38,412 bases of DNA from a virus: IMG/VR virus record IMGVR_UViG_3300023116_000116, positions 1 through 38,412 of that record; one strand, given 5' to 3'. The translations under genes were made by a program, and so were the position numbers. Positions 1 through 38,412 of this stretch are shown here, piece by piece. The notes under the pieces are model-generated. The model saw nothing but the letters and a program-made list of their open reading frames with translations. It had not been told where the DNA came from and ran no database searches. How positions within the stretch are numbered: the first letter of the stretch is position 1; every line of letters begins with the position of its first letter.

Positions 1-3000
1 AAAGATTCAACGGAAGCCATAAAAGTATTAAAACAATTAATGAGTACTTTTAGAGGTATCTTACTCTGGCATGATGGAGAAATATCTTTAAATCTACAAC
101 AAGAAAAAGCTCCTATTTTTACATTTACTAAGTCTAATGTAACTCCAGAGGGATTTGCTTACAGTTATCCTTCTAATAGAGTAAGAGCTAATCAAATAAG
201 AGTAACTTGGAATGACCCAGATAATCACTATAGACCTGCAGTAGAATTAGTAGAAGATAGTGAAAATATTGCTAAAACTGGTAGAGTGGTAGAAAAAAGC
301 ACACTAGCGTATGGATGTACTTCACAATCTCAAGCACATAGGGTTGGAAAATATCATTTACTTAGTGAGATAAATGATAGTGAAGCTGTAACATTTACCA
401 GTGGTATAGGTAGTCAAATTTTAAGACCAGGTGATTTAATAGAAGTTCAAGATGCAGATAGAGATAATGTTCAGTTAAGTGGTCGAGTTTCAAGCGGTGC
501 AAGTACAACAGTTATACCTGTAGATAGAAGTGTAGCATTAAGTAATACTGCAAATGCAGACCTTACATTAATCTTTCCAAAATCAGGAGCATATCTTGCA
601 CAACCAAACGCAACTATAAATAGTGTTTCTTACTCTCAGGGAGATTTAATTCTTCAAGCAAAAAATGCCAGCGATACTCTTTATAATTTAGACGTTCAAG
701 CAAACACAGCAAATGCGCGTGATGACAGCGGAAATATATTAGATATTGCATGGTCAGAAGATGTAAGAATAGAAACAAAAGCAATAAGCAGCTATAATGC
801 TAGTCATGTAACTGTAAGTTCAGCATTTTCTGATACACCAAATGAAGAAGTTATCTTTGCAATTTCACAAACAACAGCAACAGGCGAAAAATTAGCAGGG
901 TCTCCTCAGGCCTATATGATAACTGAAATTAAAGAAAATATTGAAAGTAAGGCTTACAGCATAACAGCTGTAAAACATACAGTTGGTAAATATGATAAGA
1001 TAGATAGAGGTTGGTCAATACCTACTATACCTGATGTAATGAGACCACCAAAATCTACTGATGGAGTTCCTAAACCTCGTAATGTAATGATAAAATTACT
1101 AAAAGGTCAAGTAGATGAAGGAAGTGACGAAGAAATTTCAAATGCAAATGAAGATAGATTCGTACCACCTAGACTTGATGTCTATTGGGGTGTACCTTTA
1201 AGTCAAAGAACAGATGATAATGGAGACCCAGTAAATTCTCCATACGAACATATAAGGTCTTTTGAAATAGAGCATAATGTAAATAGTCAAGGCGGAGGAG
1301 CTAGAGATGGATTTGATAGAGTAGTTATTGACCCGAGCCGACAAAGTTTTACTATACCAAATGTACCTAAAAGAGGCGAATTTATTGTTAGAATAAGAAC
1401 TATAAATACTGCAGGTCAGCCTTCTCCATTTGTACAAAGAAGAATAAAAATTAATCCTGAAAAACCTGCAAAAAATCTAGAACCATTTGTTAGAAAAGGT
1501 GGAATACTTACAACAGGATTTAATATTGATTCATCAAATGGATTGGTACAATTTACAGAAAGCACTTATAATTTTACTCCAGCAGAAACAGATTTACAAA
1601 CAGTAACTGTAACAAGTGGTACAACTGCTCAAACTTCATGTAGCTTTGCTAACTTAGCAAGTGGAAATACAGGATACTTACTATGGGATTATAGTGATAC
1701 TACTGACCCATTAAAAGCAGTAGAGTATATTACTGATAATACAGGGGCAGATTTATTCAGATATTCAAAAAATCTAGATGCAAGTGCATTTACTCAAAAA
1801 ACAGGAACAGCTACAGTAGAAGCAGGAAACACAATTATTCAAGGAACAGGAACTGCTTTCCTTACTGAATATGAAGCAGGGGATTTGTTTATTTTTGATG
1901 ATAGTGGCTCAAATAGATTTATAGCAACTATCAATCACATTCTTAGCAATACCTATATGCAAGTTGCTTATACTCCTACTTCAAATTTATCAAGTAAGAA
2001 TGTATTTGCACAAAGTATTCAACCTAACTTTATAAAAGATACAATTATTGGAGAAGTAGCAAATACAAGTGGAACATTTTCCATAATAAATTACGCTAGT
2101 GGAAACAAGGGAGCGGATGCCTATACAATTAATGGTAGTAATGAAAACCATAATTTTGAAGCCGCAAATAATGGAGCAGTATCAGACTTTTCAACATTTA
2201 TAAATAATTATACAGTCAAGAAAGGAACTGTAAGTTATACGTTCGCTAACAGTGGAACTGCTTTAAATACTTTTGGATTGTCAAAATCAGATTCAAATTG
2301 TACTTCAGCAATAAATAGTTCAAATGGTGCTATTACAGTAAGTGCGCTTACAGCAAATGTAGCTACAATTACTGTAACTATAACAGATTTATATTCAAGC
2401 GAAGTTATCGCAACTCGTGTAATTACTTTAGGAAAATCTCAACCAGGAGTAGATGGTCAAGACGGTCAAGATGGTACTCCAGGAGTAAATGGAGCAGATG
2501 GGTCAGATGGAGCAGCAGGAGCAGACGCAAGAACAGTAAATTTAACTGTTGGAGACCAAGCATTTTCATACTCAAATACAGGAGCTAATCCTTCTCCATC
2601 AAGTACAACAGTTACTGCAACAGCGACAAATACAACAGGCACAGTATATTATGAGTTCTTTTTAAATGATGTAAGTCAACAAAATACAACATCAACTACA
2701 TACTCATATACTCCACAGTCTTCTTTTGACAATATGCCTGATAAATTAGAAGTACAGATAAGAGACAATAGTGAGACTACTGTTAAAGCAAGAGACCAAT
2801 TAACAGTTTATGGAGTAAAACCGGGTACAGACGGTACAGACGGATTAACAGGAGCAAGTACAAATATTGTATTTAGAAGAGCTTCATCAGCACCAAGTAC
2901 TCCTTCTGCTTCTTCTGGTGTTCCCACAGGTTGGAGTGATTCTCCTCCGGCTGGAACAGACTTACTCTTTGCTGTAAAAGGTACAAAAGCAGTAGGGGCT

Positions 3001-6000
3001 ACTAATTTTACATGGGGAACAGTATTTCAAGTAGAAGGAACTGCAGTTGCAGAAATTCCAATTTATAGAAAAAATAGTAATGCTACACCTTCAGGTGGTA
3101 GCTATAACTTTACAACAAACACATTAACAGCACCTTCAGGATGGAGTACAAGCGTTCCGTCTTTAACTACTGATGGAGATATAGTATATTTAGCAGTTGG
3201 TTTATTTTCAGGTTCTCCAGAAGAAACAGCAGCAACTACGACTTGGTCAACACCTGTAGTATATGCTCAAAAAACAGACGGTACGGATGGAGATGATGGA
3301 GCAGATGCAATAACAATAATACTATCTAATGAAGCTCACACTGTTCCTCAAAGTAATACAGGAACAGTAACTTATACTGGGTCTGGTACAGATATAATTG
3401 TTTTTGACGGAACAACACAAGTTCCTTATGATGGAAGCTCACCTTATGCTTCTCCTTCATTTAGAGTATCAGCAAGTGGTAGTAGTATCACCCCAGGTTC
3501 AGCAAGTACTGTATCTACTTATACTAGAAGATTTGGAAATCACTCATCAATTACAGCTAATACTGCGAGTGTTACTTATACAATTACTGTTAAAAACTCA
3601 GCAGGAAATGAGTTAACATTTACAAAGAAACAATCAATATCAAAATCTATTGATGGTGTAGATGGTACTCCAGGAGATGACGGAAATACCGGGCCAAGAA
3701 CAGCAACTGGTTATATATTCTATCAATCAGCAAGTTCAAGTGCACCAACAAATCCTTCAAATGCAGGTGTATCATATAACTTCAGCACTAGCTTACTAAG
3801 TGGCGGAGTCATAGGTACAGGTTCGACAAATTGGAATCAAATACAACCAACATACACAGGTAGCAACTCTAATAAATATTGGTACGCATACTTTAGTGTT
3901 GTTGAAGATAGTTTTGGAGATAGTACTCCAACGATTACATTCTCACAAGCATATCAAGGACAAAACTTTACAGGACTTGTAACATTTACAGGAACCAATT
4001 CAATATCAGATGGTACTAATACTCACACAGGAATAACCTCCTCAGATTTAGGGTCAAGTGGTACTACAACAATTGATGGCGGAAGAATAACAACAGGAAC
4101 AATAGATGCCGCAAGAATTAGTATAGCAGGTAAAAATATATCAGACCTTAATAATGATGAAGGGTACACAGATGATACAGCAGCTAATAACGCAGCTAAC
4201 ACTGCTTCAGCAGCTTATGGACAAGCTAATAATGCAGCTAACAGTGCTTCAGATGCAGCTAACAGTGCTGCATCAGCTCAAAGTACCGCAGACTCAAAAG
4301 TAACTCATGCTGCAGTAAATGCTTCATCAACTATTGTTGGAGGAGGTGTTGGCGGCTGGGGCATAACTACTTACCATATAGCTGGTGGTGCACAATCAAG
4401 TTCAAGTACTAGAAACTTTAATGTAGGAACTTCTATTTCTGGTAATGCTACATTCTTAGCAAATGGAGGAATTTTACTAGGGTCAGATGGGTTTATTTCA
4501 GCAAAGCAGTTTTATATAGATACTGATGGTAATGCAAAGTTCAAAGGAGATATTACTGGAGCATCAGGAACATTCTCAGGAAGTATATCCGTAGATGCTT
4601 TCAACAGTGGTTACACAGGTTCTGATGCAGAATCAGATGCAAGTGATGCAGCTAATGCAGCTTCAGATGCAGCTAACACTGCTTCATCAGCTTTTGGAGC
4701 AGCTAATAACGCAGCTAACACAGCAGGTGATGCTTATGGAGCAGCTAATAACGCAGCTAACACTGCAAGTGGTGCTTTTGGAGCAGCTAATAACGCGGCT
4801 AATACAGCAAGTGATGCTTATGGAGCAGCTAATAACGCGGCTAATACAGCAAGTGATGCTTATGGACAAGCTAATAATGCAGCTAACAGTGCTGCAGCAG
4901 CCCAAAGTACTGCAGACTCAAAAGTAACACACGCTGCAGTAAATGCTTCATCAACTATAGTTGGTGGCGGTGTCGGTGGTTGGGGAATAACAACCTATCA
5001 CTTAGCAGGTGGTGCACAAGCAAACTCAACTACTAGAAACTTTTCAACAGGTACATCAACTTCAGGTAATGCCACATTCTTAGCAAATGGTGGTATCATA
5101 ATGGGGTCAGATGGTTTCCTTTCTTCTAATACTTTCTACATTGATACAGCAGGAAATGCTAAATTTAAAGGTACATTAGAAGGTGATAATGTAACTGTAA
5201 ACGGAACGCTTGTATTACCTTCAGAAGGTGCAAATGTAAATGGTAGTGTTATTGGTTCTTGGGCTACAAACATTATGTCTAACAACTTTGTTACAGAAGT
5301 AGGTAGTGGCCCAGGGTTTTATCAAGGTTTTGTAAGAGTTACAGGGGGAACACACTATGTTAAAACTGTAAGTATTCAAATTAGAACTGGTACTTCTACT
5401 GGCAGCCAAGGAACTCTAATATATGAAACACCAAGAATTGACCAATATACTGCAGGTAATATTTCAGAAGCTAGACTTTATGCAAATACATCACCAGTAG
5501 CTTCAGGTAATATGCCAATAGCATTTACTTACACAGGCTCAGGTAGTGTATCAGTATTTGTTAGAGCACAAGCAGATACCGGACCTGACACATTAGGTAT
5601 AGGTGAAGCTAGATTTATTAAGTTCGGTACAACAGACCCAGTATTTAGTTTTGCTAATCAAGCAGGAGCAGCATTAAATACAGCGATATATTCAAATACA
5701 CAAGTTGTTGGAGGATTTGCAGGAACAAAGACAGTAAATATTTCTAATACTTCATTTACAAGATTTAAAATCGATAATGGAAGTTTTGGAACAGCAAATG
5801 CTCAGATTGCAAACGGAAGTTATATTAATGTTGAAATTACTTCAGCCAGTGCTAATTTAACAACCAGGGAGACAACCGTACTAATAGGACGAACTTCAGA
5901 AGTTTATTCAGTAACAACTGGAGGCACTGGCGGCGGTACACCACCTGGCGGCGGTGGCGGTTGTTTCGTACAAGGAACTCCTGTCGTTATGGCTGATGGA

Positions 6001-6453
6001 ACTACAAAAGCAATAGAAGATGTAACTACTGGAGAAAGTGTAAAATCATTTAGACATTCAAGTTTATCACTTGATGAAGATGCTTGGGAAACTTGGACAA
6101 CTTCAGAAATTGCAAACGGAAGTTTTGGAACATCAAATGTTACTTTAGTAACAGACCCACATCAACATACAAATTATTATTGGGTTAACTACAACTTAAA
6201 AGTTACAAATGAACATCCTATGTTAGCCTTTAAAGATAATGTATTTAAATTTGTAAGAGTAGAAGATTTAGAAATAGGAGATTATCTAATTAGAGAAAAT
6301 GGTACAAGAGAAGAAATATTTGCTATACCACGAATATACCAAGATTGTATTACACACAACATGGATGTAGAAGATGATGATACTTATGTTGTAAGAGGTG
6401 GAAACGGTATTGGGTATATAGCACATAACGTAGAAAATGAGCAGAAGGCATAA
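1..6453 (+). CDS. Tail tip / host-specificity protein J-like, with collagen-like and Hint domains (5' partial)
   Basis: Central tail-tip protein expected to contact the host surface. The frame is open through base 1; the ATG at 40 looks like an internal Met (upstream codons read KDSTEAIKVLKQL and run smoothly into it), so the N-terminus lies outside the window. Numbering from that Met: residues ~45-330 resemble the lambda gpJ core (VTWNDPDNHYRPAVE, YGCTSQSQAHRVGKY, PGDLIEV); ~340-470 look like a fibronectin III region; four Gly-X-Y collagen-like stretches (about 803-830, 929-939, 1080-1089, 1206-1220) separate beta-rich domains; ~1378-1720 holds two copies of an Ala/Asn-rich plus beta module; a Gly-rich linker leads into a Hint domain (1975-2130). 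At over 2137 residues it is about twice lambda gpJ (1132). The J assignment rests on motif resemblance and is fairly secure; receptor specificity is unknown. Confidence 0.85.
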   Translation, partial: KDSTEAIKVLKQLMSTFRGILLWHDGEISLNLQQEKAPIFTFTKSNVTPEGFAYSYPSNRVRANQIRVTWNDPDNHYRPAVELVEDSENIAKTGRVVEKSTLAYGCTSQSQAHRVGKYHLLSEINDSEAVTFTSGIGSQILRPGDLIEVQDADRDNVQLSGRVSSGASTTVIPVDRSVALSNTANADLTLIFPKSGAYLAQPNATINSVSYSQGDLILQAKNASDTLYNLDVQANTANARDDSGNILDIAWSEDVRIETKAISSYNASHVTVSSAFSDTPNEEVIFAISQTTATGEKLAGSPQAYMITEIKENIESKAYSITAVKHTVGKYDKIDRGWSIPTIPDVMRPPKSTDGVPKPRNVMIKLLKGQVDEGSDEEISNANEDRFVPPRLDVYWGVPLSQRTDDNGDPVNSPYEHIRSFEIEHNVNSQGGGARDGFDRVVIDPSRQSFTIPNVPKRGEFIVRIRTINTAGQPSPFVQRRIKINPEKPAKNLEPFVRKGGILTTGFNIDSSNGLVQFTESTYNFTPAETDLQTVTVTSGTTAQTSCSFANLASGNTGYLLWDYSDTTDPLKAVEYITDNTGADLFRYSKNLDASAFTQKTGTATVEAGNTIIQGTGTAFLTEYEAGDLFIFDDSGSNRFIATINHILSNTYMQVAYTPTSNLSSKNVFAQSIQPNFIKDTIIGEVANTSGTFSIINYASGNKGADAYTINGSNENHNFEAANNGAVSDFSTFINNYTVKKGTVSYTFANSGTALNTFGLSKSDSNCTSAINSSNGAITVSALTANVATITVTITDLYSSEVIATRVITLGKSQPGVDGQDGQDGTPGVNGADGSDGAAGADARTVNLTVGDQAFSYSNTGANPSPSSTTVTATATNTTGTVYYEFFLNDVSQQNTTSTTYSYTPQSSFDNMPDKLEVQIRDNSETTVKARDQLTVYGVKPGTDGTDGLTGASTNIVFRRASSAPSTPSASSGVPTGWSDSPPAGTDLLFAVKGTKAVGATNFTWGTVFQVEGTAVAEIPIYRKNSNATPSGGSYNFTTNTLTAPSGWSTSVPSLTTDGDIVYLAVGLFSGSPEETAATTTWSTPVVYAQKTDGTDGDDGADAITIILSNEAHTVPQSNTGTVTYTGSGTDIIVFDGTTQVPYDGSSPYASPSFRVSASGSSITPGSASTVSTYTRRFGNHSSITANTASVTYTITVKNSAGNELTFTKKQSISKSIDGVDGTPGDDGNTGPRTATGYIFYQSASSSAPTNPSNAGVSYNFSTSLLSGGVIGTGSTNWNQIQPTYTGSNSNKYWYAYFSVVEDSFGDSTPTITFSQAYQGQNFTGLVTFTGTNSISDGTNTHTGITSSDLGSSGTTTIDGGRITTGTIDAARISIAGKNISDLNNDEGYTDDTAANNAANTASAAYGQANNAANSASDAANSAASAQSTADSKVTHAAVNASSTIVGGGVGGWGITTYHIAGGAQSSSSTRNFNVGTSISGNATFLANGGILLGSDGFISAKQFYIDTDGNAKFKGDITGASGTFSGSISVDAFNSGYTGSDAESDASDAANAASDAANTASSAFGAANNAANTAGDAYGAANNAANTASGAFGAANNAANTASDAYGAANNAANTASDAYGQANNAANSAAAAQSTADSKVTHAAVNASSTIVGGGVGGWGITTYHLAGGAQANSTTRNFSTGTSTSGNATFLANGGIIMGSDGFLSSNTFYIDTAGNAKFKGTLEGDNVTVNGTLVLPSEGANVNGSVIGSWATNIMSNNFVTEVGSGPGFYQGFVRVTGGTHYVKTVSIQIRTGTSTGSQGTLIYETPRIDQYTAGNISEARLYANTSPVASGNMPIAFTYTGSGSVSVFVRAQADTGPDTLGIGEARFIKFGTTDPVFSFANQAGAALNTAIYSNTQVVGGFAGTKTVNISNTSFTRFKIDNGSFGTANAQIANGSYINVEITSASANLTTRETTVLIGRTSEVYSVTTGGTGGGTPPGGGGGCFVQGTPVVMADGTTKAIEDVTTGESVKSFRHSSLSLDEDAWETWTTSEIANGSFGTSNVTLVTDPHQHTNYYWVNYNLKVTNEHPMLAFKDNVFKFVRVEDLEIGDYLIRENGTREEIFAIPRIYQDCITHNMDVEDDDTYVVRGGNGIGYIAHNVENEQKA
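4288..5190 (+). repeat. Two-copy module duplication inside the tail-tip gene
   Basis: A segment beginning GCAGACTCAAAAGTAAC occurs at 4288 and again at 4912, an offset of 624 bases (208 codons). Both copies encode STADSKVTHAAVNASSTIVG followed by a Gly-rich GVGGWGITTYH stretch, ATFLANGGI, and FYIDT-GNAKFKG, with mostly silent or conservative differences. It reads as an in-frame duplication of a trimeric-fibre-like beta module together with its Ala/Asn-rich spacer. Confidence 0.85.
4690..4899 (+). repeat. 42-base tandem repeat, five units, Ala/Asn-rich stalk
   Basis: Five head-to-tail 42-base units, each encoding a variant of G(A/Q)ANNAANTASDAY. Units 3 and 4 are nearly identical at the DNA level, including a GCGGCTAATACAGCAAGT core. 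It lies between the two duplicated beta modules of the tail-tip protein. The heptad-like spacing of Ala and Asn suggests a trimeric helical stalk whose length could vary by repeat slippage. Confidence 0.85.
5962..6429 (+). other. Hint (intein/hedgehog-like) autoprocessing domain at the C-terminus of the tail-tip protein
   Basis: Residues 1975-2130 of the tail-tip protein (numbered from the Met at base 40). All four splicing blocks can be seen: A begins with Cys (CFVQGTPVVMADG, Cys codon at 5962); B has TxxH (VTNEHPML); F is NMDVEDDDTYVV; G ends in His-Asn (GYIAHN, 6424-6429). The domain is about 156 residues, too small for a homing endonuclease. The residue after the terminal Asn is Val, not Cys/Ser/Thr, and only seven residues follow, so canonical splicing is unlikely. 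Cleavage at the Cys, or after the Asn, as in bacterial intein-like domains, is more likely. A Gly/Pro-rich linker precedes it. Confidence 0.85.
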
Positions 6454-6455
6454 TT

Positions 6456-6905
6456 ATGAATCATATAATACAAACAGGAACAGATAGCGAAGGAAACGCA
6501 ATAACAACAACACTAGATGTACAATTTACTTTTACTTATGAGTTTGCTGGACACGAAACACAAAATTTTGCAAACAATCAAGAGATGCCTAGAATATTTG
6601 AGAACGACATGGTAAAAACAGTACTTGTAAAAGTAACAGGAGTTGATAGTACTACGGCAAATGCAGCACATTTAGTAGAAGGACAAGCAGACCAAACATA
6701 TGAAGAAATAGTAACAGTACCACTACCTTGGAGAGCAAAAGCAGGTGGTCAACTTTCTGGATTTATAACTCCTTATGAAAATGTAACTGAAACTATGATG
6801 TTAAATTGGGCAAAAGATAGATTATTAGAACAGGAGGTAGTTGATGCGTTTACAATAAATTTTGCTACTGCTTTGTACGGTCATAGATATCATGTTCCTC
6901 AGTAA
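6456..6905 (+). CDS. Conserved-looking phage protein of unknown function (149 aa)
   Basis: Starts three bases after the tail-tip stop, with AAGG about nine bases upstream of the ATG, so it is probably translated from the same transcript. The soluble 149-residue product has an N-terminal beta-rich part (TTTLDVQFTFTYEF) and a central run of acidic and polar residues, and ends ATALYGHRYHVPQ. No membrane segment, signal peptide or catalytic motif is visible. Its position directly after the tail tip suggests a small virion or tail-assembly protein. It is the last gene before the internal promoter at 6929-6968. I do not recognise the family. Confidence 0.7.
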   Translation: MNHIIQTGTDSEGNAITTTLDVQFTFTYEFAGHETQNFANNQEMPRIFENDMVKTVLVKVTGVDSTTANAAHLVEGQADQTYEEIVTVPLPWRAKAGGQLSGFITPYENVTETMMLNWAKDRLLEQEVVDAFTINFATALYGHRYHVPQ

Positions 6906-6928
6906 TTTTGGTGTAATAACTACCCCGC

Positions 6929-6968
6929 AAAAATAGTTCTTGACATCACCTCATATTTTTGATATAAT
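6929..6968 (+). promoter_or_regulatory. Consensus sigma70-type promoter P1
   Basis: TTGACA at 6940-6945 and TATAAT at 6963-6968, both perfect consensus, separated by exactly 17 bases. The expected start near 6975 leaves a leader of about 15 bases that contains AGGAG (6978-6982), seven bases before the ATG at 6990. The 17 bases ending in the -35 box (AAAAATAGTTCTTGACA) and the 11 bases TTTGATATAAT ending in the -10 box (one T longer here) recur at the - strand promoter near 30.8 kb. Confidence 0.9.
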
Positions 6969-6989
6969 TTAGCATATAGGAGTATAAAT

Positions 6990-7328
6990 ATGGCAGCAGG
7001 AAATTATGATATAGTTATTGATCAGGGCTCAGACTTTGCGCTCTCAATCACTATTGCCGAAGATGGCGAGCTAGTAAACTTAGGTAGTCATACTGTTTCG
7101 GCACAACTTCGTCCTACCCCATCATCTAATACCCTATCAGCAACATTTACTTGTACGGTTACTGACTCAGCAAACGGTGCAATAAAAATGAGCTTACCAC
7201 ACGCTACTACAGCAAATATATCTTCAGGTAAATACTATTATGATTTAGAAGTATATAATTCTAGTGCTAATACTATCACTAGATTACTTCAAGGTGTAGC
7301 GAGAGTAACACAAGAGGTAACGCGCTAA
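6990..7328 (+). CDS. Small Ig-like/BppU-like virion protein (112 aa)
   Basis: First gene after promoter P1, with a strong AGGAG seven bases before the ATG. The sequence is a single beta-sandwich-like domain: DIVIDQGSDFALSITI, then a G-V-L-G strand pattern, AQLRP, a Thr-rich strand, and ISSGKYYYDLEVY near residue 85, ending GVARVTQEVTR. This layout is common in phage baseplate and tail-fibre N-terminal domains (BppU-like Ig folds), but the match is by pattern only. It overlaps the next gene by one base (TAATG), so the two are probably translationally coupled and made together as tail-appendage components. Confidence 0.7.
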   Translation: MAAGNYDIVIDQGSDFALSITIAEDGELVNLGSHTVSAQLRPTPSSNTLSATFTCTVTDSANGAIKMSLPHATTANISSGKYYYDLEVYNSSANTITRLLQGVARVTQEVTR

Positions 7329-7708
7329 TGGCAACAACAATAACTATAACTCCTAGTACAACTTCTATAAATGCCACGGCACAAACTACAACTCTTACTA
7401 TATCATCAACAGTTGGAGGAGATGTATCAGATGCCTCTGCTATAACATTCTCAAGTCCTGTAGGGACTCTTGAAGGGCAGAACACTGTACAAGGCGCGCT
7501 CAATTTTTTAGCAAATCAATTTTATGTTGCAACAACAGCACCAACTGCAAATACAACTAATTTAGCAGAAGGTGATTTATTTTACGATACTGACGACAAT
7601 CAGTTAAAGATTTACCGTGAAACATCAAGTGGAACATTTGGATTTGTTCCTATAATGATAGGCAACGATTCAGCGGACTCAGACACGGTAGACGCAGGGA
7701 GCTTTTAA
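7328..7708 (+). CDS. Small tail-appendage protein (126 aa)
   Basis: Coupled to the preceding gene by a TAATG junction. Residues 1-45 are Thr/Ser-rich (TITITPSTTSINATAQTTTL). A central segment, GTLEGQNTVQGALNFLANQF, looks helical. Residues ~75-115 contain LAEGDLFYDTDDNQLKIYRE, a fibre-type beta motif also seen in the modules of the larger fibre that follows. The C-terminus SADSDTVDAGSF resembles the GGTF ending of that fibre, hinting that these proteins share a common end structure. No enzymatic motif is visible. It is probably a minor virion or fibre-connector protein; the exact role is unknown. Confidence 0.65.
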   Translation: MATTITITPSTTSINATAQTTTLTISSTVGGDVSDASAITFSSPVGTLEGQNTVQGALNFLANQFYVATTAPTANTTNLAEGDLFYDTDDNQLKIYRETSSGTFGFVPIMIGNDSADSDTVDAGSF

Positions 7709-7726
7709 GCTCGATAGGAAATAATC

Positions 7727-9346
7727 ATGGCACAAACCATTAAAATTAAAAGAAGTAGCAGTACCGCCGCTCCTACCTCACTTAGTGCTGGTGAATTAGC
7801 TTATTCGTCTAATTCTAAGAAGCTCTTTGTAGGTCATCCGAGCAGTGCAGCTGTAACAACAATTGGTGGAGATTTATATGTAGAAATGCTCGACCATACA
7901 GCTGGTACACTTACAGCAAGTTCAGCAATAGTAGTAGATTCTTCTAGTAAAGTAGACAGATTACTAACTGGTGCTACAGCTATAACAGGTGCTAATAATA
8001 CGTTAGCAACTACTGCTTCTGCTTTAACAATCAAAACCGTAACAAGCGGAAACTTAACAGTTTCATCTGCAGGAGATTTAATACTTGCTCATGGTGGAAC
8101 TTTAAATCTAGCAAGTCAATCAAATTCCTTAACTATTATAGATGATAATGCTGCAGCTTTAGATATTAATGAAGGCGGAACCTCATATATTAAATTAATA
8201 ACTACTAATGGCGCAGAAGAAATAGAATTAGGAAAAAATGTAGACTTGAATGGTACATTAGATGTATCAAGTTCAGCAACTGTAAATTCTCTAAGTTCAA
8301 ACGGAGCAATATCAGCAGCTGGCAATTTAACAATTAATACAAATAAATTTACAGTAACAAGCGGAGAAGGTAATACTTCTATAGCAGGTACACTTGGTGT
8401 AACTAATGCTGCTACTTTCTCTGATAGTTTAACTGTTACAGGAGCATTGACAGGTAATGGAAATGTTACTTTAGGTAATGCTTCAGGCGATACAATAACA
8501 GTAACAGGTACAGCAACATTTGCTGAATCAGCTGACTTTGACGGTGGCTTAACAGTTGCAGGCTCACAAACAGTTGATATGGGTGGTAACAGAGTAACCA
8601 ATATTGGTACTCCATCACAAGCAACTGATGCTACAACTAAAGCATATGTTGATAGTGTAAAACAAGCACTAGATATTAAAGATTCAGTAAGAGTCGCAAC
8701 AACAGCCGCACTAACAGCTACTTATAACAATGGAACAGGTGGTGTAGGTGCAACACTTACAGCAGATGCTAATGGTGCAGTATCAATTGACAGTGTTTCT
8801 TTATCTTCAGGAGATAGAGTACTTGTTAAAAATCAATCAGATGCTAGTGAAAATGGTATCTACTCTGTAACAACAGTTGGTGATGTATCAAATCCATTTG
8901 TATTAACAAGAACAATAGACGCAGATAGTTCATCAGAAGTTACTGGTGGTATGTTTACTTTCGTAGAGGAAGGAACCAATGCAGACGCAGGTTTTGTACT
9001 TTCAAACATAACTGGCTCCGCAACAATCGGTACTGACAACCTAACAATGACTCAGTTCTCAGGAGCTGGTAGTGTTACTGCTGGAGATGGTTTAGCAAAA
9101 TCAGGAAACACACTTTCAGTCAATGTTGATGATACTACAATTGAAATCAATTCTGATAGTTTAAGATTAAAAGGACTTTCAAATTTATCAGAAGGTGATA
9201 TAATTTACGGAGCAAATGGAGGTAGTTCATTTACTCAACTTTCAATAGGAACATATGACAGCACTAACTCAGTAGGACAAGTCTTACAAGTAGGTGCTAA
9301 TGGAACAATAACATGGTCAAACACATTAGACGGAGGAACATTCTAA
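7727..9346 (+). CDS. Tail fibre protein with KIKRS-type N-terminal module (539 aa)
   Basis: Preceded by AGGAAA about six bases from the ATG. Residues 1-50 form a module (TIKIKRSSSTAAPTSLSAGELAYSS...KLFVGHP) shared with the 69-residue protein downstream, probably an attachment domain. Residues ~90-290 are short beta repeats of the type LTVTGALTGNGNVTLG, typical of beta-helical fibre shafts. Around residues 285-310 is MGGNRVTNIGTPSQATDATT followed by KAYVDSV, a segment widespread in T4-like and cyanophage fibres, leading to a globular region (GDRVLVKNQSDASENGIYSV) and a C-terminal GQVLQVGANGTITW domain. This is a structural adhesin or its shaft. The receptor cannot be read from the sequence. 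Confidence 0.85.
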   Translation: MAQTIKIKRSSSTAAPTSLSAGELAYSSNSKKLFVGHPSSAAVTTIGGDLYVEMLDHTAGTLTASSAIVVDSSSKVDRLLTGATAITGANNTLATTASALTIKTVTSGNLTVSSAGDLILAHGGTLNLASQSNSLTIIDDNAAALDINEGGTSYIKLITTNGAEEIELGKNVDLNGTLDVSSSATVNSLSSNGAISAAGNLTINTNKFTVTSGEGNTSIAGTLGVTNAATFSDSLTVTGALTGNGNVTLGNASGDTITVTGTATFAESADFDGGLTVAGSQTVDMGGNRVTNIGTPSQATDATTKAYVDSVKQALDIKDSVRVATTAALTATYNNGTGGVGATLTADANGAVSIDSVSLSSGDRVLVKNQSDASENGIYSVTTVGDVSNPFVLTRTIDADSSSEVTGGMFTFVEEGTNADAGFVLSNITGSATIGTDNLTMTQFSGAGSVTAGDGLAKSGNTLSVNVDDTTIEINSDSLRLKGLSNLSEGDIIYGANGGSSFTQLSIGTYDSTNSVGQVLQVGANGTITWSNTLDGGTF

Positions 9347-9347
9347 T

Positions 9348-9557
9348 ATGGCACATGTCTTTAAAATAAAAAGGTCTGAAACAGCAAGTAGTACGCCAGG
9401 AACAGATGATTTGCAAACACACGAAATTGCAATGAATGTTACTGACCAAAAGATTTATACAAAAGCAGCAAATGGGAGTATTGTGACTATTGCAAGTCAC
9501 AATCCCGATGCTTTAACAACACAAGACTTACTTGCTTTCTCAATCGCATTAGGATAG
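9348..9557 (+). CDS. Short fibre-module protein (69 aa)
   Basis: Starts one base after the preceding fibre gene, with GGAGG about ten bases upstream. The product is essentially one copy of the N-terminal module of that fibre: HVFKIKRSETASSTPGTDDL, then HEIAMNVTDQKIYTKAANG and SIVTIA, followed by a short helical tail (DLLAFSIALG). It is likely a stand-alone capping or connector subunit that evolved by duplication of the attachment domain, though it could also be a decayed fibre. Its tight spacing and intact start and stop argue for a working gene. Confidence 0.7.
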   Translation: MAHVFKIKRSETASSTPGTDDLQTHEIAMNVTDQKIYTKAANGSIVTIASHNPDALTTQDLLAFSIALG

Positions 9558-9561
9558 AATT

Positions 9562-9894
9562 ATGGCATCAGCATTTAAAACCGCAACAGCAACAAGCGTT
9601 GGTACAAGTTTAACTTCAGTTTATACTTGTCCTTCAGCAACAACTGTAACAATAATCGGACTTTATCTATGTAATCAAAGCGGTGGCGCAGTAGAAGCGA
9701 ATGTTGAATTTTACGATGCAAGTTCAGCTACTCATGTTGGACTCATTTCGCAAACAGAAATACCAGGTGCATCAACACTAGCTCCAATCGGGGGCGATGC
9801 CAAAGTAGTACTAGAAGCAGGGGATATAATAAAAGTACAATCCAATATTGCTTCATCAATAGATGTAGTACTAAGTTATTTGGAGCAAACATAA
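9562..9894 (+). CDS. Small beta-sandwich virion protein (110 aa)
   Basis: AGGA lies seven bases before the ATG, four bases after the previous stop. The product is a compact beta protein: TSLTSVYTCPSATTVTIIGL, YLCNQSGGAVEANVEFYDAS, then VVLEAGDIIKVQSN and IDVVLSYLEQT. This pattern, strands alternating with GDxIxV turns, is seen in many phage decoration and fibre-head proteins. Its place between fibre genes suggests a virion appendage component. No catalytic residues are evident, and the family name is not certain to me. Confidence 0.7.
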   Translation: MASAFKTATATSVGTSLTSVYTCPSATTVTIIGLYLCNQSGGAVEANVEFYDASSATHVGLISQTEIPGASTLAPIGGDAKVVLEAGDIIKVQSNIASSIDVVLSYLEQT

Positions 9895-9895
9895 T

Positions 9896-12658
9896 ATGCC
9901 ACTTATAGGTAAAGTTTTAGTTCAAGAACAAGCACTTGAAGCAAATGCCGTTACAGCTGCTAAGATAGCAGCTAACGGTGTTAATGCGTCAGAAATAGCT
10001 GCCAATGCAGTAGGAGTATCTGAGCTAGCTACTAATTCAGTAGGGTCTGCTCAATTACAAGCATCAGCTGTAACCTCAGTAGGGGATAACGCAGTCACAT
10101 CAGCCTCAATAGCCGCCAATGCAGTAGGAGCAAGTGAGATAGCAACTGGGGCGGTCGGCACATCAGAATTAGCTACAGGAGCAGTTACAACAGCGAAGAT
10201 TGGAGCAAACGCAATAACTTCAGCAGAAATAGCTGCAAACCAAATAGGAGCAAGTGAAATTGCTGCAAACTCAATAACATCAAGTGAACTCGCAGCTAAC
10301 TCAGTAGATTCAGCAGAATTAGTAACAGGTAGCATAGATACTATACACATAGGGTCTCAACAAGTTACTACAGCAAAAATTGCTAATGGAGCAATTACAA
10401 ATGCAAAAGTAGGAGCTGATGCAGTAGATGGTACAAAGATTGCAGATGACTCTATTGATTCAGAGCATTATGTAGATGGTAGTATAGATACTGCCCATAT
10501 TGCAGACCTTGCTGTAACAAGTGGCAAGATAGCTGCAAATACTATCGCAACAGGAAATGTAGCAGATAATGCAATAGACGGAACAAAAATAGCTACAGAC
10601 AGTATAGTTGCAAGACACATAGCAGCAAACTCAGTAGATTCAGCAGAGTTAGTGACAGGTAGTATAGATACTATCCATATAGCAGATGACGCAGTTACTG
10701 GTGCAAAAATAGCTTCAGAAACTATTACAGGACCAAACATTGCAAATAACGCAATAAATGCTAATAAGATTGGTACAGATGTTATCGATGCATCACACAT
10801 AGCAGCTGGAGCAGTAGGTGCTTCAGAACTTGCCGCAAACTCAGTAGATTCAAGCGAATTAGTAACTGGCTCTATTGATGCAATACACCTTGCTGCAGAT
10901 TCAGTTATTACAGCAAAAATATTAGATGCAAATGTAACAACTGCAAAAATAGCAGCAAATGCTGTTACAGCAGCTAAGATAGCTGGTAATGCAGTTGGAA
11001 GTTCAGAAATATCTGCAAATGCTATAGGTGTTAGCGAACTTTCAAGCGGTGCATTGAGTGGACAAACATTTTCTGGAAATGTCACAATCGGTGGTAACTT
11101 AACGGTATCAGGTTCAACTTTTACAGCATCTGCTTCAACTATAGTTGCCGAAGATTCTCTCATCAAATTAGCTTCCGAAAATGCATCAGCAGATGCTATT
11201 GACATAGGAATATATGGTTTATATGACACTAGTGGTTCTCAGGATTTATTTAGTGGATTTTTTAGAGATGCAGACGATTCAGGAAAATGGAAGTTATTTA
11301 AAGATTTACAAACAGAGCCAACTACTACAGTAAACACATCAGGAACAGGATATGCTGTAGGAACTATAGTGGCAAACATTGAAGGAGATGTAACAGGTAA
11401 TCTAACAGGTACTGCAAGTGCAATAGCAAATAATACTGTAAACGCAACTAAGATTATTGCAGGTAGTATAACAGCAGCTGAGATAGCAACAGATGCTATT
11501 ACATCAGCAAAAATAGCTGGTAATGCAGTAAATAGTGCAGAAATATCAGCAAATGCAGTTGGTTCAAGTGAAATAGCAACTGATGCTGTTACATCATTAC
11601 AACTTGCAGCAAACTCAGTAGATAGTGCAGAATTAGTAACAGGTTCTATAGATGCAATTCATCTAGCAACAGATTCAGTTATAGAAGCAAAAATACAAGC
11701 AAATGCTGTTACAGCAGCTAAGATAGCAGGTAACGCTGTTGGGTCAAGTGAAATAGCAGCAAACGCTGTTGGGTCAAGTGAAATAGCAGCAAACTCAATA
11801 GATAGTGCAGAACTAATATCTGGCTCTGTTGATGCAATACATTTAGCAGCTTCTTCAGTAACCTCAGCTAAGATAGGAGCAAATGCTATTAATAGCGTAA
11901 ACTTTATATCTAGCGGATTGATTACAGCTGACTTATTGGCTTCAAATTCAGTAGATTCAGCAGAATTAGTAACAGGCTCTATTGATGCAATTCATATTGC
12001 AGCTGATGCTGTAACAAGTGCTAAAATAGCTGATAACGCTATTAATAGTGTAAACTTTATATCTAGTGGGTTGATTACAACCGACTTATTAGCAGGTAAC
12101 TCTGTAACAGCAGCAAAAATAGCCGCTAACGCCGTAGGGTCAAGTGAGATTGCAAATAACTCTGTAAGTGTTACTCAACTGAATAGTGGTGCCCTAAGCG
12201 GCAAAACAATGACAGGAAATATTACATTTGGAGGAGATTTAGGGTTTGGTGGAAGCACAGCTAATAAAATAAATGTAGCAGGTAGCATAGGTATTCAAGA
12301 CATTAGTCCCCCACAAAAACTTCACATAGATGAAGTAGCTGGTATGGATGTTGGTACAGGAAGTTCAACAGCAACTACACAATTTACATTAGATAGTTTT
12401 GCAGCAGCTACATTTAGAACTGCTAAATACCAAGTACAGGTTACAAATTCAACAGACGGAGACTATCATGCAATAGAAATTTTCTTATTCCATGATGGAA
12501 CAACCGCATATTTAACACAGTACGCTTCTATATATGACAACGGTGTTCAAGCAACATTTGATGCCGATGTAAGCGGAGGGAACGTAAGATTATTAGCAAC
12601 GCCTGCAAGTACAGATAGTATGGCGTTCAAGTTCATAAGAACAACAATAGAGGTATAA
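9896..12658 (+). CDS. Decapeptide-repeat tail fibre (920 aa)
   Basis: Large structural fibre. After a 20-residue start, residues 21-388 and 517-768 consist of about 62 decapeptides of consensus (S/T/A)-(S/A)-x-(I/L)-A-x-(N/G/D)-(A/S)-(V/I)-(G/T/D), e.g. SSEIAANAVG and SAELVTGSID. Between them is a non-repetitive domain with FSGNVTIGGNLTVSGST and a globular SASADAIDIGIYGLYDTSGS part. A second linker (TMTGNITFGGDLGFGGST) leads to a C-terminal beta domain (QKLHIDEV...KYQVQVTNSTDGDYHAIEIF), probably the distal knob. The ten-residue periodicity with spaced aliphatic residues suggests a beta-solenoid shaft. Preceded by GGAG; one base after the previous stop. Confidence 0.85.
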   Translation: MPLIGKVLVQEQALEANAVTAAKIAANGVNASEIAANAVGVSELATNSVGSAQLQASAVTSVGDNAVTSASIAANAVGASEIATGAVGTSELATGAVTTAKIGANAITSAEIAANQIGASEIAANSITSSELAANSVDSAELVTGSIDTIHIGSQQVTTAKIANGAITNAKVGADAVDGTKIADDSIDSEHYVDGSIDTAHIADLAVTSGKIAANTIATGNVADNAIDGTKIATDSIVARHIAANSVDSAELVTGSIDTIHIADDAVTGAKIASETITGPNIANNAINANKIGTDVIDASHIAAGAVGASELAANSVDSSELVTGSIDAIHLAADSVITAKILDANVTTAKIAANAVTAAKIAGNAVGSSEISANAIGVSELSSGALSGQTFSGNVTIGGNLTVSGSTFTASASTIVAEDSLIKLASENASADAIDIGIYGLYDTSGSQDLFSGFFRDADDSGKWKLFKDLQTEPTTTVNTSGTGYAVGTIVANIEGDVTGNLTGTASAIANNTVNATKIIAGSITAAEIATDAITSAKIAGNAVNSAEISANAVGSSEIATDAVTSLQLAANSVDSAELVTGSIDAIHLATDSVIEAKIQANAVTAAKIAGNAVGSSEIAANAVGSSEIAANSIDSAELISGSVDAIHLAASSVTSAKIGANAINSVNFISSGLITADLLASNSVDSAELVTGSIDAIHIAADAVTSAKIADNAINSVNFISSGLITTDLLAGNSVTAAKIAANAVGSSEIANNSVSVTQLNSGALSGKTMTGNITFGGDLGFGGSTANKINVAGSIGIQDISPPQKLHIDEVAGMDVGTGSSTATTQFTLDSFAAATFRTAKYQVQVTNSTDGDYHAIEIFLFHDGTTAYLTQYASIYDNGVQATFDADVSGGNVRLLATPASTDSMAFKFIRTTIEV
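9956..11059 (+). repeat. 30-base coding repeat array, block 1 (37 decapeptide units)
   Basis: By hand alignment, 36 ten-residue units and one eight-residue unit (SVGDNAVT) fill 368 codons without gaps. DNA units diverge strongly, but some recur almost verbatim, such as the two-unit SAELVTGSID plus preceding NSVD combination at several places. Confidence 0.85.
11444..12199 (+). repeat. 30-base coding repeat array, block 2 (25 decapeptide units)
   Basis: Twenty-three ten-residue and two eleven-residue units fill 252 codons. A super-repeat is visible: the INSVNFISSGLIT element occurs at about 11888 and again at about 12041, with LLASNSVD and LLAGNSVT carrying the extra residue. This suggests that blocks of several units were duplicated together. 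Confidence 0.85.
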
Positions 12659-12659
12659 A

Positions 12660-12881
12660 ATGGGACAAAAATTAGATTTTAACATCGAGGACACAGGACT
12701 TAAGATTGATGGCTCAGACGCAATTGATGCAAGTAGAAATTTTGAGGGAGCAGTAGCTTCAGACCGTTTAGGCTCGGGTACTATTGCGAGTAGCAGACTT
12801 CCTTTTACTATTACACAATCAGCCCCAAGCAACACCACAGGTACTGAAGACGGACACATATGGTTTGTATATTCGAGTTAG
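12660..12881 (+). CDS. Small fibre-associated protein (73 aa)
   Basis: AGAGG lies six bases before the ATG, one base after the big fibre's stop. The product has DTGLKIDGSDAIDASRNF, a RLGSGTIASSRLP turn and a C-terminal SAPSNTTGTEDGHIWFVYSS. The last segment, an x-P-S-N-T-x-x-x-x-D-G-x-I-W pattern, is the short beta hairpin often found at fibre C-termini in marine phages. It may be a fibre tip, a chaperone-like cap, or the detached C-terminal domain of the preceding fibre. No enzymatic motif. Confidence 0.7.
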   Translation: MGQKLDFNIEDTGLKIDGSDAIDASRNFEGAVASDRLGSGTIASSRLPFTITQSAPSNTTGTEDGHIWFVYSS

Positions 12882-12884
12882 TAG

Positions 12885-15800
12885 ATGGCAATTTATGTTA
12901 ATGACAACGGCACACTTCGACAAATCTCTTTTCTTGCAGTTAACGACAACGGCACAATTAGAAGAGTTAATGAAGTTTATGTAAACGATGGGGGTTCTCT
13001 AGCAGGGCCATTTAGTACTATACATCAAACTTCTAGAAATACTGAAACAAGTAGAACTACTATTTCAGGTGTGCAAATAACTGCCTTTAACACAACTACA
13101 ACATTCGATACTGATTACTCTACTCTAACAACTTTTGATACAAGTAGAACTACAACATTTGACACTACTAGAACTACTGATACAAGTAGAACTACAACAT
13201 TTGCAACAACTACTACATATAATACTAATGTAAGTACAACAACTGCATACAATACAACAACAGCATTTACAACTACAACTACTTTTAATACAACACAGTC
13301 TACAACTACCGCATATAATACAACAACAGCGTTTACAACTACAACTACTTTTAATACAACACAGTCTACAACTACTGCATACAATACAACTACTGCGTAC
13401 ACAACAACAACTACTTATAATACTACGCAGTCTACAACTACTGCATACAATACAACAACAGCATTTGCAACAACTACTACTTTTAATACTACTCAAGGTA
13501 CGACTACTGCGTTTACAACTACAACGGCATTTAATACTACAACTACATTTAATACTACGCAGTCTACAACAACAGCTTATACAACTACAACAGCATTTAA
13601 TACTACAACTACCTTTAACACAACACAGTCTACAACAACAGCTTATACAACTACTACGGCATTTAATACTACAACTACCTTTAACACAACGCAGTCTACA
13701 ACAACAGCTTATACAACTACAACAGCATTTAATACTACAACTACTTTCTTAACAACTAGAGCAACAACAACTGCATATAATACTACAACAACTTACTTAA
13801 CAAGTAGAGCAACAACAACTGCATATAATACTACAACAACCTATACAACTTCATTTGACACAGTTATTGAGACAAGTAGAGTAACTTCATTTACAAACAA
13901 TACTACATTTGCAACAACAACAACATTTGCTACTACTACGGCTTATGTAGATAATACTGCTGTTGCAACTAACACATCTAGAAGTACCAATACAGCTCAG
14001 TCAACAGCATATAATACAAGCACAACAACTGCCTATGTAGACAATACAACAGTATCGACTAATACAGCTAGAAATACTAATACAGCTCAGTCAACAGCTT
14101 ATAATACAAGTACTACAACAGCGTATGTAGACAATACAACAGTATCGACTAATACAGCTAGAAATACTAATACTGCTCAGTCAACAGCTTATAATACAAG
14201 TACCACAACTGCATATGTAGATAATACTTCATTTGGTACTACAAGAAATACAAATACAAGTAGAACAACAGCATATGTAGATAACACAAGTTTTGGAACA
14301 ACTAGAAATACAAACACAAGTAGAACAACTGCTTATGTAGATAATACTTCATTTGGTACTACAAGAAATACAAATACAAGTAGAACAACAGCATATGTGG
14401 ATAATACCTCATTTGGTACTACAAGAAATACAAATACAAGTAGAACAACTGCATTTACAAATAATACAAGTAGAAGTACTGGATTTACAAACTCTACTGG
14501 ATTTACTAATAACACAACTAGAAGTACTAATACAAGTGCCTCTACTTCATATGACACTTTTAGAGATACAATCTATAGTACACTAGCACAGGTGCCTGGG
14601 TATAACTATTTCTTTGTTAGAGAGACAACAGTAAGTACTTCATTTGCTACAACTAGAACAACAGCATTTACAAATAATACTTCGTTTGCGACAAATACAG
14701 CTAGAAATACTAATACTTCTAGAAATACATCGTTTGCGACAAATACTTCTGCTTCTACTTCATTTACAAACTCTACTTCATATACAACTACACAAGCAAC
14801 AAATACAAGTAGAAATACTGGGTTTACAAACTCTACTTCATATACAACTACACAAGCAACAAATACAAGTAGAAATACTGGGTTTACAAACTCTACTTCG
14901 TATAATACTACACAAGCAACAAATACAAGTAGAAATACTGGGTTTACAAACTCTACTTCATATACAACTACACAAGCAACAAATACAGCTAGAAGCACTA
15001 ACACAGGCACAAGCAGAACTACAACATTTACTACATCAACAGCTTATGTAGATAATACTGCTAGAAGTACTAATACATCTAGAAGCACTAACACAGGTAC
15101 AAGTAGAACTACAACATTTACTACATCAACAGCTTACGTAGATAATACAGCTAGAAGTACTAATACATCTAGAAGTACAAATACAGGTACAAGTAGAACT
15201 ACCACATTTGCTACATCAACAGCTTATGTAGATAATACAGCTAGAAGCACTAATACTGCTCAATCTACAAATACAGGAACAAGTAGAACAACAACATTTG
15301 CTACTACTACGGCTTATGTAGATAATACTGCTGTTGCAACTAATACAGCTAGAAGTACGAATACAGCTCAATCTACAAATACAACACAATCTACAAATAC
15401 AAGTAGAACAACTACATATGAAACAGCATATTTAACTTCTAGAACTTCAAGTAGAGCAACAGGAACAAGTAGAGATACAACTACAACCTTTAACACTGCA
15501 ATATTAACAGGAACAAGTAGAGATACAACTACAACATTCAATACTTCTAGAGCTTCTTTAACATCTAGGGCAACAGGAACAAGTAGGGATACAACTACCA
15601 CATTCAATACTTCTAGAGCTTCTTTAACATCTAGAGCAACAGGTACAAGCAGAGATACAACTACAACATTCAATACTTCTAGAGCTTCTTTAACATCTAG
15701 AGCGACAGGAACAAGTAGAGATACGACTACAACATTTGCAACTACACAAGGAACAATTACAAGTAGAACAACTGGTTCTAGCAGAAATACAACTACAACC

Positions 15801-16370
15801 TTTAATACTACACAATCAACAATTACAAGTAGAACAACTGGTTCTAGCAGAAGTACAACTACAACCTTTAACACTGCAATATTAACAGGAACAGATAGAA
15901 CAACAGGTACAAGTAGAACTACAATTTCAACATTCAATACAAATAGAGCAACAGGAACAGATAGAGTAACAGGAACAAGTAGAGATACAACTTCGACATT
16001 TAATACAACTAGAGCAACAGCGTCAAGTAGAGCAACAGGTACGAGTAGAGCAACAACAAGTGTATTTTTAACTTCGAGGTCAACAGATACTTCAAGAACA
16101 ACAACTTTTGCTACTACAACAACATTTGATACAAGTAGAACTACAACATTTGCAACAGACAGAACTACTACTACCACAATTGCAACTACACGAACAACCG
16201 AAACAACGAGAACAACTGACCACTTAACAACAACAACGTTTGATACAAGTACAGTTGTATTTGAAAGAATAACCGCCACTCAGCTTGGTACAATATTTGA
16301 TACCGAAGTAGCTAGTGCAAGTGACTTTGGATTATCATTCTGGGATGGCTCATCATGGAGTGAAACATAA
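12885..16370 (+). CDS. Thr-rich low-complexity tail fibre (1161 aa)
   Basis: Residues 1-45 carry three related short repeats (IYVNDNGTLRQI, LAVNDNGTIRRV, VYVNDGGSL), probably the attachment domain. From about residue 46 to 1120 the protein is almost only Thr, Asn, Ser, Ala, Arg, Phe and Tyr, with Thr around 40% by eye, in families of tandem units: TTTAYNTTTAF-type (66 bases), AYVDNT-type (60 and 90 bases), FTNSTSYTTTQATNTSRNTG (60 bases), GTSRDTTTTFNTSRAS-type (66 bases). One unique island (FRDTIYSTLAQVPGYNYFF) interrupts it near residue 560. The C-terminus (ITATQLGTIFDTEVASASDF, then SFWDGSSW) is normal sequence and likely a distal knob. No strong ribosome binding site is visible. Probably an elongated, possibly glycosylated adhesin; function inferred. 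Confidence 0.85.
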   Translation: MAIYVNDNGTLRQISFLAVNDNGTIRRVNEVYVNDGGSLAGPFSTIHQTSRNTETSRTTISGVQITAFNTTTTFDTDYSTLTTFDTSRTTTFDTTRTTDTSRTTTFATTTTYNTNVSTTTAYNTTTAFTTTTTFNTTQSTTTAYNTTTAFTTTTTFNTTQSTTTAYNTTTAYTTTTTYNTTQSTTTAYNTTTAFATTTTFNTTQGTTTAFTTTTAFNTTTTFNTTQSTTTAYTTTTAFNTTTTFNTTQSTTTAYTTTTAFNTTTTFNTTQSTTTAYTTTTAFNTTTTFLTTRATTTAYNTTTTYLTSRATTTAYNTTTTYTTSFDTVIETSRVTSFTNNTTFATTTTFATTTAYVDNTAVATNTSRSTNTAQSTAYNTSTTTAYVDNTTVSTNTARNTNTAQSTAYNTSTTTAYVDNTTVSTNTARNTNTAQSTAYNTSTTTAYVDNTSFGTTRNTNTSRTTAYVDNTSFGTTRNTNTSRTTAYVDNTSFGTTRNTNTSRTTAYVDNTSFGTTRNTNTSRTTAFTNNTSRSTGFTNSTGFTNNTTRSTNTSASTSYDTFRDTIYSTLAQVPGYNYFFVRETTVSTSFATTRTTAFTNNTSFATNTARNTNTSRNTSFATNTSASTSFTNSTSYTTTQATNTSRNTGFTNSTSYTTTQATNTSRNTGFTNSTSYNTTQATNTSRNTGFTNSTSYTTTQATNTARSTNTGTSRTTTFTTSTAYVDNTARSTNTSRSTNTGTSRTTTFTTSTAYVDNTARSTNTSRSTNTGTSRTTTFATSTAYVDNTARSTNTAQSTNTGTSRTTTFATTTAYVDNTAVATNTARSTNTAQSTNTTQSTNTSRTTTYETAYLTSRTSSRATGTSRDTTTTFNTAILTGTSRDTTTTFNTSRASLTSRATGTSRDTTTTFNTSRASLTSRATGTSRDTTTTFNTSRASLTSRATGTSRDTTTTFATTQGTITSRTTGSSRNTTTTFNTTQSTITSRTTGSSRSTTTTFNTAILTGTDRTTGTSRTTISTFNTNRATGTDRVTGTSRDTTSTFNTTRATASSRATGTSRATTSVFLTSRSTDTSRTTTFATTTTFDTSRTTTFATDRTTTTTIATTRTTETTRTTDHLTTTTFDTSTVVFERITATQLGTIFDTEVASASDFGLSFWDGSSWSET
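13236..13763 (+). repeat. 66-base tandem repeat, eight units
   Basis: Units begin at 13236, 13302, 13368, 13434, 13500, 13566, 13632 and 13698, with exact 66-base spacing and no indels. Each starts with a variant of ACAACAACTGCATA and usually ends near CAGTCT, encoding a 22-residue TTTAYNTTTAF-TTTTTFNTTQS-type unit. Confidence 0.9.
13951..14220 (+). repeat. 90-base tandem repeat, three units
   Basis: Units start at 13951, 14041 and 14131. Units 2 and 3 are almost identical. Each encodes 30 residues beginning DNT(A/T)V and containing STNTAQSTAYNTST-like sequence. Confidence 0.9.
14221..14460 (+). repeat. 60-base tandem repeat, four units
   Basis: Four units at 14221, 14281, 14341 and 14401, in exact 60-base register, each encoding DNTSFGTTRNTNTSRTTAYV-type sequence. 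Units 1 and 3 differ at only one base (the last A/G). Confidence 0.9.
14761..15000 (+). repeat. 60-base tandem repeat, four units (second family)
   Basis: Units at 14761, 14821, 14881 and 14941 encode variants of FTNSTSYTTTQATNTSRNTG. Units differ by only a few bases, which implies recent expansion or ongoing homogenisation. Confidence 0.9.
15011..15370 (+). repeat. 90-base tandem repeat, four units
   Basis: Units start at 15011, 15101, 15191 and 15281 with AAG(C/T)AGAAC(T/A)AC. Each encodes a TSRTTTF-TTSTAYVDNTARSTNT-type 30-residue unit. The AYVDNT core links this family to the arrays at 13951 and 14221. Confidence 0.9.
15511..15708 (+). repeat. 66-base tandem repeat, three units
   Basis: Units begin at 15511, 15577 and 15643 (next partial at 15709) with GGAACAAG or GGTACAAG. 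Each encodes GTSRDTTTTFNTSRASLTSR-type sequence. Confidence 0.9.
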
Positions 16371-16534
16371 TGAAACTACAAGAAAAAGACATTACACCAA
16401 AGTATGTAAATGATAAATTAGAAAGTATGATGCATGCAGTATTCGACAGTTTAATGCAGGCAGAAGAAAGACTAAAAAGTATGGAACAACAACTATTTGA
16501 GTTAAAGCAAAATGGCAGCACCAAAACCAAGTAA
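16370..16534 (+). CDS. Small coiled-coil protein (54 aa)
   Basis: The ATG overlaps the stop of the Thr-rich fibre as TAATG, with GGAG about eight bases upstream; the stop lies 22 bases into the next gene. The product, starting MKLQEKDITPKYVNDKLESM and ending QLFELKQNGSTKTK, is highly charged and helical, with a heptad-like pattern (L-x-x-M-x-x-x-V-F-x-x-L-M-x-A-E-E-R-L). Tight overlaps on both sides argue that it is a real gene. It could be a fibre-assembly chaperone or scaffold; function unknown. Confidence 0.7.
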   Translation: MKLQEKDITPKYVNDKLESMMHAVFDSLMQAEERLKSMEQQLFELKQNGSTKTK

Positions 16535-17402
16535 GTTAGTTCCTTTATCAAAAGATGAAGAGCTAGGAAATATTCCTACTCATTTTATGAAATCTGGCTC
16601 GTCTTTAAGACCAAAAAAAGACTTGACTGATTTACAGAAATTTAAACGCAGATTACTTCCTTCTCAAATAGAAGGTTTAGATGTAGAGTATGATGTTTGG
16701 TTTAATACCAATGAATTACATACTGTACGAAAATGGTTATATACAGATTTTTTAGGCAAAGGTATATACATGCGGGTAAATTCTATAAAAATAAATAATA
16801 AGTTATTTAGAAGTATTGCGTCCTCGGACATAAAAATAGATGAAGAACGCATAGAAAACATAAAAAATAATTTACAAAATAAATATGCGTTAGGCATAAA
16901 TCAAGAGTATTATGACAATGTAATTTTTACTCCAGGAAGTAACCTGTTATGTAAAGACAAAGTTGTTCATTTTGGAAGAATGAAAGCTCTTGTGAATAAA
17001 GGTTATATAATAAAACCACATCCTATAACTGCACCAATATATATGGCAATTCTTAGAAAGCATTTTGGAAAAGAAAATGTTTTACATAAGAAAGCAGGAG
17101 GACTAGAATTATTACTTAACTGTAAAAATGTAGGCACAATGCAAAATAGTGAAATGGGACTAATTGCTTTACTACTAGGTAAAGGTTTAAGTTTAATTTC
17201 ATATACTATGGAAGAAAGAGAAAAGAATTTATTAACTTACGAATCTTTTTACTATGCTTGTGCTGGTATTGGACAAAAGGCAATGTATAAATTACTGTCT
17301 GCTAAGAACTCAGGTATAATATTTGATTTTGATAAAGACGCAGACGAAAGATTAGAAAATTATGTAAATAATTTTTGGGAGTATAAAAAAGCAGATGATT
17401 GA
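16512..17402 (+). CDS. GT-B-like glycosyltransferase, capsule-synthase-like (296 aa)
   Basis: Residues ~120-240 show a pattern like the C-terminal half of capsule polysaccharide transferases (KpsS/CDP-glycerol transferase type): GYIIKPHPIT (Lys-Pro-His-Pro), then a strand/helix pair, then VGTMQNSEMGLIALLLGKGL, which parallels the usual nucleotide-sugar-binding NS-x-x-x-E-ALLLGK segment. The first ~60 residues are a basic, disordered-looking leader (PKPSKLVPLSK, RPKKDLTDL). It overlaps the small coiled-coil gene by 23 bases and the following gene by 8 bases, so it is part of the late + strand operon. Placed right after the Thr/Ser-rich fibre, it may glycosylate virion proteins. The family call is moderate; the substrate is unknown. 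Confidence 0.5.
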   Translation: MAAPKPSKLVPLSKDEELGNIPTHFMKSGSSLRPKKDLTDLQKFKRRLLPSQIEGLDVEYDVWFNTNELHTVRKWLYTDFLGKGIYMRVNSIKINNKLFRSIASSDIKIDEERIENIKNNLQNKYALGINQEYYDNVIFTPGSNLLCKDKVVHFGRMKALVNKGYIIKPHPITAPIYMAILRKHFGKENVLHKKAGGLELLLNCKNVGTMQNSEMGLIALLLGKGLSLISYTMEEREKNLLTYESFYYACAGIGQKAMYKLLSAKNSGIIFDFDKDADERLENYVNNFWEYKKADD

Positions 17403-18321
17403 ATTAGTAATAGAATATAAAAAGACATGGAGTATGTTTACTCTTGCGTCTTTATTAGATAAAAACGAAGAATTTCGTTTGCATCTTTATGTTCGCGAAG
17501 CAGATTGGAAAGACGCTCCTATTGACTGGATTATTGATAACTTCCCAAATGTAAAAATTTATCAAGCATTTTGGACTACCAACTTTATTCCACGAGCTAT
17601 ATGCCATCTTCGTGAATTTTGGAAAAACAAAGGATTAAATAAAAGAATAGTAGTAGCTTCAGGAAACAGAGTATTTACTAGAAATAATTGGAAGAATGAA
17701 ATACCAAATCCTGACTTCTTTCAAAATAAACTTTCTCATCTAAGTCATAAAAGAGTGTTTAGGAATCATCCTAAATTTGCTAGATTTTACAGATTACTTA
17801 ATATACCTTATGATGCAGAAAACTGGAAACATGTAGACCCAGAGTTTTTTATTTTAAATTATGACCAATTAAAAAATGTAACATACAGAGATTTATTTTT
17901 TGGAGATAACAGATTTCCAAATGATATTGACCAACGAGTTTTACGAACAGGTGAAACATATTTCTTCCACCAACTTCTACAAAAAGAACACGCTTGGGTA
18001 CCTCTTTATATGAATGGTAAAAATGATGTACTTATACAGGAAGACGCGATAGAAGCTAAAGACTTAATGGATTATAATGTAATGTTAAGAAAGTCTTGGA
18101 GTATAAATGTACAACATAAATGGTTGCACTTAGAATATTGGAAAACTCCTGTAGGTATTCAATTAGCAATACCTTGGGATTTATATACAAGACAAATTGA
18201 AAATATTCCTTTAGAGTATAGAAATGCAAGAGCAAACGAAATACTATTAACGAAAGCAGAAAAGCAAAAACAACAATTTGGTAAACTATTAGAAACTGGA
18301 TTTATATTAGGAAAGATCTAG
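17395..18321 (+). CDS. Unrecognised protein next to a glycosyltransferase (308 aa)
   Basis: Starts inside the 3' end of the preceding gene (8-base overlap) and is the last gene of the + strand arm. It has alternating hydrophobic strands and helices at the N-terminus (MIELVIEYKKTWSMFTLASL, then FRLHLYVREADW, FPNVKIYQAF) like a Rossmann-type half, and many aromatic residues (Trp, Phe, Tyr). RIVVASGNRVFTRNNW near residue 85 could be a loop-binding segment. No DXD, HP or P-loop motif can be seen. It may be a divergent glycosyltransferase or a partner of the gene upstream. It converges with and overlaps the GT29-like gene by 15 bases. Confidence 0.65.
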   Translation: MIELVIEYKKTWSMFTLASLLDKNEEFRLHLYVREADWKDAPIDWIIDNFPNVKIYQAFWTTNFIPRAICHLREFWKNKGLNKRIVVASGNRVFTRNNWKNEIPNPDFFQNKLSHLSHKRVFRNHPKFARFYRLLNIPYDAENWKHVDPEFFILNYDQLKNVTYRDLFFGDNRFPNDIDQRVLRTGETYFFHQLLQKEHAWVPLYMNGKNDVLIQEDAIEAKDLMDYNVMLRKSWSINVQHKWLHLEYWKTPVGIQLAIPWDLYTRQIENIPLEYRNARANEILLTKAEKQKQQFGKLLETGFILGKI

Positions 18322-18957
18322 TAAGCCTTCATCAAGGTCAGATAAAATTTTCCAATTTAATCTACCTTCTTCAAACCACCGCATAACAGTTTCTTTTTCC
18401 TTGCTGTTATGCGGATTTTTATATACGCTGTTTATAGGCATATGCCAACTTGCAGGATAATCTGTTCCTGTCATTACAGGTATTCTTTTAGAGAAAAAGT
18501 CAAAACCAATCAAAGTAATACTTTTACATTTGCATTTATTCAAGAAAAATAATATACCAAGAAATCCTGCACTTGGTCTATCTCCTTCAGGAACTCCATT
18601 CTTTGCCCCAACTTGTTCAAAAACTTTATATAGTTCTTCGTCTGTAAATAAATTCGTATACTCAAATGGTATTTTCTTTTTTACTTCTTTATTTAAGTGA
18701 ATACGACAACGATTAAATAATTTATATGCTTTCGGAAAGAATGTATGATTTTCCATGCGAAGCCATCCAGTTATCCAAATATCTGTTCTTTTACCAATTG
18801 CATCAAAGTTCCCCCAATCTGGTATACCTCTTCCAAATCGTACAACTGTATCAAAACTATCTATGTATTTTCCATACTCATGTCGTAGAATCTCAACTGA
18901 GTTTCCCACAAGTACAATATTTTTATTTTCTGTTAGCGTCTGTAAAGTTGCATCCAT
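18307..18957 (-). CDS. GT29 sialyltransferase-like protein (216 aa)
   Basis: Shows the sialylmotif order of family GT29, which transfers sialic acid from CMP-sialic acid in known members. L-motif, residues ~14-45: IVLVGNSVEIL then YGKYIDSFDTVVRFG. S-motif, ~127-153: RPSAGFLGILFFLN then ITLIGFDFF. Near 183 a His with downstream Glu residues (PHNSKEKE) fits the VS region, though the spacing is not the textbook H-x4-E. No transmembrane anchor, unlike eukaryotic relatives. Overlaps the upstream GT8-like gene by 25 bases. The His region is encoded by the inverted repeat that forms the + strand terminator. Family call good; acceptor and whether the donor really is CMP-sialic acid are unknown. Confidence 0.7.
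   Translation of the reverse strand: MDATLQTLTENKNIVLVGNSVEILRHEYGKYIDSFDTVVRFGRGIPDWGNFDAIGKRTDIWITGWLRMENHTFFPKAYKLFNRCRIHLNKEVKKKIPFEYTNLFTDEELYKVFEQVGAKNGVPEGDRPSAGFLGILFFLNKCKCKSITLIGFDFFSKRIPVMTGTDYPASWHMPINSVYKNPHNSKEKETVMRWFEEGRLNWKILSDLDEGLLDLS
18379..18420 (+). terminator. Rho-independent-type terminator for the + strand arm, inside the antisense GT29 gene
   Basis: Perfect 11-base arms CCGCATAACAG (18379-18389) and CTGTTATGCGG (18404-18414) flank a 14-base loop and are followed by ATTTTT (18415-18420). It lies about 58 bases after the last + strand stop (18321), where a terminator for rightward transcripts is needed. On the - strand the T-run is on the wrong side, so it should act on the + strand only. 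Confidence 0.75.
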
Positions 18958-19562
18958 ATTGCTGTAAGCTCCGAGTCATCGTTTATATTTAGCCACGGTC
19001 CACCGTCTGTGTAGTGGAGGGCTTTTGGGTTTTTAAATTTGTAGTAATTTACCATGGCGTTATATTGTGCAGGAAGTTCCCCTATGCTTTCTGCCCATCT
19101 CAACTCATGCAATGCACCCGCTGGGGCTTGGTTTACATAATCAACTGTAAGTTTTTTACATTTAGAATTATTAAAAAGCATAAGACTTGACCAGTATTTT
19201 CTAGGATAACCATGGTTTTTCTTGTTTTTCATTTTCTTAGGTTTGACGAGAAAACTAGGATGTTTTACCACATGAACTGTATGTTCATCGGAAAAATAAT
19301 CCATAACTTCTTCAGGGTCACAAAGCCATAAGAAATCTCCATCACAAAAGAGAGCAGTCCCTTCGAAGTCACAGAGATGTGGTATTAAAAAACGAGTAAA
19401 GGCAAATTCCGTACTCTCCCCCTGATATGGCCGAGTGTAATCGGATATTTCCGATTTTTTGAGTGGTATGATTTCATGATTGGAATTGTAACGGACTATG
19501 CTTTTTCTACATACCTCAAACATTTCAGGATAGTCAGTTTCATAACCTATAAATATTTTCAT
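18933..19562 (-). CDS. GT8-like glycosyltransferase (209 aa)
   Basis: GT-A fold pattern: MKIFIGYETDYPEMFEVCRK at the N-terminus, RFLIPHLCDFEG, then a DXD-type metal/nucleotide-sugar motif in FCDGDFLWLCDP (residues ~92-104). A second half carries YWSSLMLFNNSKCK and YNAMVNYY, ending with HYTDGGPWLN, where the His and GGPW pattern parallels the C-terminal catalytic segment of GT8 enzymes (HFxGxxKPW type). Starts by an ATGA overlap with the UDP-sugar dehydrogenase. Likely transfers a hexose or uronic acid made by the neighbouring enzymes; substrate not readable. Length is near the short bacterial GT8 forms. Confidence 0.65.
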   Translation of the reverse strand: MKIFIGYETDYPEMFEVCRKSIVRYNSNHEIIPLKKSEISDYTRPYQGESTEFAFTRFLIPHLCDFEGTALFCDGDFLWLCDPEEVMDYFSDEHTVHVVKHPSFLVKPKKMKNKKNHGYPRKYWSSLMLFNNSKCKKLTVDYVNQAPAGALHELRWAESIGELPAQYNAMVNYYKFKNPKALHYTDGGPWLNINDDSELTAIWMQLYRR

Positions 19563-20272
19563 CGAATTTTATTATTGTATTCAGTAATATGATTTAAAAT
19601 TGACATTCCTCCAGTCATTTTTATAAATGCTTTTACATCTTTTGGAAAACAATGTCCGCCCCATCCTCTTTCTTCTGTAACTTCTGTATGACTCTCACCT
19701 ATGCGAGAATCTAATCCAGTTAGTTCTGCTACTTTTTCGTAATCTATATTAGACTTCTTACAGTAATCGTATATCTGATTAAAGAAAGAAACTTTGGTAG
19801 CAAGAAAACTATTCCTAGCGTATTTAGCAACTATTAATTCTTCTACTGTTGCTTCAACTACTTTTTTATTAAACATACTACCCCAGAATTTTACAAGACC
19901 TCCACCTATAAGTAACTCTTTTGCAACAAGTAAGTCTTGACTTGCTGTTTCTGCTCTAAGAAATTCAGGGCTATAACTTATAATTAAATCAGGAAAGTTA
20001 GCTTGTATAACTTCCCATGTACGCATATCTATTGTGCTTTTTATAAGAATAGGAACTTTAGGAGCTTCTTTTAGTACATTATAGATATTACTATAATCGC
20101 AGCTACCATCAGGCATTGATGGAGTATCAACACATATTATCAAACCATCTGTTTTAGCATCTACTTTTAAATCATTTATCTTTGGGTCTACTATTCGTAA
20201 TGCACATTTCTTTGTAAAGAAATCTTTATGTGCATTACCTACTACACCCGCCCCAGCTATTGTTAATTTCAT
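19559..20272 (-). CDS. Short UDP-glucose/GDP-mannose 6-dehydrogenase-like protein (237 aa)
   Basis: NAD-dependent oxidation of a nucleotide sugar to its uronic acid is the known family reaction. Seen: Rossmann motif GAGVVG (7-12), acidic NAD-ribose contact in IVDPK (~29), CVDTPSMPDG (48-56), YSPEFLRAE (100-108), KYARNSFLA (150-158) and catalytic Cys208 in GGHCFPKD. The protein stops at 237 residues, straight after the central dimerisation helix (HITEYNNKIR), so the C-terminal UDP-binding domain of the usual 390-450 residue enzymes is missing. The stop overlaps the GT8-like start (ATGA), so the end is natural rather than a window artefact. It may work with an altered substrate or another subunit. 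Confidence 0.75.
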   Translation of the reverse strand: MKLTIAGAGVVGNAHKDFFTKKCALRIVDPKINDLKVDAKTDGLIICVDTPSMPDGSCDYSNIYNVLKEAPKVPILIKSTIDMRTWEVIQANFPDLIISYSPEFLRAETASQDLLVAKELLIGGGLVKFWGSMFNKKVVEATVEELIVAKYARNSFLATKVSFFNQIYDYCKKSNIDYEKVAELTGLDSRIGESHTEVTEERGWGGHCFPKDVKAFIKMTGGMSILNHITEYNNKIR

Positions 20273-21633
20273 TCTATAATCCTAGGTGACGCTTCCATAC
20301 CAGAAGCATTAAAATAAGGAAGATTTTTTAATGGTGGGTTTAACACTATGCTATGATTTTCTAGTGTTTGTCCAAATGCTTTGCATAAATCTTCCGCAAG
20401 TATTTCAAAATTTTTATTTCGTAACATTTGATAGTGGTCTATTTCCCAGGTGTATTCCCCTTGAATAAACTCTAACATTTTTAATATATTATTTATTTCG
20501 TCAGTTCTTTTACCAGTATAGTTTGTAATTTTCCAACTATTATTTTCTAACTCAAACTCTGGTTCATCTTGGCCTGTTCTACTAACTCCATAATCATGAG
20601 GTGCTCCTTCTTCATACAAATCAATATCAGGTAAGTTTACTCTATGTAGTCTGCCTTGTTTTTGTAAATCAAGAGCAACTGAATTAAATGCACCCATCCA
20701 TAAATAACTTCCATAAGTCTGGCTTATAGAAGCAGTATGTCCTACAGATGCTTGATTGTATACATAAGTAGCAGGCATTTCTCTATGCCTTGCCATATTT
20801 ATATTACCTCTTACATGGGCATCTTTTAGGAGTAAGTACATATATAAATCTTCTCCCAATCCCATATGTTCAAAAGTTCTAAATCTACAAATCTTTTTAG
20901 AATACCAAGTTACTCTTGCAAAAGATTCAAAATGAATATCATCATAGAACTCATTCGCCGCTAGACAAATATTGTGGTGTTCTAAATCCCACTTTATATA
21001 TTGCTCTAACATTTTTTCTTCACTACCATATTTGGCAATTTCTTTGTTTAGACCTTTTAATGTTTCTCCACCTTTGCGTTTGCTTAAGTAGATTCTTTCT
21101 TTCATAAGACGCATTAAGCTAGGTCTATATACTTCATAATTACGATATGCTTTGAAAAAATTATAATGGTATCTTTGACCCCATATATAATTAGAACACA
21201 TCCAAGAATTATAAATACATAATGCGTCTGGCGGATTGTCTTGTTCTGCTAGTTTTTTATAAAACCAAACTCCATAAGGAGTCAAGTAATCATCACCGTC
21301 TATAGGAACACAGTAATCATCATTTGATGCTTCAAAAACATCTACTACTGCATTTTTACCTCGACCTGGTTTTCCATTTGATTTAGTAATATGGTATTCT
21401 AAACCTCTTTCTTCACACCACTTAGAACAATCAATTTCATACTGTCTACTTAATGTGTTTATTACTATGACTGCGTCTTTGTAATCTAAGTTACTCCAAC
21501 GGGGTGAAAAATGTCTGCCAAGGTCTTCAAGAGAATTTTCCTCAAAAGTCTCAAAATCAGTCTTTTGGTAAATTCCCTTGTAGTCCTCTTTAGCGGTAGT
21601 TAATATATAGAATCTAAGTTTCTTGTTCGCCAT
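20269..21633 (-). CDS. GT2-like (GT-A fold) glycosyltransferase (454 aa)
   Basis: N-terminal GT-A domain: RFYILTTAKEDY, then KDAVIVINTLSRQYEIDCSK, GRGKNAVVDVFEASNDDYCV and the metal/nucleotide-sugar motif IDGDDYLTPYG at residues 111-121. The remaining 330 residues are unusual for GT2 and include many aromatic and charged stretches (YIWGQRYHYNFFKAYRNYEV) and a Gly-rich turn near GHTASISQTYG, probably an acceptor or accessory domain. Start ATG at 21633 lies within the 3' end of the small DUF6447-like gene (20-base overlap). Likely acts in the same glycan pathway as the downstream genes. Family fairly sure; specificity unknown. Confidence 0.7.
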   Translation of the reverse strand: MANKKLRFYILTTAKEDYKGIYQKTDFETFEENSLEDLGRHFSPRWSNLDYKDAVIVINTLSRQYEIDCSKWCEERGLEYHITKSNGKPGRGKNAVVDVFEASNDDYCVPIDGDDYLTPYGVWFYKKLAEQDNPPDALCIYNSWMCSNYIWGQRYHYNFFKAYRNYEVYRPSLMRLMKERIYLSKRKGGETLKGLNKEIAKYGSEEKMLEQYIKWDLEHHNICLAANEFYDDIHFESFARVTWYSKKICRFRTFEHMGLGEDLYMYLLLKDAHVRGNINMARHREMPATYVYNQASVGHTASISQTYGSYLWMGAFNSVALDLQKQGRLHRVNLPDIDLYEEGAPHDYGVSRTGQDEPEFELENNSWKITNYTGKRTDEINNILKMLEFIQGEYTWEIDHYQMLRNKNFEILAEDLCKAFGQTLENHSIVLNPPLKNLPYFNASGMEASPRIIE

Positions 21634-21817
21634 TTAACTGAGCACCTAAATCATTTACATATGCTTGTTTAGCAGTGTGGCATATAGCAATAATATGCTT
21701 ACATCTGTCTGCTTCTTCATCACACTTGTAAATAGCTTGAACTATTTGTTTTTGCTCTTGTGTTAAATCGTCCAAATGATATTCTTTGCCATCTATAGTT
21801 ATGCTTTTGTTTTCCAT
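21614..21817 (-). CDS. Small DUF6447-like phage protein (67 aa)
   Basis: Starts ENKSITIDGKEYHLDDLTQE, followed by a helical stretch with IVQAIYKCDEEADRCKHIIA and CHTAKQAYVNDLGAQL. This TIDGKEY-LDDL plus alpha-helical pattern is that of a family of small phage proteins annotated DUF6447. It sits directly against the NrdB gene (the ATG abuts its stop) and overlaps the GT2 gene. Function unknown; it has two Cys residues in the helix but no classical redox motif. Confidence 0.6.
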   Translation of the reverse strand: MENKSITIDGKEYHLDDLTQEQKQIVQAIYKCDEEADRCKHIIAICHTAKQAYVNDLGAQLNGEQET

Positions 21818-22779
21818 TACTTAAATATATCCTGCCAGTTTCCTTGTGTACTACTTTTAGCATACTCTGTAGCACGGTTTTCAAAAAAGTTGGTATGCTC
21901 AACTGCGTTTACCTGCATATCAATCCATGGAAGTGGATTAACTGTACTATGAAATATCGCTTTCATACCAAGACCAAGTAATCGTCTATCGGCGATGTAT
22001 CTTATGTATTCTTTCACTTCCTTCGCTGTTAAATCTTGAATATTTGCTTTATCAAAACAAACATCAATAAATTTATCTTCTAATTCAACAACGCGTTCTG
22101 CTGCACAGTATATTTCATATTTTAATTTATCTGTCCATATATCAGGATTTTCTGCGATAAAAGTTCTAAAGAGTTTTGAAAGTCCTTCAACATGAAGTGA
22201 CTCATCTCTTATAGACCATGTTACTATCTGACCCATACCTTTCATAAGATTGTGTCTTGGATAGTTTAGAAGTATAGCAAAACTACTAAATAATTGTACT
22301 CCTTCTGTAAACCCACTATAAACTGCCATGGTCTTTGCAATTTCATGTGGATTGCTCATATTAAAGTCAGTTAAGTACTCATGCTTTTCTGTCATAGCTT
22401 GTATTTCAAAAAACTCTGTATACTGGTCGTCTGACTTTCCTAATGTTTCCAACAATAAAGAATATGCTTCTTGGTGTACTGCTTCCATAGCAGCATAACT
22501 TACTAGCATCATTCTTATTTCTGGTTGTTTAAATGTTGGTAGATAATGCTTTGCATATCCACAACACACATCAACATCTGCTTGTGTAAAGAACTTAAAT
22601 ATATTATCTATAAGTGTTCTTTCGTCATCTGTTAATTTTTGATTATAGTCTTTGATATCATCTTGGAGTGGCACTTCATCAGGTAACCAATGCATTTGTT
22701 GTTGTTTTTTGTAAAACTCAAATGCCCAAGGATAATCAAAAGGTTTATAATAATCCCTTTCTGTTAATAATTTACTCAT
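21817..22779 (-). CDS. nrdB: Class I ribonucleotide reductase beta subunit
   Basis: Holds the diiron-tyrosyl radical used by NrdA to reduce ribonucleotides. Seen: helix DERTLIDNIFKFFTQAD with the first carboxylate ligand, then AAMEAVHQEAYSL, in which the E-x2-H ligand pair and, four residues after His, Tyr match the E. coli E115/H118/Y122 layout, so a true tyrosyl-radical (class Ia-type) site. Further ligands are in GFTEGVQLF and RDESLHVEG (E-x2-H). The C-terminus (STQGNWQDIFK) is the tail that should dock on NrdA. 320 residues is slightly short of the E. coli 376. Starts immediately after the NrdA stop, so the subunits are co-translated. Confidence 0.95.
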   Translation of the reverse strand: MSKLLTERDYYKPFDYPWAFEFYKKQQQMHWLPDEVPLQDDIKDYNQKLTDDERTLIDNIFKFFTQADVDVCCGYAKHYLPTFKQPEIRMMLVSYAAMEAVHQEAYSLLLETLGKSDDQYTEFFEIQAMTEKHEYLTDFNMSNPHEIAKTMAVYSGFTEGVQLFSSFAILLNYPRHNLMKGMGQIVTWSIRDESLHVEGLSKLFRTFIAENPDIWTDKLKYEIYCAAERVVELEDKFIDVCFDKANIQDLTAKEVKEYIRYIADRRLLGLGMKAIFHSTVNPLPWIDMQVNAVEHTNFFENRATEYAKSSTQGNWQDIFK

Positions 22780-24552
22780 TTATCCCTCGCAACTTAGACA
22801 ATCTGATTGCTCAAAAATTATCTCTCTTTTAGCCTGAGAAGTAATATTATCAGCTCTACTGATAGCTTCACTTCTTAAATAATATAATGTTTTTAAATTC
22901 TTTGCCCACGCTAACATATGGACATTATGCAAGTCGGCTTTGTTCACATCAGGTGGAAAGAATAAGTTTACACTTTGTGCCTGACAAATATATTCTTGTC
23001 TTACAGAGGCATGCTCAACAACCCATGACTGATTGATTTCAACTGCTGTTTTAAAAACATCTTTCTCCCAATCATCAAGTATATCTAAATGTTGAACACT
23101 TCCTTTATTTGCAACTATACTTCTCCATGTTTCTGTATACCCTTCATAATCTGTTCTATCTTTGATAATTTTATCCAAGAATTTATTTTTAACTAGATTA
23201 CTTCCTGTTTTTGTTTTTTGAGTATAAGCATTTGCTCTAAATGGCTCTATGCTTGGTGAAGTATTACCACAAATAATACTTGAACTAGCGTTAGGAGCAA
23301 CAGCAAGTAAATGTGCATTTCTTACTGATGCGGTATCATCGTCAGGGCACGCGCCTCTTTCGATAGCTAGTTGTCTAGTTTCTTTGTCTGCTTCTCTCTT
23401 TATTTTCTCAAACATTTCTAGATTAACACTACCTGCCATAGCACTTTCAAACGGTATACCATTCTTCTGTAAATACGCATGAAAGCCCATGGCGCCAAGT
23501 CCAATGCTTCTCTCCCTCATAGCACTAAACTTAGCTTTTTCTAATTGTTCTGGAGCGTTATCAATAAAGTACTGAAGTACATTGTCTAACATACGAATTA
23601 AATCTGGAATAAACGCTCCGTGGTTTTTCCACTCGTCAAAATATTCTAAATTAACTGAAGATAAACAACATACTGCAGTTCTTTCTTCATTCGTTGCAAG
23701 AGTTATTTCACTGCAAAGATTACTATGATGAACTCTTAAACCTTTTCTTTGTTGAAAGTCAGGCAACTCATTATTTACCGCGTCTTCAAACATAATATAA
23801 GGCTCTCCAGTTTCCATTCTATTCTGTAACAGTTTTACCCATAAAGCTCTTGCACTTACTGTTTTAACCACTCTTTTAGTGTGGGGATCGATAAGATCCC
23901 AGCTATCATCGAAATTATCAATTTTTCCAGCGTTGTGTATTCGTTCCATAAAGGCATCAGAGACAACAACACCATGGTGCAAATTAAGACACTTGCGATT
24001 ACTATCACCACCTGTAGGCTTCCGTACATCTAAGAACTCCTCTATCTCGGGGTGGTTTATGTGTAGGTAACCAGCGTATGAACCCCGTCTTGTCACACCC
24101 TGACTAAATGCTAACATTTCAGCATCTACTACTTTAATAAAAGGTATTACTCCAGTAGATTCAGACCCTTTGGATGTTCTAGTTCCAATAGAACGAACAT
24201 CAGACCAGTGTCCACCAATACCACCACCAAAACTACTTAAAAAAGCATTTTCAGTAAAGTGGTCTGTAATACCTTCTCTACTATCATCTACATAGTTTAG
24301 AAAACAACTAATTGGTAAGCCTCTTCTTGTACCACCATTAGATAGTACAGGAGTCGCAAACATAAACCATAAGTTACTGACATAGTCATATAAACGCTGT
24401 GCGTGGTCTTCGTCATCTGCAAATGTTTCTGCAGCACGAGCAAACGCTTCCTGAGGAGATGTTTCTCCAGGAATCATATATCTATCTTTGAGAGTTGCTA
24501 TTGCAAATTCATCAAGCAACTCATCTCTACTATAATCTATCTTTACTGACAT
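22780..24552 (-). CDS. nrdA: Class I ribonucleotide reductase alpha subunit
   Basis: Reduces NDPs to dNDPs for phage DNA synthesis. Seen: Cys83 in PISCFLN, catalytic triad NLCSE (Asn278, Cys280, Glu282), second active-site Cys at 295 in AVCCLSS, GSYAGYLHINHPEIEEFLDV substrate loop, tandem tyrosines in TLYYLRSEA (radical transfer) and a C-terminal CLSC (585-588) for reduction by glutaredoxin/thioredoxin. At 590 residues it is shorter than E. coli NrdA (761); the N-terminus begins directly with the catalytic region (SRDELLDEFAIATLKDRYMI), so the ATP-cone regulatory domain is absent. Overlaps the flap exonuclease gene by 23 bases. Phage-encoded glutaredoxin sits three genes upstream. Confidence 0.95.
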   Translation of the reverse strand: MSVKIDYSRDELLDEFAIATLKDRYMIPGETSPQEAFARAAETFADDEDHAQRLYDYVSNLWFMFATPVLSNGGTRRGLPISCFLNYVDDSREGITDHFTENAFLSSFGGGIGGHWSDVRSIGTRTSKGSESTGVIPFIKVVDAEMLAFSQGVTRRGSYAGYLHINHPEIEEFLDVRKPTGGDSNRKCLNLHHGVVVSDAFMERIHNAGKIDNFDDSWDLIDPHTKRVVKTVSARALWVKLLQNRMETGEPYIMFEDAVNNELPDFQQRKGLRVHHSNLCSEITLATNEERTAVCCLSSVNLEYFDEWKNHGAFIPDLIRMLDNVLQYFIDNAPEQLEKAKFSAMRERSIGLGAMGFHAYLQKNGIPFESAMAGSVNLEMFEKIKREADKETRQLAIERGACPDDDTASVRNAHLLAVAPNASSSIICGNTSPSIEPFRANAYTQKTKTGSNLVKNKFLDKIIKDRTDYEGYTETWRSIVANKGSVQHLDILDDWEKDVFKTAVEINQSWVVEHASVRQEYICQAQSVNLFFPPDVNKADLHNVHMLAWAKNLKTLYYLRSEAISRADNITSQAKREIIFEQSDCLSCEG

Positions 24553-25387
24553 AATTATCTACCAATCCTATTATTTCTTCTGCATGACCGAGAACTGCTC
24601 CGTCAACATCATATGTTAAATCCATAAGTTTTACACCTGTTTCTAGTCCTTCTACACCGAACTCATTTAAGTTCTGAATGAATTTATACTTTCCATCAAG
24701 TGGCAAACTTGCCATAATATCAAATACATCACCGTATTGTTCAATTAACTGAGTAGCACGCTTTGGTCCAACTCCGTCAACTCCTGGAACATTATCTCCT
24801 TTATCCCCTGTTAAGCACTTGTACGTTAGAAAGTACTCAGGCTCAAAGTCATAATGCTCATCCCAGTTATGCACTGTTGTTTCTTTTCTTGTAACAGTCG
24901 AAAAACGACTGATTTTATCATCGACTAGTAAATCCCAGTCTTTATCTGATGATATCAACCAAATTTCATCAACTCCTAATTCTTCTCGTTGTTGTGTAAT
25001 TAGTGCTGCTATATCATCAGCTTCTGTTCCAGCATATTTTAAAGTCAAATATCCTTTCTTATTTAGAGTATTCATAGTTGTTTGAAACTCTGCAAGAAAT
25101 TCTAAAAATTCTGCTTCTTCTTCTGCTGTTTGTTCTGCATATCGTTCTTTACGATTTGCTTTATACTCTGGATATATTTCTTTTCGATAGTTACTACCAC
25201 CATCTCCAAGTACAATAATATGTCCACAGTTATAGGACTTTGCAAGACTTTCTACTGTCCGAACATAATCATGTTCAAAGTCGTTGTTGCCTTGATGTTT
25301 CCATCGGAAAGCTAGATTGAGTCCATCAACAATCAATAAGTTCCCATTCGGGATTGGCTTTCCATGGCTCGTAAACTGTATCGCCAT
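24530..25387 (-). CDS. 5'-3' exonuclease / flap endonuclease (T4 RNase H-like)
   Basis: Removes RNA primers and 5' flaps during replication. Seen: metal ligand Asp in LLIVDGLNLAF (~20), GDGGSNYRKEIYPEYKANRK (arch and basic residues), GTEADDIAALI, SSDKDWDLLV and the helix-hairpin-helix region LTGDKGDNVPGVDGVGPKRA. All acidic clusters of the FEN/PIN-like family are present; length near the T4 and T5 enzymes. The ATG at 25387 overlaps the upstream nuclease gene by 62 bases without a clear ribosome binding site; a TTG at 25336 just before IVDGLN is an alternative, but the canonical N-terminal strand would then be bare. Supports PolA, which is encoded upstream in the same arm. Confidence 0.9.
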   Translation of the reverse strand: MAIQFTSHGKPIPNGNLLIVDGLNLAFRWKHQGNNDFEHDYVRTVESLAKSYNCGHIIVLGDGGSNYRKEIYPEYKANRKERYAEQTAEEEAEFLEFLAEFQTTMNTLNKKGYLTLKYAGTEADDIAALITQQREELGVDEIWLISSDKDWDLLVDDKISRFSTVTRKETTVHNWDEHYDFEPEYFLTYKCLTGDKGDNVPGVDGVGPKRATQLIEQYGDVFDIMASLPLDGKYKFIQNLNEFGVEGLETGVKLMDLTYDVDGAVLGHAEEIIGLVDNYVSKDRL

Positions 25388-25814
25388 TTGTAAATTTTAC
25401 CTCTTGTGTTTCTAAAAATTGTTCAGCTAAGGTAACATAACACCCTAACCAGTTTATATACATATGTTTTTTGTAAAGTGGCTTTCTTGTCGTTGCCACA
25501 TACCATTGAGAGTGGTTTTCTTTAAAGAATAGTATGGGCTCTTGTTGCATTTCTTGAGCCTGTTTTACTAGCTTTGACCACCAACCTACAAATTTATTAC
25601 TCTTTTGAGTAAATATTTTGTGATTGAAGGACATATCTCTATAGAATTTTACTTCAATAGTAAATAAATTATGTTTGTGGGCTACCATCAAATCGCCTTT
25701 GATTTTACCACTACCAGAACCAGGCGTCTGTACGAACGCCTCGCCTGTATGTCTATGTAACATTCCTGCTACTTTGATTTCTGCGTCGTTTCCTTTTCGT
25801 CTACCATTAACCAT
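25326..25814 (-). CDS. PD-(D/E)XK nuclease, Hjc-type Holliday junction resolvase-like (162 aa)
   Basis: N-terminal GRRKGNDAEIKVAGMLH with the conserved Gly and Glu, SGSGKIKGDLMVAHKH with the catalytic Asp, and FTIEVKFYR with the E-x-K of the PD-(D/E)XK core, in the order seen in archaeal-type Hjc resolvases and related endonucleases. Likely resolves branched DNA during recombination-linked replication. The ATG at 25814 overlaps the glutaredoxin stop. Next to the SbcCD-like genes and flap exonuclease, consistent with a recombination module. Could also be a different PD-(D/E)XK nuclease, since only the core can be matched by eye. Confidence 0.7.
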   Translation of the reverse strand: MVNGRRKGNDAEIKVAGMLHRHTGEAFVQTPGSGSGKIKGDLMVAHKHNLFTIEVKFYRDMSFNHKIFTQKSNKFVGWWSKLVKQAQEMQQEPILFFKENHSQWYVATTRKPLYKKHMYINWLGCYVTLAEQFLETQEVKFTNGDTVYEPWKANPEWELIDC

Positions 25815-26037
25815 TTAGCACCTTCTCGAGTTCTAAGTAACCACCTATAAGCTCGCCATCTACAAATATTTGTGGGAAGGTTCTTGCTTGTGGAAATAAC
25901 TCTCTTACATCTGCTGGTTGAAACTCTTTGCCCATTGTATTGTAAACAACTTCATGAACTGAATTATGATTCTCTGCCATCATTTTTGCTTTTGAACACG
26001 CAGGACAATTTGGTATACTATATATTTCTACTTTCAT
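25807..26037 (-). CDS. Glutaredoxin (76 aa)
   Basis: Thioredoxin-fold dithiol reductase with active site CPAC (Cys11, Cys14) after a beta strand (KVEIYSIPN), and the cis-Pro region TFPQIFVDGELIGGYLELEKV typical of glutaredoxins of the NrdH/Grx type. Expected to reduce the C-terminal Cys pair of the phage NrdA, three genes away in the same arm. Joined to the SbcC-like gene at a TAATG overlap. It is a full-length short glutaredoxin. Confidence 0.9.
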   Translation of the reverse strand: MKVEIYSIPNCPACSKAKMMAENHNSVHEVVYNTMGKEFQPADVRELFPQARTFPQIFVDGELIGGYLELEKVLNG

Positions 26038-27851
26038 TAGTCTAACCTCGATATATTATTTTCTTTTATAATTTCAATTTTTTCTAAGAGTGGGTGAGTC
26101 CAGCCATGAGAAACCAAATAAGTATTTAGATTTTCTTCTTTTAGCAGGACTTCCACTACTTTTTCTTTTCCTTGTTCATCTAGTGCTTGATTTACTTCAT
26201 CAAGAAAGAGAACATTAATTTGACTTCTACTTATTGAAGTCATCAGTTTTCTAATGGCGACTAACGTTGCAATATTTACTCTTGCTAGTTCACCTGAAGA
26301 AAGTGCAAGTATATCAATAATATTTCCATTATCAGATACTTCCACATTTAGTTTATCGTTTGTTACAACGAAATTTATACTGAATCTACCATCACTAAAC
26401 TCTGCTAAATACTCATTCGTAAGTATTTCTAGTTCTTTAACAAGGGACTCTATTTTGTATGCGAGGAGTCCGTTTGTTGAGAAAGCTTTTTTAAGTGTTT
26501 CAAGTATCGCCAGTTTGTTTTCTGAACTTTCCAGTGCATTCTCGAGTTGAGTAAGTTGCTCTTGAAATTGTCCAGTTTGCTCAAGAATAATCCCAATTCT
26601 TGTATTGTGTCTTTCTCTTTGTTCATTTTCTTCTACTACTTTTTGGATTTTATTCCTAGTTTCCAAAATCCTTGAACGAAGGTCAGCAATTTCTCTTTCA
26701 AGTTTTTCTTTGTTGATAGCTTTTGAGGGGAGGCTGTTGTCAATAGACCTGTAGAGGTTTTCCCAATCTTCGATATCTTGTTTTGCTTTCCTATGATTTT
26801 CATTATTTTCTATTACCTTTGCATATTTTTCTTGTTCTTTTCCAATTATGCTTTCGACATTTTTAACTCTGCTTTCGTGTTCTGTAAGCGACTGCCTAAC
26901 AAATGTTTGGTCAATAGACTGCTCACATGTAGGACACTCAGCGTCTTTCATTTCTGCCAACTCTTTATATTTGTCTAGCATTTTTTGCTCATGCATAAGC
27001 TCACTCTTCCAACCTCCTAAAGCAGTGAGTTGTTGGCTGGCATCTATTTTTTCTGGGTTAGCTTGCAGTAAACGTTTTGCAGAATCAATGTCAATATTTT
27101 TTAACTGTTGTTTCAGATTTTCATTCTGATTTATTTTTTTATTCTTTTCGGAGATATTTTCAAATTCTATTTGTAGAGAACGCAAAGATTCCTCGTCTTC
27201 TTCCGACTCAAATGGTAAATCCATTTTTGAAAGTATGGAAGTATCTTCGAGAATATTGTCTTCTAACCATTTCTCAATTGTTGCAATTTTGGCGTTGCTT
27301 GCTGTAATATCACTAGACGCTAGGCGTACTTCTTCTTTGAATATTTCAAAGTAAGAAACATACTCGTCAAGTTTCAACAAGTCAATTAAGAACTTTTTAC
27401 GGTTTGTATCTGTTGCAGTTAAGAACTGTAGCGATGCATTAGTATTTTGATAGACTAACTGTGAAAAAGTTTTGAAATCAATTCCAAGAACTTCTCCTAA
27501 TGTTTTGTAAGTATTAGACGCTGTGTGCGAACTAATATCTTCTCCATTTTTTGTTAGCTTACATTTGAGTGTTGCACGCCGTATAACAGTAATGTTATAT
27601 ACATCACTGTCAACAGTAAACTCGAGACTAATATCATATCCTTTGTTAACATATCTATTTGCTATATCCGCCTTTTTAACATTTTTACTATTTTTATTAA
27701 ATAGTATTTCTTCTAAAATTAATGGAATAGATGACTTACCTACTCCATTTGTACCCACTAATTGTGTAAGGGTGTCTTTTGATAAATCTATTTCATTACC
27801 TTCCCCGTATGAAAAGCAATTATCCCATTTCAACTTCTGAAGAATAATCAT
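26037..27851 (-). CDS. SbcC/Rad50-like nuclease ATPase (T4 gp46-like, 604 aa)
   Basis: ATPase subunit of a Mre11/Rad50-type nuclease for end resection and recombination-dependent replication. Seen: Walker A GTNGVGKSS (33-41), long coiled coils with a zinc hook CPTC (306-309) in the middle, ABC signature LSSGELARVNIA, Walker B VLFLDEVNQALDEQG and a switch His in LVSHGW near the C-terminus. Length and layout match T4 gp46. An AGGAG lies eight bases before the ATG at 27851, and the start overlaps the gp47-like gene by 32 bases. Works with the phosphoesterase encoded just upstream in the transcript. Confidence 0.95.
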   Translation of the reverse strand: MIILQKLKWDNCFSYGEGNEIDLSKDTLTQLVGTNGVGKSSIPLILEEILFNKNSKNVKKADIANRYVNKGYDISLEFTVDSDVYNITVIRRATLKCKLTKNGEDISSHTASNTYKTLGEVLGIDFKTFSQLVYQNTNASLQFLTATDTNRKKFLIDLLKLDEYVSYFEIFKEEVRLASSDITASNAKIATIEKWLEDNILEDTSILSKMDLPFESEEDEESLRSLQIEFENISEKNKKINQNENLKQQLKNIDIDSAKRLLQANPEKIDASQQLTALGGWKSELMHEQKMLDKYKELAEMKDAECPTCEQSIDQTFVRQSLTEHESRVKNVESIIGKEQEKYAKVIENNENHRKAKQDIEDWENLYRSIDNSLPSKAINKEKLEREIADLRSRILETRNKIQKVVEENEQRERHNTRIGIILEQTGQFQEQLTQLENALESSENKLAILETLKKAFSTNGLLAYKIESLVKELEILTNEYLAEFSDGRFSINFVVTNDKLNVEVSDNGNIIDILALSSGELARVNIATLVAIRKLMTSISRSQINVLFLDEVNQALDEQGKEKVVEVLLKEENLNTYLVSHGWTHPLLEKIEIIKENNISRLD

Positions 27852-28779
27852 TGAAAACTCCTATAATATTTTTAATTTTTTCATCATCAAAGTTAAGTAT
27901 TTCTTTTAAATACATAACTAACTCGTCAGAAATAGAAAGGTCTGATGTTAAATTTAATGTAGCGTCAATCTCTCTACGAACTACTTTTTTATCAAGTAAT
28001 TCTGAGTTCTTGACTTTAGCTAAATCTTGTACATCTCCCTCTAGTTCATAGATAGTATGATGAAATTCAGTTTGTATCATTTCATTCGGGTCTTCCACAG
28101 TCTTACGAATAAGTTGTGGTAAGTTGAATTTATGCCATGTCCAATCATTCATTTGATTAGGGTTAATTATTAGATAACCCGTTTGGACTTCGCTTCTGTG
28201 AAAAGATGTTGTCATTGGACTTCCTGGATACACAATATTTCGTTGAGTATTCTCGTGAGCATGTAAGTCTCCAGCAAATACAACATCAAACTTATCAAAT
28301 CTATCTAAATCTACTTCTGGTACTACATGAGGTGGTATTTCTCCACGAACATGAGTAAATAAAACATCTGCTTGGATGCTTTCTATTTGTTTCTTTTTAT
28401 GCAAATCCGCATAGGGAAGAATTGCCCAATTATCCTCGTAGTGTGTTTCTGTTACTACTTCTACTAGAGGATTTATACTATTTGTGGCACGAATTAAATT
28501 ACTAAAAAATGTATGATTTTTTCTAGTTGCTTCGTGGTTTCCATCATAAATAATTGTTCTTACTTTTTGTTGTTTAACAAAATCAAAGTAAAGAGTAAGT
28601 TCATCCATAGAAGGAACTCTATCAAATAAATCTCCGCCTATGATATGTAAGGAAACATTATGTTCGTCAATAGCATCTTGCACTTGTTCAAAAAACATTT
28701 GATATCTAGCACAAGCCCATGCTGTGGGGACATTTTTTTGTCCTAATTTAATATGCCAATCTGCTGTAAATAAAATCAT
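27820..28779 (-). CDS. SbcD/Mre11-like nuclease (T4 gp47-like, 319 aa)
   Basis: Calcineurin-like metallophosphoesterase, partner of the SbcC-like ATPase. Motifs in order: TADWHI (D-x-H, residues 5-8), GGDLFDR (48-54), DGNHEA (79-84), THVRGE, and GDLHAHE. These bind the two metals for DNA cleavage. A helical C-terminal part (QDLAKVKNSELLDKKV onwards) fits the Rad50-binding region. It starts with an ATGA overlap on the methyltransferase stop. Length is close to T4 gp47 (339). Confidence 0.95.
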   Translation of the reverse strand: MILFTADWHIKLGQKNVPTAWACARYQMFFEQVQDAIDEHNVSLHIIGGDLFDRVPSMDELTLYFDFVKQQKVRTIIYDGNHEATRKNHTFFSNLIRATNSINPLVEVVTETHYEDNWAILPYADLHKKKQIESIQADVLFTHVRGEIPPHVVPEVDLDRFDKFDVVFAGDLHAHENTQRNIVYPGSPMTTSFHRSEVQTGYLIINPNQMNDWTWHKFNLPQLIRKTVEDPNEMIQTEFHHTIYELEGDVQDLAKVKNSELLDKKVVRREIDATLNLTSDLSISDELVMYLKEILNFDDEKIKNIIGVFNDYSSEVEMG

Positions 28780-29276
28780 TTAATCCACCTAAGTCCATGT
28801 AATTGTTTTATGTCTGACCATATAAACCAAGCGTAATCAGTAGAGTCAGTTCCACTGCCTGTAAATGAAGGTCTTTTACTAAGTACGACCAGCCCATCAG
28901 GTGTAAATTGTTTCCAAAAATCATGTCTTGCTTGGCTTCCTAAAAAATTAATTCTTAATAACATGATTACTGTTGAAGCACACGCTATGGAGTGCTCAAT
29001 AAATTCTCTTGCAATACTAAAGGGTGGATTGGTGAGGATTAAATCTACCTCACCATCCCACTCAAAATAATCTTTGCCTTCTTGAATTTCTGTCCAAGAA
29101 GTCTTGATTCCTTTGTTTTGTAGAAAAGATACTATTCTGCCATCTCCTTTGCATGGTTCATGCGCAGTCTTAAATTGACTCCAATCAATAGGGAGTTTTT
29201 CGTAACACCACTCAGGAGTTGGATAAAAATCGTATGCGTTTCTAGGCAACGAAGTCCTCGCCTGGTTGCCATTCAC
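28776..29276 (-). CDS. DNA N6-adenine methyltransferase-like (166 aa)
   Basis: SAM-dependent methyltransferase with motif I-like AHEPCKGDGRIVSFL (residues ~39-53), an acidic VDLILTNPPFSIAREF (motif IV N-P-P-F, catalytic) and DGLVVLSKRPSFTGSG as a later motif. NPPF is diagnostic of N6-adenine (or N4-cytosine) methylases. Could protect phage DNA from host restriction. Start: GTG at 29276 overlaps the peroxiredoxin gene by 35 bases; a TTG at 29249 has a better Shine-Dalgarno (GCGAGGA, five bases upstream) and would begin at PRNAYDFYPTP. No target-recognition domain is visible, so a short solitary enzyme. Confidence 0.8.
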   Translation of the reverse strand: MNGNQARTSLPRNAYDFYPTPEWCYEKLPIDWSQFKTAHEPCKGDGRIVSFLQNKGIKTSWTEIQEGKDYFEWDGEVDLILTNPPFSIAREFIEHSIACASTVIMLLRINFLGSQARHDFWKQFTPDGLVVLSKRPSFTGSGTDSTDYAWFIWSDIKQLHGLRWIK

Positions 29277-29763
29277 AACCTGTTAATCCACCAGCTTTAA
29301 TTGCTTGTAGAGTTCTAAGTACTTCGTTGGCATTTCTGCCTGTATCAAGTGCATTTACACTTACGTGCTGTACAATATCATTTCTATCTATGATATATGT
29401 GGCTCTATAGCAAACACCTGCTTCTTCGTTTACTATTCCAAGTTTAGAAGACAGTCCTAAACCGCAATCTGCAGCTAAAGAGTGTTTGATGTTGCCAATG
29501 AGTTCATTATCTTGTTTCCAAGCTAATTTACAGAACTCATTGTCGCCACTTATACCGATTACATTAGCTTCATCAACTAATATATCCATACCTGCAATTT
29601 CTGTAGGGCAGATAAAAGTGAAATCTTTAGGATAGAAGTAGACTACTGTAAAGTCATGTTTCAATGGTTCATAATGCTCAGTAACTGATACTTGTACAAA
29701 CTCATTATTTTCATTAACACCCTGCAAAGTAAATGCAGGAAACTTCTCACCTACTCCAATCAT
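29242..29763 (-). CDS. Peroxiredoxin, AhpC/TSA family (173 aa)
   Basis: Reduces peroxides with a cysteine thiol. Seen: YFYPKDFTFICPTEIAGM with peroxidatic Cys52 and the P-x-x-x-T-x-x-C signature (Pro45, Thr49, Cys52), and a C-terminal resolving-type Cys163 in GGLTGCEWQPG. RATYIIDRNDIVQHVSVN is the conserved core strand pair. The product is a full-length typical 2-Cys form. It starts with an ATGA overlap on the SSB stop, with GAGGAG upstream. A redox partner could be the phage glutaredoxin. Unusual as a phage gene; likely an auxiliary metabolic gene against oxidative stress, which is inference. Confidence 0.9.
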   Translation of the reverse strand: MIGVGEKFPAFTLQGVNENNEFVQVSVTEHYEPLKHDFTVVYFYPKDFTFICPTEIAGMDILVDEANVIGISGDNEFCKLAWKQDNELIGNIKHSLAADCGLGLSSKLGIVNEEAGVCYRATYIIDRNDIVQHVSVNALDTGRNANEVLRTLQAIKAGGLTGCEWQPGEDFVA

Positions 29764-30392
29764 GATACGTCAAACTCCTCTGAAATTTCTTCAGAAACAG
29801 AGCCTTCTTCGTTATTGATTCTTCTTAGAAGCTCTAACTGTGCATCAGCAGTAGGTCTTGGTAGGACATCGTCCATAGACTTTAGATTTGCAACTAAGTC
29901 TTTTTCCCAATCTTCAAGTTCTCTTGGTTTGCACTTAAGAACTTGTAGTTGATACTCAACATTAAACACCTGCGGACCAGTTTTCTTTCTTTTGAAATGA
30001 ATATCGTAACCAGTCACTGGGTCTGTTGGGTCGCCTAATTCTTCCATCGCTACTATGATTTGGTCGAATAGTTTTCTTTTTAGATTAAGAACTTTTACAC
30101 TTTTATCAGCGTAGTCAATGCACTGGACGGCATAAGACCATCCACATTTTAAGTCTGGATAAAAGTCGCGAACATGGTCATGTTCTACATTATTGAAAGT
30201 TTCTGAGTTTCTATCAAACGCTAAACATTCCATAGGAATATTCTTGTTGTTTTCACCCTTAATCCAATAGACATATCTAGGTAATAAATCACCTACTAGT
30301 CTAACATGATGATCCTCACCACTAGAATAGTTGTAAGTATCGATTTTTTCTTTTTGGGCTGAGCCCTTGGTTTTATTAAAATTTATTGCCAT
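29760..30392 (-). CDS. Single-stranded DNA-binding protein, T4 gp32-like (210 aa)
   Basis: Coats ssDNA during replication. Seen: a basic N-terminal arm (NFNKTKGSAQKEK), an OB-fold-like core (HHVRLVGDLLPRYVYWI, NIPMECLAFDRN, LKCGWSYAVQCIDYADKSVK) and a strongly acidic C-terminal tail (EEGSVSEEISEEFDVS) of the kind used by SSBs to recruit partners. The core resembles gp32-like SSBs of phages, without obvious zinc ligands. GAGG lies about seven bases before the ATG. It overlaps the preceding small gene by 17 bases and is an early gene after promoter P2. Confidence 0.75.
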   Translation of the reverse strand: MAINFNKTKGSAQKEKIDTYNYSSGEDHHVRLVGDLLPRYVYWIKGENNKNIPMECLAFDRNSETFNNVEHDHVRDFYPDLKCGWSYAVQCIDYADKSVKVLNLKRKLFDQIIVAMEELGDPTDPVTGYDIHFKRKKTGPQVFNVEYQLQVLKCKPRELEDWEKDLVANLKSMDDVLPRPTADAQLELLRRINNEEGSVSEEISEEFDVS

Positions 30393-30786
30393 TAGTTTTC
30401 CTCAATGTCTCCTCGAAACAAAAGTGAATCCGACCATCTTTTATTTCAAGCAGTCTGTTATTTATTAAAATATCTTCTGAAACTGGACATTCCAGAAGGT
30501 CTAGTGTGGTGTCTTTACTATTTACATAGTTGTGATAATTGCGAAAGGACGCGACACCTGCATACTCTGCAACTTCTTTATCACTACATGCTCGACCGAC
30601 TTCAAGTAATTCTTTCGGATTCAGTAAGAACGACTTACCGCCAAATCGATACTGATAAAACTTAAAAGTCTTATCATAATAATTTTTAGGTTGAATCTTG
30701 TAAGTTATAATACGAAGGATTTGAATAATGTCATTGACATTTCCTTTGCTTATTTTTACAATCTTATTCCAGTCATATAGTAACAT
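30376..30786 (-). CDS. Unknown phage protein at promoter P2 (136 aa)
   Basis: No recognised family. Small, soluble, mixed alpha/beta product: LLYDWNKIVKISKGNVNDII, YKFYQYRFGGKSFLLNPKEL, ACSDKEVAEYAGVASFRNYH, ending DGRIHFCFEETLRKTNG. The last parts look like a helix-turn-helix-like region (residues ~70-95), which could bind nucleic acid, but this is weak. The ATG (30784-30786) falls three bases after the -10 box of P2, upstream of the expected transcription start, and no alternative in-frame start is available early in the gene, so it would be leaderless or use read-through transcripts. Overlaps the SSB gene by 17 bases. Confidence 0.65.
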   Translation of the reverse strand: MLLYDWNKIVKISKGNVNDIIQILRIITYKIQPKNYYDKTFKFYQYRFGGKSFLLNPKELLEVGRACSDKEVAEYAGVASFRNYHNYVNSKDTTLDLLECPVSEDILINNRLLEIKDGRIHFCFEETLRKTNGNKF

Positions 30787-30788
30787 AT

Positions 30789-30828
30789 ATTATATCAAAT
30801 TTTTAAGCGTGTGTCAAGAACTATTTTT
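30789..30828 (-). promoter_or_regulatory. Consensus sigma70-type promoter P2 (leftward)
   Basis: On the - strand: TTGACA (30817-30812), 17-base spacer, TATAAT (30794-30789), both perfect consensus. The upstream 17 bases AAAAATAGTTCTTGACA (30828-30812) are identical to those of P1, and TTTGATATAAT at the -10 is also shared. The -35 box contains the TGA stop of the upstream glycosyltransferase gene. Confidence 0.9.
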
Positions 30829-31761
30829 CTCAGGTGTAGTACCATCTGAAGTTCCTGGATTAGGAGCATCTTGTTTATTCTCAACCCCAAGTAGTCTTCC
30901 TCTTCTTACCTTGTCGAGATGCTCTGGGTCAAGAGTAGCATGAACACCAGCTTGTGCCATTTTTACAATACTACCTTGGTAAACATAACTACCGCAATGC
31001 ATTAGTTCTACTAATGGTAATGCCCATATATCTACTCCAAAGTTTCTTACAGTTTCTGAAAACATATAATCTTCTGATAAATATCTATTTTGATGATTAA
31101 TAATACAATCAAAATATGCCATTATTTGTTCACCTCGTTCAAATTCTCCCTCTCTTAAATGGTCAGGAGTGTATAGTCTTTCAGGGTGGTGCTTATCATA
31201 TTCTTCAAATACAGACCTATGTACAAACATAAATCCTGTTGCACCTTCTTTAATTTTTACTGGCTCAAACACAGGTGCTTGTCCGTTTGGATATGCCTCT
31301 GGTAAAGCATTAAATACCATATCTCCTGCAACTTTTTCTAAATCTGTAGGACTATCATCATAGTTTCCAGTTTTGGCTGCGTGTAATACTTTTTCCCAAG
31401 CAATAGTTTTCTTTGGATATAATGCACAAAAAACTTGCATTTCAGGATTTTCTGCTAATAAATGCCACATATAGATTAAATCCATTGCATTCCACGCTAT
31501 ATCACTATCTATAAATAGTAAGTAATCGCAGTCACTTTTTAAGAAGTTTGCGACACAATAGTTTCTAGCGCGAGTAATTAGACTTTCATTAAACATATAA
31601 TAAATTTGTAAATGAAGCCCATGAGTCATACATACAGCTGTAGTATCCATTAAGGACTTAGTGTATAGTCCGTGGCACTGACCGCCATACATAGGTGTTG
31701 CTAAATACACTTTGCTTTTACGCATTTCCTCTATATTTAGCTGAATTTCTTTTGATGTCAT
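30814..31761 (-). CDS. GT-A fold glycosyltransferase-like protein (315 aa)
   Basis: N-terminal KVYLATPMYGGQCHGLYTKS, then an alpha/beta stretch and the DXD-like metal motif LLFIDSDIAWN (Asp85, Asp87), followed by FCALYPKKTI and GATGFMFVHRSVFEEYDKHH, a layout seen in phage and cyanophage GT-A transferases of the Anp1/GT2 kind. Contains a SEDYMFSETVRNFGVDIW segment resembling the acceptor-binding/catalytic-base SED motif. The C-terminal ~40 residues are polar and disordered. The stop codon is within the -35 box of promoter P2. Starts just inside the 3' end of the helicase gene (4-base overlap). Substrate unknown. Confidence 0.7.
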   Translation of the reverse strand: MTSKEIQLNIEEMRKSKVYLATPMYGGQCHGLYTKSLMDTTAVCMTHGLHLQIYYMFNESLITRARNYCVANFLKSDCDYLLFIDSDIAWNAMDLIYMWHLLAENPEMQVFCALYPKKTIAWEKVLHAAKTGNYDDSPTDLEKVAGDMVFNALPEAYPNGQAPVFEPVKIKEGATGFMFVHRSVFEEYDKHHPERLYTPDHLREGEFERGEQIMAYFDCIINHQNRYLSEDYMFSETVRNFGVDIWALPLVELMHCGSYVYQGSIVKMAQAGVHATLDPEHLDKVRRGRLLGVENKQDAPNPGTSDGTTPEKNSS

Positions 31762-33038
31762 AAAATTTTTACCTCGTAATCTTGTTTTAGATAATACCCC
31801 ATTCGGGCATTAGCTTGTCTCGCCGCAGTCTTTCCTTTCAAATGAATATCAACTACTACAGGAGTTTGTTTATTTTCTATTTTTCTTATAACTCTACCAA
31901 TCAACTGAGTGAGTAATGGTTCATTATTTACTGGTGTTCCTAACACTAAACAACTTAAGTCATTTAATGATATTCCTTCAGAGAAAATTGACTGTGTTCC
32001 AAATAAAATATTTTTATTTCCTTTTATTTGCTCCATTACTTTTTCTCTATCAGTAAATTCCATATCTCCTGTAATTGATACAGCTTTGTCCCCGCAAAGT
32101 CTAGCACACGCCTTTAGAAATGCAACTCTATCTGACACTACTAATACTTTGTGACCTTGTGCAGCATACTTTGAAGCAATCAAAGATACGCTGTGGACGT
32201 ATTCTTCATTGTAGGCTAAGTGATTAATCCTCTCCGCCCACGGAGTAAAAGAACCGTCTAAAAATCTAATATCAGATTTTATTATATGAATCTCTGGTAT
32301 TAAATAATTTTCTTTTGGTGGTTTCATTACATTGTGACCAAAGTAATCACGAAAAACCACATGACGACCATCTTTTCGTTCGAGTGTTCCTGTCAAGCCT
32401 ATCTTATAACGAGTAGGCATTTCGTCTACTATTCGTGTAAAAGTAGGACTACTGACATGATGCATTTCGTCTAAAATCAATGTCCCAAACTCTTGTTTTA
32501 GATCGTCCATTCGTCGGTACAATGTTTGGATATTGCCGACACAGATAGGGGCTTTTATATTAAATTGTCCACTACCTATTCTGCCTGCTTGTATTCCAAA
32601 GCATTTTTTTACCTCTTTTTCCCACTGATTTCTTAAGTTAGTTGTGTGGGTAACAACTAATGTTTTTTGACCAAGTTTCGCTGCGATAGCTAAACCTGTA
32701 AATGTCTTTCCCCAACTTACCCAAGCGTTAATTATAGAATTGTCTTGGACTTCGTCATGTACTATCTTTTGGCTTGGTCGTAAATCAAACTTAAATTTTT
32801 CATGTTCTACTGGCACTGAAACTCTTTTATCGACTATTTCGTATTCGTCTGGTATCAAATCCATTCTTCCAATAGGTATGGAAATTAAACCTTCTTTTAT
32901 AAAACGAATTGTTTTAAATACTAAAGGCGGGTCTGATGGTATTCTAGGTGCAATAGTATAAGTCAGTTCCTTTTCGATAGAATTGTGCAAATCTTTATTT
33001 ACACTCATGTATATTCTGTTACTAAGAACTGCTTTCAT
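31758..33038 (-). CDS. SF2 DEAD/DEAH-type helicase (UvsW-like, 426 aa)
   Basis: Unwinds branched DNA. Motifs: LRPSQ (Q-like, ~87-91), Walker A variant SWGKTF (108-113), TTLVVTH-type motif Ia region (TLVVTHTTNLRNQW), DEMH (190-193), GLTGTLERKDG (motif III/SAT-type replaced by TGT), LVVSDRVAFLKAC, FGTQSIFSEGISL and motif VI QLIGRVIRK. Length and order resemble T4 UvsW and the phage SF2 recombination helicases. The ATG at 33038 overlaps the cytidylyltransferase stop by 17 bases. Fits the recombination-dependent replication set with the SbcCD-like pair. Confidence 0.9.
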   Translation of the reverse strand: MKAVLSNRIYMSVNKDLHNSIEKELTYTIAPRIPSDPPLVFKTIRFIKEGLISIPIGRMDLIPDEYEIVDKRVSVPVEHEKFKFDLRPSQKIVHDEVQDNSIINAWVSWGKTFTGLAIAAKLGQKTLVVTHTTNLRNQWEKEVKKCFGIQAGRIGSGQFNIKAPICVGNIQTLYRRMDDLKQEFGTLILDEMHHVSSPTFTRIVDEMPTRYKIGLTGTLERKDGRHVVFRDYFGHNVMKPPKENYLIPEIHIIKSDIRFLDGSFTPWAERINHLAYNEEYVHSVSLIASKYAAQGHKVLVVSDRVAFLKACARLCGDKAVSITGDMEFTDREKVMEQIKGNKNILFGTQSIFSEGISLNDLSCLVLGTPVNNEPLLTQLIGRVIRKIENKQTPVVVDIHLKGKTAARQANARMGYYLKQDYEVKIL

Positions 33039-33420
33039 ATATCTTGTTTCTCAAATTCGTACTAGAAAAAGAGTGCTGTCTACTTGTATAAAAAATCTCG
33101 TGCAATCCTTTACCTGTAAAATGTCTGTCGACATAATCCTCTCCAACAAATCGAAGATGTATTTTTGTAGCTTCTAGTAAATCTAATAGACTTTGTTCTG
33201 TATCATATGGAATAATCTCGTCTACGTACTTACAGGCTCTTAACTGTATATATCGTTCATATACTGATTGCACAGGCTTATTCTTTTTCTGCCTATCAAT
33301 AGTAGGGTCTGTTTGTAATCCTACTATTAAGTAATCACAATTTTCTTTTGCTTCTTTTAGCATTACAATATGTCCAGCATGAAGTAAATCAAAAGCGCCA
33401 CAGGTAAATCCTATACTCAT
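33022..33420 (-). CDS. Cytidylyltransferase-like nucleotidyltransferase (TagD/RfaE-C type, 132 aa)
   Basis: Transfers a nucleotidyl group onto a phosphate (e.g. CTP + glycerol-3-phosphate in TagD, heptose-1-P in HldE). Seen: GFTCGAFDLLHAGHIVML with the HxGH signature (H14-A-G-H), YLIVGLQTDPTID, and a C-terminal HSFSSTNLRNKI that matches the ISSTxLR/RTTGIS-type motif. A complete single-domain enzyme. It sits between an AsnB-type amidotransferase and the helicase, and could supply an activated alditol or sugar to the phage's transferases. Starts with an ATGA overlap on the small gene upstream. Substrate unknown. Confidence 0.85.
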   Translation of the reverse strand: MSIGFTCGAFDLLHAGHIVMLKEAKENCDYLIVGLQTDPTIDRQKKNKPVQSVYERYIQLRACKYVDEIIPYDTEQSLLDLLEATKIHLRFVGEDYVDRHFTGKGLHEIFYTSRQHSFSSTNLRNKIYESSS

Positions 33421-33533
33421 ATTTTTACTCCTGCCCTTCTTGCATCTTGTTTTCTTCCTTGTTCTCTAATTTTTCTACTCTTTTCTGATATTGGTCTCAA
33501 CATCCATAAGTAATCATTTTTTGCTGTTTTCAT
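33417..33533 (-). CDS. Very small basic protein (38 aa)
   Basis: Fills the gap between the amidotransferase and cytidylyltransferase genes. The ATG (33533) overlaps the 3' end of the amidotransferase by 20 bases and the TGA overlaps the next start as ATGA (33417-33420). The product starts MKTAKNDYLWMLRPISEKSR and ends RKQDARRAGVKI: about a third Lys/Arg, one hydrophobic Trp/Met/Leu patch. Double overlap matches the gene packing seen throughout this strand. Function unknown; no homology recognised. It could also be a non-translated linker. Confidence 0.5.
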   Translation of the reverse strand: MKTAKNDYLWMLRPISEKSRKIREQGRKQDARRAGVKI

Positions 33534-35160
33534 CAAATTTAATCCATTTGCCATCTAAAGCACCATTAACAAAATGCCAAGTAGTCATTTTATCTACTAC
33601 ACTTTTATTTGCTGTTTGTCCTATATGTACTCCTGCCGCATAAATCTGCTCATAATAAATATGTCTTAGTAATGCTTCTGTTCTATCTTTAAAAGTCTCT
33701 TGTCTGTGGTTGTTATCCCAAGGACTAGACCAGCCTAGTTTATTTTTTCTACTTCTTACATGCTCAGGAATAAAATCTGCCATAACTTCTCTTAGAAAAT
33801 ATTTGTAAGTTCCTGTAGGCCAACCTGCTTTTTGTTTCATTTTCATTCTACCATCTTTATGAAAGTGCCATCTAACAAAGTTTTGCCCTAAATATACAGG
33901 TCTTGATTCCATTCCAAACATTCCTGCTGTTTGGTCAGTTGCTAGAATATTCTGCTCTGAAGTCATAATTAAATCAAATAATAATCCATTATTAAAATGG
34001 TCAGTATCAGACCAAATATGCGGAGGTATGCCTTCTAGTTGTTCTTGCGCTCTTTGAAGAGTCTCGTCATCATACCCCTTTGTAAATCTTTTGGCATGAT
34101 GATTATATCCACTAAATAACTCGTCTGCACTATCTCCTGTAATTACTACTTTACACCCATCAGCTGCTGCTGTTTTATTTAAAAGATATCTAGGTGCTTG
34201 TCTTCTCCAATCAGTCCAAGAGTAGTGAGTATTGTCTTGCCATTGCTGTCCAAATACTTTACCATCTTTTCTTTTTAATAATACTTTTTTATAAGGCACT
34301 CCCCATTCTTTGCAAGTTTTAACTGCCATATCAGATTCTTTTTTAAATCCTCTCATGTAATAGTGTTTGCCTTTGCTTTCTTCATAATCACAGATATACA
34401 CATTTAAATCGATATCCATATCTTTGATTATACCCAATGCACAAGTGCTGTCTAATCCACCACTTAAAAATAATGCTGTTTTTTGTTTACTTTTTGCAAT
34501 TTTTCTAACACTAGCAATTAGTCTATCTCTAAACTCATTTAAATCATACTTTTCGCTTTTTATTTTATAGTAATCCCATAAGTTCCACGATTTTATACTT
34601 CCAGTATTTAGATTCATTTTTGATATCTGTCCTGGAGCAGTCTTCCATATATTTTTATATGGAGTTTCTTTTTGAGGCCACTGTGGATTTCTTAAGAATC
34701 GAGGGTAGCCTGACTGGTCAACTCTTTTATGTATAAAACTTTTTAGACTTGTACTAAGTGTCCAATTGCCATTTTCATCTTCGCCATACCACAATGGTTT
34801 AGTTCCAAAGTGGTCTCTACAGTAATATAATATTCCTTCTTTTGGCTTGTAAAATACAAAACTGCCATGAAAGTCAGAAAATTCTACAAACTTATGCCCA
34901 TATGTTTCAAATCCATGAGCTAAAAATGCTGTATCATTAGCAATGTTAGAATCATACATCTCGCCATTAAACACCATTATATTACCTTTCTTAGTTACAA
35001 ATGGTTGAACTTGATGTTCTCCATTAATATCAAGTAATACATGCCCCATAGCAATTCTACTGTCTTTCCATATACCAGTATCATCGGGGCCTCGCATCTT
35101 CTGAGCTTCTATCATAGGCTCAATGCTAATTATATCACTTGTTACTACAAATCCACACAT
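33514..35160 (-). CDS. AsnB-type glutamine amidotransferase / asparagine synthase (548 aa)
   Basis: N-terminal class II glutaminase with catalytic Cys2 (MCGFVVTS), RGPDD, NGEMYD and DHFGTKPLWY. C-terminal ATP pyrophosphatase domain with PP-loop FLSGGLDS and GDSADELFSGY. Known members make asparagine from aspartate, or amidate sugar acids and peptides. Size fits the family (500-630). The ATG overlaps the upstream transferase stop as TAATG. With a UDP-sugar dehydrogenase elsewhere in the window, a role in amidating uronic acids is possible, but aspartate-specific residues cannot be judged by eye. Contains no visible frameshift. Confidence 0.9.
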   Translation of the reverse strand: MCGFVVTSDIISIEPMIEAQKMRGPDDTGIWKDSRIAMGHVLLDINGEHQVQPFVTKKGNIMVFNGEMYDSNIANDTAFLAHGFETYGHKFVEFSDFHGSFVFYKPKEGILYYCRDHFGTKPLWYGEDENGNWTLSTSLKSFIHKRVDQSGYPRFLRNPQWPQKETPYKNIWKTAPGQISKMNLNTGSIKSWNLWDYYKIKSEKYDLNEFRDRLIASVRKIAKSKQKTALFLSGGLDSTCALGIIKDMDIDLNVYICDYEESKGKHYYMRGFKKESDMAVKTCKEWGVPYKKVLLKRKDGKVFGQQWQDNTHYSWTDWRRQAPRYLLNKTAAADGCKVVITGDSADELFSGYNHHAKRFTKGYDDETLQRAQEQLEGIPPHIWSDTDHFNNGLLFDLIMTSEQNILATDQTAGMFGMESRPVYLGQNFVRWHFHKDGRMKMKQKAGWPTGTYKYFLREVMADFIPEHVRSRKNKLGWSSPWDNNHRQETFKDRTEALLRHIYYEQIYAAGVHIGQTANKSVVDKMTTWHFVNGALDGKWIKFDENSKK

Positions 35161-35816
35161 TAGTTTTCTAAAATTGATGTATCTATATCGTCTATATCTG
35201 GTAGCTTATCTGGATAAAATTCATCACAATCTACCGCAAAATTTATTTTTTCTTTCATTACTCTACTAGCTTGATGCTGAGAGATAATTGGGTCTGTTAC
35301 TACACTCTTATGGTACTTTTCAATATAACACCATTCTGGAGGCAGTATTTCATATTCATATTTACCTGAGTTTAATACTTCACTAAGTATTTTTTGATCC
35401 CATACCATTCTATCTTCTTTTTGTCTATCTACCCATTCTTCTAATAATTTTTTTGATTCATTATTATTTGGAAAATACATTGTAGAACTAATTAATTCAT
35501 GTACTAACTTCCAATGACTTTCTTCCGCTCTCCATGACATAATATAGAAATTTGGATAGTTTCTATTTATTTCATCTATAGGTATAGGTCTTTCTATTAC
35601 TCCATCTGCATCAATCCATAGTAAATCTTCATTAAATTGATTTAAGCATTTCAAAATGTACTCTGGTTTTATACTAATGTTTTCTTCCCATTTACCAATA
35701 GGTAATAATTCTTCCATGTGTACACTATACCCAAACTTGTCTAAAGATTTCTTTAGAGGTTTAACTACTTCACTGTAGTCACTGGTATAGAAATTTACTA
35801 TCCTACAATTTTCCAT
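35160..35816 (-). CDS. Glycosyltransferase-like, nucleotide-diphospho-sugar fold (218 aa)
   Basis: GT-A-type protein with an N-terminal CRIVNFYTSDYSEVVKPLKKS strand/helix pair, a DXD-type motif in LLWIDADGVIERP (residues ~75-87) and later YIMSWRAEESHWKL and MVWDQKILSEVLN, which fits the WDQ acceptor region of GT8/GT34-like enzymes. I choose ATG 35816 (MENCRIVNF) because it overlaps the preceding gene by 19 bases; the longer reading from 35849 adds 11 basic residues unlikely to be real. It is translationally coupled to the amidotransferase downstream (TAATG), suggesting one pathway. Substrate not known. Confidence 0.7.
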   Translation of the reverse strand: MENCRIVNFYTSDYSEVVKPLKKSLDKFGYSVHMEELLPIGKWEENISIKPEYILKCLNQFNEDLLWIDADGVIERPIPIDEINRNYPNFYIMSWRAEESHWKLVHELISSTMYFPNNNESKKLLEEWVDRQKEDRMVWDQKILSEVLNSGKYEYEILPPEWCYIEKYHKSVVTDPIISQHQASRVMKEKINFAVDCDEFYPDKLPDIDDIDTSILEN

Positions 35817-36043
35817 TCTAGTATTGAATCCTCTTGTATATCTTCCCATCTGTTAAATTCTATATCACAGACAAGTATTTTATCACTATCTAACTTACCT
35901 TTTAGTATATTTGGTATAGTCATAAACTTTTCACATAAAGTATATTCTCGTTCTATAATTCTGCCTGATTTTAGACTTTCAAAACGAATGAGTACAATAT
36001 GATTTTGTAATTTTTGTTTTAATTTATTTATATCTTGCGCCAT
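35798..36043 (-). CDS. Small WYL_2/DUF2693-like phage protein (81 aa)
   Basis: Pattern: short helix (INKLKQKL), NHIVLIRFESLKSGRIIERE, then YTLCEKFM, ILVCDIEFNRWEDIQEDSIL and EWKIV. This matches the beta-barrel family of small phage proteins (SH3/Sm-like, WYL_2 or DUF2693) common in T4-like and marine phages, with the terminal W-x2-(I/F)-x3-S-I-x-x-W strand. Function in the family is not established. Overlaps its neighbours by 16 and 19 bases. Confidence 0.6.
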   Translation of the reverse strand: MAQDINKLKQKLQNHIVLIRFESLKSGRIIEREYTLCEKFMTIPNILKGKLDSDKILVCDIEFNRWEDIQEDSILEWKIVG

Positions 36044-36489
36044 GTGTCTTTTTTCCTCTCTTCACAATATTCCCATATTTTCCATGGTATTCCTCTTTTG
36101 TATAGGATACCGCACCATCCCATGCCTTCTTGAGGAGGTCGTGCCTCCACAAAGGGGAATGGAACATCTTTAAGCCAGACAACTGATGCAATATCCTTTT
36201 TTTCCACTTTTCGTATCTTATGGTATTTAAGTGTTGCCGTTTCTGTCTTTTCATTATACCAATATACTCCTTCCGTATCTATAAAATGTTTACCCCTATG
36301 TTTCATCATACCTACATGGTCTTCTACCATATAGCGTAACGGATAAAGACTCCGCATGGGAGTCTGTAATCTTCTCATACCTATCGTACTACCTGTCATA
36401 TTTTTATCATCTACAACTTGGTCGCCTATGATAAGTAATCCATCTATTTCTTCAGGTTCATCTGAAAGAACATAAATTGGAAACCTCAT
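36028..36489 (-). CDS. Unknown phage protein (153 aa)
   Basis: No family recognised. I choose ATG 36489 (MRFPIYVLSDEPEEI) because it forms an ATGA overlap with the upstream stop; the longer frame from 36549 adds a basic leader that is only antisense-like extension. The product has a YVLSDEPEEIDGLLIIGDQV strand/turn region, an H/W/Y-rich middle (GKHFIDTEGVYWYN) and a C-terminal Trp/Gly-rich segment (GMGWCGILYKRGIPWKIW). It looks like a compact soluble domain; no catalytic motif can be assigned. Overlaps the next gene by 16 bases. Confidence 0.65.
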   Translation of the reverse strand: MRFPIYVLSDEPEEIDGLLIIGDQVVDDKNMTGSTIGMRRLQTPMRSLYPLRYMVEDHVGMMKHRGKHFIDTEGVYWYNEKTETATLKYHKIRKVEKKDIASVVWLKDVPFPFVEARPPQEGMGWCGILYKRGIPWKIWEYCEERKKDTWRKI

Positions 36490-37028
36490 TTCATTCCAAA
36501 GCCTCCATATAGTCTTTCTCTTTCTGCACCGTAAGTAGTGTCTAGACAAAACACTGCTAAATGAATTTCTTCACGAGTAACCCTAAAACCATAAACATTG
36601 TTCTGTAAATCAATGAGTGTTGCATGAAAATTAGTCATTTCATTATTTTCATATATACCGCAAGCTACTTCTTCTTTCTTTCTAGTCAAAGCATATAAAT
36701 AGGCACACTTAGCACCTTTAGGAAAAGACATAGGGCCAGTAAAGTCAGGCCCTACAAATACAAATCTACTTATTACTTTACCAGGTATTTGTAATCCTGT
36801 TAAGGGAAAACTTGTTACATGCTTTTTCCAAAATACTTTGCTAGGATATCTACTATGAACATCCATAACTATTTTTTTCTCTTGTAAGAATCTGTCTATA
36901 CTATGGTCGTCTTTAATATCTACATAGGTATAACATTCTGTCTTTTTCCCATAAGGTTCTCTTTCCCAGTACGATAATGCTTTATTCCAAAGCCACTCTG
37001 TGTCTGCTTCAAACTGTACTTCATACAT
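36486..37028 (-). CDS. Unknown phage protein next to DNA polymerase (180 aa)
   Basis: Start ATG at 37028 overlaps the polymerase stop (ATGTATGA junction); an upstream TTG at 37043 is a poor alternative. No recognised domain. Sequence features: YEVQFEADTEWLWNKALSYW at the N-terminus, KVFWKKHVTSFPLTGLQIPG, RFVFVGPDFTGP and AKCAYLYALTRKKEE in the middle, and a C-terminal LAVFCLDTTYGAERERL. No transmembrane segment. The neighbourhood (PolA upstream, small conserved proteins downstream) is a replication block, so a role in DNA metabolism is possible but unproven. Confidence 0.65.
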   Translation of the reverse strand: MYEVQFEADTEWLWNKALSYWEREPYGKKTECYTYVDIKDDHSIDRFLQEKKIVMDVHSRYPSKVFWKKHVTSFPLTGLQIPGKVISRFVFVGPDFTGPMSFPKGAKCAYLYALTRKKEEVACGIYENNEMTNFHATLIDLQNNVYGFRVTREEIHLAVFCLDTTYGAERERLYGGFGMK

Positions 37029-38412
37029 TATATAACTTCTCAAACTTACCTAATGAATAGTCATCAGCAACATCGAAATCACAACCGATAGGAGCATCGG
37101 GTATTGATAGCCCTCTGTCTGCCTGTACAAACTGTTTAAGTTTTTCTGAGTAATGTTCTATTTCATCTTCAGGAACTTCAGCAAGTATTGAGTCATGAAC
37201 AAGAGCAAAGATTTTTGACTTCATTCCTGTTTCTCGAATGTATTTCTGTGTTTCTATTGCGCCCAACAGATTGATGTCAGAAGCAACAGATTGCACAAGA
37301 AAGTTAATGCCACTACGAACTTCGTGAGAAGCAATACCTTTGTCCTGTGAGAACACATTTGGGAGCCTTCGTTTACGACCAAAGTGGCTGTATAGGAACC
37401 CATTAGCTTGTGCAAACTTTTGCATGTCTGATAACCATCTCTTTAGATTTGGGAAAGCGGTAAAATAATCTTTAATTGTTTCATTTGCTTCTTGCACAGT
37501 AAATTCTTTACCACTATCCTTGGTAACCTGCCAACTAATCTTTGCTGGCCCAGCACCATACATAATACCGAAAGTCACAGCTTTTGCTTGTTGTCTCTTA
37601 TCGCCATAAAGTTCGGCAACTTGTTCGACATCGCAAGGAAGTCGAAAAACTTGTTTCGCAATCGTACTATGGAAATTTCCACCAGATTGAAACACCCGCT
37701 GTAGCCCTTTATCATTAGCAAGTACAGCAGCACAATAAACTTCTGCTGTTGTTAAGTCCATGGCAACTATCTTATGACCCGCCTTTGCCTTGATACAACC
37801 CTTAACTGTGGGATTGTCTCTTGGAAGCTGTTGCATGTTTAGTTTACCACTAGATGATAGACGACCTGATGTTGTACCATGTAGGTTGAAACCAGTACGT
37901 AGTCTGCCATCTCTATCAAGATTCGGTATAATTTTGTCAAGATATGTATTTTTGATTTTTACTTTTTGACGAACTTCAAGAATATGTTTTGGTACTTCAT
38001 GTTCTTCAGCAAGATTACCTAAGACTTCTGCGTCAGTTGACAATGCACCCGTTGCAGTTTTCTTATCAGATTTGAGTCCACAATAGTCAAACAACAAAGT
38101 TCGAAGTTGTAATGTACTGTTTGGATTGAATCCTTGATTATCTTGAATAAATCTTTTTACTTCAGGAATTCCTTCAAGTGCTGTCACAGCTGCATCGATA
38201 TCTTCTTGCATACGCTTTTGTCCAAACTCTAAGCGAGCTTTGTCAAAAGGAACACCATTACTCTCTACATCTTTAAGGAATCTTACTCCTTCGATGAGTA
38301 GATTCTTATACACCCACATTAGCTTTTCATTCTTCTTCAAAGCACTTTCAAATTTTTCAAACAATAAGTAAGTAACTATAGCATCCATTGCAGCATAGTT
38401 CTGCATGACTTC
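37021..38412 (-). CDS. polA: Family A DNA polymerase (5' partial at window edge)
   Basis: Replicative phage DNA polymerase. The frame is open to the window edge (Glu-Val precede the Met at 38406), and YAAMDAIVTY matches the ExoIII motif (Y-x3-D), so a 3'-5' exonuclease domain lies outside to the right. Numbering from that Met: TTSGRLSS (178-185), motif A AMDLTTAEVYCAAVLA (215-230) with metal ligand Asp217, motif B RQQAKAVTFGIMYG (271-284), motif C LVHDSILAEV near 408. The residue at the E. coli 762 position is Phe (residue 279, codon 37570-37572). Motif A lacks the usual S-Q and motif C has HDS rather than HDE. Downstream gene coupled by overlap. Confidence 0.95.
   Translation of the reverse strand, partial: EVMQNYAAMDAIVTYLLFEKFESALKKNEKLMWVYKNLLIEGVRFLKDVESNGVPFDKARLEFGQKRMQEDIDAAVTALEGIPEVKRFIQDNQGFNPNSTLQLRTLLFDYCGLKSDKKTATGALSTDAEVLGNLAEEHEVPKHILEVRQKVKIKNTYLDKIIPNLDRDGRLRTGFNLHGTTSGRLSSSGKLNMQQLPRDNPTVKGCIKAKAGHKIVAMDLTTAEVYCAAVLANDKGLQRVFQSGGNFHSTIAKQVFRLPCDVEQVAELYGDKRQQAKAVTFGIMYGAGPAKISWQVTKDSGKEFTVQEANETIKDYFTAFPNLKRWLSDMQKFAQANGFLYSHFGRKRRLPNVFSQDKGIASHEVRSGINFLVQSVASDINLLGAIETQKYIRETGMKSKIFALVHDSILAEVPEDEIEHYSEKLKQFVQADRGLSIPDAPIGCDFDVADDYSLGKFEKLYNV

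Follow-up and report, generated by a model that had tools for sequence, protein, structure and literature searches.

A soluble GT29-family glycosyltransferase of a marine T5-like phage and its probable connection with Kdo

What a marine phage might do with a glycosyltransferase of family GT29, and which sugar such an enzyme would transfer, is the question raised by one minus-strand gene in the 38,412-nucleotide stretch of viral DNA analysed here (the window). GT29 is treated as the animal sialyltransferase family, and which donor its plant, protist and bacterial members use is not settled. The first-pass annotation described the family as best known from eukaryotes; this is true, but bacterial GT29 sialyltransferase-like proteins were described in 2018 by Petit et al. 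(PMC5811610), and one phage protein in UniProt (A0A6J5NLG3, uncultured Caudovirales phage) already bears the name 'Glycosyl transferase family 29', although it has 492 aa and only 21% identity to the window protein over the matched part. The proteins of Petit et al. resemble the window protein in their GT29 motifs, in lacking an anchor and an L/S cysteine pair, and in their marine Gram-negative setting; unlike it, they are chromosomal and without assigned function, and the main text of that study mentions no phage members (PMC5811610). Because the family name is already attached to a phage protein in that UniProt entry, the new part of our analysis is the linkage with Kdo synthesis and the cassette; a literature search within one library returned no report of a phage GT29 linked to Kdo synthesis.

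The open reading frame runs on the minus strand from 18957 to 18307, fills this interval and encodes 216 aa; the plus strand at 18307-18957 is full of stops. Its 5' end shares 25 nt with the end of the upstream gene, and its 3' end shares 15 nt with a convergent gene. Two checks proposed in the first-pass annotation, a profile search and a structure prediction followed by a fold search, both bear out the assignment to GT29. The Pfam family PF00777 (Glyco_transf_29) matches the protein with a score of 31.9 bits (E 1.2e-7), the cut-off being 23, no other family reaches its own cut-off in the same Pfam scan, and the PF00777 cut-off is exceeded in 14 of 14 related records; a PHROGs search of the protein returned no family match. 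Homologues at 55-66% identity occur in many marine phage contigs, and the gene is under protein selection, since most differences between homologues fall at third codon positions (for example, 72/35/117 at positions 1/2/3). A near-identical copy at 1367-2013 of another contig (L006) contains a frame change near residues 59-70, which is either an assembly error or the sign of a disabled copy.

The AlphaFold2 model built from 66 phage sequences has a pLDDT of 91 and a pTM of 0.90; a previous one built on 12 close sequences (pLDDT 58) was discarded. When the PDB was searched with the retained model, all 30 matches at E<=1e-3 were GT29 sialyltransferases (prob 1.00, TMq 0.47-0.61), with ST6GalNAc2, ST3Gal1, ST8SiaIII and ST6Gal1 among the structures matched and 6apl as the best of them (E 1.8e-8, TM 0.58, about 15% identity), and the predicted structure has the GT29-type variant of the GT-A fold. 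The profile of the phage family matches pST3Gal1 at 2e-9 and ST8SiaIII at 1e-5. An identity with GT42 (CstI/CstII) was considered and rejected, there being no GT42 Pfam match at E<=1 and no GT42 enzyme among the 50 PDB matches listed. The protein has no N-terminal transmembrane anchor, its sequence beginning at the catalytic domain; its L motif contains no Cys, and there are no paired L/S cysteines. The animal GT29 enzymes (pST3Gal1, 2wnb; ST8SiaIII, 5bo8; ST6GalNAc2, 6apl) share with it the fold, the L and S motifs and the VS His, but are type II Golgi membrane proteins with a disulphide, a CMP-sialic acid donor, the exact motif III and an R-x-N sequence, at about 15% identity. We regard both the membership in GT29 and the soluble 216-residue form, as the first-pass annotation had claimed them, as well supported.

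The two sialylmotifs quoted in that annotation are likewise present. Motif L (residues 15-62; 18772..18915, minus strand; VLVGNSVEIL...YIDSFDTVVRFG...IGKRTDIW), located by conserved columns and by alignment to pST3Gal1 and ST8SiaIII, contains VGNSVEIL...IDSFDTVVRFG at residues 17-42 and follows the pattern VGNS...ID..D..R....G..T. Motif S (residues 127-155; 18493..18579, minus strand; RPSAGFLGILFFLNKCKCKSITLIGFDFF), quoted as RPSAGFLGILFF...LIGFDFF, was placed by conservation and by alignment to the PSTG...GF of pST3Gal1 and shows the pattern PS.G...GF. Across alignments with 5-66 phage homologues, it is the motif residues that form the invariant columns, namely V17, G18, N19, S20, D36, R40 and G55 in motif L and, across 66 phage sequences, S129, G131 and G151-F155 in motif S. 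Near the position of sialylmotif III, as judged by alignment and by the match of the phage profile to ST8SiaIII, lies PASWHMP (residues 168-174; 18436..18456, minus strand), which includes a W171-H172 pair; the exact HYYD is absent. Motif III does not define the family, because two of the three plant GT29 members also lack motifs III and VS (PMC5811610). The equivalent of motif VS is H183-N-S-K-E187 (18397..18411, minus strand), identified by conservation and alignment to ST8SiaIII: H183 and E187 are conserved at >=90% in 66 sequences, and H183 aligns, in a profile alignment, with the His of SHQLPAE, the VS motif of ST8SiaIII. The spacing is HxxxE in the window protein and HxxxxE in many relatives. 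The Asn of the animal R-x-N that follows motif L is replaced by Gly (RFG) in the window clade, and given this change donor binding may differ from that of the animal enzymes.

The GT29 gene is the last of a minus-strand cluster in the order exonuclease, nrdA, nrdB, small ORF, 454-aa protein, UDP-glucose dehydrogenase-like ORF, GT8-like DXD enzyme and GT29. The GT8-like DXD glycosyltransferase (P0004, phrog_28018; 18933..19562, minus strand), which is the gene sharing 25 nt with GT29, matches GT8 weakly in Pfam (E 0.0095) and phrog_28018 at 9e-42, and, of 67 phage GT29 clusters, 55 have a gene of its type in their loci. The short, 237-aa dehydrogenase-like ORF (19559..20272, minus strand; PF00984 at 3e-21, PF03721 at 1e-7) has its similarity chiefly in the last part of the NAD-binding domain and in the central domain, is limited to the window and its near-identical copies, and is possibly a reduced or non-canonical enzyme. 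The 454-aa protein (20269..21633, minus strand), family 8 of the neighbourhood, has a weak similarity to GT2 (E 0.038) that lies below the cut-off. Opposite GT29, on the plus strand, are a 308-aa protein, a 296-aa KPHP-motif protein and a 1161-aa repeat protein with 40% Thr. The first of these (17395..18321), convergent with GT29 across the 15-nt overlap, is a conserved neighbour in the window clade and has no significant match in Pfam or the PDB. The KPHP protein (16512..17402; phrog_26179, 6e-40) has homologues in the cassettes of other phages and is a possible GT-B glycosyltransferase; its identification as a KpsC-type Kdo transferase was rejected, KpsC being the best PDB profile match at an E of 0.26, which is not significant. 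The Thr-rich protein (12885..16370), recognised by its composition, is in the window clade the gene that follows the convergent pair; its repeats are of the TTTTF/NTTQSTTTAY type, and its conserved N- and C-terminal segments are common to the protein of another locus (L010). Distinct loci of the window clade contain a recurrent block of GT8-like, GT29, 308-aa, KPHP and Thr-rich proteins, to which a radical SAM and SDR pair, the dehydrogenase or the 454-aa gene may be added.

Elsewhere in the window, a T5-like replication set on the minus strand at 24530-38406 comprises DNA polymerase, flap exonuclease, SbcC, SbcD and helicase; the polymerase, whose ORF is cut by the window end, is 47.5% identical to that of T5, and the class I RNR is closest to those of pelagiphages. 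Judged by these genes, the window phage is a member of a marine T5-like lineage with a pelagiphage-like class I RNR. Pelagibacter was considered as a possible host, but the genes point in different directions, the RNR being nearest to pelagiphages and the polymerase nearest to T5.

Wider scans found GT29 relatives at at least 360 phage loci. Four of them (L199, L215, L227 and L237) have the gene order (cupin)-kdsB-like-kdsA-GT8-like-GT29, in which the GT8-like gene is homologous to that of the window. A second arrangement, found in a sheath-tailed phage (L298), runs Thr-rich fibre, KPHP protein, long KdsA ORF, cupin, GT29, radical SAM, SDR, GT8-like and tail sheath. Our tree joins the window clade to a sister group (support 95/90), and the kds-linked clade (95/83), which holds both kds arrangements, is sister to this pair, the whole being supported at 93/82; L173, a long branch, could not be placed. 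This locus (2852-4387) encodes an in-frame fusion of GT29 with a radical SAM domain, a 511-aa protein that lies between a KPHP protein and a GT8-like gene. Proteins of ~650 aa in L171 (8582-10540) and L205 (3779-5743) combine a GT29 domain at the C-terminus with an N-terminal stretch, GGGESLKGFDF, that by eye is DUF115/MptE-like, and in L093 and L162 a separate MptE-like gene directly follows GT29. A radical SAM/SPASM and SDR pair recurs with the GT29 cassette (L010, 4514-6005; L227, 5888-7400; L298, 10275-11712) and might act on one of the sugars in the glycan; the pair is reminiscent of radical SAM diol-dehydratase and reductase systems. The KdsA of L298 (7721-9160) has a ~215-aa C-terminal extension, which does not match the phage KdsB profile.

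Stenotrophomonas phage vB_SmaS-DLP_6 (KU682439), the only named isolate that the analysis turned up, carries a GT29 gene, AAY80_202, beside a GT8-like gene and also has a KPHP homologue; its protein differs from that of the window in being 32% identical and annotated as hypothetical, and the phage has no KdsA or CTP_transf_3 match. Single-protein viral scans yielded 0 loci with the DLP_6 query and 1 locus with a protein from a metagenome-assembled genome (MAG). The latter, the one bacterial homologue returned by a genome scan, was set aside, as it lies on a single MAG contig that also has phage-like genes (phoH-like, small endolysin-like) and is probably a phage contig. A panel of 296 Bacteroidota genomes contained no further GT29 homologue, and a plasmid search found none. 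The cyanophage S-SCSM2R (L159, a Synechococcus phage) has kdsA-kdsB next to a gene homologous to the GT8-like one of the window; there is no GT29 among the neighbours scanned, and this phage therefore supports the cassette only indirectly.

The question of the donor can be approached through the genes that accompany GT29. Among 50 GT29 phage records, a subset of the at least 360 loci, a DAHP_synth_1 (KdsA) gene is present in 12 and CTP_transf_3 in 13. NeuB was found in none of 66 GT29-bearing phage records (these 50 and 16 further ones), many of which are fragmentary, and supply by the host is possible. The KdsA of L199 exceeds both Kdo-8-phosphate synthase equivalog cut-offs (NF003543 and TIGR01362), and that of L237 exceeds NF003543 only; the KdsB-like proteins of the main phage group have their best matches to kdsB models at scores below the equivalog cut-off (88 and 64.5 vs 155). 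An unrelated huge phage (LR756500) has KdsA and KdsB above the cut-offs, with a KdsD-like isomerase, ~8 kb from its GT29; among 50,697 named phage records, KdsA (>=40% identity) is found in 4 and GT29 in 2, LR756500 having both. In the reverse direction, a scan seeded with phage KdsA alone showed GT29 at 38 of 79 newly fetched loci, mostly in two arrangements, although some of the 38 are on contigs that the search from GT29 had already yielded, which makes the two tests less than fully independent. Because KdsA is linked to GT29 in these phages, NeuB is absent and GT29 is frequent at KdsA loci, CMP-Kdo is the likely donor; from these gene associations, the enzyme family probably uses CMP-Kdo to decorate a sugar coat, of the phage or of the host, with Kdo. 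Neither the window nor any of 13 related marine records, which are fragments, contains a Kdo gene, and the window phage would therefore draw on CMP-Kdo of its host. CMP-Kdo is likely to be the donor in the window phage as well, an extension based on phylogenetic proximity and on the cassette genes held in common.

A precedent for such a donor exists in plants. According to genetic evidence published in 2024, the Kdo of rhamnogalacturonan II depends on Arabidopsis MGP2/RCKT1, which belongs to GT29 and has been proposed as an inverting CMP-beta-Kdo transferase, an activity that is putative and that the authors call hard to test in vitro (PMC11288761). It resembles the phage enzyme in family and proposed donor; it differs in being a Golgi enzyme of plant cell wall synthesis and, at 32% identity, is far closer to pST3Gal1 than the phage enzyme is (PMC11288761).

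For the catalytic activity, acceptor and biological role of the enzyme, we infer the following. The gene would appear, with fair probability, to encode a soluble cytoplasmic inverting glycosyltransferase that takes Kdo from CMP-Kdo and places it on either the Thr-rich fibre-like protein of the phage or a host surface polysaccharide. In the sister phages, the donor would be made or boosted by KdsA and the KdsB-like protein of the same operon. By analogy with solved GT29 enzymes, motifs L and S would bind CMP and H183 would be the probable catalytic base. Against CMP-Kdo as the donor stand the lack of Kdo genes in the window and its related records, the scores of the main-group KdsB-like proteins below the equivalog cut-off and the Gly in place of the R-x-N Asn; moreover, the Kdo of the cassette could be used by another glycosyltransferase, such as the KPHP protein.

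The adjacent 40%-Thr repeat protein and host lipopolysaccharide are candidates for the acceptor, the second being equally open. Kdo is a sugar of the lipopolysaccharide core. It is a serious possibility, if short of an even chance, that lipopolysaccharide or capsule of the host is modified and that the altered cell surface excludes other phages or stops progeny from re-adsorbing; modification of host lipopolysaccharide is the usual explanation of phage lipopolysaccharide genes, including the GT8-type genes of pelagimyophages (PMC7029224), and around cassettes of the kdsB-kdsA-GT8-GT29 type Thr-rich ORFs are absent over some 10 kb. The proposal of the first-pass annotation, a block of superinfection or mimicry of the host surface, is thus one of two candidate readings of the acceptor, the link to the Thr-rich fibre-like protein offering the other. 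The cassette type to which the window belongs, however, regularly has the Thr-rich protein as a neighbour: in the window clade this protein stands beside the KPHP protein, and KdsA-GT29 cassettes on a sheath-tailed backbone have it again. That this protein is itself the acceptor and becomes a mucin-like glycosylated appendage is a suggestion we make tentatively. In its favour, a repeat protein with 40% Thr lies beside glycosyltransferases in both T5-like phages and a sheath-tailed phage, and among KdsA-seeded loci Thr-rich ORFs occur only together with GT29 (10 of 38 vs 0 of 41, p 3e-4), a p-value that overstates the evidence, as the ten are close relatives and represent fewer independent events. 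On the other hand, fibre genes and glycosyltransferases both collect in host-recognition regions, and the Thr-rich gene is missing from some GT29 operons. We speculate, while considering it rather unlikely as a whole, that a mobile cassette of unrelated marine phages makes CMP-Kdo and uses GT29, the GT8-like enzyme and the KPHP protein to coat the phage's own Thr-rich repeat fibre with a Kdo-bearing glycan.

CMP-Kdo as donor must also be weighed against other sugars. The first-pass annotation proposed a nonulosonic acid-like sugar, which is probably wrong: a transfer to a surface glycan of sialic, legionaminic or pseudaminic acid, with a CMP-sugar of the host as the source, is unlikely in view of the 0/66 count for NeuB and of the KdsA and KdsB-like genes found instead, in the same operon, in sister clades, even though the characterised animal GT29 enzymes use CMP-sialic acid (PMC5811610), the fold matches are sialyltransferases and the donor could come from the host. 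Decidedly unlikely is a GT29 scaffold re-used for a UDP-sugar, for example UDP-glucuronate from the adjoining dehydrogenase-like ORF. An Arabidopsis GT29 paralogue bears the name GALT29A (PMC11288761), the R-x-N of animal enzymes is RFG in the window clade, and the dehydrogenase-like ORF is adjacent in the window phage, but this ORF is short and confined to the window and near-identical copies, motifs L and S and the VS His are retained, and kds genes accompany close relatives. Phage glycosyltransferases can act on DNA, as in T4, but a role of GT29 in glycosylating modified phage DNA bases is very improbable, the cassette being tied to tail and fibre genes and to Kdo synthesis, and the window genes scanned, which leave several small ORFs outside the scan, including no base-hydroxylating enzyme.

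With CMP-Kdo as the probable donor, the phage enzymes offer an advantage for the study of the family: they are short and anchor-free, and sister phages supply KdsA and KdsB-like partners, which makes the donor question testable in E. coli. If the Thr-rich fibre link is true, it would provide a concrete case of virion glycosylation, and the full cassette as we speculate on it would mean a phage appendage resembling mucin, with an ulosonic acid as its cap, as well as the occurrence in a prokaryotic system of an inverting Kdo transferase belonging to GT29. GT30 is listed as the one known inverting family of Kdo transferases (PMC9587256). If Kdo is confirmed as the sugar transferred by the phage enzymes, GT29 would be, beside GT30, a further inverting family that transfers Kdo, and this would support the notion that the donor of ancestral GT29 was not sialic acid but a different ulosonic acid.
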